NCBI RefSeq assembly: GCF_018881575.1
Contig: NZ_JACVQB010000003.1
Span: forward strand, 62,001 to 126,000
From: Polynucleobacter sp. UK-Kesae-W10
GTDB lineage: Bacteria; Pseudomonadota; Gammaproteobacteria; Burkholderiales; Burkholderiaceae
Direction: 5' to 3'
Length of the DNA stretch: 64,000 nt
The notes beneath the pieces are model-generated. The model saw nothing but the letters and a program-made list of their open reading frames with translations. It made no database searches and had not been told where the DNA came from. Position numbers and translations under genes: made by a program. Below are positions 1 through 64,000 of this stretch, one piece after another. Within the stretch, counting starts at the first letter, position 1. Each line of letters opens with the position of its first letter.

Positions 1-2011
1 TGATCTCTGCATAGTCTGCATTCGCATCCGCTTTCAACAGCTGAGGATTTGCAATCCATGCTTCCATAGCCTTGATACGGCGACCTAAAGTGCGCTTATC
101 TTCATAGCCATTAGCAATCATCCACTTCATCAAAGTGATATTCGATTGCATGTACTCAATGATTGGCTCTTTGTTGAGGTGAACTGTACAGCCGCCAGCG
201 GAGCGTTCTGCAGATGCATCAGACAATTCAAATGCCTGCTCAACCTTCAGATCAGGCAGACCTTCAATTTCCAAAATACGGCCAGAGAAAATATTTTTCT
301 TGCCTTGCTTCTCAACAGTAAGCAACCCTTTTTTAATTGCGTACAAAGGAATGGCGTTTACTAAGTCACGCAAAGTGATGCCAGGCTGCATCTTGCCCTT
401 AAAGCGAACCAATACAGACTCAGGCATATCTAAAGGCATTACACCAGTCGCTGCCGCAAAAGCAACCAAGCCTGAACCAGCGGGAAATGAGATGCCGATT
501 GGGAAGCGAGTATGACTATCGCCCCCAGTGCCGCATGTATCAGGCAATAGCAAGCGGTTTAACCAGCTATGGATAACGCCATCACCTGGACGCAGGGCTA
601 CACCGCCACGATTGGTCATAAACGGTGGTAATTCGTGCTGTGTACGGATATCAACTGGTTTTGGATATGCAGAGGTGTGGCAGAAAGATTGCATTACCAA
701 ATCAGCAGAGAAGCCCAAGCATGCTAAGTCTTTCAACTCGTCACGTGTCATTGGACCAGTAGTATCTTGTGAGCCAACTGTTGTCATGCGAGGCTCGCAG
801 TAGGTGCCTGGGCGAACGCCTTGGCCCTCTGGCAAACCACAGGCGCGACCAACAATTTTTTGGGCCAAGCTAAAGCCTTTTTTGTTGTCAGGTGGGCTCA
901 CTGGCAGACGGAATTCAGTAGAAGCTGGTAAACCTAAGGCAGCACGCGCTTTGGCTGTAAGGCCACGACCAACGATCAATGGAATACGGCCACCGGCACG
1001 TACTTCGTCCAGGATTACTGGAGATTTCAGTGAGAAGCTGGCAATCTCTGTGCCGTTCTTAAATACTTTACCTTCATATGGGCGCAGCTCAATTTCATCG
1101 CCCATATTCATCTGGGAAACATCTAACTCAATTGGCAATGCACCGGAGTCTTCCATGGTGTTAAAGAAAATCGGAGCGATATTGCCACCAAGGCAGACCC
1201 CACCAAAACGTTTGTTAGGAACAAACGGAATATCTTGACCAGTCCACCAGAGAACAGAGTTTGTAGCAGATTTACGTGATGAGCCGGTACCAACAACGTC
1301 ACCAACGTAAGCAATCTGATTGCCTTTTTTCTGCAGGGCGGCAATTTGTTTCATTGGGCCGCGCACACCAGATTCATCTGGCTCAATCCCTGGGCGTGGG
1401 TTCTTGAGCATGATCGTTGCATGCAAAGGGATATCGGGACGGCTCCAAGCGTCTGGGGCTGGAGATAGATCATCCGTATTGGTTTCGCCAGTCACTTTAA
1501 AAACTGTTAACTTCATGCTTTCTGGGACGGCAGGGCGGCTAGTGAACCACTCGGCATCAGCCCAGCTTTGCATTACTGCCTTGGCATTGGCATTACCTTT
1601 TTCTGCAAGCTCTTGAACATCATTGAAGTAGTCAAACATCAAGAGTGTTTTCTTTAATGCTGCTGCTGCTGCAGCGCCACACTCGGCATCAGCTAAAAGC
1701 TCAACCAAGGGTTTGATGTTGTAGCCACCAAGCATGGTGCCTAATAATTCGGTTGCCTTAATGCGGGAGATCAAAGGTGATTTTTCTGTACCCTTGGCAA
1801 TAGCATCTAAAAATTCTGCTTTTACCTTAGCAGCATCATCCACTCCGGCTGGTACGCGATGAGTAATTAACTCTAATAGTTCCGCCTCTTTACCTGCTGG
1901 TGGGCTTTTGAGCAACTTCACCAGTTCTGCGGTTTGATCCTTGGTTAAGGGGAGGGCTGGAATACCGAGAGCTGCACGTTCAGCAACTTGCGCGTTATAG
2001 GCTTCTAACAT
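1..2011 (-). CDS. acnB: Aconitate hydratase B, 5' part (gene runs off the left edge)
   Basis: Aconitase B interconverts citrate and isocitrate in the TCA cycle and usually also hydrates 2-methylaconitate. About 670 codons of roughly 860 are inside the window and stay open to the left edge. The N-terminus begins [20 protein letters not shown], followed by the HEAT-like helical domain (about residues 1-150), the swivelling domain typical of AcnB ([14 protein letters not shown]), then [20 protein letters not shown] and GGDSHTRFP. The cluster-ligating cysteines of this family lie near residue 710 and after, so they fall outside the window. The start ATG at 2011 has AGGAAA six to ten bases upstream, and a TATAAT hexamer lies at 2079-2084. 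Identification is firm; only the C-terminus is unseen. Confidence 0.96.
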
Positions 2012-2078
2012 TGTGTTTCCTATGAGGTAAAAGTGATCAATAGAAAGGCCAAATTGGGATTTTCACCCGATTTCGCTC

Positions 2079-2084
2079 ATTATA
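2079..2084 (-). promoter_or_regulatory. Probable -10 element of acnB
   Basis: A perfect TATAAT on the minus strand lies about 68 bases upstream of the acnB start codon. The expected -35 position carries only TATATA, so this is a suggestion from one good hexamer, not a demonstrated promoter. Confidence 0.35.
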
Positions 2085-2179
2085 GTTACTTAATTAAGTC
2101 TTATATAAGAGTTTAAACCCTAAGAAATTCATCGGGTAAATATATGCCTATTTTTTAGGCAAATGCCTGAATAGAGAAC

Positions 2180-2368
2180 TTAAACGACCTGCTCCTCTTT
2201 TAGAGCCCAAACTAAAGCCACCACCCAGCCAATGAGGGACCAGCCCAAAAAGAGGTTTAGGGCAAAAATGGCACCGGTATTAGCCCGTTTCTTATTGAAT
2301 GCAATGGCAAATGGCAAAAAGTAAAAAAGGGACAGAATGGTAATGATTACAGCAAATAGAAGTCTCAT
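2180..2368 (-). CDS. Superinfection-immunity-type small membrane protein
   Basis: This 62-residue protein has two hydrophobic segments (about 3-24 and 36-56) separated by a short basic loop with the pattern NKKRANTGAIFALNLFLGW. That layout is typical of the Imm_superinfect family, named after the phage T4 Imm protein but widespread in ordinary bacterial chromosomes, where no role is established. Its ATG overlaps the stop of the upstream DUF2147 gene by four bases (ATGA), so the two are probably translationally coupled. No phage genes are nearby, which argues against a recent prophage origin. Confidence 0.75.
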   Translation of the reverse strand: MRLLFAVIITILSLFYFLPFAIAFNKKRANTGAIFALNLFLGWSLIGWVVALVWALKEEQVV

Positions 2369-2820
2369 AGTCCTTGCTTTTCTCTAATCCAGGTTTGGGT
2401 TCGTCCCAGCAGGGGGATGCCAATATAGGCCCGCAGGTCCAATTTAGAGCCCTGATCTTTAAGTTTCATCTCGGCACGGTAGATTTCTCCATCATCTGGA
2501 TCTAGGATCAGGCCGCCGGAATAGGAGTCACCAGCCTTTTTCAGGCCAGTCAAAATTTCCATCCCAGTAATTGGCTTGCCTTTGCGATTATCAGTACATT
2601 TATCGCAAACTAATGGGGCGCTTGGGTCCAGAATCTTCAAAATAACCCCGGAATAAACACCATTTTTTTCAGAAATCTGGACAATCGCTGCCGGTTGCTG
2701 GGTGTCATCATCAAAGGTCTTCCAGATCCCGGTGATGGAGTCTGGCGTCTGGGCCAGTATCTTCCATGCCCATAGACTGAGCAGCAGGGCAATTGAAGGA
2801 ATAAAAGGGCGTTTTTTCAT
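2365..2820 (-). CDS. DUF2147 family exported protein
   Basis: A 151-residue secreted protein. I chose the ATG at 2820 because it begins a clean signal peptide (MKKRPFIPSIALLLSLWAW, cleaved near ILAQ); a longer frame from 2892 would run into the divergent pyrG promoter. The mature part carries the DUF2147 signature: TGIWKTFDDDTQQPAAIV near the start, GVYSGVILKI, a CDKC pair, GMEILTGLKK and a C-terminal YIGIPLLGRTQTWIR. Members are small beta-rich periplasmic proteins of unknown function. It is first of a two-gene unit with the superinfection-immunity-type gene. Confidence 0.8.
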   Translation of the reverse strand: MKKRPFIPSIALLLSLWAWKILAQTPDSITGIWKTFDDDTQQPAAIVQISEKNGVYSGVILKILDPSAPLVCDKCTDNRKGKPITGMEILTGLKKAGDSYSGGLILDPDDGEIYRAEMKLKDQGSKLDLRAYIGIPLLGRTQTWIREKQGL

Positions 2821-2849
2821 AGCTTGTAGCGATCTTACCCTTTTTGTTT

Positions 2850-2880
2850 TTGCAAAATCCACCATTGCTATCGTTATAAT
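2850..2880 (+). promoter_or_regulatory. Candidate pyrG promoter
   Basis: A perfect TATAAT at 2875-2880 is preceded by TTGCAA at 2850-2855, but the 19-bp spacer is longer than ideal. The predicted start of transcription, about 2887, would leave a leader of only some 19 bases before the pyrG ATG. Confidence 0.45.
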
Positions 2881-2902
2881 TACTTTTTCCAACAGAGCTT
2901 AA

Positions 2903-4567
<1,665 letters not shown>

Positions 4568-4575
4568 GGAGCGCT

Positions 4576-5439
4576 ATGAGCACATTTAAGCTTTGTGGTT
4601 TTGACGTTGGCCTTGATCACCGATTCTTTCTCATCGCAGGGCCTTGTGTTATCGAGTCAGAGCAGTCTGCTATTGATATTGCAGGCGAGCTTAAAGAAAT
4701 TACTGGTGCTCTAAAAATCCCTTTTATCTACAAGTCTTCTTTTGATAAGGCTAACCGCTCCTCCGGAAACTCTTTCCGTGGTCTGGGCATGGAGAAGGGT
4801 CTTGAGATTTTGGCTAGGGTCAAGAAGGAAGTGGGAGTCCCCGTTCTAACGGATGTGCATGACATTAGTGAAATTGGACCCGTTTCCCAAGTCGTAGACG
4901 TTTTGCAAACCCCAGCATTTCTCTGTAGGCAAACTGACTTTATACGCGCTTGCGCCCAAAGCGGTAAGCCGGTGAATTTTAAAAAAGGGCAATTTCTATC
5001 CCCTCAAGAAATGCTGAATGTTGTGGAGAAGGCTCGTTCTGCTGCAGCTGAGAAAAATCTTGCGGATCAATTTATGGTTTGCGAGCGCGGCGCATCGTTC
5101 GGATACAACAATCTGGTTTCAGATATGCGCAGCTTGGCGATTTTGCGTGAGTCTGGTGCCCCTGTAGTATTTGACGCTACTCACTCAGTGCAGTTGCCTG
5201 GTGGCCAAGGAAGTTCTAGTGGCGGACAACGTGAGTTTGTGCCTGTTTTAGCCCGCGCTGCTGTTGCTGTCGGTATTAGCGGACTTTTCATGGAGACGCA
5301 TCCAGATCCTGCTAAAGCACTGTCGGATGGCCCTAATGCTGTTCCACTGCATCGTATGAAGGAATTATTGGAATCACTCGTGGCAATTGATTCAGTAGTT
5401 AAATCCAGCGGTTCTTTTTTAGAAGATAGTCTTAAGTAA
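4576..5439 (+). CDS. kdsA: 3-deoxy-8-phosphooctulonate (KDO-8-P) synthase
   Basis: KdsA condenses phosphoenolpyruvate with arabinose-5-phosphate to make KDO-8-phosphate, the precursor of the inner-core sugar of lipopolysaccharide. The 287-residue protein has the family landmarks [12 protein letters not shown] near the N-terminus, [12 protein letters not shown] for phosphate binding, [21 protein letters not shown] and the [10 protein letters not shown] motif. A good ribosome site (AAGGAG) precedes the ATG eight bases after the pyrG stop. Presence of this gene implies a Gram-negative LPS-bearing cell. Confidence 0.97.
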
Positions 5440-5443
5440 TTAG

Positions 5444-6766
<1,323 letters not shown>

Positions 6767-6772
6767 AGCCCG

Positions 6773-7078
6773 ATGCGGATTGTCATCTATTCAATGCTGG
6801 TATTGTTGATCGCAATCCAGTACCCCTTATGGCTGGGTAAGGGTGGGTGGCTAAAGGTCTATGAGATGGAGAAGCAGGTTGAGCTTCAAGAGGCTAAAAA
6901 TAGTCTCTTGGCTCTCCGCAATGCAAAGCTCGCTGGTGACGTTAAAGATCTGAAAGATGGTACTCGAGCAATCGAAGAGCGCGCCCGTGTTGAGCATGGA
7001 TTAATCAAAGAAGGCGAGTTCTTTGTGCAAATACTACCGACTGAAAAATCTGCAGCTGTTACTCCAACCAAGCAATAA
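6773..7078 (+). CDS. ftsB: Cell division protein FtsB
   Basis: FtsB is a bitopic inner-membrane divisome protein that binds FtsL and FtsQ and helps activate septal peptidoglycan synthesis. The 101-residue sequence has a single membrane helix at about residues 2-21, the typical LWLGKGGWLKVYEMEKQV stretch, a short coiled coil (about 28-70) and the conserved IEERARVEHGLIKEGEFFVQ end. Position six bases after eno matches the usual eno-ftsB pairing. Confidence 0.93.
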   Translation: MRIVIYSMLVLLIAIQYPLWLGKGGWLKVYEMEKQVELQEAKNSLLALRNAKLAGDVKDLKDGTRAIEERARVEHGLIKEGEFFVQILPTEKSAAVTPTKQ

Positions 7079-7103
7079 ATCAAGATGCGTTAATGATGCG
7101 TCG

Positions 7104-8069
7104 TTAGTGACCGCTGGATGGTGGACGTGTTGCGTCACTTAAAAGATCTGTTTTAAAAACTTGCAAACAGTCTACTGCGTCAAAACGGTATGGCTTGGCG
7201 CAAAAATCGCAAATCGTTTCAACAGTGCCTTGTTCAGCGAGGATGCTTTGTACCTCTTCCTCACCGAGCATCCTCAAAACGTCGGCTACCTTAGTGCGCG
7301 AACAGCGGCATGCAAAGCGAATGGGCCGCGGCGGAAAGCTTCTAACACCATTGTGTTCAGACTCCTCTAGAAACAGGCGACGTAATATAGTTTCTGGCGT
7401 AAGGGTTAAAAGCTCTTCGCTTGTAATGGTCTCACCCAGGGTTTGTATGCGTGACCAACCCTCAGCTGCAACTTGAGGATCTAAATGGGCATGGCCGCCA
7501 GAGTCTGGCAGGCGTTGCAATAATAGGCCGCCGACCATGTTGTCGTTCGAGGCGAGCCAAATTCTAGTTTCGAGTTGCTCTGAGTTCTGCATATACAGCG
7601 CAATTGCTTCCGCAGCACATGAGACAGGCTGCACTCGATTGCCGCGATGTTCTTGTAGAGCAACTATGCCTTGGTAAGGGGGCTGACCAGGCTCTCGCTT
7701 GGCGGGATCTAAAGTGATGACTAGTCGACCAGTATTGCTGGCGTCCAATAACTCTCCCAAACTTGCGTTATCAGCGATTTCTTCAGGTTCTACCGATAGT
7801 TTTACGGTGGCGCGCATAGAAAGATCGGATTTGCATTCGACGACAAGCAATTGAATTGGGCCCTTACTTTGGGCCTGAATGATGAGTGTGCCGTCAAACT
7901 TCAGGCTAGCACTTAGCAGGGTGGCTGCACCCACAAAATCCCCTAAGATACGACGCACTGCGGGCGGATCATTCCGGCGCTCCAAAACGGCCTGCCAGGC
8001 TGATCCAATCGATACTATTTCCCCGCGGACTGGGGCGCCATCGCACATAAATACCAGTAGTTCATTCAT
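7104..8069 (-). CDS. hslO: Redox-regulated chaperone Hsp33
   Basis: Hsp33 is a cytoplasmic holdase activated by oxidation and unfolding; its C-terminal zinc-binding cysteines act as the redox switch. This 321-residue protein has the N-terminal substrate-binding domain (GEIVSIGSAWQAVL, LLSASLKFDGTLIIQ) and near the C-terminus the CxC (FACRCSRTKV) and CxxC (ICDFCAKPY) pairs that hold zinc, so the switch looks complete. It is convergent with ftsB and divergent from gltX across a 56-bp gap. Confidence 0.95.
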   Translation of the reverse strand: MNELLVFMCDGAPVRGEIVSIGSAWQAVLERRNDPPAVRRILGDFVGAATLLSASLKFDGTLIIQAQSKGPIQLLVVECKSDLSMRATVKLSVEPEEIADNASLGELLDASNTGRLVITLDPAKREPGQPPYQGIVALQEHRGNRVQPVSCAAEAIALYMQNSEQLETRIWLASNDNMVGGLLLQRLPDSGGHAHLDPQVAAEGWSRIQTLGETITSEELLTLTPETILRRLFLEESEHNGVRSFPPRPIRFACRCSRTKVADVLRMLGEEEVQSILAEQGTVETICDFCAKPYRFDAVDCLQVFKTDLLSDATRPPSSGH

Positions 8070-8125
8070 AACGTAAAGTATCCACGTTTTTTGAAATTGG
8101 CGTCATTTTTGCCTGACCTGAGATA

Positions 8126-9532
8126 ATGTCAACTATGCATATTCGTACACGTTTCGCCCCTAGTCCCACGGGCTTTATACATCTGGGAAACCTGCGTAGC
8201 GCTCTTTATCCGTGGGCTTTTGCTCGACACAATCAGGGCGATTTCATTTTGCGCATTGAAGATACTGATTTAGAGCGCTCTACACAAGAAGCTGTCGACG
8301 TCATTATCGAAGGCATGGCATGGCTAGGTATGGATATTGATGAAGGTCCAATCTATCAAATGCAGCGTATTGATCGCTACCGTGAAGTCATTAAACAAAT
8401 GCTTGATGCTGGTTTGGCCTATCCGTGCTACATGAGTGAGGCTGAGCTAAATGCATTACGAGATGCTCAAATGGCCAATAAAGAAAAGCCGCGCTATAAC
8501 GGCTTATGGAGGCCCGAACCGGGTAAGGTGTTGCCACCGATTCCGGCTGATGTAAATCCGGTGATTCGTTTTAAAAATCCTATTGGCGGCTCAGTCGTTT
8601 GGGATGATGCCGTTAAAGGTCAAATCGAAATTTCTAACGATGAGCTCGATGATCTTGTTATTGCTCGTCCTGATGGTACGCCGACTTATAACTTTTGCGT
8701 AGTCGTAGATGATCTGGATATGAAAATCACCCATGTAATCCGTGGCGATGACCACGTGAACAACACCCCCCGTCAGATCAATATCATGAAGGCTTTAGGG
8801 GGTACACCCCCCATTTATGCTCATCTCCCGACCGTCTTAAATGATGCAGGCGAAAAGATGAGTAAGCGCAATGGTGCGATGAGCGTGCGCGATTATCAGA
8901 AGGCCGGCTATCTTCCCGAAGCCATCTTGAATTATCTTGCAAGATTGGGTTGGTCTCATGGTGATGCGGAAGTATTTAGCAAAGAGCAGTTTGTTGCTTG
9001 GTTTGATTTAGACAGTCTTGGCCGCTCTCCAGCGCAACACAATCCCGAGAAACTACTTTGGTTAAATCATCAGTACATTCAGCAAGCCGATCCTGCAACA
9101 TTAGCTGAGGCTACAAAACCTTTTGCCCACGAATTGGGAATGGATACAGAGCAGGGGCCAGACTTTGTACAAGTGGTCAATCTCTTAAAAGATCGCGCTA
9201 ATACTTTGATCGAAATTGCTGAAGGTGCGAAGTTGTTTTATCTTCCTGCACCACAGTTCAGTGCTGAGCAAATCGCTCAAAACATTCCGGAGGCCATTAT
9301 TCCTGCGCTTAAGGACTTGATTGCGGCAATTGCCCAGGCTGAACCCAAAAAGGAGGCTTATAGCGCCGCTTTTAAACAGGTTTTAGCCCAGCACCAGATC
9401 AAAATGCCAGCCCTGGCCATGCCGGTTCGTTACGCACTTTTTGCAACAACTCAGACCCCAGCCATTGATTCTGTATTGGTAGTTCTGGGTAAAGACGAGG
9501 CTATAAATAGGCTCTCCAGGGTCGTCTCTTAA
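8126..9532 (+). CDS. gltX: Glutamyl-tRNA synthetase
   Basis: GltX charges tRNA-Glu with glutamate. The 468-residue protein starts [10 protein letters not shown] and has the class I signature [12 protein letters not shown] (HIGH equivalent), the [11 protein letters not shown] segment and the KMSKR loop, followed by the helical anticodon-binding domain. The ATG at 8135 is an equally possible start since neither has a clear Shine-Dalgarno sequence. A tRNA cluster that includes tRNA-Glu follows directly downstream. Confidence 0.96.
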
Positions 9533-9537
9533 GCAAT

Positions 9538-9567
9538 TTGCGCACTTGCACAAAAATAGGCTAAAAT
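9538..9567 (+). promoter_or_regulatory. Candidate promoter of the tRNA cluster
   Basis: TTGCGC at 9538 and TAAAAT at 9562 are separated by 18 bp and lie about 45 bp before tRNA-Ala. The match is moderate. Read-through from gltX is also possible because the gap shows no terminator. Confidence 0.4.
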
Positions 9568-9610
9568 CTTGGATTGTTTTGAGTGTCTTGTAGTTTTATC
9601 GCGAGATTTC

Positions 9611-9686
<76 letters not shown>

Positions 9687-9720
9687 AGTATTCAAGGCAT
9701 TAGTAGTTGCAGTAGTCCAG

Positions 9721-9796
9721 GTCCCCATCGTCTAGAGGCCTAGGACATCACCCTTTCACGGTGAGTACGGGGGTTCGAATCCCCCTGGGGACGCCA
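9721..9796 (+). tRNA. tRNA-Glu (TTC)
   Basis: A 76-nt cloverleaf with encoded terminal CCA. The anticodon loop CTTTCAC gives TTC, flanked by the TCACC/GGTGA stem. The acceptor stem GTCCCCA pairs with TGGGGAC. It lies 34 bp after tRNA-Ala and just downstream of the gltX gene for its synthetase. Confidence 0.96.
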
Positions 9797-9837
9797 GTCT
9801 TTCTGGTAGCAGTAAATAGTATGAAGCGACGCAATTT

Positions 9838-9914
9838 GGAGCGGTAGTTCAGTTGGTTAGAATATCTGCCTGTCACGCAGAGGGTCGCGGGTTCGAGTCC
9901 CGTCCGTTCCGCCA
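9838..9914 (+). tRNA. tRNA-Asp (GTC)
   Basis: A 77-nt cloverleaf with encoded CCA. The anticodon loop CTGTCAC gives GTC. The acceptor stem GGAGCGG pairs with CCGTTCC. It is the last tRNA of the three-gene cluster and is followed ten bases later by a terminator. Confidence 0.96.
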
Positions 9915-9923
9915 AATTCAAAT

Positions 9924-9952
9924 AAAAAAGCCTCCGTTAGGGGGCTTTTTTA
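9924..9952 (+). terminator. Rho-independent terminator of the tRNA cluster
   Basis: The hairpin GCCTCC-GTTA-GGGGGC is preceded by an A-run and followed by seven T residues. The A-run means it can also stop the converging minus-strand hydrolase gene. Confidence 0.88.
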
Positions 9953-9956
9953 TTAC

Positions 9957-10811
9957 CTATTCGTATCCCACTCTTAGCTTTAAGACCTTGCGGTTGTCGT
10001 GGTGACCTATATCGACAATGTGTCTTTCAACTGCGCTGGTCTGGGAGATGAAATGAAGTACTTCGTTTAGAACGATCTCGCGTTCATTATCAATTGTCAC
10101 AATGTGATAGCTGTTACCTAGCCAAATAACGCGGCGCATTTCTGCTCTGCATCGGCTTAATATTTCTTCTGCAGACCAAATAGAGCAAGTGTCATCTTCC
10201 ACAGATTGAATAACCAGTAGTCGCGCAGTGAGTTGATGCAGCCCATCATGAGCGGCAGACATTAAGCCCTTAGCTTGATGAAGGTGTTTGGCAGAAATTG
10301 AAGATGCTCCGACTTCAGATACCTTTGAGGTTTTAAATTTGTCCGCAATTCTGCGTCGTAAATCAATATTTTTGACTCCGAAAGGTTCTCGCTCTGAGTA
10401 CTCCCAGTTTCTGAGTCCGCACAGATACAAAAGATCCAGCATAGGGCGATACCAAGGAACAGACCAGCCATCATATTTCAGAACAGGGGACATCAACACT
10501 AGTGAGGCAATATCGGTTCTTTGTGAGGCAACTACCGTTGCTAGGGTTGCTCCCATGCTGATGCCAGCAATGTTGATAATTTCATACTCATGCCGTTTTT
10601 CATCAATAATTTGGTGAAGACGGCTAATCCAGGTTTTAAAGTGGCTTGCAGGCTCACCAAATAAAAATCCAGGGACCTCTGGGATTAGAATGTCGTGGCC
10701 AGCCGCCTCTAAGAAGCGTGGAAGCTGACCGAGCTCCATGCCGCTGCCATTTAAGCCGGGAAGGAGGATGGTTAAATCGTGTTTTTCAGGTATTTTGTTG
10801 TCTTCTAACAT
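9957..10811 (-). CDS. Alpha/beta hydrolase (serine esterase type)
   Basis: A 284-residue cytoplasmic hydrolase of unknown substrate. The N-terminal strand leads into LLPGLNGSGME (oxyanion-hole region), the nucleophile elbow is GISMGA with S85, a candidate acid lies in SVEDDTCS and a candidate base in GNSYHIVTID. The layout resembles carboxylesterases and monoglyceride-lipase-like enzymes. It stands alone on the minus strand between the tRNA terminator and a divergent DUF4118 gene. No signal peptide is seen. Confidence 0.75.
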   Translation of the reverse strand: MLEDNKIPEKHDLTILLPGLNGSGMELGQLPRFLEAAGHDILIPEVPGFLFGEPASHFKTWISRLHQIIDEKRHEYEIINIAGISMGATLATVVASQRTDIASLVLMSPVLKYDGWSVPWYRPMLDLLYLCGLRNWEYSEREPFGVKNIDLRRRIADKFKTSKVSEVGASSISAKHLHQAKGLMSAAHDGLHQLTARLLVIQSVEDDTCSIWSAEEILSRCRAEMRRVIWLGNSYHIVTIDNEREIVLNEVLHFISQTSAVERHIVDIGHHDNRKVLKLRVGYE

Positions 10812-10868
10812 ACTAGATTTAGCTTTATTCTAATTATTGAGTTAGCATACACTGAAGAACACTAAATC

Positions 10869-11342
10869 ATGAAACAAAACCTTAATTCCAAACGCTGGTG
10901 TAGTAATAAAGCCGCAGGCTATGGCGTAACTGTCTTCGGTGTGTTGGTGGCTTTTGCGCTTCGTTATGTGCTGCATCCTTATCTTGGTGGTTCATTGCCG
11001 CTATTTTTCTTCCAAATTAATACGATTGTGATCGCCTTCCTTTTTGGAATTGGGCCTGCACTTTTTAGTATGGCTTTGAGCATGCCGTTTCTGATGTTCT
11101 TCTTTATGGAGCCCTTTGGCCAATTTACGGTGATTGATAGCCGCGATATCACCACACTCTTTGTCTACTTATCCTATACGCTACTGACAGGTGTATTGGT
11201 CGAGCTCTTGCGACGCGAGCAGTACAACGCTAAATTAGCGGTATTGGTCAGCGAAACTCGTTTTAAATTGATGGTTGAAGGCGATCAAAAAATGCGCAAC
11301 TTGCTAAAAAAGGCTGCGTCAAAGTCACCCACGCTGGAATAA
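10869..11342 (+). CDS. DUF4118 (KdpD-like membrane domain) protein
   Basis: A 157-residue membrane protein with about four hydrophobic segments between residues 17 and 115 (pattern FALRYVLHPYLGGSLPLFFFQ, then FLFGIGPALFSMALSMPF). This is the DUF4118 domain, found as the membrane part of the sensor kinase KdpD and related sensors. Here the protein ends in a short charged tail (about 116-157) without a kinase domain, so it is a stand-alone sensor-type membrane domain. Whether it is a remnant or a functional free-standing protein cannot be told from sequence. Confidence 0.72.
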   Translation: MKQNLNSKRWCSNKAAGYGVTVFGVLVAFALRYVLHPYLGGSLPLFFFQINTIVIAFLFGIGPALFSMALSMPFLMFFFMEPFGQFTVIDSRDITTLFVYLSYTLLTGVLVELLRREQYNAKLAVLVSETRFKLMVEGDQKMRNLLKKAASKSPTLE

Positions 11343-11361
11343 GTAGGGTTCTCGCTACCCC

Positions 11362-11384
11362 TGACCTGATGGTTATTCAGGTCA
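11362..11384. terminator. Hairpin between converging genes
   Basis: TGACCTGA and TCAGGTCA form a perfect 8-bp stem with a seven-base loop, and flanking CTAC/GTAG can extend it. There is no T-run, so intrinsic termination would be weak. It sits in the 60-bp gap between converging genes, where it may act as a bidirectional terminator or mRNA 3' end. Confidence 0.45.
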
Positions 11385-11402
11385 AGAGTAGGGTGGAAAA
11401 GC

Positions 11403-12005
11403 TTATTTCTTTGGCGATGTAATTGAAGCTGCCATTGCATCGTAGTAAATCACTTTAACTTGCTCACCAACGTTAACGTCCGTTAATAGGGCCGGATTTT
11501 TTACGGTTACAGTGGTAATTTTTCCACTTGGGCCTTTTACGGAAACCAATTTCTTGTCGCGATTCACCTCGACGATGTCAGCGATGATGGTGGTCTTGTT
11601 CGCGATCTTTTCGGAAGGCTTTTCGTTTGCCTTGGATTTGGTAACTGTATTGGTTTCTACTTTGCTACGAATACCGTCACTCTTTGTCTTGATTAACTCA
11701 ATGGCAACAGCCATTTGATAGGTCACGCTTAAATGATCACCTTTTTTAATTTGATCAAAGTTGGTGATCTCTGGACCAGCGACAAACTTGGACTCACCTT
11801 CTTTATTTTTAAAAGTAATAGTGCGCTTCTTTTTATCTACCTTGGTTACATCACCTTCATACAGAAGGTAGCTGTTATCAACAGCTGCGGCATCAATCAC
11901 AACAGGTTTATCTGGAGAGCCATTTGCGGGTGCCGTCTGGGCGAAAACGGGTGCAGCACAAGCAAAAACGGTGGCAATCGCTAAAGAGATCTGTGTAATT
12001 TTCAT
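11403..12005 (-). CDS. Exported protein with two tandem beta-rich repeats
   Basis: I do not recognise a named family. The 200-residue protein has a clear signal peptide (MKITQISLAIATVFACAAPVFA). Residues about 51-103 and 142-194 look like two copies of one unit: each begins with a D-[IV]-x-x-V-[DN] strand (GDVTKVDKKK, ADIVEVNRDKK), continues with a strand rich in K/T/V, and ends with a GDHLSVTY or GEQVKVIY strand. A Lys/Ser/Thr-rich linker joins them. This suggests a pair of small beta-barrel or OB-like modules in the periplasm. AAGGA precedes the start. Confidence 0.6.
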   Translation of the reverse strand: MKITQISLAIATVFACAAPVFAQTAPANGSPDKPVVIDAAAVDNSYLLYEGDVTKVDKKKRTITFKNKEGESKFVAGPEITNFDQIKKGDHLSVTYQMAVAIELIKTKSDGIRSKVETNTVTKSKANEKPSEKIANKTTIIADIVEVNRDKKLVSVKGPSGKITTVTVKNPALLTDVNVGEQVKVIYYDAMAASITSPKK

Positions 12006-12217
12006 TTTTAATATTTTCCTTATAGATAAAAGTATCTTATTTCAATATTAGCCTATTTTTGGCAGATATTAGCCTTCGAATAGGTGTGATTGACCTGAGA
12101 GCGGAATCAACTTCTTTGTTAAGATCCTTTCTAACCAATTTTTACTGCTTAAATGCTTCCAGGTGCCCTTATTGGCAGTCGATGGGAGAAAAAGACTAAA
12201 ACATAGAACGGAGATCA

Positions 12218-13123
12218 ATGATGAGCAATCAATTGAAAGTGGGCTTTATTGGGCTAGGAATTATGGGGGCGCCGATGGCGGCCCATCTAGTTAAAGCTGG
12301 CCATCAGGTGTTTGTTCATACCCGCTCTAAGGTACCTACTGATATTGCCCAATCTACCGCCATTCCATGTTCTAGCCCACAAGAAGTTGGCGAAAAAGCA
12401 GACATGATTTTTACAATGGTTCCAGATACACCGGATGTTGAAAAAGTTTTATTTGGTGATAAGGGGCTTGCGCATGGATTGTCCAAGGGCAAGATTGTGA
12501 TTGACATGAGCTCTATTTCACCCATTGCCACGAAGGAATTTGCAAAGAAGATTAATGCGTTAGGCTGCGACTATCTTGATGCACCGGTTTCTGGTGGCGA
12601 GGTTGGGGCAAAGAATGCCACGCTTTCCATCATGGTAGGAGGTGATGAGTCTGTATTCCATAAGGTAAAACCGGTCTTAGATTTGATGGGCAAGAATATT
12701 AATTTAGTCGGCGCAAATGGCGATGGTCAAACTGCCAAGGTTGCTAATCAGATTATTGTTGCACTCAATATCGAAGCGGTTGCTGAAGCGCTGCTATTTG
12801 CATCCAAAGCAGGTGCGGATCCTGCCAAGGTACGTCAGGCCCTAATGGGCGGCTTTGCGGGATCGAAGATTCTTGAGGTACATGGCGAGCGCATGGTCAA
12901 ACGTACGTTTGATCCGGGATTCCGTATAGAACTTCACCAAAAGGATTTGAGCTTAGCTCTCAACAGCGCACGCGCCTTAGGCATCTCTTTACCAAATACT
13001 GCTACTGCACAAGAGCTGTTTAATTCTTGCGCAGCTCATGGAGGAAAAGCTTGGGACCACTCGGCAATGGTCAAGGCCCTAGAGACACTCGCTAATTTTG
13101 AAATTGGACAAAAGGCTTCATAG
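12218..13123 (+). CDS. 2-hydroxy-3-oxopropionate reductase-type dehydrogenase
   Basis: This 301-residue protein belongs to the 3-hydroxyisobutyrate dehydrogenase family, with the Rossmann motif GLGIMGAPMAAHL near residue 12, the substrate-binding DAPVSGGEVGAKNATLSIM, and GQTAKVANQ carrying the catalytic lysine. The closest named type by eye is tartronate semialdehyde reductase (GarR/GlxR), which makes glycerate in glyoxylate metabolism, but substrate choice within the family cannot be fixed from these motifs. GGAG precedes two adjacent ATG codons. A YqiA-type esterase gene follows two bases later in the same operon. Confidence 0.82.
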   Translation: MMSNQLKVGFIGLGIMGAPMAAHLVKAGHQVFVHTRSKVPTDIAQSTAIPCSSPQEVGEKADMIFTMVPDTPDVEKVLFGDKGLAHGLSKGKIVIDMSSISPIATKEFAKKINALGCDYLDAPVSGGEVGAKNATLSIMVGGDESVFHKVKPVLDLMGKNINLVGANGDGQTAKVANQIIVALNIEAVAEALLFASKAGADPAKVRQALMGGFAGSKILEVHGERMVKRTFDPGFRIELHQKDLSLALNSARALGISLPNTATAQELFNSCAAHGGKAWDHSAMVKALETLANFEIGQKAS

Positions 13124-13125
13124 AA

Positions 13126-13722
13126 ATGGCCTCAACATTATTGGTGTATCTGCACGGCTTTCGTTCTTCGCCTCGCTCCAGCAAGGCTGTTATGACTCAA
13201 GAGGCTGTTACTGCGTTATCTAGCAAGGAAAATCCGATTGAATGGTATTGCCCTCAATTGCTTGCGTCTCCTAAAGCTAGTATGGAGATGGTGGAATCGC
13301 ATATCCAAAAATCTACTGCTGATCGTATTGTTGTCATTGGATCCTCATTGGGTGGCTTCTATGCGAATTACTTGGCTGAGAAATATAAATGTAAGGCGGT
13401 GGTCTTGAATCCGGCTGTGTACGCGCCCAAAGAATTGGCCCCACATGTTGGCATGATGACTGCTTACGATAGTGATGAACCTTTTGATTTTCGCCCTGAA
13501 TACATCGAGGAGCTGAATTCGCTTCAAGTGAATCAGATTCACAATCCGAAAGCCTATTTTTTGATTGCTGCCAAGGGTGACGAATTGCTAGATTGGCGTG
13601 AAATGGTCCAGTTTTATTCTGGAGCCCATCAACTGGTATTGGATGGTAGCGATCATGGCATCGCCGATTATTCAGATCACCTGCCAAAGGTACTCAACTT
13701 CATCACAGGACAGCCTGCCTAA
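13126..13722 (+). CDS. YqiA/YcfP family alpha/beta esterase
   Basis: A 198-residue compact alpha/beta hydrolase. It opens with LLVYLHGFRSSPRSSKA, typical of the YqiA family, has the nucleophile elbow GSSLGG with S74, and a C-terminal His in GSDHGIADY. E. coli YqiA is an esterase acting on short acyl esters, with no firm physiological role. The gene begins two bases after the dehydrogenase stop. Confidence 0.82.
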   Translation: MASTLLVYLHGFRSSPRSSKAVMTQEAVTALSSKENPIEWYCPQLLASPKASMEMVESHIQKSTADRIVVIGSSLGGFYANYLAEKYKCKAVVLNPAVYAPKELAPHVGMMTAYDSDEPFDFRPEYIEELNSLQVNQIHNPKAYFLIAAKGDELLDWREMVQFYSGAHQLVLDGSDHGIADYSDHLPKVLNFITGQPA

Positions 13723-13756
13723 CAATTGCTAGCGGCACACTTCTTCTGTAAGATGT

Positions 13757-13790
13757 TTTCAAGATCAAGCCGCCTGATTTGATCTTGAAA
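13757..13790. repeat. Perfect 12-bp inverted repeat abutting the HNH ribosome site
   Basis: TTTCAAGATCAA at 13757-13768 and TTGATCTTGAAA at 13779-13790 are exact reverse complements separated by 10 bases. The right arm ends directly before GGAGAG, the ribosome site of the GTG-initiated HNH gene at 13800. There is no T-run after it. It could be an operator for a dimeric repressor or an mRNA hairpin affecting translation. Confidence 0.8.
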
Positions 13791-13799
13791 GGAGAGATT

Positions 13800-14381
13800 G
13801 TGCTGAGCATCTTGAAATTGGACGCCGGCGGCATTCCTCAGGGTTGGGTTAATGCCGAGGAAGCCACCAAACATTACGCTGAAAAAAGTGTCTTGTGGAC
13901 TCTGGGCGAGCCAATCATACAAATGCGCGGTGGAATCTCACGCGCTAGCGGCTTTCAGTCCTTAATTGAGTTGCACTCTATTATTGCCATCAGAGGCACT
14001 GCCAAAATTAATTTGTTTGATGTAGTGCCCGTGATCACGAAGCACAAGCTTTTTAAACGTGACCGTGGATTATGCGCATACTGTGGTGATGCTATTCATG
14101 AAAATCAAGCGGAAGCTGAACACATTATTCCTAATAGCCGTGGCGGAAAATACTCTTGGATGAATCTGGTCATCTCTTGTAGACCCTGCAATCAGCACAA
14201 AGGTAACCGCACACCAGAACAAGCTGGAATGGATCTTTTGTATACCCCATACATGCCTAGCTTATATGAGGATATGATTTTGAAGGGTCGAAATATATTG
14301 GCCGATCAAATGGATTTTTTGGCCGCCAATCTTCCCAAAAATAGCCGCCTACTTGATGCTTATATCCGAGAAGTGAATTAG
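13800..14381 (+). CDS. HNH endonuclease family protein
   Basis: The protein has two zinc-knuckle CxxC pairs (LCAYCGD and SCRPCNQHKGNR) bracketing an AEHIIPNSRGG core, the layout of HNH nucleases of the McrA-like type. I place the start at GTG 13800 because AAGGAG lies six to ten bases upstream; an in-frame TTG at 13779 would put the ribosome site inside the gene. About 193 residues. Such free-standing HNH proteins are common in betaproteobacterial chromosomes and their targets are unknown. It overlaps the next gene by one base. Confidence 0.82.
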   Translation: MLSILKLDAGGIPQGWVNAEEATKHYAEKSVLWTLGEPIIQMRGGISRASGFQSLIELHSIIAIRGTAKINLFDVVPVITKHKLFKRDRGLCAYCGDAIHENQAEAEHIIPNSRGGKYSWMNLVISCRPCNQHKGNRTPEQAGMDLLYTPYMPSLYEDMILKGRNILADQMDFLAANLPKNSRLLDAYIREVN

Positions 14382-15376
14382 TGATTTTCAATGTTGATCC
14401 CCATATCCGCATCAAGTCATGGCGGATAGTAATACTCGCATTGGTTTTGTCCTTATTTGGGCACTTCATCTTATTCTTTGGCATCCCTTTTATTTCATAT
14501 AGCCCCCCAATAGATATTCCCGATGATTTAATTATTCGGACGGAACTAAAGGTTGAGCCTCCTAAAAAAATTCAGATGGCCCAACGGCCAAAGAAAAAGC
14601 CGTTTGAATCTAAATCACTTACCAATACGCAGAGCAATGTTGATGCACAAAGCGAGCAGGGTGGTGCCTTCAATCAATCTGGTGTGGCCTTTAAGCTTCC
14701 AGAATCTGGCACTCTTTACTACGACTCCTATGTAGATGGACAAAAATACCAAACGGGTGAGATTGATTGGATTAATGAGGGGAATTCATATCATCTCTAT
14801 GTAAATATTCCTTATGCGTTTGTGGGTCCCTTTGTCTTTGAGTCGCGAGGTACAGTTGATCCTTATGGGATTGCACCGGCAATTTATTGGTCACAACGCG
14901 GCACTAAGCCGCCACGGTATTCACGCTTTGATCGAGATGAAAAAGGAGCAGGGCAGATGTTTTTCTCCGATAAGCCGGACTTTACCCCACCCATACTGCC
15001 AGGCACTCAAGATCGTTTTAGTTTGATGTTTCAGCTTGCATCATTACTCAATGGCGATCCCAAGACCGATGAGGCTGGCAGTATTCGCGCAATACCGGTA
15101 GTTGACTACAACACGCTAGAGATGTGGCAATTTAAAAGCTATGGTGAGGCGGTATCAGAGGACATTCCTAGTCTTGGGAAGTCTGTAAATCGACATTACG
15201 CCTTAATGCAGCGTGAAAATGACCCGTATAAACGTCAAGTAGACATTTGGTTGGCTAAGGACCTGGAATGGCTTCCTGGGCGTATACGCTCTCAAGAATC
15301 CAATGGTCGGATCCTAGAGCTCGTATTTAAGCAAAAGAACCCCATTGCATTAAAACCCCAATCTATCGCCAATTAA
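14381..15376 (+). CDS. DUF3108 domain protein, membrane-anchored
   Basis: A 331-residue protein with one N-terminal membrane segment (about residues 14-37), then a proline/lysine-rich linker (KVEPPKKIQMAQRPKKKP) recalling TonB-like spacers, then a beta-rich DUF3108 domain (about 110-320, beginning GTLYYDSYVDGQKYQTGEI). DUF3108 proteins are periplasmic and of unknown function. Start is GTG overlapping the HNH stop codon, so the two are translationally coupled. Its last codons overlap the end of the convergent channel gene by four bases. Confidence 0.78.
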   Translation: MIFNVDPHIRIKSWRIVILALVLSLFGHFILFFGIPFISYSPPIDIPDDLIIRTELKVEPPKKIQMAQRPKKKPFESKSLTNTQSNVDAQSEQGGAFNQSGVAFKLPESGTLYYDSYVDGQKYQTGEIDWINEGNSYHLYVNIPYAFVGPFVFESRGTVDPYGIAPAIYWSQRGTKPPRYSRFDRDEKGAGQMFFSDKPDFTPPILPGTQDRFSLMFQLASLLNGDPKTDEAGSIRAIPVVDYNTLEMWQFKSYGEAVSEDIPSLGKSVNRHYALMQRENDPYKRQVDIWLAKDLEWLPGRIRSQESNGRILELVFKQKNPIALKPQSIAN

Positions 15377-15912
15377 TGGCGCTTGTAGTCATCCTTAGGA
15401 TCGCTGCTATTGCTATTGTTGTGTCCAAGTAAGGCGCCCATCATCGTATACAAAGCAGCGCCTGACATTGAGACTGCAAAAATTCCAGAAAACGAGATGA
15501 TTATCGGCAATATCCGCCATTGCTCGGATAGTTTGTAGTCACCATAACCAACGGTGGTGTACATTTCGCCAGCAAAGTAAAAGGTTTGAGGGTTGGTTGG
15601 AAAGACTTTGAGTGCAACGCAAATGTATGCCCAAATCACGATTTCGCCCAAATGAATGGCTATTACCAGCAGGATGGCGATGAAGTACGACAAAAAGCTG
15701 GCGCCAAATATCCGTCTCCGGGTCATGACGTTATCAATGGCATGAAAAGCACCCGCAATTGCCAATACAGCCACTGCATGCAACGCCAGCATTAAGCAGG
15801 CGGAAACGACCATAAACCAGATCTGGCCATTACCCATATCAGTGTTAATTTCATTAAATAGCGTACCAAAGCTGGGTAGGTCAGCGTTATGAATGATATC
15901 GATGAGGAACAT
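15373..15912 (-). CDS. Two-pore-type potassium channel-like protein
   Basis: A 179-residue membrane protein with hydrophobic segments at about 33-57, 72-101 and 133-158 and, just before the last, the K+ selectivity filter TVGYGD at residues 120-125. This is the pore (P-loop) architecture of the Ion_trans_2 family. There is no voltage-sensor segment and no RCK/TrkA domain, so gating is unknown; the short cytoplasmic tail is Asn/Ser/Lys-rich. Ion selectivity is inferred only from the filter motif. Confidence 0.78.
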   Translation of the reverse strand: MFLIDIIHNADLPSFGTLFNEINTDMGNGQIWFMVVSACLMLALHAVAVLAIAGAFHAIDNVMTRRRIFGASFLSYFIAILLVIAIHLGEIVIWAYICVALKVFPTNPQTFYFAGEMYTTVGYGDYKLSEQWRILPIIISFSGIFAVSMSGAALYTMMGALLGHNNSNSSDPKDDYKRH

Positions 15913-15988
15913 ATTGAATGGCTTAATTAAGGATAGTGGCTAGATGAATATCTTGTTTGACATAATAATGATTATACGCAGATAGCAA

Positions 15989-16702
15989 TTATGAGGCTTT
16001 GGTAGGAAGTCCCTTAATCGGCCCTACATAAGGCTCCTTATATAGCTTAAGCCAACGTGACTTTAGGCCATTGGCTATCCATGGCTTTTCATAAATTTCA
16101 GCAATATCAATGGCTGAATAACCCTGCGTATTGCGCAATCGAATATCAGCGCCTTTATCTAGCAATAGTTTTACGAGGTCTTCATTGCCAGACTGAACTG
16201 CCATCATTAACGGCGTGCTGCCATTGATGCTGATGGAATCCACATTGGCTCCATTAGCAATTAAAAATTGAGCGACCTCTAGTTGGCCACGTGTACAGGC
16301 GTAATGCAATGGCGTCCAACCAATATGGTCAACCATGGCCTTATTCGTTAGTACAAGCGTCTTGACCGTAGGTAAATCACCCTCAATCGCAGCAATCATG
16401 AGTGGTGTTTCGCCATACTTATTAGACAAATCAACATCGATATTTTTGTTTTTCAAGAGGAATTCAGTGACCTTGGTCGACTTTTCCTGAATTGCTAAAA
16501 CCAGCATTGGATTGCCTTTGGGGTCGACGGTATTGGGACTAACACCTTTAGAAATAAGAAGTTTGACCTCTGAAATGTCGTCAAACTTGGCGGCTTTTGT
16601 GAAATCGGTAATTTGATCTACTGTTTGCCCAAAAACAGGCAAACTGATGCATGTGACTAGAACAAGTATCGACTTTTTAAACTTAAATAAGTTTTTCATC
16701 AA
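15989..16702 (-). CDS. Exported ankyrin-repeat protein
   Basis: A 237-residue protein with an N-terminal signal peptide (ends near SLPVFGQ) and four to five ankyrin repeats between about residues 35 and 205, recognisable from G-TPL-x-A patterns (YGETPLMIAAIEGD, GWTPLHYACTRGQ, GSTPLMMAVQSGN). Ankyrin repeats are protein-binding scaffolds; partner unknown. Its ATG overlaps the tatD stop by four bases, so it is the last gene of the mltG-tmk-holB-tatD operon. Periplasmic location is predicted by the signal peptide. Confidence 0.85.
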   Translation of the reverse strand: MMKNLFKFKKSILVLVTCISLPVFGQTVDQITDFTKAAKFDDISEVKLLISKGVSPNTVDPKGNPMLVLAIQEKSTKVTEFLLKNKNIDVDLSNKYGETPLMIAAIEGDLPTVKTLVLTNKAMVDHIGWTPLHYACTRGQLEVAQFLIANGANVDSISINGSTPLMMAVQSGNEDLVKLLLDKGADIRLRNTQGYSAIDIAEIYEKPWIANGLKSRWLKLYKEPYVGPIKGLPTKAS

Positions 16703-17487
16703 TGATCTCTATCTATATGAAAACATTGATAAAAATTTCTTGAAGTTTGTAATGCAAGCTCTTCAAGCGGTATCTGCTTTAATTCCGCAATAAATTCACC
16801 AACCTTAGAAACCCAGGCGGGTTCATTCGTTTTTCCACGGTATGGAATTGGCGCCAAATATGGTGAATCAGTCTCAATCAGCATTCTCTCCAGAGGAATT
16901 TGCTTGCAGGTTTCCTGAAGTTCTTTGGCGCTTTTAAAAGTAACAATCCCAGAAAAGGAGATGAAAAACCCCATTTCCATCGCCTTTTGAGCTACATCGA
17001 GACTCTCGGTAAAGCAATGCATTACCCCACCAATCTTGTGTGCACCCTCCTCTTTTAGGATCCGAATAGTATCTTCCGAGGATGAGCGGGTGTGGATGAT
17101 CAATGGCTTTTTGGTAGCAAGCGATGCTCTGATGTGGGTTCTGAAGCGCTCACGTTGCCATTCCATCGATTCATAGCTGCGATCGCCCATGCGGTAGTAG
17201 TCCAGACCCGTCTCCCCAATAGCAATAATTTTGGAGTGCTGGTTGGCGGTGCTGATCAAGAATTCAAGGCTTGGTTCGGGTGTATCTTCATAGTCCGGAT
17301 GAACCCCTACAGAGGCGTATAGATGTGGGTGGTCTTGCGCCAGCCTTAGTACGTTTGGAAAATCAGGCAGGTCTACGGAGACGCAAAGTGCATGACTGAC
17401 TCTCGCGGCATGCATATTGGCCAGCACCTCTGGGAGGCGGCTCTGAAATTCCGGGAAATCGAGGTGGCAGTGTGAGTCGATGAACAT
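16699..17487 (-). CDS. TatD family metal-dependent hydrolase (DNase)
   Basis: A 262-residue TIM-barrel amidohydrolase-fold protein. Metal-binding motifs are visible: DSHCHLDF at the N-terminus, the Glu in GETGLDYY, PLIIHTRSS, VMHCFTES, and LIETDSPYLAPIPYRGKTNEP. TatD proteins act as metal-dependent 3'-5' DNases or related phosphoesterases. The YcfH-type member next to holB is typical of proteobacteria. It lies 54 bp after holB on the same strand. Confidence 0.9.
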   Translation of the reverse strand: MFIDSHCHLDFPEFQSRLPEVLANMHAARVSHALCVSVDLPDFPNVLRLAQDHPHLYASVGVHPDYEDTPEPSLEFLISTANQHSKIIAIGETGLDYYRMGDRSYESMEWQRERFRTHIRASLATKKPLIIHTRSSSEDTIRILKEEGAHKIGGVMHCFTESLDVAQKAMEMGFFISFSGIVTFKSAKELQETCKQIPLERMLIETDSPYLAPIPYRGKTNEPAWVSKVGEFIAELKQIPLEELALQTSRNFYQCFHIDRDH

Positions 17488-17541
17488 GACTCTGCATTTT
17501 AATCTGCAATACGATAAAGCAAGGCTTACTCAGTCATTTGG

Positions 17542-18687
17542 CTACGCTTCAAACACCTGTTGATATTGAGAAAGTAGTGCCTCTAGTTGAATGCGATTCG
17601 CCAGGGGGTGATTTTCAGAGCGACGAGCCTGGACCAGGGATTTCCAAAACTGCAGTAATTTAGGCTGCCTAGCCTGCTGCGCCAACCCCTTCAAGGTTGA
17701 AATGTGCTTTGGATAGTAACGCGGATTTCCACCTTGCGATACAAGCTGTAGATCAGATATCCAGCGTTGCATCGTAGCCAATAAAAATGAATACTGCACC
17801 TTATGGATCTTTTCAGCTGACTCTAGCCATGCGATGCGGCCCCCTTGAGCCATGGATTGCAGCAAGAAGCGAGACGCCGCAATTGCCATCGTTAGCTCGT
17901 CTTTATCGTCCTTGTTATGTCTGGCAATGAGCGACTCTAGAACAGCATATGGGGCCCCTCCCTGCTCGTCATAAATGCTTTCAACATCAGCCTCATTCAT
18001 TTTGATGCCTGGTATTTTGCCCAGTGTTGCTTTTACCCACCCCAATCCTTGTTGACGATCTGGTCTTGGAGCGTTAAGCAAACGGCATCGAGAGCGAATC
18101 GTGGGTAATACGCGATCTACTCGATCAGCCAGTAAGATAAAGATCGTATTAGCAGGAGGCTCTTCGAGGGACTTTAATAAAGTATTGGCGGAGTCTGAGC
18201 GCAGCATTTCAAGCGGGTAAATCAAGATCACACGATTGCCGCCACGATGAGAACCTATAGAAAGGCTTTCAATAGCGCTGCGGGTTTCTTCAATAGAAAT
18301 ATTTTTTTTCTCTTTTTTTTCTGTTGCATCAGAATCAGAGTCATCGCGAGTGGACTTGCCTCTTTTAGGCGCGTCATCCCCCTCATAGTCGGCATGGGGC
18401 AAAAGCTTGCGATGCGTTTCTGGGACTAAGGCTATAAAGTCTGGGTGATTGGCAGTGCGAAACCAGTGGCAGGCTTCACAATGGTTACAGGGCTTACTCT
18501 CAGCCGGGGGTGCTTCGCACAAAAGCGCCTGAGCAAGTTCTACAGCAAAAGCAAACTTACCAATACCTGATTGACCATGCAACAAGATTGCATTGGGGAA
18601 TCTAGAAAAATCTAAGCTAGACCATAAGGCCTGCAACCAAGGTGCAACTTGATGGTTGGTTTGGGTGGGAATGCTCAGATCACTCAT
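17542..18687 (-). CDS. holB: DNA polymerase III delta prime subunit
   Basis: Delta prime is the fixed stator of the clamp loader. The 381-residue protein has the modified P-loop GQSGIGKF (38-45), four zinc-binding cysteines C57, C67, C70 and C73, the SRC sensor region (LPTIRSRCRLL) and a C-terminal collar domain. Unusual is a highly charged insertion at about residues 98-129, between the zinc module and the ISIEETR strand, with runs of Asp/Ser followed by Glu/Lys. It directly abuts tmk (one stop codon next to one start), as is usual. Confidence 0.93.
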   Translation of the reverse strand: MSDLSIPTQTNHQVAPWLQALWSSLDFSRFPNAILLHGQSGIGKFAFAVELAQALLCEAPPAESKPCNHCEACHWFRTANHPDFIALVPETHRKLLPHADYEGDDAPKRGKSTRDDSDSDATEKKEKKNISIEETRSAIESLSIGSHRGGNRVILIYPLEMLRSDSANTLLKSLEEPPANTIFILLADRVDRVLPTIRSRCRLLNAPRPDRQQGLGWVKATLGKIPGIKMNEADVESIYDEQGGAPYAVLESLIARHNKDDKDELTMAIAASRFLLQSMAQGGRIAWLESAEKIHKVQYSFLLATMQRWISDLQLVSQGGNPRYYPKHISTLKGLAQQARQPKLLQFWKSLVQARRSENHPLANRIQLEALLSQYQQVFEA

Positions 18688-19326
18688 TTATAAATCAAGT
18701 TTTAGCGACTGCAGTTCACCCCAAATCACTTCAGGAGTTTTAGTAGCATCCACAATATGAAAACGCGCCGAATCCACTTTAGCTCGACGTAAATATTCTT
18801 GGCGAACCTTCTCAAAAAAAGACAGGTCCATCTTTTCAAATTTATCAGGCGCCCTAACCTTGGATCGTCGAGCTTCAGCCACCTCGCCGGGCAAGTCAAA
18901 CAAGATTGTTAAGTTGGGTTGAAGTAATGAGCCGTCTGGTCGTCCCTGGACCCACTGCTCAAGGGCGTTTAATTTTTCGAGTGAAAGTCCTCGGCCCCCG
19001 CCCTGGTAAGCAAAGCTAGCATCAGTAAAACGATCAGAGACCACAACTTTTCCGGCCAGTAATGCAGGTTCAATAATTTGTGCAATATGTTCACGACGCG
19101 CTGCAAACATCAAGAGCGCTTCGGTCTCTAAGTTCATCGGAAGATCCAATAGCAACCCGCGCAATTGCTCACCTAGGGATGTCCCTCCGGGTTCTCGTGT
19201 GACTACAACTTCACGATCAGGATGGCGTTGTTGCAACAATTTACAAAACGATTCGATGTGGGTACTTTTACCCGCACCATCGATGCCTTCAAAGCTGATA
19301 AAAAATCCAGGATATATAGAGGTCAT
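18688..19326 (-). CDS. tmk: Thymidylate kinase
   Basis: Tmk phosphorylates dTMP to dTDP for DNA synthesis. The 212-residue protein shows the P-loop [10 protein letters not shown], the DR(F/Y) motif in [26 protein letters not shown], and the LID region [17 protein letters not shown]. It sits between mltG and holB in the standard proteobacterial order, with one base between mltG and tmk and none between tmk and holB. Confidence 0.96.
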
Positions 19327-19327
19327 A

Positions 19328-20395
19328 TTAATTAGTCTTTGGGGCTAATTTACGTTGATATCGATCAACAGCAGATTCATGTTCATTTAAGGTCTGAGAA
19401 AAATGACTGCTTCCGTCCCCTTTGGCTACAAAATAAAGCGCATTGCTTTGGGTGGGATGAGTAGCCGCCAATAAGGACTCTTTGCTGGGCATTGAGATCG
19501 GGGTAGGAGGTAAACCTTTATGCATATACGTATTGTAGGGAGTATCTTTCCGAAGATCTGCTTTACGAAGATTTCCATCAAACCGGGGGCCGATGCCATA
19601 AATCACAGTGGGGTCTGTTTGTAGCATCATCCCCTGATTTAGGCGATTTAGGAAGACTGCAGCAATTAAGCCTCGATCACTCGGCCTCCCAGTTTCTTTT
19701 TCAATAATAGAGGCGAGCACAAGGAGCTCATAAGGACTTTTCAGGGGTGAATTTGTCTCTTTTTGCCCCCAGCTCTCCGCCAGTTGCTTTTGCATTGCCT
19801 GCGAGGCGCGTCGATAGATGTTGATATCAATTTCATCCGGGTCAAATACATAGGTGTCAGGATAAAAAATTCCCTCATCACTTGGGTAATTGAGATTTAA
19901 GCTTTGCAATAGAGCCTTGGAGTTCAGGCCTTTTGTTTGATGTATTAATGCCGGGTGTGCATCTATCAACTCTCTTAGTTGCCAGATATTCATACCGGGA
20001 ATAATGGCAATACTCTCTCTAACCCGATCTCCTCGAGCAACTTGTAGCAATAATTTCCCAAGGCTAGCTCCAGTGGGGAATAAATAAGTACCGGGCTTGA
20101 GTTTGCTGCCAACAAAAAGTGCGCGAGCACTGATTTGAAAGACTGCCGTAGGAATCGATACGCCTTGGTTGCGAAGTTGTTGTGCGATGCTTGATAAACT
20201 CGACTGCGGCACAATTTTTACTCTGTAAACAGCGGGGTCGCTAGTATTGCTAGACAATGGAACAATCGGGAGCAAGAAGATTGCTGCATAAAAGAGCCCA
20301 AGGAGAAACAGAAGGCTTGCGGTATAAAAGCCCAGCCCGCGTCCTTTTGCCTTCTTTCTGATGAAAAGGGACCTCCCCTGATTTTTTTTGCGCAT
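19328..20395 (-). CDS. mltG: Endolytic murein transglycosylase MltG
   Basis: MltG cleaves nascent glycan strands in the periplasm and is thought to set their length. I start the protein at ATG 20395 ([11 protein letters not shown]); an upstream ATG at 20422 would overlap the divergent ygfZ start. Roughly 355 residues: a basic N-terminus, one membrane helix (about 25-47), a LysM-like/YceG region, and the catalytic segment [10 protein letters not shown] with the conserved Glu, followed by [13 protein letters not shown] and the conserved TPYNTY...GLPPTPI stretch. First gene of the tmk-holB-tatD operon. Confidence 0.93.
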
Positions 20396-20415
20396 CAGGC
20401 TATGATAAAAGGGAC

Positions 20416-21420
20416 ATGACAACTACTAGCCAAAATACGACTATTCAAGGGCAAATACCCTCCTCTGGCCTCAGCCTTTTACCGCAATGGGGCATCATTT
20501 TTGTTGAAGGCCCAGACGCCGCAAGCTTTTTGCAAAACCAACTGAGTAATTCCGTTCTGGGTTTAGATCGCATATTTCCACCCAAGATTGCAGCTGGACA
20601 CTCTTGCACCAGACTTGTGGGCTATTGCAATCCAAAAGGTAGATTACTTGCCAGCGCATGGCTCGCATTGGCACCAAACAATCCAGATGGGGAAGATCGT
20701 TTTGTACTCTTTATTTCCAAAGATATCGCTGAAAGTACTGCAAAACGTCTCTCAATGTATGTTCTGCGTTCAAAGGTAAAAGTTTGCAACGCCTCCTCTC
20801 AATGGTCAATTTCTGGCCAGTTTGATTTGAGTCAAAAAATAGATCCAATTGCCGTAGCGGATGGGCAAATTGCACTTCGGCTGCCCGATGTCTTGGCAAA
20901 TGGCCAATCCATTGGCCGGCTGTTGCTAGCACAAGAAAACACAGGGCAAGTCCCAGCTGAAGATGTGCTCAGTCTCAAGGTCTTTAATAATCTAGAGGTA
21001 TTGAGTGCAATTCCTCGCATTGTTCTGCAGACACAAGAACAGTTTGTACCGCAGATGATTAATTTTGAGTCCGTAGCCGGCGTCGACTTTAAAAAAGGTT
21101 GCTATCCAGGGCAAGAAATTGTGGCACGCAGTCAATATCGTGGCGCGATTAAGCGTCGACTTTTCCTGGCTCATTATGTACATGAAAATCAGGATTCTTC
21201 GCCGATTGTCCCTGGCACCGAACTATTTCATGATCTAGATCCTAGTCAGCCAGCCGGCATGGTGGTGTTGTCAGCCCCCTGCCCTCATTTGTTAGGGAGG
21301 ATTAATTTGCAGATAGAGTGCAAATTAGAAGCTCTAGAGGCTGGAAACATTCATCTGGGTAGTAGTCAGGGGCCTGTGTTACAAATGGATGCATTGCCTT
21401 ACCCTTTGATTGAAATTTGA
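20416..21420 (+). CDS. ygfZ: Folate-binding protein YgfZ
   Basis: YgfZ is a GcvT-related tetrahydrofolate-binding protein required for normal activity of some Fe-S enzymes and for tRNA modification. The 334-residue protein carries the family signature KGCYPGQEIVARSQYRG at about residue 225, with the functionally important cysteine. It is divergent from mltG with only 20 bp between start codons, so their promoters must overlap. An NRDE-family gene follows 15 bp later. Confidence 0.93.
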   Translation: MTTTSQNTTIQGQIPSSGLSLLPQWGIIFVEGPDAASFLQNQLSNSVLGLDRIFPPKIAAGHSCTRLVGYCNPKGRLLASAWLALAPNNPDGEDRFVLFISKDIAESTAKRLSMYVLRSKVKVCNASSQWSISGQFDLSQKIDPIAVADGQIALRLPDVLANGQSIGRLLLAQENTGQVPAEDVLSLKVFNNLEVLSAIPRIVLQTQEQFVPQMINFESVAGVDFKKGCYPGQEIVARSQYRGAIKRRLFLAHYVHENQDSSPIVPGTELFHDLDPSQPAGMVVLSAPCPHLLGRINLQIECKLEALEAGNIHLGSSQGPVLQMDALPYPLIEI

Positions 21421-21435
21421 GATTAGATCGTTTTT

Positions 21436-22293
21436 ATGTGCCTCATCCTTTTCGCATGGAATTCACACCCAGACTACTCCTTAGTGGTTGCGGCTAATCG
21501 GGATGAATTTTATGAGCGTGATACCGAGGCGATTTCCTATTGGCCAGAACATCCTCACGTACTGGCTGGAAGAGATCGAGCAGATGTTTTAGGAAGCCCT
21601 GGCACCTGGCTGGGATTTACAAAAGCTGGCAAATTTGCAGCGCTAACGAATGTGCGCGCACCCAGCGAAAAAAATCCCGACTCTCGCACTCGCGGTGAAC
21701 TATCCATGATGTATTTAACAAGCGTCGATCGGCCAGCTGAGTTTGTTCGGCAGCACGCGAAACGTTTTCACCAATACAACGGTTTCAATTTATTAATGGC
21801 TGATTTAAGTGATCCAGCAAATGCGGAAATGCATTGGGTCAGCAATCGGATGTTCATGGGTCAAAATCTACGTCCCCGAAAAGTGTTTCCCCATCAACCT
21901 TTAAGCCCAGGTGTTTATGGTCTATCAAATGCCCAGCTAGATACCCCATGGCCCAAAGTAAATCATCGAGTAGCTGCATTTGCACAAGTATTGGCAATGG
22001 ATCATGGTCAGCTTAAAAGTGCGGATCATTACTTAAAGGTATTGGCAGATACTCATCACGCTAGTGATCATGAGTTACCCAGCACTGGGGTGAGTAAAGA
22101 ATGGGAAAAGGCTTTATCTCCTGCGTTTATAAAAACACCTTCCTATGGAACTCGCTCGAGCACCGTCCTAAGGGTGCGAAAAGATGGTCAGTTTGAGATG
22201 GTGGAGCGTCGCTTCGATGCAAGCGGCACTATCGGGCACGATGTCATTACAGGCGCATTAAGTACGGCGCCTGGATCCAATCTATCCGTTTGA
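21436..22293 (+). CDS. NRDE (TANGO2-like) family protein
   Basis: A 285-residue protein beginning MCLILFAWNSHPDYSLVVAANRDEF, which contains the eponymous NRDE motif right after a Cys at position 2, as in N-terminal nucleophile-like family members. Related eukaryotic TANGO2 proteins are linked to heme or acyl-lipid handling, but the bacterial role is not settled. The ending VERRFDASG is also family-typical. Likely cotranscribed with ygfZ. Confidence 0.85.
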   Translation: MCLILFAWNSHPDYSLVVAANRDEFYERDTEAISYWPEHPHVLAGRDRADVLGSPGTWLGFTKAGKFAALTNVRAPSEKNPDSRTRGELSMMYLTSVDRPAEFVRQHAKRFHQYNGFNLLMADLSDPANAEMHWVSNRMFMGQNLRPRKVFPHQPLSPGVYGLSNAQLDTPWPKVNHRVAAFAQVLAMDHGQLKSADHYLKVLADTHHASDHELPSTGVSKEWEKALSPAFIKTPSYGTRSSTVLRVRKDGQFEMVERRFDASGTIGHDVITGALSTAPGSNLSV

Positions 22294-22312
22294 ACAGGAT
22301 ATCGAGATAGAT

Positions 22313-22795
22313 TTACTTTGAACGCAGGTCTTCGTTGATTACGCGCTCACCATTAGCATTCTTGCTAGGCAGTCTTTTGATGAACTGAAACGTACCTGTA
22401 GCCATGCAACAGATTTCACCCTGATCGTTATAGAGTTTTGCTTCACAAAATGCCATGGTGGCAGTTCTGCGGACGGTATCGGCTTTTACGCGCAAAATAC
22501 CGTTGGCCGCTTGCATAAAATTATTCTTTAATTCGATTGTCACCACACTCCGATCAGAGGGGTCGCCTGAGCGTGCAGCGACTGCCATGGCAACATCCAT
22601 CAGCGTCAATAAAACTCCACCATGCGCAACCGCCCAAGTATTGGTATGTTCAGGCTTGAGCGCCAGGAGAATTTCTCCCTTACCCATTTCTGCACTTAGG
22701 AATCGAACACCTAAAAGCTTTAAAAAAGGAACGTTTAACTCTTCGCCCAGGTTGGCTAGTTGAGTTTGGGGATTAATTTGGACTTGTTTGCTCAT
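22313..22795 (-). CDS. PaaI-family thioesterase (hotdog fold)
   Basis: A 160-residue hotdog-fold acyl-CoA thioesterase. The motif NTWAVAHGGVLLTLMDVAMAV (HGG followed by a helix with Asp) is typical of the PaaI/YdiI subfamily, and the strand VVTIELKNNFMQAA matches the substrate tunnel. Substrate is unknown. It is divergent from selO across a 54-bp gap and convergent with the NRDE gene. Confidence 0.85.
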   Translation of the reverse strand: MSKQVQINPQTQLANLGEELNVPFLKLLGVRFLSAEMGKGEILLALKPEHTNTWAVAHGGVLLTLMDVAMAVAARSGDPSDRSVVTIELKNNFMQAANGILRVKADTVRRTATMAFCEAKLYNDQGEICCMATGTFQFIKRLPSKNANGERVINEDLRSK

Positions 22796-22849
22796 CGTTT
22801 TATTTTAGGGGCTAATACGCCAATTTGGAAATACACCTAGAATAGCTCT

Positions 22850-24316
22850 ATGGCCTTTACCCTGAGCGGCGATGATGCCCGTCAAATCACCCACCCTACC
22901 CCGATTCCACACCCTTACTGGGTTGCCTTTTCTTCCTCTGCGGCTAAGCTAATTGATTTACCCCTATCCCCAGACGGTTATCCAGAAGATCCCGCTTGGC
23001 TCGATCTTTTAGCCGGCAATACACTGAATACCAACGGCCATCAGTTTTCAGAACCCATGGCCACCGTCTATAGCGGTCATCAGTTTGGCGTATGGGCTGG
23101 CCAACTGGGCGATGGACGCGCGATATTGCTTGGCCAAATCCATGGTCAGGAGCTGCAGTTAAAGGGCGCCGGTAAAACCATGTACTCCCGTATGGGCGAT
23201 GGCCGTGCGGTATTGCGCTCTTCTATTAGAGAGTTTCTTTGCAGTGAAGCGATGCATGCCCTAGGTATCCCCACCACACGTGCGCTGTCGATTGTGGGAT
23301 CAGACTTGCCGGTACGTCGTGAAAGCATGGAAACGGCTGCTGTCTGTGCACGTTTGGCGCCAAGCTTTATTCGTGTTGGACATTTTGAGCACTTTGCTTC
23401 ATTGCAAAACAGTGCTAGGTTAAAAGAACTCGCAGACGCTTTAATTGCCGAGCACTTTGTAGATTGCGAGAGCGATGATCAGCCTTATTTCAAGCTTTTT
23501 GGTGAAATCTGTCGACGTAACGCCACCTTGGTCGCACAGTGGCAGGCGGTAGGATTTTGTCATGGCGTTATGAATAGTGACAATATCAGCGCTTTGGGTC
23601 TAACAATGGATTACGGCCCATTTGGATTTTTAGACCGATTTGAAATTGAACATATTTGCAACCATAGTGATCAGGCAGGTCGATATGCCTATCATCGTCA
23701 ACCCCAAATCATGCACTGGAATATGGCCTGCCTTGCTAGTGCTTTCTTGCCATTGTTAGAGCTCAACCACACTGCCGAAGAATCACAAACCCTTTTGCGA
23801 AATGCTTTGGAGCAGTTTCCAATTGAATACGCCCAAACCTGGCAGGACTTGTTCCGCAAGAAGTTAGGCTTACACTCCTCGGAAGATGGGGATATTCGCT
23901 TAATTGAGCGCTTATTGCAGGCTATGCACGATTCTAAAGTCGACTTCACCAACTTTTTCCGCAACTTAAGCAAAATCAAAAAAGATCAACACGTTACTCA
24001 GATTGCCTTGAGAGATCAATTTATTGATCGGAATGCCATAGATCAGTGGTTTGGTGAATATCTGCAGCGCCTGCAAAGAGAGGTATTGGGTGATGAGGCA
24101 AGATCTGCTGCAATGAACTTGATTAATCCAAAATATATTTTGCGAAATCACTTAGCGCAAGCCGCAATTGAAAAAGCGCAAGCAAAAAACTTTGCAGAGA
24201 CTCATCGACTTTTAAAAATTTTGAGTCGCCCCTTTGATGAGCAACCTGAGCATGAAGACTATGCCCTCACTCCCCCGCTTGATATGAGCAAGATTGAAGT
24301 GAGTTGCTCATCATAA
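22850..24316 (+). CDS. selO: Protein adenylyltransferase SelO
   Basis: SelO is a pseudokinase-fold enzyme that transfers AMP from ATP to Ser, Thr or Tyr of target proteins. The 488-residue protein has the expected length and motifs: YSGHQFGVWAGQLGDGRA near residue 80, LQLKGAGKTMYSRMGDGRA, REFLCSEAMHALGIPTTRAL, and GFCHGVMNSDNIS with the metal-binding Asn and Asp region (DYGPFGFLD). It does not contain the C-terminal selenocysteine of eukaryotic forms but ends in CSS. An msrB gene follows 37 bp later, consistent with a redox-stress role. Confidence 0.93.
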   Translation: MAFTLSGDDARQITHPTPIPHPYWVAFSSSAAKLIDLPLSPDGYPEDPAWLDLLAGNTLNTNGHQFSEPMATVYSGHQFGVWAGQLGDGRAILLGQIHGQELQLKGAGKTMYSRMGDGRAVLRSSIREFLCSEAMHALGIPTTRALSIVGSDLPVRRESMETAAVCARLAPSFIRVGHFEHFASLQNSARLKELADALIAEHFVDCESDDQPYFKLFGEICRRNATLVAQWQAVGFCHGVMNSDNISALGLTMDYGPFGFLDRFEIEHICNHSDQAGRYAYHRQPQIMHWNMACLASAFLPLLELNHTAEESQTLLRNALEQFPIEYAQTWQDLFRKKLGLHSSEDGDIRLIERLLQAMHDSKVDFTNFFRNLSKIKKDQHVTQIALRDQFIDRNAIDQWFGEYLQRLQREVLGDEARSAAMNLINPKYILRNHLAQAAIEKAQAKNFAETHRLLKILSRPFDEQPEHEDYALTPPLDMSKIEVSCSS

Positions 24317-24353
24317 TCAATGCTGATTTACAGATTAATTACTGAGGCTAAAG

Positions 24354-24758
24354 ATGAAAAAGTCCGACCAAGAATATAAGAAAACATTAAGTGATATTGA
24401 ATTTAGGGTGACGCGTGAATCGGCAACGGAGCACCCCTTTTCAGGAAAATACTGGGACCATTGGGACCAGGGAAAATATTCCTGTATCTGTTGTGGCACA
24501 CCGCTTTTTCAATCCAGCACAAAATTTGATGCGGGTTGTGGATGGCCAAGCTATAGCGCGCCGGAAGAATCAGAGGCTATTAAGGAAGTGCGTGACACCA
24601 CGCATGGGATGATTCGCACTGAAGTACGTTGTGCCAATTGCGATGCCCACTTAGGCCATGTTTTTGATGATGGCCCAATGCCGACCGGCTTACGTTATTG
24701 CATCAACTCGGCGTCACTGCATTTTGAACCAAGCGATAACGCTCAGCTCACCAAATAG
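24354..24758 (+). CDS. msrB: Peptide methionine (R)-sulfoxide reductase
   Basis: MsrB repairs methionine-R-sulfoxide in proteins. In this 134-residue protein the zinc-binding cysteines are C44/C47 and C93/C96, the catalytic cysteine is C116 in RYCINSASL, and C62 in GCGWPSY is a possible resolving cysteine. [10 protein letters not shown] is also conserved. No signal peptide, so cytoplasmic. It follows selO, a gene whose product also responds to oxidative stress. Confidence 0.95.
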
Positions 24759-24805
24759 GGCTGAAGAATTCCGGGGCATCTACAAAATAGCTGGATAATT
24801 CATTT

Positions 24806-25354
24806 ATGAAATTCTTATTCGACCTTTTCCCTATCATTCTCTTCTTTATCGCCTTTAAATTTGGCGATATTTACACCGCGACGATTGTGGCGATGGTTGC
24901 TACGATTATTCAAATTCTTTGGGTTTACTACCGCCATCGCAAAATCGACGCGATGCAATGGGTTAGCCTTGTCATGATTCTCGTATTTGGTAGCTTAACC
25001 ATCTTCTTACATGACAAGACCTTTATTCAGCTAAAGCCAACTGCGCTTTATTGGTTATTTTCAGGAGTCTTATTTATCAGCGCACAGTTTTTTAATAAAA
25101 ACTGGATTGAAGTAATGATGGGTAAGCAGGTTACGCTAAAAGCAGCGAGCGCGCATTCTGTTTGGCGCCGTCTTAACCTCGCTTGGGCACTATTCTTTTT
25201 TCTCATGGGTGCCCTTAATCTCTATATCGCCTTCCAATATTCAGAAGAAACCTGGGTTAATTTCAAACTCTTTGGAAGCACTGGTTTACTCATTGTCTTT
25301 GTCATCTTCCAGGGTGTGTGGTTAGCGCGTCATATGGAGCATCCTACGCAATGA
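24806..25354 (+). CDS. yciB: Septation protein A / YciB family membrane protein
   Basis: A 182-residue inner-membrane protein with about five membrane segments. It begins MKFLFDLFPIILFFIAFKF, matches the family's usual length, and has the conserved LKPTALYWLFSGVLF and FFNKNWIEVMMGKQ stretches followed by WRRLNLAWALFF. YciB is linked to cell-envelope integrity and division. Its stop overlaps the bolA-like start by four bases (ATGA). Confidence 0.92.
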   Translation: MKFLFDLFPIILFFIAFKFGDIYTATIVAMVATIIQILWVYYRHRKIDAMQWVSLVMILVFGSLTIFLHDKTFIQLKPTALYWLFSGVLFISAQFFNKNWIEVMMGKQVTLKAASAHSVWRRLNLAWALFFFLMGALNLYIAFQYSEETWVNFKLFGSTGLLIVFVIFQGVWLARHMEHPTQ

Positions 25355-25635
25355 ACATCAATCAACAACGCATTAGCTTATTTAGACAAGATCTGCAGCG
25401 TGCATTTACTATCTTGCATCTTGAAATCGAGGATGAGAGTCATCTTCACGCAGGTCATGCAGGCGCAGCCAGTGGTGGCGGCCATTTCAAGGTCACCATT
25501 GTTGCCCCAGAATTTAAGGGTTTAAATTTGGTTTCAAGACATCGCGCTATTTACGAAGCCTTGAAAACACATATTCCCTCTGAAATACATGCCCTAACTA
25601 TTTCAGCCCTAAGCGCCGATGAGCTTGCCTCTTAA
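25351..25635 (+). CDS. BolA family protein
   Basis: A 94-residue protein from the ATG that overlaps the yciB stop. It has the BolA fold pattern: LEIEDESHLHAGHAGAASGGGHFKVTIV with the conserved His residues, then FKGLNLVSRHRAIYEAL and IHALTISAL. BolA proteins bind monothiol glutaredoxins and take part in iron-sulfur handling. A peptidyl-prolyl isomerase gene follows closely. Confidence 0.92.
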   Translation: MNINQQRISLFRQDLQRAFTILHLEIEDESHLHAGHAGAASGGGHFKVTIVAPEFKGLNLVSRHRAIYEALKTHIPSEIHALTISALSADELAS

Positions 25636-25668
25636 GCTGTTTTACACTTCTTATTATTAAACCTTCCA

Positions 25669-26469
25669 ATGATCCCCATGACCATGAATCGCAAAATCGT
25701 TACCCTGTGTATTGTTACAAGCCTCTTTTCAACTTTGGCCTTTGGACAAAATGCTGTCATCGTGAATGGCAAGCCGATCCCCAAAGCGCAGCTGGATAAA
25801 TTAGTACAGAAATCTGGTCAACCTGATAACCCACAAGTGCGTGATCAGGCGCGCGAGATGTTAGTTACCAAGGAACTCATTCTTCAGGAGGCTGATAAAC
25901 GCGGCGTCACCCAAAAAGAATCTGTGCGCGATCAACTTGAGCAATCCCGGGTTGGCATTTTGGTGGCCGCCGTATTTGAGGACTATGTTGAAAAGGAAGG
26001 CGTAACGGATGCCGAATTAAAGGCTGCCTATGATGCGGTAAAAGTCCAGTATACCGGCAAGGAATATCATGTTGAACACATTCTGGTTGATAAAGAATCT
26101 GATGCAAAAGCAATCATTGCTCAAGTAAAAGCCGGCGGTAACTTTGAAGAGATTGCGCGGGCAAAATCTAAAGATCCAGGTTCTGCAGCCAATGGCGGTG
26201 ATCTTGGATGGGTTACAGATAAATCATTGGTTCCTGAATTCTCCAAAGCGATGGTGCAGCTAAAAAATGGTCAAGTGAGTGATAAGCCTGTGAAGACCCA
26301 GTATGGCTGGCATGTCATTAAGATGGTGGACTCGCGAAGCATGCAGGCGCCAAGCTTTGAAGAGCTTAAGCCTCAGTTAAAGCAAATGATTGCCTCGGAT
26401 CAGAATTGGCAAAAAGCGAAGTTTTCTGAAATGATGCAAAAGCTACGCACTAAGGCGAGGATTCAGTAA
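25669..26469 (+). CDS. Periplasmic parvulin-type peptidyl-prolyl isomerase
   Basis: A SurA/PrsA-like exported chaperone. The sequence has a signal peptide (ending near LAFGQ), a helical SurA_N-type region (AVIVNGKPIPKAQLDKLVQK, RDQAREMLVTKELILQEADKRG) and a parvulin domain from about residue 130 (YHVEHILVDKESDAKAII ... AANGGDLGWV ... TQYGWHVIKMVDSR). Start is uncertain: ATG codons at 25669, 25678 and 25684 are in frame and none has a good ribosome site; the last gives the most usual signal peptide. Confidence 0.9.
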   Translation: MIPMTMNRKIVTLCIVTSLFSTLAFGQNAVIVNGKPIPKAQLDKLVQKSGQPDNPQVRDQAREMLVTKELILQEADKRGVTQKESVRDQLEQSRVGILVAAVFEDYVEKEGVTDAELKAAYDAVKVQYTGKEYHVEHILVDKESDAKAIIAQVKAGGNFEEIARAKSKDPGSAANGGDLGWVTDKSLVPEFSKAMVQLKNGQVSDKPVKTQYGWHVIKMVDSRSMQAPSFEELKPQLKQMIASDQNWQKAKFSEMMQKLRTKARIQ

Positions 26470-26478
26470 ATACGAGCC

Positions 26479-27642
26479 TCAATCTTTTCTGGGCGGGTAG
26501 CGGCGAGGTCTCATTTTTTGGATCGCCATTCCCGCCAGTCCACAGGCAAATGCGGACATCACAAAAACATCCCGAGGCTGCGATAAATCCCAGATCCAGC
26601 CAGCACATAAACCGCCTAGGGTCCCTCCCAATCCATAGGAAATGGTTGCCATAATCGCTTGACCTCTTGCCTGCAATGGACCTGTAAACCAGCGTTGTAG
26701 AAGCTTTGTAGCAGCGCTATGGTGTGCCGCAAATGTGCCTGCGTGTAGCAATTGAGCAAAAATCAATACTGAGGTGATCGGTAAAAACGCAATCAATATA
26801 AAGCGAATAACCCCAATCCCAAATGCGCCTTGCAAAATAACTTCTGCATCCAAGCGACTAAGCACCTTGTTTTGAAAATAGAAGAAAGCAACTTCGGCGG
26901 CAACTCCAAGAGCCCAAAATAGGCCAATTTGAAATTTGTCATAGCCAAGATTGGCTAGATAGAGGGAATAAAAGACATACAAGGATGCGTGGGCAAAAAT
27001 CATGAAGAACCCTGAAACCAAGAACCAACGCACATCAGGATCGAGTATTACATTGAGCAACTCCCCCTTCACCATTTTTCGGCGTTCCATCTTGGGCTCA
27101 TGAAGACAGAAAGTAATCAGCGCCAATGCAAATAGGACAATGGCCCCAACTACGGGATAGAGCTCTATACCGCGGCGCTGGAATAGTTCTCCTGCAACCA
27201 GAACCATAGCGATAAATCCGATGGAGCCCCAAAGACGTAATCGTCCATAACGTTTATCAAAAGAATTGTCTTTGTATAAAGCATGAATTGTTGCGGTTTC
27301 ACCGAGGGGCATTTGACTACTGAGGATGGTGTGGAGGACAAACATCCATATAAAGAAACTGAAGTAGCTATGCAAGAAAAAGATACATAGAAAAACTAGC
27401 GCTGCTAGGCAAGCACAAACCCGAATGATGCCGATACGGTTAGAAAGGTAGTCTGAAAGCCAACCCCAGCTAAATGGGCCGACAATACGGGTAATCTGCA
27501 GCATCGACATCAAGACCGCAATTTCGATGACGTTAAAACCCCTGTCTAAAAAGAATAGGCTTGCATATGGTGACACCAGGCCAACATAAGCAAAATATAA
27601 AAAGAAAAAGGACCCGAAGGCCCAGCGAAGAACTGGCGTCAT
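26479..27642 (-). CDS. MFS transporter (HcaT-like)
   Basis: A 387-residue major facilitator protein with about 12 membrane segments. The N-terminus (FGSFFFLYFAYVGLVSPYASLFFLDRGF) and the KRYGRLRLWGSIGFI loop resemble the nucleoside/phenylpropionate-type MFS_1-like subfamily that includes E. coli HcaT. Substrate cannot be assigned. It is 12 bp downstream of aroC on the same strand, so possibly cotranscribed. Confidence 0.85.
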   Translation of the reverse strand: MTPVLRWAFGSFFFLYFAYVGLVSPYASLFFLDRGFNVIEIAVLMSMLQITRIVGPFSWGWLSDYLSNRIGIIRVCACLAALVFLCIFFLHSYFSFFIWMFVLHTILSSQMPLGETATIHALYKDNSFDKRYGRLRLWGSIGFIAMVLVAGELFQRRGIELYPVVGAIVLFALALITFCLHEPKMERRKMVKGELLNVILDPDVRWFLVSGFFMIFAHASLYVFYSLYLANLGYDKFQIGLFWALGVAAEVAFFYFQNKVLSRLDAEVILQGAFGIGVIRFILIAFLPITSVLIFAQLLHAGTFAAHHSAATKLLQRWFTGPLQARGQAIMATISYGLGGTLGGLCAGWIWDLSQPRDVFVMSAFACGLAGMAIQKMRPRRYPPRKD

Positions 27643-27654
27643 TGGAGACCTAGG

Positions 27655-28770
27655 TTAATCGCGCTCGCTACCAGGGCGAGCAGCTGGAATGGGTGCAACA
27701 TCCAACCGTACATCTGCACATTGCGCGCGATGGCGCAAAGCATGATCCATAATTACCAAAGCAAGCATCGCTTCCGCAATGGGCGTAGCGCGAATGCCAA
27801 CACAAGGATCATGACGACCTTTGGTTTGGACGCTTATCGGCTTACCATCTACATCAATAGATTGCTTTGGGCTCATGATGCTAGAAGTGGGCTTGATTGC
27901 AATGGACACGCGTAAATCTTGTCCGGTGCTAATACCGCCCAGAGTGCCACCAGCATTATTGGAAGCAAATCCATCTGGATGCAATTCATCGCCATGCACA
28001 CTGCCCCGTTGTGCAACAGACTTAAAGCCAGCGCCAATTTCAACGCCTTTAACCGCATTAATGCCCATCATTGCGTGTGCAATATCAGCATCCAATTTAT
28101 CGAACAAGGGCTCTCCAAGGCCGATCGGTACATTCCGAGCGCGGACTTCGATGCGTGCACCACAAGAGTCCCCTGCTTTGCGTAATTCATCCATATAACC
28201 TTCTAGCTGAGGGATGATTTGTGCATTAGCAGCGAAGAACGGATTTTGCTCTACCTGACCTAAGGCTTGAAACGGAATCTCGATTTCCCCAAGCTGACTC
28301 ATGTAGCCATAGAACTCAGTGCCATATTGTTCATGCAGCCATTTTTTGGCGATAGCTGCTGCAGCAACAACAGGTGCCGTCAGTCGCGCTGATGAGCGAC
28401 CGCCACCGCGAGGATCGCGTAAGCCATATTTATGGTGATAAGCATAATCCGCATGACCTGGGCGGAAAGTTTGCAAAATGTCGCCATAGTCTTGGCTGCG
28501 TTGATCGGTATTGCGAATCAACAAGCCTATTGGAGCGCCTGTAGTTTTTCCTTCAAACACACCAGACAGAATCTCAACCCGATCTTCTTCTTTGCGCTGA
28601 GTCACATGGCGTGAGGTTCCAGGCTTACGGCGATCGAGGTCTTTTTGCAAATCGGATTCTGTAAGAGGCATTCCCGGCGGGCAGCCATCCACAACAGCCC
28701 CAATGGCGGGACCATGAGATTCACCAAAAGTGGTAACAGTAAAAAGAAGGCCTAAAGTATTTCCTGACAT
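27655..28770 (-). CDS. aroC: Chorismate synthase
   Basis: AroC converts EPSP to chorismate, the branch point for aromatic amino acids, using reduced FMN. The 371-residue protein is full length and shows the family signatures [18 protein letters not shown] at the N-terminus, [27 protein letters not shown] (split here into HADYAY and GGGRSSAR) and the C-terminal [22 protein letters not shown]-domain gene lies 45 bp upstream on the same strand. Confidence 0.97.
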
Positions 28771-28814
28771 AACGACATTATGTCATTTGTCGGGATTATT
28801 GGGGCTAAAACAGC

Positions 28815-29270
28815 CTAGTTGGCTGCCTTTTCAGCATCTTCTGGCCAATCTCGAATATAGGCCTTCAACATGGTGTTTTCAAAATCTTGGGCTTCTACGA
28901 CAGATTTTGCAACGTCGTAAAAGGAAATCACGCCCATCAACATTTTTTGGTCAATAACGGGCAAATAACGCGCATGGTCAACCAACATCATGCGGCGAAC
29001 TTCGTCAATTTCAGTTTCCATATTGCAAGTAAGTGGCTTTTCATTCATCACTGAACGTACCTGCAAGCCATCTAACTTGCCATGGTGTTTGGCTAAGGCG
29101 GCGATAACTTCTCGGAAAGTCAGGATGCCAACTAGCTTTTCATAGTCCATCACCACTAGTGAGCCAATGTCATGTTCGCTCATGACCAATACTGCAGTTT
29201 GCAAAGCAGTGTCAGGTGCAACAGTAAATAAGGTGCTGCCCTTTACGCGCAAAATGTCACGAACTTTCAT
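28815..29270 (-). CDS. Two-CBS-domain protein
   Basis: A 151-residue protein made of two CBS motifs: residues about 8-60 (GSTLFTVAPDTALQTAVLVM ... DIGSLVVMDYEKLVGILTFREV) and 72-130 (VRSVMNEKPLTCNMETEIDEV ... ARYLPVIDQKMLMGVISFYDV). Paired CBS modules bind adenine nucleotides and regulate partners; the partner here is not evident. No other domain is present. Confidence 0.9.
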   Translation of the reverse strand: MKVRDILRVKGSTLFTVAPDTALQTAVLVMSEHDIGSLVVMDYEKLVGILTFREVIAALAKHHGKLDGLQVRSVMNEKPLTCNMETEIDEVRRMMLVDHARYLPVIDQKMLMGVISFYDVAKSVVEAQDFENTMLKAYIRDWPEDAEKAAN

Positions 29271-29306
29271 GTGGTCTCCAAATGCAATGAATTTATAGCT
29301 TCAATA

Positions 29307-29338
29307 TAGACCCAAGAAACCATTGAATCAAGGGTCTA
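29307..29338. repeat. Inverted repeat, possible weak terminator
   Basis: TAGACCC and GGGTCTA form a 7-bp stem around an 18-base loop just after the 3' end of the yihY-type gene and before the CBS gene. The loop is long and no T-run follows, so its role is unclear. Confidence 0.3.
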
Positions 29339-29348
29339 GGTATCTGTT

Positions 29349-30197
29349 TTAGTAACGAATAACCCTAATGACGCCACTCCGAATGCCAGGGAGATTGGCA
29401 ACCAATACGGCCCCGGCCAAGGTAATCCACCAAGTCAGGTAGATCCAAAGTAACGCTAGCGGCAGAATGGCAAAGGCGCCATAGACGGTCTTGTAGAAGG
29501 CGGTATGGGTGAGAAATATGGCATACCCCAACTTCATTAACTCAAAACTCACCGCCGCAAAGAATGCCCCAAAAATAGCATCCGCCCAGGTAATTTTGGC
29601 GTACGGCAGAATCTTATAGACCACGCTGTATACCATCACAGCAAGAATGATTGGGGCAATGGTTGCAATCAATCTAAAGCCCACTGAAATAGCTTCAGTC
29701 CATCCCTCCGACGCACTAAACAAGACCCCGCTTAAATAGATTCCCAGGCCCAAAAGAATGGGACCCAAAATCGTTGCGGCCGCATAAATGGCTATTTTTT
29801 TATGTAGCGGACGATTCTCTTGGACCTTAAAGATTTGATTAAATGCGCCCTCAATCACCGATAGCGTCATGATGGCGGTGACAAATAATCCAGCTAAGCC
29901 GATTAAGGTCAGACCTCTAGCTTGTGCTGAAAATTGATCAAGGTAAATGAAAACTTGCTGGTTGATACCGCCTGGCATATAGGTGTCGAGGAGCCAATTT
30001 TTAAAGGCATTCTTGATTTGGATCACCCTAGGCAGGTAACCAATCAAGATGGTGGCAATTGTCAGCATTGGGACCAAGGACAAAATGGTGGTGTAAGCCA
30101 AACTAGCAGCGATCTGGTTCAGTTTTAGGTCGCGATTGCCCTCCCAGATCTCTTTAGCCAGAGAGAGCCATAATTGGGGATTACGAAATAGGCGCAT
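29349..30197 (-). CDS. YihY/BrkB family inner-membrane protein
   Basis: A 282-residue protein with about six membrane segments. Family landmarks are LNQIAASLAYTTILSLVPMLTI near residue 30, the FNQIFKVQENRPLHKKI loop, and the C-terminal YGAFAILPLALLWIYLTWWITLAGA. Often annotated as a putative ribonuclease BN, which is obsolete; function is unknown. It is divergent from wrbA with 22 bp between the start codons. Confidence 0.88.
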   Translation of the reverse strand: MRLFRNPQLWLSLAKEIWEGNRDLKLNQIAASLAYTTILSLVPMLTIATILIGYLPRVIQIKNAFKNWLLDTYMPGGINQQVFIYLDQFSAQARGLTLIGLAGLFVTAIMTLSVIEGAFNQIFKVQENRPLHKKIAIYAAATILGPILLGLGIYLSGVLFSASEGWTEAISVGFRLIATIAPIILAVMVYSVVYKILPYAKITWADAIFGAFFAAVSFELMKLGYAIFLTHTAFYKTVYGAFAILPLALLWIYLTWWITLAGAVLVANLPGIRSGVIRVIRY

Positions 30198-30210
30198 CGC
30201 CGTATCATAA

Positions 30211-30822
<612 letters not shown>

Positions 30823-30835
30823 GAGCACCACCTTT

Positions 30836-31219
30836 ATGTATAAAAAGATTCTTTCAAAAAATCCCTACCAACTGCTCGCAACAGCGGCGTTTATTGACCT
30901 CTTCATATTATGTGTCGCTTGGGAATGGTTGATTTCTCCACTGCGCCCTGGTGGATCTTGGCTCATACTCAAAGGCATACCGTTGCTATTTGCTATCCCC
31001 GGAATTTGGAAGGGCAAGGTTTACACCATGCAGTGGGCCTCCATGTTGATCCTGCTATACATCACAGAGGGGTTGGTACGGATATTAGAGAAAGGCGCTA
31101 ATTTTTGGCTGGCGCTTTTTGAGACGATTTTGGCAACAGTAGGTTTTGTATGTTTGTTGATCTATCTCAAACCCATCAAAAAAGAAGCCAAGAGTCTTGC
31201 CAAGAAAAATGAGAAGTGA
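30836..31219 (+). CDS. DUF2069 membrane protein
   Basis: A 127-residue protein with three to four membrane segments; the pattern WEWLISPLRPGGSWLILKGIPLLFAIPG and WASMLILLYITEGLVR is characteristic of DUF2069. The C-terminus is lysine-rich. The family often sits beside wrbA in betaproteobacteria and has no known function. Its end overlaps the beginning of the following oxidoreductase gene. Confidence 0.85.
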   Translation: MYKKILSKNPYQLLATAAFIDLFILCVAWEWLISPLRPGGSWLILKGIPLLFAIPGIWKGKVYTMQWASMLILLYITEGLVRILEKGANFWLALFETILATVGFVCLLIYLKPIKKEAKSLAKKNEK

Positions 31220-32642
31220 ACACGTGAACACTACCTTCATTGAGCAATTAGGCAGCATCTTGGAGCCGCAATTTATTCTGACCGCTGATCAGGATAAAAC
31301 GCCCTACCTGACCGACTGGCGTAAACGCTTCACAGGCAAAGCGCTTGCGGTAGTTTTTCCCAAAACCTCGGATGAGGTTGCGAAGATTGTGCGTCTTTGT
31401 TCCGACAGCAACATTTCTATTGTTCCGCAAGGCGGGCATACAGGATTTTGTGGCGGCGCCACCCCCGACGCTAGCGGCAAACAAATTATTCTCAATCTTA
31501 AGCGCATGAATGCCATCCGCGAGATTGATCGAGCCAACCAAACCATTACCTTAGAGGCTGGCTGCATTTTACAAACTGTTCAAGAAAAAGCCGCTCAGGA
31601 GGATTTTTTATTTCCACTGAGTTTGGGTGCAGAAGGTAGCTGCATGATTGGTGGCAACCTCGCCACCAATGCAGGTGGAACGAATGTATTGCGCTATGGG
31701 AATACGAGAGATTTATGCCTAGGTCTCGAGGTGGTTACTGCCAAGGGCGAAATATGGAATGGTCTCAAAGGCTTACGTAAAGACAATACGGGATATGATC
31801 TACGCGATCTTTTTATTGGGTCTGAGGGCACTCTTGGAATCATCACTGCAGCAGTCATGAAGCTGTACCCCCTACCCGTTTCACAATGGACAACTTTGGT
31901 GGCGGTGGACAATATTGCTTCTTCGATTGCGCTCCTCAATTTGTTTCAAAAGCGTGCCACTTCATTGCTCACAGGCTTTGAAATGATGACTGAAGAATCC
32001 TTGGATTTAAATGAAAAACATTTTCCGCAGATGGCCAACCCCCTAAAAGGTAAGCCTCCGTATACAGTCTTGATTGAGTTGTCTGATTATGAAAGCGAAG
32101 AGCATGTTCGCCAACTCTTGGAGAGTGTTCTTGAAGAAGCATTTGACGGTAGTTTGATTACCGATGCAGTCATAGCCAGTAACTTGACTCAAGCCAATGC
32201 GTTTTGGCATATGCGTGAACACATCACGCTAGCTCAGGCTGAAGAAGGCGCTAACCTGAAGCATGACATTACTATTCCACTATCTTCCTTAGAGCGCTTC
32301 ATTTCTCAAACAGACGCCCTCATGAAGGCTCAATATCCCGGTATCAGAATTATTAATTTTGGCCATTTGGGCGACGGAAACCTGCATTACAACATCGCAC
32401 CGCCCCTAGGCTTAGATTCCCAGGAATTTAATCGCCAATATGAAAAACCCATTCATGATTTGATTTATGCCCAAGTGGAGGCTTGTCATGGCTCTATTTC
32501 TGCAGAACATGGTGTTGGGCAGCTTAAATTGGATGGTCTGAGGGCTCATAAGGGGTCGGTAGCACACGACCTCATGAAAGCCCTTAAAACAGCCTTAGAT
32601 CCCCAAAATATCCTCAACCCCCATAAAGTGGTCTCAATTTAA
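31209..32642 (+). CDS. FAD-binding oxidoreductase (GlcD / D-2-hydroxyglutarate dehydrogenase type)
   Basis: About 477 residues. The N-terminal FAD_binding_4 (PCMH) domain contains VPQGGHTGFCGGATPDASG and the LGAEGSCMIGGNLATNAGG region; the C-terminal FAD-oxidase domain contains NFGHLGDGNLHYNI (metal-binding His) and SAEHGVGQLK. The family oxidises D-2-hydroxy acids such as D-lactate, glycolate or D-2-hydroxyglutarate; which one is not decidable here. I use ATG 31209; GTG 31224 and an upstream TTG at 31197 are alternatives. The gene overlaps the DUF2069 stop. Confidence 0.87.
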   Translation: MRSEHVNTTFIEQLGSILEPQFILTADQDKTPYLTDWRKRFTGKALAVVFPKTSDEVAKIVRLCSDSNISIVPQGGHTGFCGGATPDASGKQIILNLKRMNAIREIDRANQTITLEAGCILQTVQEKAAQEDFLFPLSLGAEGSCMIGGNLATNAGGTNVLRYGNTRDLCLGLEVVTAKGEIWNGLKGLRKDNTGYDLRDLFIGSEGTLGIITAAVMKLYPLPVSQWTTLVAVDNIASSIALLNLFQKRATSLLTGFEMMTEESLDLNEKHFPQMANPLKGKPPYTVLIELSDYESEEHVRQLLESVLEEAFDGSLITDAVIASNLTQANAFWHMREHITLAQAEEGANLKHDITIPLSSLERFISQTDALMKAQYPGIRIINFGHLGDGNLHYNIAPPLGLDSQEFNRQYEKPIHDLIYAQVEACHGSISAEHGVGQLKLDGLRAHKGSVAHDLMKALKTALDPQNILNPHKVVSI

Positions 32643-32724
32643 AAAAAGTAGCGTTTTTTAGCTTTTTTGTGAAATTTTTTGTATTTCCTGTCATCTTGCC
32701 CTCTTTCTAAGGCGTTGTATGGCC

Positions 32725-32732
32725 ATGGAGGT
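32725..32732 (+). promoter_or_regulatory. Consensus Shine-Dalgarno for the small protein
   Basis: GGAGGTGA is an eight-base match to the anti-SD end of 16S rRNA, stronger than at almost any other gene in this window. It implies high translation of the small protein and fixes its start at 32740. Confidence 0.75.
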
Positions 32733-32739
32733 GACAAAT

Positions 32740-32925
32740 ATGTCAACAAGACTCAAACGTTGGGCTCGTGCAATTCAAGAAATCGACCTATCCAAAAGGA
32801 CCCCCGAGGTCGCTATTGGCTACCTGGATAGCAAATATCGCGATATCGCTTGGCGCTACATCCGCATCTTAGGTTTCGAGCGCACCATTAGCTTTATGGC
32901 TAGCAATAATTTTCACCCTGAGTAA
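32740..32925 (+). CDS. Small basic protein of unknown function
   Basis: I do not recognise this 61-residue protein (MSTRLKRWARAIQEIDLSKR ...). It is rich in Arg and aromatic residues, with a likely helix at the N-terminus and a WRYIRILGFERTI stretch. The start is decided by an unusually strong Shine-Dalgarno sequence, GGAGGTGA at 32725-32732, seven bases before ATG 32740. It has its own terminator and stands as a single-gene unit. Small cytoplasmic, possibly nucleic-acid-binding by charge only. Confidence 0.65.
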   Translation: MSTRLKRWARAIQEIDLSKRTPEVAIGYLDSKYRDIAWRYIRILGFERTISFMASNNFHPE

Positions 32926-32944
32926 TCGAATAGCTACTAAATTT

Positions 32945-32976
32945 AACCTAAATAATTGATTTTATTTAGGTTTTTT
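32945..32976 (+). terminator. Rho-independent terminator after the small protein
   Basis: AACCTAAATA and TATTTAGGTT form a 10-bp stem with an eight-base loop, followed by a T-run. Confidence 0.85.
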
Positions 32977-33014
32977 CATTTCCACCCCCTCACAATTGGT
33001 ACGCACCTGAGCTT

Positions 33015-33038
33015 GTATCCCTGGATACCCAGGGATAC
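33015..33038. repeat. Perfect 10-bp inverted repeat
   Basis: GTATCCCTGG and CCAGGGATAC are exact reverse complements around the 4-base loop ATAC. GGATAC-type words occur three times inside it. It lies in the 196-bp gap between the small-protein terminator and the H1-like gene, 134 bp before the latter. No T-run follows, so an operator or RNA hairpin is more likely than a terminator. The rest of the gap shows no convincing gene. Confidence 0.6.
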
Positions 33039-33171
33039 TTCTTGTTTTTCACTACTCCACACTGATTGGCTTGCGAAATAAAGCGCAATCGCTTGCCTGT
33101 AATCATCATCCATCGTAGGATGAACTTGCACACAAAATAGATCAGAAGCGTAGATAACCCATAGGAAGCAT

Positions 33172-33456
33172 ATGAGCCAGAAGAAGTTAATAAAGCAGTT
33201 AATCAAAAAACTAGATCGCCTTGAAGCGGATCGTGAAAAACTGATTGATAAATTGGCTAAGGCGCTTGATAAGCTAGATCAAAAACAAGCAGAGAAAGCG
33301 GCGTCAAAAAAGACAGCCATAAGAAAAACTGCGAAGACAGCAACTACAAAGAATCCAGCCTCTAAAAAAGCACCGGTTAAAAAAGCTACACGCAAGAGAC
33401 CAGCGAGTAAGAAGGCCTCCATCGCCAATTCGCCTAAAACAGATAACGCTAATTAA
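33172..33456 (+). CDS. Histone H1-like lysine/alanine-rich protein
   Basis: A 94-residue protein in two halves. Residues 1-45 form a charged helix with heptad-like spacing (KKLIKQLIKKLDRLEADREKL is the flavour), likely a coiled coil. Residues 46-94 are a low-complexity tail of Lys, Ala, Thr, Pro and Ser in KKA/KKT/RKT repeats like the H1 C-terminal tail and AlgP-type proteins. It would bind DNA, or polyphosphate, through charge. It ends two bases before a polyphosphate kinase gene, a suggestive pairing because Lys-rich tracts bind polyphosphate. Confidence 0.75.
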   Translation: MSQKKLIKQLIKKLDRLEADREKLIDKLAKALDKLDQKQAEKAASKKTAIRKTAKTATTKNPASKKAPVKKATRKRPASKKASIANSPKTDNAN

Positions 33457-33458
33457 AG

Positions 33459-34241
33459 ATGGGCAAACTCCAAAAAATTGAAGGCCCAAGCGCCGACTAT
33501 GATTCAGAACTACGCCTCTTACAAATTGAGCTTGTAAAAGCACAGCGTCAGATTATTTCTAGTGGCGCAAAACTACTCGTGATTTTTGAGGGCCGCGATA
33601 CTGCTGGCAAGGATGGAACTATCAAGGCGGTGACTGAGCACTTGAGTCCCCGTGAAGCGCATGTGATTGCCCTGGGGATTCCAACTGCCCATGAATCAGG
33701 GGAATGGTATTTTCAGAGATATGTAGCCGAACTACCCTCTTCTGGTGAAATTATTTTATTTAATCGCAGCTGGTACAACCGTGCTGGGGTTGAAAAGGTG
33801 ATGGGATTTTGTACCAAACCCCAATACGACCAATTTATGGCCACGGTAAATGAATTTGAAAGTCTTCTGGTTGGATCCGGTATTCAACTGATTAAATATT
33901 ACTTGGACATCGATAAGCAGGAACAAGTGCGTCGTATGGAAAGCAGAAAAACAGATCCCCTAAAGCAATGGAAAGTCAGCCCTATTGATCAGCAGGCCCA
34001 AAAGAAATGGAAGGCATATAGCGAAGCTCGCGACCTAATGCTGAAAAAAACCAGTACTGCAGATGCCCCTTGGACTGTTGTGGATGCCAATAACAAAAAA
34101 CTCACGCATCTCAACCTGATTAGAGACTTGCTTTCGCGAGTAAATTACCCTGATAAAAACCAAAAGATCCTCAAATTGGATTCAGGCATTGTGATGCCCT
34201 GTCCGCCACTGAGAAAAAAATCCCCAAAGGTAGCTCCATAA
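33459..34241 (+). CDS. ppk2: Polyphosphate kinase 2 family protein, copy 1
   Basis: PPK2 enzymes transfer phosphate between polyphosphate and nucleotides. This 260-residue single-domain protein has Walker A GRDTAGKDG (45-53), the YFQRYVAELPSSGEIILF lid region and the NRSWYNRAGVEKVMGF motif. In that motif the position normally occupied by the Walker B Asp is Asn102, whereas the second copy in this window (44729-45634) has Asp. Whether this changes activity or substrate is unknown. It forms an operon with the H1-like gene two bases upstream. Confidence 0.9.
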   Translation: MGKLQKIEGPSADYDSELRLLQIELVKAQRQIISSGAKLLVIFEGRDTAGKDGTIKAVTEHLSPREAHVIALGIPTAHESGEWYFQRYVAELPSSGEIILFNRSWYNRAGVEKVMGFCTKPQYDQFMATVNEFESLLVGSGIQLIKYYLDIDKQEQVRRMESRKTDPLKQWKVSPIDQQAQKKWKAYSEARDLMLKKTSTADAPWTVVDANNKKLTHLNLIRDLLSRVNYPDKNQKILKLDSGIVMPCPPLRKKSPKVAP

Positions 34242-34247
34242 TTCTGT

Positions 34248-35144
34248 TTAGGTAAAGAACTGCCGAGCTTCTTCAATTAGGCCTTCAGGCAGCTCTTCGG
34301 GAATGTAATGACCGCTAGGGACGGCCTTACCGCTTACGGGCATTGCTGCAACCTGATTCCAGTCTTCTGCTGGTTTAAAGCATTTGTTGACGAGCCCATG
34401 TTCACCCCACAGTACTCTTACTGGCATTTGTAGTTTTTTTCCATTTCGACGATCTTCGCGATCATGTTCTAAGTCAATCGTAGCGGCTGCACGGTAATCT
34501 TCACACATTGCATGCATGCTTTCAGGATTGCTAGCACCAGCAAGATACTCTGCCCAGCGCTCAGGACTGAAGATGCCAGTGCCCGCATGACGACCCATAT
34601 GATTTTTGAGCCAGTACTCGGGATTTGCACCAATCAGCGTTTCCGGCACGGGTTCGGGTTGTATTAAGAAAAACCAATGCCAGTAACCTTTAGCAAATTC
34701 CATTGTAGTGTTGTCATACATCGTGAGTGTTGGAGAAATATCCAACATCAGGAGTTTTAAAACACTCTCTGGATAATCCATTGCTAGACGATGCGAGACA
34801 CGTGCTCCACGATCATGACCTAAAAGAAAGAATTGCGGATAACCCAAAGCCTTCATTAGGGCATGCTGGTCCGCCGCCATGGAGCGCTTGGAATAGGTTG
34901 AGTGATCTGGCTTGCCGTGCGGCTTAGATGACGCTCCGTAGCCACGTAAATCAGCAGCGATGACTGTGAAATGTTTTGCTAACTCTGGGGCTACATGCTC
35001 CCAAATGGCCTTCGTCTGTGGAAAGCCATGTAGTAGTAATAAGGCGGGCCCCTCCCCTCCAACTTGGCAAGCAATCTCAATAGGGCCATCATCAGATGCA
35101 ATGGTGATGAGTTTATTTTCAAACTGAGGAAACGTAATTGCCAT
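34248..35144 (-). CDS. Fluoroacetate dehalogenase-like alpha/beta hydrolase
   Basis: Haloacetate dehalogenases remove halide by attack of an Asp nucleophile. This 298-residue protein carries the whole signature of fluoroacetate dehalogenases: nucleophile D111 with R112 and R115 in GHDRGAR, second acid D135 in LDISPT, base H279 in PSGHYIPEE, and the halide pocket H156/W157 in GYWHWFF plus Y217 in CEDYRA. HGFPQT precedes it. The usual epoxide-hydrolase-like relatives lack this His/Trp/Tyr set. Cytoplasmic, single gene. Substrate by sequence only. Confidence 0.82.
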   Translation of the reverse strand: MAITFPQFENKLITIASDDGPIEIACQVGGEGPALLLLHGFPQTKAIWEHVAPELAKHFTVIAADLRGYGASSKPHGKPDHSTYSKRSMAADQHALMKALGYPQFFLLGHDRGARVSHRLAMDYPESVLKLLMLDISPTLTMYDNTTMEFAKGYWHWFFLIQPEPVPETLIGANPEYWLKNHMGRHAGTGIFSPERWAEYLAGASNPESMHAMCEDYRAAATIDLEHDREDRRNGKKLQMPVRVLWGEHGLVNKCFKPAEDWNQVAAMPVSGKAVPSGHYIPEELPEGLIEEARQFFT

Positions 35145-35154
35145 AGTAACTCCA

Positions 35155-35182
35155 AAAAAAGAGCCTCAGATGAGGCTCTTTA
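35155..35182 (-). terminator. Rho-independent terminator after the EF-hand gene
   Basis: GAGCCTC and GAGGCTC form a 7-bp stem with a four-base loop; on the minus strand it is followed by seven T residues. It ends the lipoprotein/EF-hand unit and lies just upstream of the dehalogenase-like start. Confidence 0.88.
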
Positions 35183-35203
35183 ATCAAATAAATCAATTCT
35201 GTA

Positions 35204-35461
35204 TTAACGGTTTGCTACTGCTTCAATTTGGGCCACAGTTAAATAGCCGCGGTTATCGGAATCAAGATAACTGAAATGATCGTATATGCGAGGCATGCAA
35301 CCCTTAGCTTCATCACGCGTCAATTTACCATCATGATTCTTATCGCACTGAGCAAATCGTGCTGCAATTTCCTGGTCCTTGGTTGCGGTATCTGCATTGC
35401 CAATCGCTGGCAACAATAAAACACAGCCCAAACAAGCCGCATAGAAAATATTGATTCGCAT
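35204..35461 (-). CDS. Exported EF-hand protein
   Basis: An 85-residue protein with a signal peptide (ends near AIGNA). The first EF-hand loop, D40 to E51 (DKNHDGKLTRDE), has all calcium-ligand positions. The second, starting at D67 (DSDNRGYLTVAQ), has Gln at the final ligand position and is probably weak. Periplasmic calcium-binding protein of unknown role. It lies 11 bp after the DUF3313-type lipoprotein gene on the same strand. Confidence 0.82.
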   Translation of the reverse strand: MRINIFYAACLGCVLLLPAIGNADTATKDQEIAARFAQCDKNHDGKLTRDEAKGCMPRIYDHFSYLDSDNRGYLTVAQIEAVANR

Positions 35462-35472
35462 GATGGGGATTA

Positions 35473-36156
35473 TTATCTGCTAGTAGGAGTTGGATTGGCC
35501 GAAGTCTCCATGGCAACACGGACAACCTTTTTAGCCATTTCAATAAAAGAGCTGACTGATCCAGATGCCGTTCTAAACGACTCACCCTGAATAGTCACCA
35601 AGCCTTCGCCAAGTAATTCTTTGGACATACTATCGGTAATTTTGCTCTCTACTAGCAAGGCAGGCGTCTTGGAGTTCACGCCACCAGCATAGGCAGCTGC
35701 ATTCATGGCTAAGCCGATTGGTGTGAAATTCCAAGGTTGCAGGCTATCTACTGAACTTTCTGCTCCAGTGATGCCAACCGTGATTCGCGCGACACCAGGA
35801 CCCGGCTGGTTAACAATGCGAATATTGCCACGAGCATTGACTGCGGCAACCATAGAATCTTGTAATGTCACTTGTGCCTGAGAGATTGCTTCTGGACTAA
35901 CTTGCTGGGTGGCGGTTTGATTTAAATAAATGGGATCCAAAATAACTGCGGTATAGCTTGCTGGATTTACGCCAGATACACGGTATCTCCAGATGCGTGT
36001 ATCTGCCTGGCTAGTGGCCATAGGAACCAGTACGGAGTAGTTTGGCAAAAACCCAGATCTTGGCATTGGCTCTGACGCTAACCTTGGTGTGTTGCTACAG
36101 GCAATGAGACCAACAACCATCACCGTTGCTGCTAAGGCTATTTGATAGATACGCAT
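35473..36156 (-). CDS. Lipoprotein, DUF3313-like
   Basis: From ATG 36156 (AGGAA five bases upstream) the protein has 227 residues and a lipobox ending LIAC, so it should be lipid-anchored. The body (WRYRVSGVNPASYTAVILDPIYLN, GPGVARITVGITGAESS) resembles the DUF3313 family of outer-membrane lipoproteins of unknown function, whose members often contain a YDKVAVDPVYV-like segment. It is flanked by another lipoprotein and an EF-hand protein in one probable operon. Confidence 0.7.
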   Translation of the reverse strand: MRIYQIALAATVMVVGLIACSNTPRLASEPMPRSGFLPNYSVLVPMATSQADTRIWRYRVSGVNPASYTAVILDPIYLNQTATQQVSPEAISQAQVTLQDSMVAAVNARGNIRIVNQPGPGVARITVGITGAESSVDSLQPWNFTPIGLAMNAAAYAGGVNSKTPALLVESKITDSMSKELLGEGLVTIQGESFRTASGSVSSFIEMAKKVVRVAMETSANPTPTSR

Positions 36157-36179
36157 ATTGTTCCTAAAAGGTAAATTCA

Positions 36180-36587
36180 TTAATCCGGAGCTGGACATGG
36201 CAACATGCCGCCTGTTTTCTTATGGATTTGAGGTTTGCAATCTGGGACAGGCGAAGCTGTTGCCACGGGCGTTGGGGTTGCTGTGACAGAGCCAGCATTA
36301 GAAACGCTAGGGGCAACGCCCTGAGAAGGGCTTGAATTGGTCGCTGCTGGAGCTGCGATTGCAGCAGCACTTACCGGCGTTGGTTTAGGTGGCTCTAGGC
36401 CAACTGAGCGATAAAAGGACTTGTCACTACCAGGGCAAGGCATAACAGCACCTGTCTTTGGGTTAATGACGTCTTTGCATTGAGGATTTGCCTCTAACCG
36501 AGCCTCAAGCTTGGCGACCGTGCATGAAGCCAATAAAACAACGCCAAGAGAAGTCAGAAGGAAATGCTTGGCTTGTGTATATCTCAT
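36180..36587 (-). CDS. Small lipoprotein with duplicated CPxx motif
   Basis: A 135-residue protein with signal peptide and lipobox LLASC (C22). Residues 35-55 (CKDVINPKTGAVMPCPGSD) and 115-135 (CKPQIHKKTGGMLPCPAPD) are two copies of a short element, each with two cysteines about 13 residues apart, a KTG turn and CP. They are joined by an Ala/Pro/Ser/Thr linker. I do not recognise a named family. First gene of the small lipoprotein unit. Confidence 0.62.
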   Translation of the reverse strand: MRYTQAKHFLLTSLGVVLLASCTVAKLEARLEANPQCKDVINPKTGAVMPCPGSDKSFYRSVGLEPPKPTPVSAAAIAAPAATNSSPSQGVAPSVSNAGSVTATPTPVATASPVPDCKPQIHKKTGGMLPCPAPD

Positions 36588-36598
36588 GTGTGCCGGAA

Positions 36599-37333
36599 TT
36601 AGTGCGCCAGAATTTTTGATAAGAAATCTTTTGCACGATGTGATCTTGCATCTGGATTTCCAAAGAACTCATCTTTGCTGCAATCTTCAATGATGCGACC
36701 TTGATCCATAAAAATAACGCGGTTACTTACCTTGCGCGCAAATCCCATTTCATGGGTAACGCAGCACATCGTCATGCCTTCATGGGCAAGCTTCACCATG
36801 ACATCCAAAACTTCACCAACCATCTCTGGATCAAGTGCAGATGTAGGTTCATCGAACAACATCACAATGGGATCCATACTCAAAGCACGAGCAATAGCAA
36901 CCCGTTGTTGTTGTCCTCCTGATAGTTGACCGGGAAACTTGTCTTTTTGTGCGATCAGACCAACGCGCTCAAGATATCGCAGTCCATGTGCTTTAGCCTC
37001 ATCTACCGAACGCCCTAGTACTTTCATTTGGGCTAAGGTTAAATTTTCAGTAATGCTCAAATGGGGGAACAGCTCAAAATGCTGAAACACCATACCTACC
37101 CTGGCTCTTAATTTGGGCAAGTTGGTTTTGGGATCATGAAGACGTATGCCATCAACCGTGATCTCACCAGCTTGAAATGGCTCCAAAGCATTAATGGTTT
37201 TAATCAAGGTGGATTTACCAGACCCAGATGGGCCGCAAATCACAACAACCTCGCCTTTTTGGATAGAGGTGCTGCAATCAGTCAGAACCTGAAAGTCGCC
37301 ATACCACTTAGAAACGTTTTGAAGTTCAATCAT
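36599..37333 (-). CDS. gltL: Amino-acid ABC transporter ATP-binding protein
   Basis: A 244-residue ATPase of the polar-amino-acid uptake family with Walker [10 protein letters not shown], signature LSGGQQQR and Walker [12 protein letters not shown], ending with the H-loop (CVTHEMGFA). It energises the two membrane subunits encoded upstream (GltK- and GltJ-like). The set follows the order gltI-gltJ-gltK-gltL, which in E. coli imports glutamate and aspartate. Confidence 0.93.
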
Positions 37334-37370
37334 GATGGTCTAGAAGAATAGTGAGCAATAGATAAATGGG

Positions 37371-38039
37371 TTAGCGAATAATCGCCACTTTGGCCTGCAC
37401 GGCTCTCACAATTTTGGAAAGTGAGAAGCAAATAATGAAATACGTAAAGGCAGCAAGGATGTAGGTTTCGATGGGACGCCCAAAATTCTTGCCAGCAATT
37501 TCAAAGCCTTTTAACAAGTCGTACGCACCAATGGCATATACCAAAGACGTATCTTGAAACAAGATGATGGTTTGCGTCATAAAGACAGGGATCATATTTC
37601 TAAATGCTTGAGGCAGAACAATGAAGCGCATGTTCTGACCATACGTCATCCCTAAAGCTTGTGCAGCATATCCCTGCCCCTTGGGCACCGACTGAATGCC
37701 GGCGCGCACAATCTCCGAGAAGAATGCGCCTTCAAACGCAATAAAGGTAATCGTGGCAGATAGATCGGCTCCAATTGGCCTGCCGATCAGCATCGGAATT
37801 AATAGGAAAAACCAAAGAATTACCATTACCAAGGGTATGGAGCGCATGGTATTAACGTAAATCGTTGCTGGATAAGCTAAGCTTGGCTTACCTGACAAGC
37901 GCATGAGCGCCAAAAAGGTGCCCAGAACAATTCCACCAACAGTTGCAATCACTGTAAGCTGAACGCTAAACAGCATGCCCTTAAGAATGTAGTTGGTAAA
38001 TAAATCCCAATTATAAAAACTGAGGTCTAGGCTTAGCAT
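37371..38039 (-). CDS. gltK: Amino-acid ABC transporter permease, GltK-like
   Basis: A 222-residue permease of the HisM/GltK type with about five membrane helices and the EAA loop EIVRAGIQSVPKGQGYAAQALGM, which contacts the ATPase. It pairs with the GltJ-like permease 31 bp upstream. Confidence 0.9.
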   Translation of the reverse strand: MLSLDLSFYNWDLFTNYILKGMLFSVQLTVIATVGGIVLGTFLALMRLSGKPSLAYPATIYVNTMRSIPLVMVILWFFLLIPMLIGRPIGADLSATITFIAFEGAFFSEIVRAGIQSVPKGQGYAAQALGMTYGQNMRFIVLPQAFRNMIPVFMTQTIILFQDTSLVYAIGAYDLLKGFEIAGKNFGRPIETYILAAFTYFIICFSLSKIVRAVQAKVAIIR

Positions 38040-38070
38040 CGTGTCACCATCATTTTCAACTTAGCATTCA

Positions 38071-38853
38071 TTAATGGGCCGCCACTTCTGAATTGGCAAC
38101 AATAAAGCCCGGAATGCGGGACCGTTTCTCGATATGAGCCATCACACGATTCACGGCGAATGCTGATAATGCATATAAAAGCGTTACCGCTAAATAAATC
38201 TCGACACCATGAGAAGTCTCTTCTTGAGCCTGCATTGCAAAGAGCGTGAGCTCCGGTACTGAAACCGCAAAAGCAACTGATGAGTTCTTAATCAGATTCA
38301 TGCTCTCTGAGGTTAAGGGTGGAATAACGATTCTTAATGCCATTGGCAGAATGATGTAGCGATAACTTTGATAGGTCGTTAAGCCTAAGGCAGTAGCGGC
38401 AGCACGTTGGCCGGAAGGGAGAGATTGAATGCCCGCCCTAACCTGCTCAGCAATTCGAGCCGATGTAAAAAAACCTAATGCAATGCTGACTAATAAATAG
38501 GATGGGAACGCCTTTAAAGGCGGAATAAATGCTGGAATAACGTGATACCAAAGAAATACTTGAACCAAGATGGGGATATTTCTAAATAACTCTACCCATG
38601 TAGTCGCCAGACGAACAAGCCAACGACTCAAGGTGGAATCGACTGGTAAGGTACGCAATGTTCCCATTACCGCACCCAATACCAAGGCAATCAATAGACC
38701 AAGGCCTGCTACTGCCAAAGTCCATCCCCATGCCTTCATTAACCAATCTAAATAGCTGGGGTCTGCATTTTGACCAATACCCAATAGAGAGGAGAAGCAG
38801 TGATCAACTAACTCTCCATCTAGAGTGCTTTTACAAAATATACCTAAATCCAT
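38071..38853 (-). CDS. gltJ: Amino-acid ABC transporter permease, GltJ-like
   Basis: A 260-residue permease with an N-terminal CKSTL...CFSS stretch followed by about five membrane helices and the EAA loop EQVRAGIQSLPSGQRAAATALGL. Together with GltK it forms the translocation path of the glutamate/aspartate-type importer. The longer N-terminus is normal for GltJ. Confidence 0.9.
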   Translation of the reverse strand: MDLGIFCKSTLDGELVDHCFSSLLGIGQNADPSYLDWLMKAWGWTLAVAGLGLLIALVLGAVMGTLRTLPVDSTLSRWLVRLATTWVELFRNIPILVQVFLWYHVIPAFIPPLKAFPSYLLVSIALGFFTSARIAEQVRAGIQSLPSGQRAAATALGLTTYQSYRYIILPMALRIVIPPLTSESMNLIKNSSVAFAVSVPELTLFAMQAQEETSHGVEIYLAVTLLYALSAFAVNRVMAHIEKRSRIPGFIVANSEVAAH

Positions 38854-38900
38854 GTATTCGATCGCTTAATGAAAGGTTTGATCAATAGTAACGATGCGAA

Positions 38901-39815
38901 TTACTTCTTGTTGTAATCTTCAGCTGGTTTGTCATTCAAATTAGCCCATGCATTTTTAGTTGCTGGGGATAACTCAAGGCCAACCACAATATTCTTAGGT
39001 GGGATTGGGGATAAGAACCACTTATTCCAAAGCTTTGGCATATTGCCGTTAGCAACAATCTTAGCGATAGCTGCATTCACCGCTGCTTTAAATTCCGGAT
39101 CATCCTTGCGGACCATGATTGCAATCGGTTCAGTGCTCAACACCTCGCCAACAATCTTGTAGTCTTTTGGATTTTTAGAGTTTGCAATATTGCCTGCCAA
39201 AATCGAACCATCCATCACAAAGGCATCTGCACGGCCGGACTCAAGTAATAAGAAGCTATCAGCATGGTCTTTGCCAAATACCTCATCAAAGTTCACGCCA
39301 GTAGCCTTTTCATGCTTGCGCAATAACTGTACTGAGGTTGTACCTGTTGTAGTGGCCACTTTTTTTCCATTCAAATCTGCAATAGACTTGATGCCAGAAT
39401 TGGCTTTCACCGCAATACGTACTTCTTCAACATATAAGGTATTGGCAAATCCAACGTCCTTAGCGCGGTTCACATTATTGGTGGTGGTGCCACACTCAAT
39501 ATCAACAGTGCCGTTTTGCACCAAAGGCACGCGGTTTTGAGAAGTGACGGGCTGATAGTTAATACGAAGCGTATTGACACCAAGCTTGTCCTTAATGTCC
39601 GCAAGAATCATGCGGCAAATTTCAACGTGATAGCCATCAAAGCGACTATCGCCAGTGGTGTAAGACATGGGAATGGATGACTCACGGACTCCCATAGTCA
39701 CGGCGCCTGTTGATTTAATTTTATCTAGCGTTGCGCTAGCTGCCTGTGCATTTATTGCGCCAAGCAATACACCTGTTGCTAAAAGCCCTGCTTTGATCAA
39801 TGAGCTACTCATCAT
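38901..39815 (-). CDS. gltI: Glutamate/aspartate-type periplasmic binding protein
   Basis: I start at ATG 39815, which has AGGAG seven bases upstream and gives a signal peptide ending INAQA; an earlier ATG at 39866 would add a non-signal extension. The mature protein has the solute-binding family 3 pattern (TLDKIKSTGAVTMGVRESSIPMSY ... ECGTTTNN ... GKKVATTTGTTSV). GltI proteins bind glutamate and aspartate. First gene of the gltIJKL operon. Confidence 0.92.
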   Translation of the reverse strand: MMSSSLIKAGLLATGVLLGAINAQAASATLDKIKSTGAVTMGVRESSIPMSYTTGDSRFDGYHVEICRMILADIKDKLGVNTLRINYQPVTSQNRVPLVQNGTVDIECGTTTNNVNRAKDVGFANTLYVEEVRIAVKANSGIKSIADLNGKKVATTTGTTSVQLLRKHEKATGVNFDEVFGKDHADSFLLLESGRADAFVMDGSILAGNIANSKNPKDYKIVGEVLSTEPIAIMVRKDDPEFKAAVNAAIAKIVANGNMPKLWNKWFLSPIPPKNIVVGLELSPATKNAWANLNDKPAEDYNKK

Positions 39816-39970
39816 TCTGTTTCTCCTGTAATCAGTTTTTTTACTTATCAATAGATACACTTGCATTTATAGCAAATTATTCGGCCAACTTGCGTATTTA
39901 GGCCCTATTTTGAAGCTTTTGCCTCAAAAGAAGATCGGTAAAGTGAAAACCTAGGGTATTGGAGAATGCT

Positions 39971-40047
<77 letters not shown>

Positions 40048-40086
40048 TATGCGTGTACTGGGACTGATTTAAAGCAAATAGGAAAG

Positions 40087-40163
40087 TGGTCGGAGTACAA
40101 GGATTCGAACCTTGGACCCCCTGCTCCCAAAGCAGGTGCGCTACCAGGCTGCGCTACACTCCG
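40087..40163 (-). tRNA. tRNA-Pro (TGG)
   Basis: A 77-nt minus-strand cloverleaf with encoded CCA. The acceptor stem is CGGAGTG/TACTCCG, and the anticodon loop TTTGGGA gives TGG. It lies 39 bp upstream of tRNA-Arg, probably in one transcript. Confidence 0.95.
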
Positions 40164-40223
40164 ACGGAATCGATATTCTACACTGAGAGCGCTATTTCAG
40201 GCAAATCCTGTAAGATTCGTTCC

Positions 40224-40592
40224 ATGGTTGCCTATTTTTCCAGCAGATTACATCTACGAGCAAGCGCGCTGATTGCGCTAGTTTTGCTCGCGATCTGCCT
40301 ACAGGGAACCCACTGGGCGGGCTTTGCCCACAGCATTTCTCATGCCAATACCCTGCAGCAATCATTGAGCCAAGATTCCACTCCTGATCAAGCATCAAGC
40401 CTATGTCATAGCTCAGATAGTTGTCATTTATATGATGCTCTGAGCTTGGCTGGATTTGCACCAGGCACAGTGATTGGCATCATAAATCACCCAATAGCTG
40501 GTCTCAATATTATTAGCAGGCCATTTGCGGCGCCTTTTCTGACGCCTGTCTATACCTACCTCGCGCAGGCACCACCAAACTTCATTCTTTAA
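40224..40592 (+). CDS. DUF2946-type small secreted protein
   Basis: A 122-residue protein starting at ATG 40224; the same frame continues upstream but there it only reads through tRNA-Pro. It has a membrane or signal segment (about 12-30), a His/Cys-containing middle (LCHSSDSCHLYDALSLAGFAP) and the family-typical end (AQAPP). DUF2946 proteins commonly sit beside TonB receptors and copper genes; metal binding is plausible from the CH and CxxxCH residues. The next gene, 71 bp on, is a TonB-dependent receptor. Confidence 0.68.
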   Translation: MVAYFSSRLHLRASALIALVLLAICLQGTHWAGFAHSISHANTLQQSLSQDSTPDQASSLCHSSDSCHLYDALSLAGFAPGTVIGIINHPIAGLNIISRPFAAPFLTPVYTYLAQAPPNFIL

Positions 40593-40595
40593 AGC

Positions 40596-40620
40596 GCACT
40601 GCCAAGCATTTGCTTGGTGC
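40596..40620 (+). promoter_or_regulatory. Stem-loop in the DUF2946-TonB receptor gap
   Basis: CCAAGC and GCTTGG form a 6-bp stem with an ATTT loop, and GCA/TGC extends it across a three-base bulge. A second hairpin, CACCA/TGGTG at 40635-40650, follows 14 bases before the receptor ATG. No clean T-run follows the first stem. Possibly an RNA-level control or processing element between the two genes. Confidence 0.4.
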
Positions 40621-40663
40621 AAATTTTTAAGAATCACCAATTCAATGGTGGGTTTGGGTAAAG

Positions 40664-42754
40664 ATGAATTTCTGGCGGCACGTGACGGATCAATCGATTG
40701 GCATTTTTCTAGGGCTACTATGCGCCAACTCCTTGGCCTGTGCGCAAACCGAACCTGAGACTTCTCTGCAAGTCAATGTGACAGGTGCACGCGATGATGG
40801 TCAAGGATTTTTATCTGCAAGTAAAGTCCTTACGGGCGATGAGTTACAAAATAAGTTGGGTGGCACATTGGGCGCAACTCTTGCCAATGAGCTGGGCGTA
40901 TCTGCCACTGGTTATGGGGCTGGTGCATCCAGGCCTGTTATTCGTGGACTAGAAGGTGCGCGTGTACAGATCCTGCAGAATGGTTTGTCGGTAGGCGATG
41001 TTTCTAGTATTTCAGCGGATCATGCTGTAGCTAGCCCGATGCAGAATACGCATCAAATTGAGATATTGCGCGGAGCATCAGCATTGTTATACGGCTCGGG
41101 TTCAAGCGGCGGCTTAGTGAATGTAGTGAATGACCGCATTGTGACTTCCCTTCCCGATGCCCTGTCTGGAGCCGTGAATACCAGTTATGAAACAGCAAAC
41201 CAAGGCAAGACTGGTAATTTAGAGCTCGATGCTCCCGCAGGACCATTGGCTTTACATCTGGACACTAGTATCAGTAATTCGAATAACTATCAAATTCCCG
41301 GTTATGCCGAACAGGGCGGTCCGAATGCCAATTGGGCCATCAATCCCGGCAATCCCGTCAACATCCCCTACAGCGGAAAACTACCCTTCTCTTATAGCAA
41401 TCAAAATAGTCTAGGGCTGGGAGCCTCCTATATCCGCGCCGATGGTTACACGGGTGTGTCTCTTGAGCGAATGAATCATAACTACGGGATCCCAACCGCT
41501 GAAGGTGGCTTCATTCAGCAATCGCAGAATCGTTATGATTTTGCGCATCAGTCGAATGATCCTTTTGATGGTTTCTCCTCAGTCAAAATCAGCGCTGCAA
41601 ACACGAACTATCAACATACGGAATTTACGAACAACGGTATAGCCTCCACCTTATGGAATAACACCGCAACTGAAGCGAGACTAGAGCTTGCTCACAAGGA
41701 GCTGCTGGGATTAAAAGGGATTATTGGCGCCCAGGTTACTGGTGCCACTTTGAATGCAAGCGACTTAACCACAAATAGCTATGCCATTGTTCCGCAAACC
41801 AAATCCAATGCTTCCGCCCTTTTTTGGGTTGAGGAAGGCCGTTATGGCGCTCTTAAAACTAGTCTTGGCGCACGTTATAGCTATACAGCACAAAACCCCA
41901 ATACCGCCACGCAATTTCCAGCTCAAAGCACGCAAGGATTTACCCCCAATACATACGGGCCCCCCGCTATTCAGAATCGACAATTTAATCTGATGTCTTA
42001 TTCCGCTGGCGGCATGCTTGATGTTGCCAAGGACTATGGATTGGGCTTGACCTATACCGTTTCGCAAAGAGCGCCAACACCTCAAGAACTGTATTCATAT
42101 GGCCCGCATGATTCAACAGCCACATTTGATATTGGCAATTCCAATCTTGGTACAGAGACCTCGCAGAACATTGAGTTGAGTTTTCAGAAAACCCTTGGCC
42201 TGGTTCGTAGCAAGGTGAGTTTGTATCGTAACCAATTTTCAAATTACATCTATGGCTTTTACACAGGCTCATATAGTCAGGCTAATGAAAACTTTTCAGT
42301 AGTCCAAGCCTCCCAAGCCAACGCCAATATTCGCGGTGCTGAGGGTGAGATAAGTTATAACTGGAATCAAACTGGCATTGGCGGACGTCTCTTTGGAGAT
42401 GTCTCCCAAGGCAGCTTTAACGCCGGCGGCAACCTGCCACTGCAACCAGCCCCAAGATTGGGTACAGAGCTCGCTTATCAACAGGGAGGCTGGCTTACAA
42501 GCGCCACTTACATCTATAGCTACCAACAAAATAGATTGGCGACCTGGGAAGTAGGTCCTACCCCCAGTTACAACCTGCTCAATGCGAACCTATCCTACAC
42601 AGAACGCATTGGAAAGATTAATTGGACTGGCTATCTTGCGCTAAAGAACCTACTCAATGAAGATATCCGATATGCAACCTCACCAATGGCAGTGCGTCTT
42701 TACGCTCCACAGCCTGGTAGAAGTTTGATGCTAGGTGTTCGCGCTGCTTTTTAG
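40664..42754 (+). CDS. TonB-dependent outer-membrane receptor, ZnuD-like
   Basis: A 696-residue receptor. After a signal peptide (ends near SLACAQ) comes the plug domain (LTGDELQNKLGGTLGATLANELGVSATGYG, RPVIRGLEGARVQILQNG, SADHAV, QIEILRGASALLYGSG), then a beta-barrel of about 500 residues ending in an aromatic-terminated strand (LMLGVRAAF). The GASRPVIRG and SADHA words match the ZnuD-type zinc and related metal receptors rather than siderophore receptors. Its neighbour DUF2946 protein also fits metal uptake. Metal identity is inference. Confidence 0.82.
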   Translation: MNFWRHVTDQSIGIFLGLLCANSLACAQTEPETSLQVNVTGARDDGQGFLSASKVLTGDELQNKLGGTLGATLANELGVSATGYGAGASRPVIRGLEGARVQILQNGLSVGDVSSISADHAVASPMQNTHQIEILRGASALLYGSGSSGGLVNVVNDRIVTSLPDALSGAVNTSYETANQGKTGNLELDAPAGPLALHLDTSISNSNNYQIPGYAEQGGPNANWAINPGNPVNIPYSGKLPFSYSNQNSLGLGASYIRADGYTGVSLERMNHNYGIPTAEGGFIQQSQNRYDFAHQSNDPFDGFSSVKISAANTNYQHTEFTNNGIASTLWNNTATEARLELAHKELLGLKGIIGAQVTGATLNASDLTTNSYAIVPQTKSNASALFWVEEGRYGALKTSLGARYSYTAQNPNTATQFPAQSTQGFTPNTYGPPAIQNRQFNLMSYSAGGMLDVAKDYGLGLTYTVSQRAPTPQELYSYGPHDSTATFDIGNSNLGTETSQNIELSFQKTLGLVRSKVSLYRNQFSNYIYGFYTGSYSQANENFSVVQASQANANIRGAEGEISYNWNQTGIGGRLFGDVSQGSFNAGGNLPLQPAPRLGTELAYQQGGWLTSATYIYSYQQNRLATWEVGPTPSYNLLNANLSYTERIGKINWTGYLALKNLLNEDIRYATSPMAVRLYAPQPGRSLMLGVRAAF

Positions 42755-42760
42755 GGTTGT

Positions 42761-43285
42761 CTAAAAATAGCGTAAGGCCACAAAACCTACTAAGCCCGCT
42801 GCCAAAATCACAAACACTGGATTGATCTTAGTGCGCAAAATCAAATAGAGAGTACATAAGGAGAGTGCCAAGGTGATTGGACTCACAATTGAAGCCTTTG
42901 CTACCGCATAAACGCCAGAGACCATGAGCCCAATAGAAATGGGCTCCAAGGAATCTTGAATGCAACGCCTCCATGGGCTTTCGCCAAAATGACTCCAGAG
43001 ACGCCCAGCATAAAAGCACAGCACGCTAGAAGGCAAAAAGAAAGCAATTAATACAATGCCCGCGCCGATGAGACCAGCAATCTTAAAGCCGATGATAAGA
43101 ACCATCAACATATTGGGGCCAGGTGCAACCTGGCCAATACTATACATATGGATAAATTGAGTATGGGTGATGCCAAACTGATGCAATAAGAGCGTTTGCA
43201 TTTCGGGCAATACAGCAGTCCCACCGCCTACGGCCAAAAGGGAAAGGAGACCAAACGTGAGACTTAACTGTAGTAATGCGTTCAT
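42761..43285 (-). CDS. Chromate transporter ChrA, second half-size subunit
   Basis: A 174-residue membrane protein of the CHR family, the second half of a split (short-chain) ChrA. It begins LLSLLAVGGGTAVLPEMQTLL and has QVAPGPNMLMVLIIGFKIAGLIGA. Paired half-size ChrA proteins normally export chromate. Its start overlaps the first half's stop by four bases. Here it is the last gene of a unit led by ppk2 and a CYTH-like gene with a Pho-box-like site, so an oxyanion other than chromate is worth considering. Confidence 0.86.
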   Translation of the reverse strand: MNALLQLSLTFGLLSLLAVGGGTAVLPEMQTLLLHQFGITHTQFIHMYSIGQVAPGPNMLMVLIIGFKIAGLIGAGIVLIAFFLPSSVLCFYAGRLWSHFGESPWRRCIQDSLEPISIGLMVSGVYAVAKASIVSPITLALSLCTLYLILRTKINPVFVILAAGLVGFVALRYF

Positions 43286-43857
43286 TTGGAAAGCTTAGGC
43301 CGATAGGTATAGATTGATATCGGAGCCATGATGAGCAGTACGAGTGGCAAAGAGAGCTTTGCAATACTCATTAAGCCAAATGTGCAGGCGATGATTAGGA
43401 TGGACTTTAAATGCTTCCAGTGTTGATCCCCTATACGATAGGTAATCGCGGCCAATAAGCCACAGGCACCTGCTGCAATCCCTGTGAGCAGGAGATTAGT
43501 TAAGGGATGGTCGGTATTGTTGGTATAGGCAATGCCAATTAATAGAACAAAAGCGGAACCCGGAATGATCAGGCCCAGCGTTGCTGCAATTGCGCCCCAG
43601 ATGCCACGCAAATGATCTCCCGCTAAAACAGCCAGGTTGACAGAGTTAAGTCCCGGCATAGTTTGGCTGATCGCTAGATAAGCCATAAATTCATCGGCGC
43701 TTAGCCACTTCTTTTTTTCAATTAAAAGAATGCGTTCGTAGGCAATAATTCCGCCACCAAAACTGACTGCTCCAATAATCAAAAACTGCCAAAACAGGTC
43801 ACGTAATGTGACTGGCGTTACCGACGTCTTACCGCCGTTGGTCTGCAGTGTACTCAT
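43282..43857 (-). CDS. Chromate transporter ChrA, first half-size subunit
   Basis: A 191-residue CHR-family membrane protein with ISFGGG-like AVSFGGGIIAYERILLIEKKKWLS and SQTMPGLNSVNLAVLAGDHLRG, the typical N-terminal half. It pairs with the next gene to make the full transporter. Its ATG overlaps the stop of the CYTH-like gene by four bases, tying transporter and CYTH protein to one translationally coupled operon. Confidence 0.88.
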   Translation of the reverse strand: MSTLQTNGGKTSVTPVTLRDLFWQFLIIGAVSFGGGIIAYERILLIEKKKWLSADEFMAYLAISQTMPGLNSVNLAVLAGDHLRGIWGAIAATLGLIIPGSAFVLLIGIAYTNNTDHPLTNLLLTGIAAGACGLLAAITYRIGDQHWKHLKSILIIACTFGLMSIAKLSLPLVLLIMAPISIYTYRPKLSK

Positions 43858-44684
43858 TCAGGCTTGCCGTATACCAAGGCGGTTTTGGTACTCCCTATTT
43901 GGAGCCAATCTGAAAGCTCTATTTGCAGCTTTTTGAAGAATTTATCTGCCCGTTTATGAGCCTTGTCTTGCTTGCGGTTTTCATCATTCACGCGATAGGA
44001 GAAGGCAAGTTCCCCCACCATCGGGTCGCCAACGCTTTTCATCCAAATAGCGATCTCGCAATGGGCCTGCACTCCATCGCCAAACACCAGGTTGCCCAAA
44101 GGCAAACAAGCCTCGAGAATCTTATTGGTATTACCGCCAACAATACGCAGCGGCAATTTTTTGTCGATAGCCAAGGAGTCTAGACCTGGAAAGAACTTGC
44201 AAACACTACTCAAGGTTCTTTCAAATAGATCATCAATCGGTACGGCGTCTAAGATGGCATTGTTAGAGTAAATTTGACGGCGAGAACCCAATTCATCACC
44301 ACGCAAGATTTCTTCCTTAAAACGAATGCGAGACTTGATCTTCTTTTGCGGCGTGGGATTAAATTTGGACGCCAAATCTAAGTCATGCGCCCTGCACTTC
44401 AGAGTGACTTCGGCGTAGTCATCAATCCAGACATTTTGTCTTGACTCTCTTACCCGCAAAATAATATTGTTGAGTCGAAAGTCCTGTCCAGGCGTGTCAT
44501 AGAAGTAAATGCTTCGCAAGCCGGTAGAGGCGTTATCGAGATGGAAAAAATCAACTTTGTTCTTTTTGCAGAAATTGAGAATTTGATTGCTAAGCTCTTC
44601 AATTTTGCTGCGACGATCAAGGCCTTGAGGCTTAATAAGGAGCTTAAATTCCCGATTGGTAATAGAAGGATGAATCTTTTTCAC
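43854..44684 (-). CDS. CYTH-like (triphosphate tunnel) superfamily protein
   Basis: A 276-residue protein I assign tentatively. Strand-like segments match the CYTH fold: an N-terminal REFKLLIK (in place of the ExExK signature), IYFYDTPGQDFRLNNIILRV then RES (the usual Y-D-T-x-L-R-x-R pattern), EVTLKCR, RFKEEI, and late strands CEIAIW and ELAFSYRV. CYTH enzymes hydrolyse triphosphates, and VTC polyphosphate polymerases share the fold. The first signature is not canonical, so activity is doubtful. It lies between ppk2 and chrA in one operon, with VTC-like meaning suggested by context. Confidence 0.55.
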   Translation of the reverse strand: MKKIHPSITNREFKLLIKPQGLDRRSKIEELSNQILNFCKKNKVDFFHLDNASTGLRSIYFYDTPGQDFRLNNIILRVRESRQNVWIDDYAEVTLKCRAHDLDLASKFNPTPQKKIKSRIRFKEEILRGDELGSRRQIYSNNAILDAVPIDDLFERTLSSVCKFFPGLDSLAIDKKLPLRIVGGNTNKILEACLPLGNLVFGDGVQAHCEIAIWMKSVGDPMVGELAFSYRVNDENRKQDKAHKRADKFFKKLQIELSDWLQIGSTKTALVYGKPE

Positions 44685-44728
44685 AATAACCTCTACTGTT
44701 TTTAGAGATTATGACCTAAATCTACAGA

Positions 44729-45634
44729 TTAGTAGACTTCTGGGACGTACATCTCCGGCGGCACGGGTCCGCGCAAGTAGTCTGGATTATGAACTCGAGC
44801 AGGCAGCGTAATAACTGGATGATCAATTTCTTTATAAGGAATTTGATTGAGCAAATGGGTGATGCAATTTAAACGAGCCTTTTTCTTATCATTTGCGGCT
44901 ACCACCCACCAAGGTGCTTCCGGTATGTGGGTGCGCTCCAACATAGTCTCTTTGGCTTTTGTATATTGCTCCCAAAGACGGCGGGCCTCTAAGTCCATTG
45001 GGCTAAGTTTCCACTGTTTTAAGGGATCATGAATACGCATCATGAATCGGTTGTACTGTTCGTCGTCAGAAATAGAGAACCAATACTTAATGAGAATGAC
45101 CCCCGAGCGAATCATCATGCGCTCTAAATCCGGGACAGTTCTTAAGAACTCCTCGTATTCATCATCCGTACAAAAGCCCATGACTTTTTCAACGCCAGCG
45201 CGGTTATACCAACTGCGATCAAACAGAACAATTTCTCCTCCAGCAGGTAGATGAGAAATATAGCGCTGGAAATACCATTGGGTTTTTTCACGTTCATTCG
45301 GAGCGGGCAAAGCAACCACCTTGCATACACGCGGATTTAGACGCTGAGTGATGCGCTTGATAGCACCACCCTTACCAGCAGAGTCGCGACCTTCAAAAAG
45401 AACTGCCACTTTTACATTGTTGGCAACAACCCAATCTTGCAATTTGACAAGCTCGCCCTGAAGTCTAAATAGCTCTCTAAAGTACACATTACGGGGGACC
45501 TGCGACCCACTATCACCATCTTGAGAAAGGCGATCATCATCGAGCTCCATTTCAAGCTCTTCATCCATGCTATCAAGAATCTCTTCTTGAGCCCGCTGGT
45601 ACCACTCTGCCATCTCTTTGTGCTTGGAAGTCAT
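44729..45634 (-). CDS. ppk2: Polyphosphate kinase 2 family protein, copy 2
   Basis: A 301-residue PPK2 with Walker A GRDSAGKGG (82-90), the lid region YFQRYISHLPAGGE and Walker B FDRSWYNRAGVEKVMGF (D139). An acidic N-terminal extension (LDSMDEELEMELDDDR) is absent from copy 1. It makes or uses polyphosphate with nucleotides. It leads a ppk2, CYTH-like, chrA, chrA operon and has a Pho-box-like site about 40 bp upstream of the start. Confidence 0.93.
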   Translation of the reverse strand: MTSKHKEMAEWYQRAQEEILDSMDEELEMELDDDRLSQDGDSGSQVPRNVYFRELFRLQGELVKLQDWVVANNVKVAVLFEGRDSAGKGGAIKRITQRLNPRVCKVVALPAPNEREKTQWYFQRYISHLPAGGEIVLFDRSWYNRAGVEKVMGFCTDDEYEEFLRTVPDLERMMIRSGVILIKYWFSISDDEQYNRFMMRIHDPLKQWKLSPMDLEARRLWEQYTKAKETMLERTHIPEAPWWVVAANDKKKARLNCITHLLNQIPYKEIDHPVITLPARVHNPDYLRGPVPPEMYVPEVY

Positions 45635-45674
45635 TCTAAATCTCTAGTATTTCTAATAGTTTACGCTCTAAGTT

Positions 45675-45692
45675 ATGACAAATTTATTACAG
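45675..45692 (-). promoter_or_regulatory. Candidate Pho box upstream of ppk2
   Basis: On the minus strand the heptamers CTGTAAT and TTGTCAT are separated by 4 bp (each 6/7 to CTGTCAT, 12/14 in total). The site lies between the acyltransferase stop and the ppk2 start, 40 bp upstream of the latter. Scored by eye only. Confidence 0.6.
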
Positions 45693-45696
45693 GCGT

Positions 45697-46479
45697 CTAG
45701 CGGGGTTTTCCAGCTAGGTATTGGGCAATAAGCTCATGGCTATGCAGGGCTAGCCATTTGCGGTCCGAGAGTGGATTAGGGGCGGATCCTGCGGGGCCAA
45801 AGAAATTCAGCTCTACTACCAGGTCACGAGCCCGCAGAATATTTGCCATAGACTCCAATAAGCCCATATCCCCAATAAAAGCAGCCGCATCTGATCGCTC
45901 GCCGGTAGTTTTAGAAATATAGCGAATAGCTAAGGTATACACGGGTACGCGGGCGATCAGTGCAGATTCAAAAAGATTGGGCTTAAAGGGGCGAACCGTC
46001 TCACCATTGGTTGAGGTGCCCTCGGGAAAAATGCAAATAGAATCTGATTCGAGTGCTTTACTCATCGCACCCACCACAACATGTGCATGTCGCGTGCTAT
46101 CTCGTTTAATAAACACGGTACCCAACTGCTTGGCCATCCAGCCAAAGATTGGCCATTGCTCTACCTCAGACTTTGCTACAAATCGAATGGGCCTAAAGGC
46201 GTTAATCGCATGAATATCCATCCAAGAGATGTGATTGGAGGCTAATAGATAAGAATCGTTCGGCAGCACTTCAGGATGAAGAATGCGTAACTCAATACCA
46301 AAAATTGTCAGTAACTTTTTCGACCACTCTTGTATGTGGTGATTTTTAATATCTCTAGAAGATCTTGGAAAAATAAATACCAAGGTTAATACCCCAGCAA
46401 TTACATGGCTCCAAATGGATATCCAGCGGATCATTTTGCTGTTGTGCATGCTACCGGCATTTGAAGAATGGTGGCTCAT
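45697..46479 (-). CDS. Lysophospholipid acyltransferase (PlsC/OlsA-like)
   Basis: A 260-residue membrane-associated acyltransferase with an N-terminal hydrophobic segment, motif I NHISWMDIHAI (the HX4D variant H-I-S-W-M-D), EQWPIFGWMAKQLGTVFIKRD, and FPEGTSTNGE. The family acylates lyso-lipids in phosphatidic acid synthesis. Because it is divergent from plcP and near an olsB-type gene, it may be the OlsA acyltransferase that completes ornithine lipid; this is inference. A PlsC housekeeping role cannot be excluded. Confidence 0.8.
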   Translation of the reverse strand: MSHHSSNAGSMHNSKMIRWISIWSHVIAGVLTLVFIFPRSSRDIKNHHIQEWSKKLLTIFGIELRILHPEVLPNDSYLLASNHISWMDIHAINAFRPIRFVAKSEVEQWPIFGWMAKQLGTVFIKRDSTRHAHVVVGAMSKALESDSICIFPEGTSTNGETVRPFKPNLFESALIARVPVYTLAIRYISKTTGERSDAAAFIGDMGLLESMANILRARDLVVELNFFGPAGSAPNPLSDRKWLALHSHELIAQYLAGKPR

Positions 46480-46513
46480 AAATTAACAATATAAAGCATG
46501 TTTATCACCCGCT

Positions 46514-46553
46514 TCGTCATGAAACTGACTTAAAAGTGTCATGACCCTTACAT
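46514..46553 (+). promoter_or_regulatory. Candidate tandem Pho box upstream of the plcP-agt lipid operon
   Basis: Four heptamers lie at exact 11-bp spacing: TCGTCAT (46514), CTGACTT (46525), GTGTCAT (46536) and CTTACAT (46547), scoring 5, 5, 6 and 5 of 7 to CTGTCAT, with 4-bp spacers. The array ends 24 bp before the plcP start. On the opposite strand GGGTCAT, CTTTTAA and GTTTCAT also follow the 11-bp phase, so bidirectional use toward the acyltransferase is possible. Confidence 0.65.
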
Positions 46554-46577
46554 ACTGCTTGTGCTTAATACGGTTTC

Positions 46578-47387
46578 ATGATGCATTACAGAGCCATCTG
46601 GATTTCGGACGTACACCTCGGCACATCAGGGTGTCAGGCAAACTACCTTCTCGATTTTTTAAAACACAATGAAGCTGATCAGTTTTATCTGGTCGGCGAC
46701 ATCATTGATGGTTGGCGGCTCAAAAAATCCTTCTATTGGCCTCAGGCCCATAACGATGTAGTCCAAAAATTATTGCGCAAGGCCCGTAAAGGTGCTGAGG
46801 TGATCTATGTACCCGGCAACCATGATGAAAGCGCTCGCCAATTCTTTGGACTTTCTTTTGGCGATGTCAAAGTTGTTGAGGAAGTGATTCATACGACCTT
46901 AGATGGTCGAAAATTATGGGTAACGCACGGTGACCTTTTTGACGGTGTTATGCAGTATGCCAAGTGGCTGGCCTATGTAGGTGACACACTGTATTCATGC
47001 ATTTTGTACATCAATCGCTATTTCAATATGTTGCGGGTCAAGATGGGACTGCAGTACTGGTCCCTCTCCCAATACTTAAAGCACCAGGTCAAAAATGCGG
47101 TGAGCTATATCGCTGATTTTGAACACATCATGGCCAGGGAAGCCCGGTTGCGTGGCTGCGATGGCGTAGTGTGCGGTCATATCCATAAGGCAGAGATCCG
47201 TGAAATTGATGGCCTGCTCTATTGCAACGATGGCGATTGGGTTGAAAGCTTAACCGCTCTTGTAGAAACCCATGAAGGTGAATTGAAAATCGTGCATTGG
47301 CCGTTTATTAAAGGCGAGCCTGCTGAACATCTTGAAATTACTTTCCAACCTGCTGTTGAGTCCACTTTAAAAGAGGCTGTGCTATGA
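46578..47387 (+). CDS. plcP: PlcP-like phospholipase C (metallophosphoesterase)
   Basis: A 269-residue calcineurin-type phosphoesterase: SDVHLGT (D11, H13), YLVGDIIDGW (D41), VPGNHDE (N81, H82), THGD and GHIHKAE give the two-metal site. It belongs to the group of UDP-diacylglucosamine hydrolase relatives that in Sinorhizobium and marine bacteria act as PlcP, releasing diacylglycerol from phospholipids under Pi starvation. Its stop overlaps a glycosyltransferase start by four bases, the plcP-agt pairing. A Pho-box-like array lies upstream. No ribosome site precedes ATG 46578, so the message may be leaderless. LpxH-type activity is the alternative. Confidence 0.78.
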   Translation: MMHYRAIWISDVHLGTSGCQANYLLDFLKHNEADQFYLVGDIIDGWRLKKSFYWPQAHNDVVQKLLRKARKGAEVIYVPGNHDESARQFFGLSFGDVKVVEEVIHTTLDGRKLWVTHGDLFDGVMQYAKWLAYVGDTLYSCILYINRYFNMLRVKMGLQYWSLSQYLKHQVKNAVSYIADFEHIMAREARLRGCDGVVCGHIHKAEIREIDGLLYCNDGDWVESLTALVETHEGELKIVHWPFIKGEPAEHLEITFQPAVESTLKEAVL

Positions 47388-48412
47388 AAATTATGATCAT
47401 CACTGATGCATGGGATCCACAAGTTAATGGTGTAGTACGCACATTAAAACAAACTCGCGCTGAATTAATATCCATGGGCCATGAAGTCGAAATGATTACT
47501 CCAACAGGCTTTAAATCCATTCCCTGCCCTACCTATCCCGATATTGCTCTATCCCTTTTCCCCGGTAAGGAAGTGGCCCGTCGCATTAAAGAATTTGCCC
47601 CTGATGCCATGCATATTGCTACAGAAGGTCCTTTGGGGCTATCTGCTAGAGCCTATGCAGTTAAAAACAATCTCCCCTTTTCTACGGCCTATCACACGCG
47701 CTTTCCAGAATACGTCAAAGCACGTACAGGTATTCCGCTTGCGATTACTTACGCATTTATACAGTGGTTTCATGGCCCCTCTATGGCAGTCATGGCTCCC
47801 ACCATTGTGGTGAAAAATGATCTGGAGCAATATGGACTTCAAAATGTGGTGCTTTGGTCACGCGGTGTGGACTTAGATATTTTTAAGGTCCAAGAGTCTA
47901 AAGCTTTAAATACAGCGCATCCAATTTTTCTATATGTTGGACGTGTTGCGGTTGAAAAGAATATCAACGCATTTTTAGAGTTAGATTTACCAGGATCAAA
48001 ATGGGTTGTTGGTGATGGGCCGGCGATGGCAGGCATTAAAGAGAAGTACCCAGAAATCAATTATTTGGGTGTTTTGCAGCAGCACGAGCTTGCAAAAGTG
48101 TATGCCGCTGCAGATGTCTTTGTATTCCCAAGTAAAACAGATACTTTTGGTCTAGTTTTACTGGAAGCAATGGCTTGCGGAACGCCTGTAGCCGCCTATC
48201 CAGTGACAGGACCGATTGATGTCTTGGGCAACTCTAAGGCTGGCGCCATGAATGAGGATCTACGTGAAGCATGTATCGAAGCATTGAAGATACCGCGCGA
48301 GCTTGCACGCGCGCATGCCGAAAAATTCTCTTGGAGGGCCGCATCGGAAGAGTTTGCGAAGCACTTAAAGCCTGTGCCGACTCCTGAAGTTCATATTACC
48401 GCTATAGCTTAA
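47384..48412 (+). CDS. Agt-like glycosyltransferase (GT4 family)
   Basis: A 342-residue GT-B glycosyltransferase with TDAWDPQVNGVVRTL at the N-terminus and the GT4 EX7E-type region (VFVFPSKTDTFGLVLLEAMACGTPVAAYPV) at the C-terminus. Adjacent and coupled to plcP, it matches the Agt enzymes that glycosylate diacylglycerol to monoglucosyl- or glucuronosyl-DAG when phospholipid is degraded. Sugar donor is unknown. Mannosyltransferase families look similar, so assignment rests partly on context. Confidence 0.78.
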   Translation: MKIMIITDAWDPQVNGVVRTLKQTRAELISMGHEVEMITPTGFKSIPCPTYPDIALSLFPGKEVARRIKEFAPDAMHIATEGPLGLSARAYAVKNNLPFSTAYHTRFPEYVKARTGIPLAITYAFIQWFHGPSMAVMAPTIVVKNDLEQYGLQNVVLWSRGVDLDIFKVQESKALNTAHPIFLYVGRVAVEKNINAFLELDLPGSKWVVGDGPAMAGIKEKYPEINYLGVLQQHELAKVYAAADVFVFPSKTDTFGLVLLEAMACGTPVAAYPVTGPIDVLGNSKAGAMNEDLREACIEALKIPRELARAHAEKFSWRAASEEFAKHLKPVPTPEVHITAIA

Positions 48413-48415
48413 GGA

Positions 48416-48829
48416 ATGACATTGAGCGCCCCCTATCATATTGACCAAAATCCTCATAAAGGGAATCGAGGTCTAGCGCGCGCTTGGCATGCCGCTAAGA
48501 ATTCCTGGTGTGGGCTTGTATATGCTTTTCAGGAAGAAAGTGCTTTTAGACAAGAACTGACATTACTTGTATTGCTAGCTCCTCTTGCCTGCTTCTTACC
48601 AGTCACCCATTTAGAAAAAGCGCTATTGATCGCTTCATTAATTATGGTCTTAGTAGTTGAGCTGCTCAATTCTAGCGTTGAGGCGGCTATTGACCGAATT
48701 TCATTTGATCACCATGACCTATCGAAGCGGGCCAAAGACTTTGGTTCGGCAGCGGTGATGTTGGCGCTATTGATCGCTGTACTCATGTGGTCAGCGGTTT
48801 GTCTTCCAATTGTCTTCAAATCGTCATGA
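48416..48829 (+). CDS. dgkA: Diacylglycerol kinase
   Basis: A 137-residue DgkA-type membrane kinase that phosphorylates diacylglycerol to phosphatidic acid. It has the signature VVELLNSSVEAAIDRISFDHHDLSKRAKDFGSAAV (here ELLNSSVEAAIDR and KRAKDFGSA) and three membrane helices. Starting three bases after the agt stop, it can recycle the diacylglycerol that PlcP liberates. Confidence 0.93.
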   Translation: MTLSAPYHIDQNPHKGNRGLARAWHAAKNSWCGLVYAFQEESAFRQELTLLVLLAPLACFLPVTHLEKALLIASLIMVLVVELLNSSVEAAIDRISFDHHDLSKRAKDFGSAAVMLALLIAVLMWSAVCLPIVFKSS

Positions 48830-48869
48830 TCACAAACTACGATAAATAAAACTTCCTACAAGGCTAACT

Positions 48870-49796
48870 ATGTCTGATATCCCCAACCCAATCGCTGCTT
48901 TTGAGATTTTCTCGCCTAGAAAGAAAAAAGAAGCTAGCCGCTCCAAGTTCAATCCACTCAAAAAGCTTTCGAAAAAGCTGGCCAAAAAACTCTTTGGTAA
49001 AAAGTTTGCAACAAAAGCTCGCGCTCAATTAAGTGTTGTTGAAGAAATTGCAGCAGTTCCTCTAGTTGCTAAGGCCAAAAAACCAGCATTTCAAATTGAA
49101 TGGGCTAGTAGCTCAAGTGAAATAAAAGAGGCTCAAAGACTTCGCTATAAAGTGTTTGCAGAGGAAATGGGTGCAAATCTTTCTCAGAACGCTGAAGGAT
49201 TGGATATTGATGAGTTTGATGCCTATTGCGATCACCTCCTAATCCGCGATCAAGATTCTTTAAAGGTGGTTGGAACCTATCGTGTGCTTCCACCGCATAA
49301 GGCCTTAGAGATTGGACGCTTGTACTCTGACTCTGAGTTTGATCTTTCTAGGTTAGATCATTTGCGTCCAAAGTTAGTGGAATTAGGCAGATCTTGCGTT
49401 CACCAAGACTATCGCTCAGGCGCAGTCATCATGGCCCTCTGGAGCGGCCTTGCGCAATACATGCTTAAAAATGATTATGAAATCATGCTCGGTTGCGCCA
49501 GCATTCCGATGGCCGACGGTGGGCACTTTGCAGCTAGCCTGTACAACTCACTGGGCAATGAACAAATGGCGCCAACAGAGTTTCACGCCTTTCCTCGTTT
49601 GCCACTCCCCTTAGACAAGCTGAATGGGGGCTTGGATGTTGAGGCCCCCCCACTCATTAAAGGCTACCTGAAATTAGGCGCGAAGATTTGCAGCTCACCC
49701 GCATGGGATCCAGACTTCAATACTGCTGACTTGCTCACGATGCTTCGCTTGTCCGACATTAATCCACGTTATGCCAAGCATTTCTTAGGTCTGTAA
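48870..49796 (+). CDS. OlsB-like N-acyltransferase (GNAT, hemolysin-type family)
   Basis: A 308-residue protein with a Lys-rich N-terminal extension (about 15-50, KKLSKKLAKKLFGKK) and an acyl-ACP-dependent acyltransferase domain: EAQRLRYKVFAEEMGA, DIDEFDAYCDHLLIRD, VGTYRVL, ELGRSCVHQDYRSG, LGCASIPMADGG. This is the OlsB family, which joins a 3-hydroxy acyl chain to ornithine as the first step of ornithine-lipid synthesis. Position after plcP, agt and dgkA supports a phosphorus-free lipid role. The basic extension could bind membrane. Confidence 0.75.
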   Translation: MSDIPNPIAAFEIFSPRKKKEASRSKFNPLKKLSKKLAKKLFGKKFATKARAQLSVVEEIAAVPLVAKAKKPAFQIEWASSSSEIKEAQRLRYKVFAEEMGANLSQNAEGLDIDEFDAYCDHLLIRDQDSLKVVGTYRVLPPHKALEIGRLYSDSEFDLSRLDHLRPKLVELGRSCVHQDYRSGAVIMALWSGLAQYMLKNDYEIMLGCASIPMADGGHFAASLYNSLGNEQMAPTEFHAFPRLPLPLDKLNGGLDVEAPPLIKGYLKLGAKICSSPAWDPDFNTADLLTMLRLSDINPRYAKHFLGL

Positions 49797-49821
49797 TAGC
49801 GGAATGCTGGTGTAACTTAGT

Positions 49822-49852
49822 AAAAAAGCCGTTTCACTGAAACGGCTTTTTA
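49822..49852. terminator. Bidirectional rho-independent terminator
   Basis: A-run, then GCCGTTTCA and TGAAACGGC stem around a CTG-type loop, then a T-run. It serves both the lipid operon (plus) and ppx (minus), which converge here. Confidence 0.9.
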
Positions 49853-49867
49853 TTGCTTTAGATTACT

Positions 49868-51442
49868 TTATTTAAGATTGACTTGATAGGAGCGGCCAAC
49901 CCTCTCCCATTCGGTTGCTTCTTTCAATAAGCTAAATTCTGTCAGGGGATGCTCAGCAGCCCATTCTTGAGGGAGGCTGACCAAATAAGATCCATCGCGC
50001 TCCGAAACCTTAACCTTTGGGAAGTTGGTATCACTACGACCACGGCAGAGTACTTGCGCTAAACGTAGACAGAACAGCATACGCCAGTCCTGGAAGTTCG
50101 GATTATTGGCAAGTTTTCCTAACTTACCCGCATGACCAATTAATAGCGCAGCTAGGCGTGCTTGATCGTTTTTAGAAAACCCTGGCATATCTGCATTACC
50201 CGCAATGTAGGCCGAATGCTTGTGATAACCATTATGGGAAATGGATAGTCCAATTTCATGAAGATTGGCCGCCCACTGCAATAAGGCGACATTATCATCA
50301 CGACTTTCAGTCTCAGGCTTTGGAAGTTGAAGCAAGAAATCTGCAGCAAGCTTGCCCACACGATTCGCTTGATCGCGATCGACCGCATAACGTTGCATGA
50401 ACTGCTCAACGGTGACATAGCGCATATCATGATGCTGCGATCGTCCCAACAGGTCATATAAGACACCGCTCCGCAGTGCGGCATCGGTTACTTCCATACT
50501 TTCGATCCCAAGCTCATCAAAAACGGCGATCATGATGGCCAGGCCGCCAGGCCAAACTGAGCGTCTATCGTCTTTGAGTCCGACCAACTCTACTTGATTG
50601 ACATTCTCATACCTCAATAAATGCTTTTTAAGGGCTTTCAGACCCTCACGTGTAATTAAGCCGCTACCAGCAATTACACGGCCCATGGTGAGTCCGTCAC
50701 CATGGCCATTAAAGTCATTAGCAGCAATTAAATCCGCTAGAGCCCTTGCAGTACCAGAGGATCCGATGGCCTGCTTCCAGCCGCTTTTAAGGTAAGCGCC
50801 TGAGATCACCTGAATTTCTCTACGAGCGGCTAACTCAGCCTCTTTGAATGCGTGTGCATCAATATCGCCCTTAGGAAAGAAACGCATGCTGTGCGATACG
50901 CAGCCGATATACAAACTTTCCATTAATTTAGGCTCATAGCCATTGCCGATAATAAATTCAGTTGAGCCCCCGCCAATATCCACAACTAGGCGATTGCCTT
51001 GTATAGCCTGCACCTCATGCGCTGCGCCAATATAAATCAGGCGAGCCTCTTCAACCCCTGCGATCACCTCAATCGGAAAACCTAAAGCTTCTTGCGCGTC
51101 ATCAACAAACTGCTGAGCATTTTTTGCAACCCTCAAGGTATTTGTTGCTACTGCTCGTACATTGGCCGGATCAAACCCCCTGATGCGCTCGCCAAACCTG
51201 CGGATAGCCGTTAGACCTCTTTGGTAAGCGTCGTTACCTAGTAACTTATTGTCGGTGAGGCCCGCTGCCAAGCGAACGGATTCACGTAGGGTATCAATGG
51301 GTCGTAATTGGGTGCCAGAGGGTGTGTTTACTGCTTGCGCTACCAACATCCGAAAACTGTTAGATCCTAAATCTACTGCGGCCACGAGGTCTGCAGAATT
51401 CGATAAAGGATCTACGGTAGGACTGGTCAAAATATTCCCCAA
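49868..51442 (-). CDS. ppx: Exopolyphosphatase, Ppx/GppA family
   Basis: A 524-residue enzyme that removes terminal phosphates from polyphosphate or converts pppGpp to ppGpp. It has the ASKHA phosphate-binding motifs AVDLGSNSFRMLVA (residue about 24), VDIGGGSTEFII, the SSGTARALA segment and a C-terminal HD-type domain. Length and context favour polyphosphatase. A Pho-box-like array lies 32-60 bp upstream, and ppk2 is nearby. Confidence 0.93.
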   Translation of the reverse strand: MGNILTSPTVDPLSNSADLVAAVDLGSNSFRMLVAQAVNTPSGTQLRPIDTLRESVRLAAGLTDNKLLGNDAYQRGLTAIRRFGERIRGFDPANVRAVATNTLRVAKNAQQFVDDAQEALGFPIEVIAGVEEARLIYIGAAHEVQAIQGNRLVVDIGGGSTEFIIGNGYEPKLMESLYIGCVSHSMRFFPKGDIDAHAFKEAELAARREIQVISGAYLKSGWKQAIGSSGTARALADLIAANDFNGHGDGLTMGRVIAGSGLITREGLKALKKHLLRYENVNQVELVGLKDDRRSVWPGGLAIMIAVFDELGIESMEVTDAALRSGVLYDLLGRSQHHDMRYVTVEQFMQRYAVDRDQANRVGKLAADFLLQLPKPETESRDDNVALLQWAANLHEIGLSISHNGYHKHSAYIAGNADMPGFSKNDQARLAALLIGHAGKLGKLANNPNFQDWRMLFCLRLAQVLCRGRSDTNFPKVKVSERDGSYLVSLPQEWAAEHPLTEFSLLKEATEWERVGRSYQVNLK

Positions 51443-51473
51443 AATGGATTACGGCATCAATTGTGTCTATTTT

Positions 51474-51502
51474 ATGTAAAAAGCATGACACATTGATGAA
51501 AT
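51474..51502 (-). promoter_or_regulatory. Candidate Pho box upstream of ppx
   Basis: Minus-strand heptamers ATTTCAT, GTGTCAT and TTTACAT lie at 11-bp spacing (5, 6 and 4 of 7 to CTGTCAT). The array lies between the GDCCVxC-gene stop and the ppx start. Confidence 0.55.
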
Positions 51503-51538
51503 CCACAGCCAGCCAATGCCGCTGGGGGCCCACTGTAT

Positions 51539-51739
51539 TTATGCAGCTAAATTTTGCTCAGAACTTGAGCAATCTAGGCTGCCGTAACTACACAGGATGC
51601 AGCAATCGCCGGATTTGGTTTTTAAAATATTGGCGCAAGCAGGACAGCGATATAGATACTGGGATGTACCTGCCTCAAAGTCAATAGTCTCAGTGGCATG
51701 GCAATGCGGGCAGGTAACGGTTGATTGAAGTCTGTTCAC
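51539..51739 (-). CDS. Small GDCCVxC-motif protein
   Basis: A 66-residue protein with an N-terminal CPHC, a middle CPAC and a C-terminal GDCCILCSYGS, the hallmark of the GDCCVxC family of small cysteine-rich (sometimes selenocysteine) proteins of unknown function. Metal or metalloid binding is plausible from the cysteines. Start is GTG 51739 with no clear ribosome site. A Pho-box-like site with one perfect CTGTCAT heptamer ends 22 bases upstream. Confidence 0.75.
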   Translation of the reverse strand: MNRLQSTVTCPHCHATETIDFEAGTSQYLYRCPACANILKTKSGDCCILCSYGSLDCSSSEQNLAA

Positions 51740-51761
51740 AAGTCAATACTGAACTACCAAT

Positions 51762-51779
51762 GTTTCAGCAATATGACAG
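51762..51779 (-). promoter_or_regulatory. Candidate Pho box upstream of the GDCCVxC gene
   Basis: Minus-strand CTGTCAT (7/7) and CTGAAAC (4/7) separated by 4 bp. It lies in the gap before the GTG start. One perfect heptamer is expected several times by chance in 64 kb, so the support is position plus partner heptamer. Confidence 0.4.
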
Positions 51780-51781
51780 AC

Positions 51782-52498
51782 TTAATCGGTTGTACTTGGA
51801 CTCCAAAAAGCCTGATTCACAAATTCTTGATCAGCAATCTTTGCGATCAAGAGATCCATTTCATCGCCATCCACAGCGGATGCTGTCAAAACCGCCTGAA
51901 TTTCAACCTCGTCGCTGCCAAACTGATGCACTTCAATATCTTGTGTTTGGTAACCAGCATCCTCAAGCGTTTTAATAAATTGTTTTAAAGCATGCTTCTG
52001 AGCATGCTTGGGCGTAATAATGTAAACAGAGTTTGTGACCTCAACCGAGTCAGTATCTAAAGGTTGTTGATTAATAAAGCTTACGACAGGACGCAGTAAG
52101 GTATTGGTTGCCAACACAAATAGGGTTGCCAAGCCGGCCTCAAGGATCAGGTCTGCGCCGGCACAAGCCCCTACCGCTCCAGATGCCCAAAGGGTTGCTG
52201 CGGTATTAATGCCGCGGACGTTACCCTCTTCCCGCATGATCACGCCGGCACCTAGAAAACCAATGCCGGATACAACGTAGGCCATCACATGAACAGCACC
52301 ATCATGACCAGTGAGTCTATTGCCGGCATCAACAAATATTGCGGCGCCGATAGCAACCAAAATATTGGTTCGAAGACCTGCTGTGCGTTGACGATATTGG
52401 CGCTCAAGACCAATAAGACCGCCGAATAAAAAGGCTGCTCCTAGGCTGATAGCAGTATCAGCTAAGGAGGCATAGTTAATGCTGTTTAATGATTCCAT
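51782..52498 (-). CDS. MgtC/SapB family protein, long form
   Basis: A 238-residue membrane protein. The N-terminal MgtC domain has [26 protein letters not shown] and [36 protein letters not shown] with about four helices; residues about 155-230 form an ACT-like cytoplasmic domain. MgtC proteins inhibit F-type ATP synthase and limit phosphate uptake in Salmonella. The start is 13 bp after the alkaline phosphatase stop, so it is in that phosphate-linked operon. Confidence 0.88.
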
Positions 52499-52511
52499 TG
52501 ATGTATTGTAA

Positions 52512-54254
52512 TTACTTGGATCCCAGGCCTAGAGATTCCACCATGATTTTAAAAACTTCAGTATTGTCCATAAAACCCTTAAATTTTTCCGATCCCGGGC
52601 CCTGTGCGTTCAAAACTGCATCATCAGCTGTATGAACTCCAGAATCCTGGTGCACAGGCAAATTACCTCCTACATGAATAGCATCCTCTTGAATCTGATG
52701 ATACTTGGGATTGGCAATATAGCTTGAGGAAGCATCTTTAATCGCAGGAACAAAAGTTCCATCTAGCTTTGGATGTAGCGTTTCATAATGATCGGGGTAG
52801 TTGCCGTAAAAAAAAGCTAGGCGCTTAGATACATCTACCTTGTTTGGATAACCACGCATATCTGCCTTTGGATAATTTGGGTAGCCTGCCTCAGCATAGA
52901 TACCAACTTTCTCACGCAATGGGCCTGGGCGATCGTCATGAACTACGCCGCTAATAGAGCCGCTATGAGTATGATCAGGCGTAACAATTATCAAAGTATC
53001 AGGATGGGTCTTGGCAAAGTCTTTTGCAATTTGAACTGCATTACTAAGCATGATGGTATCGAAAGCGGCGCGCTCCCAATCCAAGGGGTGATTAAACTTA
53101 TCGATCAATGCAGCCTCAACCATTAAGAAAAATCCATTTGGATTTCTAGATAAAACCTCAATCGCAGATTGAGTCATCTCAGTGAGATCTGGCTGATTGG
53201 GGTACAACTCAACCGTATTCTTTTTTAAATATAAACGGTCAAGCGATCCGTCCATATTGTCAGGATGAAATACTCCGAACAGCTTCTTAGTATTTTTATT
53301 TTGCGCCTCTGATAAGAGCTCCTGCTTTGTAAACGCAAGCTGATACCCTGCTGACTTAAAATCATCAACTAGATTTTTGTTATCCTTGCGCTTAGAGCCT
53401 GGGGTTGTCGCCGGGTAAAAGTATGCTGAACCACCACCCAATATGACATCAGCTTTGCTCGCAAAAAGTTGATCAGCAATGTACTGTTTATCTGCCCTAC
53501 GGCGTGTATGGGAAACCATTGCTCCCGGAGTAGCATCTTCTAGCTCGGCATCCGATACTATTCCCACTGCCATATTCGTCTTGCGCTTAATTAACTCTGC
53601 AATCGTTTCTACCCTGGGGTGCGAGAGATTATCAGCAGATCGTGAAACATATACACCCATCGCATTTACTGCAGTTTTATGGCCTGTAGTGTAGGCACTC
53701 ATAGAGTTTGCTGAGTCCGTAATTAAAGAGTCCGATCCAGATGTTCCAATCATCGCGGTACTGGGCATATCATCGAACGCCAACTTGCCTTGATACTTAC
53801 CCTCAACAATACCCTTTGATAGAACCCTTGCTGCCGTTCTATTAGCAACCGTCATTCCATCCCCAATAAAGAGAATGATATTTTTGAGTTTGCGTGGTCC
53901 ACTAGCATAAATATCCCAGGATACCTTCAGAGTCTCGTCAGGAGATTTTGCGACTAAGTTATAAAGTCCTGGTTTGGATAGTTGGACATCGCGAAACAGG
54001 ATGGAGCTACCCTTACCATTTTCATTTGGGATAAATTCAAAGTTGCGTCCGAAGACTTTAGCGATGTTAGAGCCATTAAGCTCAATTTGAAGTTCTTCCG
54101 GCCGGACTACCGAATTGAATTCAACTTTAATGTCAAAAACTGATCCTGCTAGTATCGCCGCATGGTCAATCGGGTAGATAGCCGCATGAACTATGGAAAT
54201 AGATAAGGCAACAGTTGCTGCAAATACTGCTTGAAGGAGTCTAGAGGTTTTCAT
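52512..54254 (-). CDS. Alkaline phosphatase (exported)
   Basis: An exported alkaline phosphatase of about 580 residues. ATG 54254 gives a good signal peptide ([20 protein letters not shown]); the frame continues further upstream without adding one. Metal-site motifs are [20 protein letters not shown], the nucleophile region [27 protein letters not shown] and GVHTADDAV. It releases Pi from phosphate esters in the periplasm. The N-terminal 110 residues form an extra beta-rich domain. A Pho-box-like site lies 51 bp upstream. An MgtC gene follows. Confidence 0.9.
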
Positions 54255-54304
54255 AAGATGAAAATTTGGGAAAATGGGTACAGATTGAACTATCCCCAAA
54301 AATA

Positions 54305-54322
54305 ATGTCAACTTAATGACTC
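54305..54322 (-). promoter_or_regulatory. Candidate Pho box upstream of the alkaline phosphatase
   Basis: Minus-strand GAGTCAT and TTGACAT separated by 4 bp (5/7 each to CTGTCAT). It lies between the DUF2252 stop and the phosphatase start. Weaker than the ppk2 site but next to a classic Pho-regulated gene. Confidence 0.5.
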
Positions 54323-54337
54323 TCGACGTTAAATGCT

Positions 54338-55780
54338 TTAAAGGGCCATTTTTTTGCTTGCAACTTTCAATTTGCCTGTCTTCACTGCCTTGCAGAAACG
54401 TCCGTAGTCTTGCTCATTTTGTATGGCATATGCCCTGGCAAATTGGTACATAGCCTGACTAAAATCCTTAGAGGATCCACAATATCCAGAAATCATGGCT
54501 GAATCACCTGAGCGTGCATGGCCAAGCGCTAGTGCCCAACCAAATAATCTAGCGTAGTCAGGGAAATTTTTTAAGGAGACTCCACCCGGGCCAATTTCGA
54601 TGCCACCCTTCATATCCCTGAGCTGCCGTAAATAAAAACCTTGGCCACGGCTAATATCAAATTGTATGGAGCCGTAGTTTAAAAAGATGTCAGGGGCGCC
54701 TTGCAGGAGGCGTTGGCCTGCTACCACCCGCTGACCCATATCGCGATAAATAGATTCGCCAAGGTACGGACTTAAAACTGACTTTTGTGCTTCCTTGTAC
54801 TGTAAAAAAAGTGGGTCCTTAGGACTATCGCCCTCCATATATAGAACCATACAATTTGTCCCCACACTGCCTACACCAACCACTTTTCGAGCAAAGTCTT
54901 TTAATGTATATCTCTCAAAGAGGATTTTTCTATCGGCCAAGAGCGAGCTTGAGTAGTTTAATAAAGCCTTATCAATTAGTGTACGCAAAGAAACGCCATA
55001 CGCATTTTTCTTAAAGTGCTCAATTAATGGCGGTTTATTAATAATTTTGCGATTTTCTCCTACTAAAGTTGTAAGTTTTTGCAAAACCTGTATGTTACTT
55101 TGCCCTTTGCATTCCTTAAGATACGCATCGATTTTCTTTTGATGCTCTTTACTAAAGTGATTGCGGATATCTTTCTCTCCAATAAATTCTTGAGCTAGGT
55201 CTAAGTAAGGCATCTTTGAATAGCGCGCCATCTGCTTTTGATATTCAGAACAGATGCGAAATACTAGTTTCTTACTTAATGCATTATTTCCACCCAAACT
55301 TTCACAAGCAACAACAGCACTTGCTACGAGACGCTTTAAATCCCACTCCCAACTTCCTGGCAATGTTTCATCAAAATCATTAATACCAAAAACCAATCTA
55401 TGTTCTGCTGTGCCAAACAAACCGAAATTGGAGACATGCATATCACCGCACAACTGAACTGTAATATTCGTTGTTGGTTGATTTGAGAGATCCTGAGCCA
55501 TAATCGCTGCGCCTCCGCGATAAAAAGCGAAGGGTGATTGGAGCATTCTTTCGTAGCGAATAGGAATCAGCGATTTGATTCTGCTTTTGGCTTGATTTTC
55601 TAGAATCTCAACTGGATCACGCCTATTTATAGGGGCCGTATAGACTCCTTGTGACGCGATGCTGACCACTTTGCGCAATTTCTTGCCATCAGCCATCCGC
55701 TTTTGAATGCTTGGACGCGGATTCGCGAAAGACTCTATTGGCCTTAAGACAGCGTATTGCGGCTTTTTTTGGTTTGGCAT
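54338..55780 (-). CDS. DUF2252 family protein
   Basis: A 480-residue cytoplasmic protein with the DUF2252 pattern: RYERMLQSPFAFYRGGAAIM, CGDMHVSNFGLFG with the HxxN motif, FGINDFDETLPGSWEWDLKRL, and late RQLRDMKGGIE. The fold is related to aminoglycoside-phosphotransferase-like kinases, and HVSNFG/NDFDE resemble a catalytic and metal-binding pair. Activity is unknown. It is upstream of the alkaline phosphatase on the same strand, 83 bp before it. Confidence 0.85.
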   Translation of the reverse strand: MPNQKKPQYAVLRPIESFANPRPSIQKRMADGKKLRKVVSIASQGVYTAPINRRDPVEILENQAKSRIKSLIPIRYERMLQSPFAFYRGGAAIMAQDLSNQPTTNITVQLCGDMHVSNFGLFGTAEHRLVFGINDFDETLPGSWEWDLKRLVASAVVACESLGGNNALSKKLVFRICSEYQKQMARYSKMPYLDLAQEFIGEKDIRNHFSKEHQKKIDAYLKECKGQSNIQVLQKLTTLVGENRKIINKPPLIEHFKKNAYGVSLRTLIDKALLNYSSSLLADRKILFERYTLKDFARKVVGVGSVGTNCMVLYMEGDSPKDPLFLQYKEAQKSVLSPYLGESIYRDMGQRVVAGQRLLQGAPDIFLNYGSIQFDISRGQGFYLRQLRDMKGGIEIGPGGVSLKNFPDYARLFGWALALGHARSGDSAMISGYCGSSKDFSQAMYQFARAYAIQNEQDYGRFCKAVKTGKLKVASKKMAL

Positions 55781-55842
55781 TGATTGATCACCTGGTCTTC
55801 AAGCGATCATCTTAATACCTTCCTTAAAAAACACTCAAAAGT

Positions 55843-56283
55843 TTATGAATTGAGATAATTTAGCTTCTTTTGAATGTTAGATGGCAGCGTAGAAAACCAG
55901 ACCCTATCATCCCCTACCGCCGGCAGTACCTGTCCATACTCAACCATCTGGCATGGGGCAATTTCATCGATATAAGCCCATATCTGATGAGCAGCTAATT
56001 TAGTCGTCGATTGTAGGGCAATCTCTAATTCAACCAATAACTGCTTCTTTGTTTGCTCGCTTCTACCGGCGCGAATTTGCCCATTCAAAAACAAATGTGG
56101 CTCTTCAAGCAGAACTCCGCCAATAAAACAGTCATGTAAATCGAGCTCTTTAAATATCACTTGAGCAAAATAGGCTTCAGCCCCAGTAACTTCGGCATGA
56201 ATTTTGGTTATCGCTTGAGCTATTGCATACTTTTGATGCGTTCCAAAAGAAAGTCCAGCGAAATAAACACTGTAGGTGGCCAT
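55843..56283 (-). CDS. Tautomerase-family protein, cis-CaaD-like, lacking Pro1
   Basis: A 146-residue protein of the fused-tautomerase type close to cis-3-chloroacrylate dehalogenase. After Met removal the family's catalytic positions are H28, R70, R73, Y103 and E114, all present, but residue 1 is Ala instead of the nucleophilic/acid Pro (start reads MATYSVYF). A change of one base (GCC from CCC) would explain it. Either a sequencing slip, an inactivated copy or altered chemistry. In an operon with an ArsC-type gene. Confidence 0.83.
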   Translation of the reverse strand: MATYSVYFAGLSFGTHQKYAIAQAITKIHAEVTGAEAYFAQVIFKELDLHDCFIGGVLLEEPHLFLNGQIRAGRSEQTKKQLLVELEIALQSTTKLAAHQIWAYIDEIAPCQMVEYGQVLPAVGDDRVWFSTLPSNIQKKLNYLNS

Positions 56284-56296
56284 GGGTGCCCTTAAA

Positions 56297-56797
56297 TTAT
56301 GACTTTGATTCGTGATGAATAGAATGCAGCCTATCTTTTATCTGCAAGTGATCTAATTTATCCAATGGGATGTCTAAGAGCAATTCAATGCGATTTCGCA
56401 AACCCATCTCGACTCCTCGAAATGCATTCCAGACTTTTTCATCAGAGCCGATCACTGTTGCAGGATCTTCAAACCCCCAGTGTGCTGTTGCTGGATGTCC
56501 AGGCCAATAAGGGCACTCCTCTCCAGCGGCTGAGTCGCAAACCGTAATGATGAAATCCATATGAGGAGAGTCCTCGCGACCATACTCATCCCAACTTTTA
56601 CTTCTAATAAGCGTAAGTGGATAACCAATTTCTTTAACAATCTTCAGTGCAATGGGATGAATATATGCATTAGGCCTTGATCCAGCTGAATAGCCAATGA
56701 ACCTTCCGTGACTCAAGGTGGTTGCTAAGGCTTCAGCCATGATGGATCGTGCTGAGTTACCAGTGCAGAGAAATAGAATGTTTAATGGCTTTGCCAT
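56297..56797 (-). CDS. Arsenate reductase / low-molecular-weight phosphatase family
   Basis: A 166-residue LMW tyrosine-phosphatase-fold protein with the P-loop FLCTGNSARSIMAE (C11 in CX5R) and DFIITVCDSAAGEECPYWPG, the layout of thioredoxin-linked ArsC. It would reduce arsenate, a phosphate analogue that enters through phosphate transporters. It lies between a 59-residue protein and a tautomerase-type protein in a three-gene unit. Confidence 0.85.
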   Translation of the reverse strand: MAKPLNILFLCTGNSARSIMAEALATTLSHGRFIGYSAGSRPNAYIHPIALKIVKEIGYPLTLIRSKSWDEYGREDSPHMDFIITVCDSAAGEECPYWPGHPATAHWGFEDPATVIGSDEKVWNAFRGVEMGLRNRIELLLDIPLDKLDHLQIKDRLHSIHHESKS

Positions 56798-56824
56798 AAG
56801 CCTCGCCTTGAAAATTTAAGATAA

Positions 56825-57001
56825 TTAAATAATCTCATCAAAGCGTAGGCAATATTTATTGTCTACTAAAAACTGCCGCGCATTCTGGTCGCCAAGAAAA
56901 ACATTGGGCTGATGGATTTCAGTGAGTGGAGCTGGCTGATGTAATTTGTGAACATCATTTCTAAAAACCTCAGCTAGATATTTAATTAAATTCGATTCCA
57001 T
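56825..57001 (-). CDS. Small protein of unknown function, arsC operon
   Basis: From ATG 57001 (AAGGA six bases upstream) a 58-residue acidic-to-neutral protein beginning MESNLIKYLAEVFRNDVHKL, with a likely amphipathic helix and no signal peptide or cysteine-rich motif except one Cys. I do not recognise it. It precedes the arsC-type gene by 27 bp. Confidence 0.5.
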   Translation of the reverse strand: MESNLIKYLAEVFRNDVHKLHQPAPLTEIHQPNVFLGDQNARQFLVDNKYCLRFDEII

Positions 57002-57361
57002 GCTGAATCCTTTCAATGTGACTCAACTTCACATCCTAGATAAGGTTTATTGCAGATTTATTAAACGCGTAATGAAACACGCATTAGGCAATATTGCGCT
57101 TTTCTCAAGCTCATTCTCTTAATAGACGGTGAACTACGTATTTTTGGGCATAAGCTAGACGTGACTCGTACCAAGCCTGCCAAACTGATAACAATATTTT
57201 TTTCATATACCAGCCCTTTTTTGATAAAAAAACAGAAACCTGCTTAATTAATCTCTACAACTTCCTATTGTGGAATCGTCATGTGTCAGGTAGCAGGCGA
57301 ATATATGACAGATTAAAGTGCCTGAGATACACTCATTTCATAAATGCAAGGAGATTAAGTA
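57002..57361. other. 360-bp intergenic region without a recognised gene
   Basis: Divergent gap between the small arsC-operon protein and mgtC. I see AT-rich tracts, a TTTTTT-GAT-AAAAAA pair near 57222-57238, one minus-strand CTGTCAT heptamer (near 57306) without a good partner, and TTGATA with TTAATT 17 bp apart as a weak plus promoter for mgtC. No convincing RNA gene or open frame. Confidence 0.5.
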
Positions 57362-57838
57362 ATGATGAATTGGGATCTTTATAGCGCCATTACGTTGCGT
57401 CTGGTATTGGCTTTATTGGTTGGCGCGATACTAGGCCTCAATCGGTGGCTGCACCACAAGTCCGCAGGCATACGAACCCACTCCTTAGTTTCGATTGGCT
57501 CAGCAACCGCCGTAATGTTAATAAGCGACTTCGTAAAAGATGATGCCCAGTCTGTCAGTCGAGTGCTTCAGGGCCTCATTACTGGCCTTGGATTTCTGGG
57601 GGCCGGAGTTATTATTCGCGAACAACGTTCACAAAAGATTCACGGTCTTACTACGGCAGCAAGTCTTTGGGCATGCGCCCTGATTGGCGCTTCCTTTGGC
57701 GCCGGACAATTTGCCCTTGGAGGACTAGCTCTGGCTGCCATTTTACTTACGCTGATAATTGGCGGCCCCCTAGAAAGGCTTGTTTCTGGGCTAACTGGCG
57801 TCAAAAGAGACTCCGAAATCTCAGGCGGTCCAGACTAA
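57362..57838 (+). CDS. MgtC/SapB family protein, short form
   Basis: A 158-residue MgtC-domain membrane protein with GAILGLNRWLHHKSAGIRTHSLVSIGSA and [39 protein letters not shown]. It lacks the C-terminal ACT-like domain of the copy at 51782-52498. AAGGAG lies upstream. A hairpin with CCCACT/AGTGGG follows the stop and may terminate it. Confidence 0.87.
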   Translation: MMNWDLYSAITLRLVLALLVGAILGLNRWLHHKSAGIRTHSLVSIGSATAVMLISDFVKDDAQSVSRVLQGLITGLGFLGAGVIIREQRSQKIHGLTTAASLWACALIGASFGAGQFALGGLALAAILLTLIIGGPLERLVSGLTGVKRDSEISGGPD

Positions 57839-57840
57839 AA

Positions 57841-57866
57841 CCCACTAAAACTATCAAAAAAGTGGG
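57841..57866 (+). terminator. Possible terminator after mgtC
   Basis: CCCACT and AGTGGG form a 6-bp stem with a 14-base A-rich loop just after the mgtC stop. Only a short T-stretch follows, so support is modest. Confidence 0.4.
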
Positions 57867-57921
57867 ATTTGTCATATTAGTTTGCTAGGATTGCGATTCC
57901 CAACAATAACAAGTTAAAACT

Positions 57922-58122
57922 ATGAGCGATTATCGATATGAAGATGCAGTAAAGCAGCTGCAAGAGACTGGCGCTATCGGACTTGTAGACCTTAAAAGCC
58001 TGCCTCATGACGATCTCGTGGAATTATTCGAAGAGATCAAGGTCTGGTGTCTCTATGCAAGCGGTAAACCCGAAAAACTTGCTAAAGAATCTAAGAAAAA
58101 GAAGAAAAAGAAGAAGGATTGA
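57922..58122 (+). CDS. Small protein with poly-lysine tail
   Basis: A 66-residue protein: residues 1-50 are acidic and probably helical (YEDAVKQLQETGAIGLVDL, DDLVELFEEIKVW) and the last 14 are nearly all Lys. I do not recognise a family. No strong ribosome site precedes the ATG. It stops four bases before the phoR stop on the other strand. Lys tracts of this type can bind polyphosphate, worth noting among phosphate genes. Confidence 0.5.
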   Translation: MSDYRYEDAVKQLQETGAIGLVDLKSLPHDDLVELFEEIKVWCLYASGKPEKLAKESKKKKKKKKD

Positions 58123-58126
58123 GCTC

Positions 58127-59425
58127 CTAGGGGCTTATCCTTTCCTTTGGAAAGCGCAGCATAAACATACTACCTTTGCCTGGAGTGCTCTCAATCATTA
58201 GTTGAGCTTGGTGCCTACTGGCAATATGTTTCACAATGGCCAACCCGAGCCCAGTTCCGCCAGTATCACGCGATCGACTTCTGTCCACTCGATAAAAACG
58301 CTCAGTAAGCCTAGAGAGATGTTCTGAGGCTATACCCGGCCCCGTATCTAATACCGAGAATTCGCCTTGCCCTTGCTGATTTATAGACCACCGCACGTTG
58401 ATTGCACCCACATCTGGTGTATAGCGAATAGCATTGGACACTAAATTACTAAAAGCAGAAAGAATTTCCCTTTCATCACCAAGTAAGTCTGCAGTGGTTG
58501 AAATATCAAAGCTGAAAGCATGCCTACCCTGGGATAGCGCCTCAGCATCATTGCGCAAGAGCGCCATCAAGGTCCCAATATGAACTGGGTTATTTGCCGC
58601 CGGTAAAGTATTGGCCTCAAGATTAGCAAGGGTAAGCAAATCCTCTACCAAACATTTCATCCGCTGGGCTTGCGACATCATCATGTCGAAATACTGGTCT
58701 CGTTGGGTCTTTTCAAGCTCCAAGGATTGAACTGTCTCCAAAAAACCCATCAGAACTGTTATGGGGGTTCTCATTTCATGAGAGACATTAGCTACGAAAT
58801 CCCTTCTCATTGCATCCGCTTTTTGAAGGTCTGTCACATTCTGAACAAGCAGTAGATGCCGTTTTTGACCGAAGGGAAAAGCTTGCAACATTAAGCTCAG
58901 GCTGCTGTCAGGACCCATACGCTCAATTAATAATGGCTCTTCAAAATTACGCTTAGCAAGATATTGAATAAATTCAGGGCGGCGAATTAGGAAGTTAATT
59001 CGCTGCATAACATCGCGCTTGAATATGAGCCCAAAAAAATGTTCTGCAATACTGTTGCACCATTCGATTTGGTCATTTTCATCAAGCATGACAATACCAT
59101 TTGGTGATGCCTGGAAAGCCTCAATAAAGTGATCGTACTGCTGTTTAATTTGCCGATTTGATTGCTTTAAGGCCCTCACTAGGCGCTGCAGTCTAAAAAA
59201 AATCTCCTCCCATAAACCGCTAGGAAGTGGCATATTCTCAACTGAATCTGTTTGGATGTACTTACCTAAGCGCGCAAGATTGACGTACGAGTAAATCAAG
59301 GGAATAGCTAAAATCAAAATTCCGACGGCAATAGCGATATCTGAACCCCAGTTTGCAAGCGCTATATAGGCTGCTATAAAAGCTACACAAAGTATCAGAA
59401 TGAAGCGGGTTAATGCAGAAATCAT
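58127..59425 (-). CDS. phoR: Phosphate regulon sensor histidine kinase
   Basis: A 432-residue kinase. Two membrane helices (about 5-23 and 29-47) with almost no periplasmic loop, a charged linker, a PAS domain (about 98-200), then HisKA with H216 in VANVSHEMRTPITVLMG and the HATPase region (NLVSNAIRYTPDVGA, TGGTGLGLAIVKHI). Lack of a sensing loop is typical of PhoR, which senses through PstSCAB-PhoU. Last gene of the pst operon. Confidence 0.93.
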   Translation of the reverse strand: MISALTRFILILCVAFIAAYIALANWGSDIAIAVGILILAIPLIYSYVNLARLGKYIQTDSVENMPLPSGLWEEIFFRLQRLVRALKQSNRQIKQQYDHFIEAFQASPNGIVMLDENDQIEWCNSIAEHFFGLIFKRDVMQRINFLIRRPEFIQYLAKRNFEEPLLIERMGPDSSLSLMLQAFPFGQKRHLLLVQNVTDLQKADAMRRDFVANVSHEMRTPITVLMGFLETVQSLELEKTQRDQYFDMMMSQAQRMKCLVEDLLTLANLEANTLPAANNPVHIGTLMALLRNDAEALSQGRHAFSFDISTTADLLGDEREILSAFSNLVSNAIRYTPDVGAINVRWSINQQGQGEFSVLDTGPGIASEHLSRLTERFYRVDRSRSRDTGGTGLGLAIVKHIASRHQAQLMIESTPGKGSMFMLRFPKERISP

Positions 59426-59489
59426 GCCACCATCTTAGACTATCTCTGAACCCAAGGTCAGAAATACTGGGGCAATAATGTCGAAAACC

Positions 59490-60203
59490 TTAAGAATCTG
59501 TGGGGGTTTTGGTAATGCGATAGCCGCTACCTCTGACCGTTTCGATAAATCGATCGCAGTCCAATGGGGCAAGCGCAGCCCTCAAGCGCTTGATATGCAC
59601 ATCTACAGTGCGTTCTTCAATGTAGACCTCGTTTCCCCAGACGTTATCTAATAAACTGGTACGAGAATGAACACGCTCAGGATTAGACATGAAAAACTGT
59701 AGCAGGCGATACTCAGTTGGACCTAGTGATACAGGCTTAGGATCATGATTTGGCCATATAGCGAACACTCTATGGGAGCTAGGTTCAAGTTTTAATGGTC
59801 CGATAGTGATGGGACCGGTATCTTCAATAGGGGTTTGGCGACGTAAGAGCGCCCTAACCCTTGCAATAAGCTCTTTAGGAGAAAATGGCTTAGTAACGTA
59901 GTCATCAGCGCCCGAATCTAGACCCATCACCTTATCAGCCTCTTCGCTCTTCGCTGTTAGCATTAAGATGGGCAGACCGCGGGTGCGATCATTGGCACGC
60001 AATTCTTTTGCAAACTGAACGCCGGATTTACCAGGCAGCATCCAATCAAGAATGACAAGGCTTGGTAAACGATCTTTCATCAAACCCAGCGCGAGCTCAG
60101 TCTGCATCGCTTTTTCGACCTCATAGCCTGCGTGGGTCAAATTAATTGCAATAAGCTCTGCAATGGATGGCTCATCTTCTACTACCAGTATGCGGTGAGT
60201 CAT
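59490..60203 (-). CDS. phoB: Phosphate regulon response regulator
   Basis: A 237-residue OmpR-type regulator. Receiver residues are D53 in ILDWMLPGKSG, LTAK and KPFSP; the C-terminal winged helix includes RVHSRTSLLDNVWG and YIEERTVDVHIKRLR. It binds Pho boxes, several of which are proposed in this window. It lies 16 bp after phoU. Confidence 0.95.
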   Translation of the reverse strand: MTHRILVVEDEPSIAELIAINLTHAGYEVEKAMQTELALGLMKDRLPSLVILDWMLPGKSGVQFAKELRANDRTRGLPILMLTAKSEEADKVMGLDSGADDYVTKPFSPKELIARVRALLRRQTPIEDTGPITIGPLKLEPSSHRVFAIWPNHDPKPVSLGPTEYRLLQFFMSNPERVHSRTSLLDNVWGNEVYIEERTVDVHIKRLRAALAPLDCDRFIETVRGSGYRITKTPTDS

Positions 60204-60219
60204 TGTATTTGATCTAAAC

Positions 60220-60924
60220 TTATTTAGTGGCTTCGCGTACTAAATCCTCGTGCGGAATATGACGCACGTCAGAGCCTTTAGCAATATAAATTACAAACTC
60301 AGCGATGTTCTTAGCATGATCGCCAATTCGCTCGATCGCTTTTGCAATCGTAAGCATATCTAAGCCGGTACTAATCGTATGCGGATCCTCGGACATATAA
60401 GTAATCAACTTACGGACAAAGCCTCGGAATTCTTCATCAATTTGACGATCTTCAGCAACCACTTCTGCGGCCGCAACAGTATCCAATCTTGCAAAAGCAT
60501 CAAGACTACGGCGCAATAGATTGATTGCCATTTGACCTGACAAGCGAATTTCAGCAACGTTGATATTATGTGGTGCGCCAGATTCAATCAAGCGCTTAGT
60601 ACGTTTTGCAACGCGCTCAGCCTCATCTCCGGCACGCTCTAAATTGGTAATTGCTTTAGAGACGGCCATGACAAGACGCAAATCTCGCGCAGTAGGCTGA
60701 CGACGAGCAATAACCTCCGTACAAGCTAAGTCAATTTGAATTTCTAGATCATTTACGAGCTTTTCATTCTCAATAACGGTATTGCACGTGTCCACGTCCA
60801 TCTGAGTAAATGCGCGCATAGCAGTTGCAATCTGGGACTCTACAAGTCCTCCCATTTCGAGTAAACGACTTGAGAGTGAATTGAGATCAGCATCAAATTG
60901 TGAGGATAGGTGTTTATCTGGCAT
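60220..60924 (-). CDS. phoU: Phosphate signalling protein PhoU
   Basis: A 234-residue all-helical protein of two PhoU repeats. I start at ATG 60924 (GGGAGA upstream; MPDKHLSSQFDADLNSL), giving the normal length; another ATG at 60945 would overlap pstB's end region. Typical patterns LACTEVIARRQPTARDLRLV and IERIGDHAKNIAEFVIY are present. It links PstB to PhoR to keep Pho genes off in high Pi. Confidence 0.95.
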   Translation of the reverse strand: MPDKHLSSQFDADLNSLSSRLLEMGGLVESQIATAMRAFTQMDVDTCNTVIENEKLVNDLEIQIDLACTEVIARRQPTARDLRLVMAVSKAITNLERAGDEAERVAKRTKRLIESGAPHNINVAEIRLSGQMAINLLRRSLDAFARLDTVAAAEVVAEDRQIDEEFRGFVRKLITYMSEDPHTISTGLDMLTIAKAIERIGDHAKNIAEFVIYIAKGSDVRHIPHEDLVREATK

Positions 60925-60937
60925 GGTAGTCTCCCTT

Positions 60938-61786
60938 TTAACCAAAGCGGCCGGTTATATAGTCTTCGGTTTCTTTGCGCTTGGGCTTAATAAAAATCTC
61001 ATCCGTTTTTCCGTACTCAACCAAACTTCCAAGATACATGTACGCAGTGTAATCCGATACGCGTGCGGCTTGCTGCATATTATGAGTAACAATAGCAATC
61101 GTGTACTCATGCTTGAGCTCGTTAATCAACTCTTCAATTTTTCCTGTAGAAATTGGATCTAATGCAGAGGTGGGCTCATCCAGGAGAATAACGGAGGGCT
61201 TAACGGCGACACCACGTGCAATACACAAACGTTGTTGTTGCCCACCCGATAAAGAAAGGCCGCTTTGATTTAACTTATCCTTTGCCTCTGTCCAGAGGGC
61301 AGCTTTATTTAAGGCCCACTCCACACGTTCATCCATTTCTGATCGGGAGAGTTTTTCATATAAGCGAACACCAAAGGCAATGTTCTCATAAATAGACATT
61401 GGAAATGGCGTTGGTTTTTGGAAAACCATACCAATGCGGGAGCGCAGTAGATTGAGATCCTGCCCTGGCTCAAGAATATTTTGGCCATAGAAGTTAATCT
61501 CACCCTCTGCTCGTTGACCTGGATACAGGTCATACATACGATTGAGCGTGCGAAGCAAAGTCGACTTTCCACAACCTGAAGGGCCAATAAAAGCAGTCAC
61601 TTTTCCTTGCTCAATATCGAGATTGATATTCTTCAAGCCCTGAAATGCGCCATAAAAGAAGTTTAAATTTCTAACTTCCAAGGCATTAATAGCATTCTGC
61701 CCGGTCTGTTGATTGGTTGATTCCACTTTACCCCCTTGACCATCAATCTTGTTTAAGTCAAACATTGTTTTCATATTGCTCATCAT
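60938..61786 (-). CDS. pstB: Phosphate ABC transporter ATP-binding protein
   Basis: A 282-residue ATPase: Walker [10 protein letters not shown], signature LSGGQQQR, Walker [12 protein letters not shown]. It has about 30 extra N-terminal residues before the usual [10 protein letters not shown] start. It powers Pi import through PstA and PstC. Its start overlaps the pstA stop by four bases. Confidence 0.96.
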
Positions 61787-62649
61787 CCTTGTACCTTCTC
61801 ACGGAATACCACTCGTGCCAGAATATTTAAACCAAGTACGGCGAATGTAATGAGAAGTGCCCCACCCCAAGCTAATTCAACCCAGTTGTCATACGGGCTC
61901 ATCGCAAATTGGAAAATAACAACCGGCAAATTAGCCATTGGCGCATTCATATTGGTGGAAAAGAATTGGTTATTTAGCGCAGTAAACAATAGTGGTGCAG
62001 TTTCGCCGCTAACGCGTGCCAACGCCAATAAGATGCCTGTCATCACCCCGCTTTGGGCGGCACGCAAGGTAATCATGAAGGCGACCTTCCACTTTGGTGT
62101 ACCCAAAGCATAAGCAGCTTCACGCAGACTTCCTGGAACTAGACGAAGCATATTCTCTGTGGTTCGCACAACAACCGGAATAGCAATCAAAGCAAGTGCA
62201 ATTGTGCCAGCCCAGCCTGAAAAATGCTTTGCTTGTGCAACCACAAATGCATATACAAACAAGCCAATAACAATAGATGGGGCTGAGAGCATGATGTCTG
62301 TAACAAAACGGGTGACTGAAGCCACACGGCTTCGGTCACCATATTCCGAGAGGTATAAGCCTGCGAGAACACCAATTGGCGTGCTAATCAGAGTACAAAA
62401 TCCAACCAGTAGCAAGCTGCCAACAATGGCATTTGCTAATCCGCCGCCATCAGAGCCCGGGGCTGGGGTACTGTGAGTAAAAAGAGTGAGATCAATGGCA
62501 GAGAAACCCTTGATGACCAAAATACTCAGGATCCATAGCAGGAACACCATGCCCAAAAGCATCGCCCCCATAGAAAGGGTCAGACCAATTTTATTGACGC
62601 GCTTACGTCTCGAAAAAATAGATGGATCAATATTAGATGTATTGTTCAT
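61783..62649 (-). CDS. pstA: Phosphate ABC transporter permease PstA
   Basis: A permease of about 288 residues with six membrane helices and the loop [21 protein letters not shown] use ATG 62649, which overlaps the pstC stop by four bases; an earlier ATG at 62691 would overlap it by 46. Confidence 0.93.
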
Positions 62650-63635
62650 GTCTTCAAGCCCTGCTTTTTCTCCATATTGTTTAGCATCCACTTAGCAAGG
62701 GCTAAGACAATAAAGGTGATGATGAAAAGCGCCAGACCTAGAGCAAATAATGAGGATAGATGGTTGCCTGCTTCTGCTTCACCGAATTCATTGGCTAAGG
62801 TAGAGGCAATCGAGGTGCCTGGGGCAAATAAAGATGCAGATAAACGATGGGCATTCCCAATGACAAAGGTCACTGCCATAGTTTCACCAAGCGCGCGACC
62901 CAAACCCAGCATAACACCGCCAATAACGCCTGCCTTGGTATAAGGAAGAACCACATTTTTAACCACCTCCCAAGTTGTACAGCCAATCCCATAGGCTGAC
63001 TCTTTTAATACCGGTGGAACTATTTCAAATACATCACGCATTACAGAAGCGATGAATGGCAGAATCATCATCGCCAGAATCAACCCAGCACATAAAACGC
63101 CTATGCCGTTAAATGCCCCAGAAAATAGAATTCCTAGGCCCGGGATTTTGCCCAAAGTTGCAGCAAGCGCTGGTTCTACGTATTCGGCAAAAAGCGGTGC
63201 AAAAATAAAAAGTCCAAACATGCCATAAATAATCGATGGAACAGCCGCCAAAAGCTCAACTGCTGTGCCCAATGGTCTACGCAAGTAACCTGGACAAAGT
63301 TCTGTGAGGAATACGGCAATACCAAAACTCAGAGGTACCGCTATGAGGAGAGCAATGACTGAAGTGACTACAGTGCCGTAGATAGCGATAAGACCGCCAA
63401 ACTCGCCATTCACAATATCCCATTCTTGGGTGATGAAAAATGCGGGGCCAAAAGTATGTAAGGCTGGCCATGCATTCATGACAAGCGATACCAAAATACC
63501 CATCAAGGCAATCAGTACAGACAAAGCAAAGAATTGTGTGATTCCATGAAACAAAAAGTCTTGCACTCTTTGTAACTTAGCTATCCTCAGTGCTTGTGGG
63601 GTTGGCGCGGAATGAGATTGCGTTATATCCATCAT
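62646..63635 (-). CDS. pstC: Phosphate ABC transporter permease PstC
   Basis: A 329-residue permease with six membrane helices, the EAA-type loop [21 protein letters not shown] and [17 protein letters not shown]. It forms the Pi channel with PstA. Confidence 0.94.
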
Positions 63636-63715
63636 ATTTTTGATTATTCAATGTTGAAACAGCTCCATATGGCTATGGAGCTGTTCATCAGGGAGTGCTT
63701 GAGGGCAATCCAGGA

Positions 63716-64000
63716 TTATTTCGTGATGATCTTGGTAAATACATTCTTGCGAATAAAGTCAGTGGTAGCGTCAGGCATAGGAACGTAGTCCAATTCTTCA
63801 GCCATTTTCTTGCCTTCTTTGAATGCAAACTCAAAAAACTTAAGTACTTCTGCAGAGTTAGCCTTGTTCTCTGGCTTCTTGTACATCAAAATAAAAGAGG
63901 CACCAGTAATAGGCCATGATTTTGCACCTGAAGCATTGGTAATAAAGGTCCCCATTCCAGGAATCTTTGCCCAATCAGTACCAGCAGCAGCAGCTGAGAA
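63716..64000 (-). CDS. pstS: Phosphate-binding periplasmic protein PstS, C-terminal part
   Basis: The last 94 or so codons of PstS; the frame is open to the right edge. The visible part ends with ASGAKSWPITGASFILMYKKP (conserved WPIxGxxxxL region), LKFFEFAFKEGKKMAEELDYVP and IRKNVFTKI. The Pi-binding residues and the promoter, where a Pho box is expected, are outside the window. First gene of pstSCAB-phoU-phoB-phoR. Confidence 0.93.
   Translation of the reverse strand, partial: FSAAAAGTDWAKIPGMGTFITNASGAKSWPITGASFILMYKKPENKANSAEVLKFFEFAFKEGKKMAEELDYVPMPDATTDFIRKNVFTKIITK

Follow-up and report, generated by a model that had tools for sequence, protein, structure and literature searches.

Why would a pair of genes for CHR (chromate-type) transporters lie behind a polyphosphate kinase gene and a Pho-box-like site? 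Such an arrangement was found in the window analysed here, a stretch of 64,000 nucleotides from Polynucleobacter sp. UK-Kesae-W10. The gene ppk2 (45634–44729, − strand) encoded a polyphosphate kinase 2 of 301 amino acids (PPK2 Pfam 357.1 bits; TIGR03707 373.1 bits, above the cut-off of 301.8). It was followed by a gene with a GTG start (44684–43854, −) for a CYTH-like protein of 276 amino acids, hereafter CYTHL, with a predicted triphosphate-tunnel (TTM) fold. The last two genes encoded short-chain CHR halves, ChrN (43857–43282, −; 191 amino acids; PF02417 Chromate_transp 122.7 bits) and ChrC (43285–42761, −; 174 amino acids; PF02417 110.2 bits), both above the cut-off of 28.6 bits. The coordinates confirmed what an earlier note on this DNA had described, four genes with 44 bp between ppk2 and CYTHL and ATGA overlaps at the CYTHL/ChrN and ChrN/ChrC junctions, and this spacing suggests that the four genes may be co-transcribed. 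A gene for a TonB-dependent receptor (40664–42754, +) was convergent with ChrC, with 6 bp between the ends. Among the matches listed, the nearest CYTHL relative with an organism name was from P. wuianus (87% identity). Plasmid-borne copies were not found in PLSDB with two family members as queries (E 1e-5), and a comparison with PHROGs returned nothing useful.

The gene order was compared in 59 Polynucleobacter-type loci, comprising 28 from the related-locus search, L066 and 30 of 53 matching genus genomes. The window itself is one of these loci (L072), and some genomes were counted twice (G348 is both L066 and L085). CYTHL, ChrN and ChrC had the same order and strand in 58 loci, and in the 59th (L028) the contig ended inside CYTHL. 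The gene 5' of CYTHL was ppk2 in 31 loci, glmM in 10, terC in nine and a transglutaminase-like gene in eight, with a contig edge in one; the labels other than ppk2 come from a Pfam search of one example each. The conserved unit is therefore formed by three genes, CYTHL-ChrN-ChrC, without ppk2, and CYTHL is its first gene. On the other side of this module, a TonB receptor gene was present in 41 of the 59 loci, in both the ppk2 and the glmM contexts. A CYTHL match occurred in 53 of 121 genus genomes and was absent from 68; among the more complete genomes it occurred in 46 of 96. At the order level, a single-sequence CYTHL query matched only one other genome of 250, which belonged to the same genus.

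Outside the genus, CYTHL matches were obtained in 15 genomes from partly overlapping sets of 274, 398 and 240. Five of these, from five other families, carried the genes in the order CYTHL-ChrN-ChrC: G068 in the window's own class, and G600, G691, G1088 and G981, which share only the phylum. The pairing of a CYTH-like gene with CHR genes, which the earlier note had put forward for this one locus, is thus conserved beyond the genus. The CYTHL protein of G068 was identical to a Candidatus Contendobacter protein. The G981 module (L071, 7412–9655) was apparently decaying: ChrC was truncated next to a transposase-like ORF, and CYTHL had its first strand out of frame. The five stretches examined around these modules contained no ppk2.

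In the examined stretches of the remaining 10 of the 15 genomes no ChrA was found; the fold family thus does not serve CHR transporters exclusively. Nine of these ChrA-less relatives (G146 was left out) formed the other side of the CYTHL tree, and several had signal-peptide-like N-termini. Secreted-looking relatives without ChrA were seen in L037, L058, L059 and L061, with signal-peptide-like N-termini and a TSREYK/GSREYK motif; in L059 and L061 they adjoined a lipoprotein-like ORF, as judged by eye. The ChrA-less relatives would fit a reading in which CYTHL and the CHR pair share a transcript but have separate functions, CYTHL acting for instance as a stand-alone phosphohydrolase. We consider this improbable, since the linkage was held over at least two classes and four upstream contexts, the gene order was the same in all five linked cases outside the genus and the trees largely matched. 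The linked CYTHL formed a single clade (support 98/96; 9 of 18 rows). The CYTHL and ChrN trees both separated Polynucleobacter from the other five linked genomes, and both grouped L039 with L056 and L070 (100/99); the placement of L057 and L071 differed between them, with weak support in both. In the reverse test, starting from ChrN, 134 of 396 proteobacterial genomes matched, and CYTHL was present only at the four best-scoring of the 30 ChrN loci examined, the fourth of which (104.8 bits) scored barely above the fifth (102.9 bits).

CHR transporters are usually annotated as chromate pumps, yet they are widespread where chromate is no issue. The earlier note had described the two genes as a split ChrA; two CHR halves are indeed present, but an ordinary short-chain CHR pair, two adjacent single-domain PF02417 proteins, is the better reading. 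They differ from other such pairs in that a TTM-fold gene precedes them and in that ChrN has PGL in place of PGP/PGG and G100 in place of proline. Both proteins scored far under the NCBIfam ChrA/ChrB equivalog cut-offs. The linked ChrN (15 of 43 rows) formed a clade of their own, which had support of 97/93 and was recovered in 96% of bootstrap trees; their conserved residues that are rare elsewhere included S32, Y40, L70 and G100. For the linked ChrC, whose conserved residues rare elsewhere included G51, M61, F82 and G124, two changes were needed when the very long row L161 was included and one change (100/100) without it. These features suggest that the CYTHL-linked CHR branch may have its own substrate or control. 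The structure model of ChrN was poor (pLDDT 51.5) and was left unused. The genome encoded two more CHR units, one a short-chain pair and the other a long-chain protein (L042, 8614–9674; L043, 7686–9023), which fell outside the CYTHL-linked clade. A record of Polynucleobacter necessarius PPGSP2 (L015, 8838–9290 and 3878–4311) showed a shortened ChrN ORF and dgkA divided between two ORFs, which would fit gene decay.

Structure modelling predicted with confidence that CYTHL has the TTM/CYTH beta-barrel fold, in agreement with the first reading of the 276-residue protein. Its Pfam CYTH (PF01928) score of 13.7 bits was under the cut-off of 23.2, and the CYTHL relatives of L036 and L057 had no Pfam CYTH match. 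When CYTHL was compared, profile to profile, with 20 of the 28 canonical CYTH proteins retrieved, the alignment was weak (P 0.0043, probability 8%) but fixed the register of the first motifs. A search of the PDB with sequence profiles yielded nothing beyond chance matches to ribosomal L48, and a canonical CYTH protein was not found in the organism's own genome.

The N-terminal ExExK motif was incomplete, as position 10 was occupied by N (13 sequences) or Y (25 sequences) in the alignment of 38, so that the first glutamate was absent throughout; E12 (38 of 38) and K14 were kept. The CYTHL of G1088 had Q at position 12. The strand-8 ExE motif, whose register we assigned by motif position, was likewise incomplete, with E225 in 38 of 38 and alanine (30) or serine (8) in the second position. 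The tunnel arginines of the RxR motif (R77 and R79) and E125 (register by position) were conserved in all 38. This residue pattern indicates that metal site 1 is probably kept and site 2 largely lost; the absence of two metal-site-2 glutamates makes the usual type of catalysis doubtful. A standard two-metal tripolyphosphatase was discarded as the first reading of CYTHL because one glutamate is absent from each of ExExK and ExE. CYTHL differs in these substitutions from the TTM tripolyphosphatases E. coli YgiF, plant TTM3 and HpAC1, as well as in scoring below the Pfam CYTH cut-off, and its chain is longer than the approximately 200 residues of the plant TTM enzymes. A class IV adenylyl cyclase, defined by HFxxxxExExK and the loss of the central arginine according to an excerpt of PMC8233210, was also rejected: no HF was seen by eye at the required spacing, and the central R77 is kept.

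A partial parallel is the yeast VTC polyphosphate polymerase, which likewise combines a TTM-fold protein with a membrane part and in which metal site 2 is absent or reduced. In contrast to VTC, the bacterial system consists of separate genes, its membrane proteins belong to the CHR family, the acidic patch is partly kept, and the CYTHL model comprises the tunnel-type domain only. In VTC4 four acidic-patch residues are replaced by basic ones, as stated in an excerpt of PMC4641920. CYTHL lacked such basic replacements, retaining E12 and E125 throughout the alignment, and in structure comparison the Z score of its model to VTC4 was below that to triphosphatases. It is therefore extremely unlikely that CYTHL makes or threads a phosphate chain that the CHR pair moves across the membrane, and CHR proteins are, moreover, known as transporters of small oxyanions.

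A Pho-box-like site (CTGTAATAAATTTGTCAT; 45675–45692, −), in which CTGTAAT and TTGTCAT are separated by AAAT, was located upstream of ppk2, between this gene and an OlsA-like gene. As in a Pho box, two direct TGTMAY-type repeats were spaced with an 11-bp period. The pattern TGTMAYNNNNNTGTMAY had one match in the window against 0.07 expected, with at least one match in 6 of 100 shuffles, and TGTMAYNNNNNTGTCATA had two matches in the 2.04-Mb genome against none for the reversed control. A related pattern with two mismatches gave three genome sites versus six in the control, so weak sites were not enriched genome-wide. Relatives provided 25 distinct ppk2-context regions, and in every one the best site lay in the stretch before ppk2 and consisted of TGTAAY (or a one-base variant), five bases and TGTCAT, scoring at least 12 of 14 in 23 regions and 11 in two. 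Single sites were weak, the same score being reached by 0 to 40% of 200 region shuffles; the evidence for the box is thus its conservation, by which the site proposed in the earlier note proved real.

The box was also present at 13 ppk2 loci that no module followed, as an exact match in 10 and as variants in three (by eye). In contrast, none of 24 regions outside the ppk2 context reached a score of 13, and the five that scored 12 did so elsewhere in the region. The box therefore belongs to ppk2; it was rejected as a property of the module, and phosphate is not a general cue for it. Control of the module by PhoB in the ppk2-context lineage is suggested by the sequence. For the same reasons ppk2 was dismissed as an obligate part of the system, contrary to the initial proposal, as it adjoined barely more than half of the Polynucleobacter-type modules, was not found in the stretches examined around the five outgroup ones, and kept its box where the module was absent; in L111, the module was missing between ppk2 and the TonB gene that came next. 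What was noted as a four-gene operon is the three-gene module in one local setting, and the link to polyphosphate is specific to this lineage. A second PPK2 was encoded at 33459–34241 (+; TIGR03707 341.9 bits, above the cut-off), and its counterpart was directly convergent with the first ppk2 in 10 of 12 relatives (L106–L117).

The surroundings of ppk2, on which the earlier note is silent, resembled a phosphate-starvation and lipid-remodelling region (45697–51442, ppx included). Upstream of ppk2 lay the OlsA-like acyltransferase gene (45697–46479, −; NF052553 117.6 bits, under the cut-off of 300). Beyond it, on the opposite strand, lay genes for a metallophosphoesterase (46578–47387, +; PF12850 51.1 bits, with LpxH-type models below cut-off only), a GT4-type glycosyltransferase (47384–48412, +; NF053787 87.3 bits, under the cut-off of 480), a prokaryotic diacylglycerol kinase (dgkA; 48416–48829, +; PF01219 111.3 bits) and an OlsB-like N-acyltransferase (48870–49796, +; NF052554 180.2 bits, under the cut-off of 350). 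From their position, we take the metallophosphoesterase to be PlcP-like and the glycosyltransferase Agt-like. A second, weaker Pho-box-like site with two mismatches (46526–46542, +) preceded the metallophosphoesterase gene, within the divergent region. An apparent phoR-phoB-phoU-pst cluster was recognised by eye at 58127–63635 from sequence and order. PlcP and ornithine-lipid remodelling upon phosphate starvation are known in other proteobacteria, according to literature excerpts, and this neighbourhood provides an ordinary reason for a Pho box here. An ArsC-like protein was encoded near the Pho genes (56297–56797, −); its 79.1 bits were below the arsenate reductase cut-off of 174.3.

Under phosphate starvation, high-affinity importers of phosphate and other anions might admit toxic analogues, which the CHR pair would then export, with CYTHL as an accessory or sensor. 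The below-cut-off ArsC-like gene would suit such a role, as would reports, available as excerpts, that ChrA and the arsenate efflux pump ArsB were among the phosphate-related genes enriched in low-phosphate areas in marine picocyanobacteria (PMC10119275) and that a chromate transporter was over-represented in Prochlorococcus at BATS together with phoR, phoB and phoA (PMC3686209). A tie of chrA to low-phosphate picocyanobacteria also appears in an excerpt of PMC7522525. In Synechococcus PCC 7002 the ChrA gene A1320 was upregulated at phosphate deprivation and its mutant was phosphate-sensitive (PMC11358556, in excerpt). These systems resemble the present one in tying a CHR gene to phosphate starvation (PMC11358556, PMC10119275), but differ in that the excerpts named no CYTHL partner. 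We regard detoxification as possible but rather doubtful here, because the linked ChrN and ChrC form their own clade with altered motif residues, two more CHR units are encoded in the genome, the module also occurs away from any Pho site, and the constant TTM-fold partner would be left unexplained.

The reading we favour, with a probability of roughly one half, is control of a distinct CHR oxyanion transporter by a dedicated TTM-fold partner, which would sense or process a ligand containing a phosphate chain; in this lineage the system would have been placed under PhoB. CYTHL-ChrN-ChrC would be a self-contained transport module, in which ChrN and ChrC each supply a single CHR domain to an oxyanion transporter of two subunits, belonging to a CHR subclade of its own, and CYTHL is their dedicated cytosolic partner. 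The tunnel of CYTHL may hold triphosphate, short polyphosphate or an NTP with one metal, and binding or slow processing of this ligand would gate or energise the transporter. The cargo is most likely a phosphate-related oxyanion. In one Polynucleobacter group, the position of the module behind the Pho box and ppk2 would cause it to be made at phosphate starvation, when polyphosphate and NTP pools are shifting.

No paper joining a CYTH/TTM protein to a CHR transporter was found among the matches listed from the open-licence literature. The pairing is real, conserved and apparently undescribed. A bolder version, which we think very unlikely, is a bacterial counterpart of the VTC logic, in which a one-metal TTM-fold protein handles phosphate chains or nucleotides and either drives or meters the passage of these, or of phosphate, via the dedicated CHR pair. 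If true, the CHR superfamily would gain a phosphate- or polyphosphate-handling branch directly controlled by a phosphate-chain sensor.

The pairing draws attention to a large TTM-fold family: the L036 CYTHL member had 5829 related proteins in the database at E 0.001, and the members tested had no Pfam or NCBIfam match above cut-off. The pairing also connects to the unexplained requirement of a phosphate-limited cyanobacterium for chrA. With a phosphate-tunnel partner dedicated to it, this CHR subclade would offer a tractable handle on the natural cargo and control of CHR transporters.
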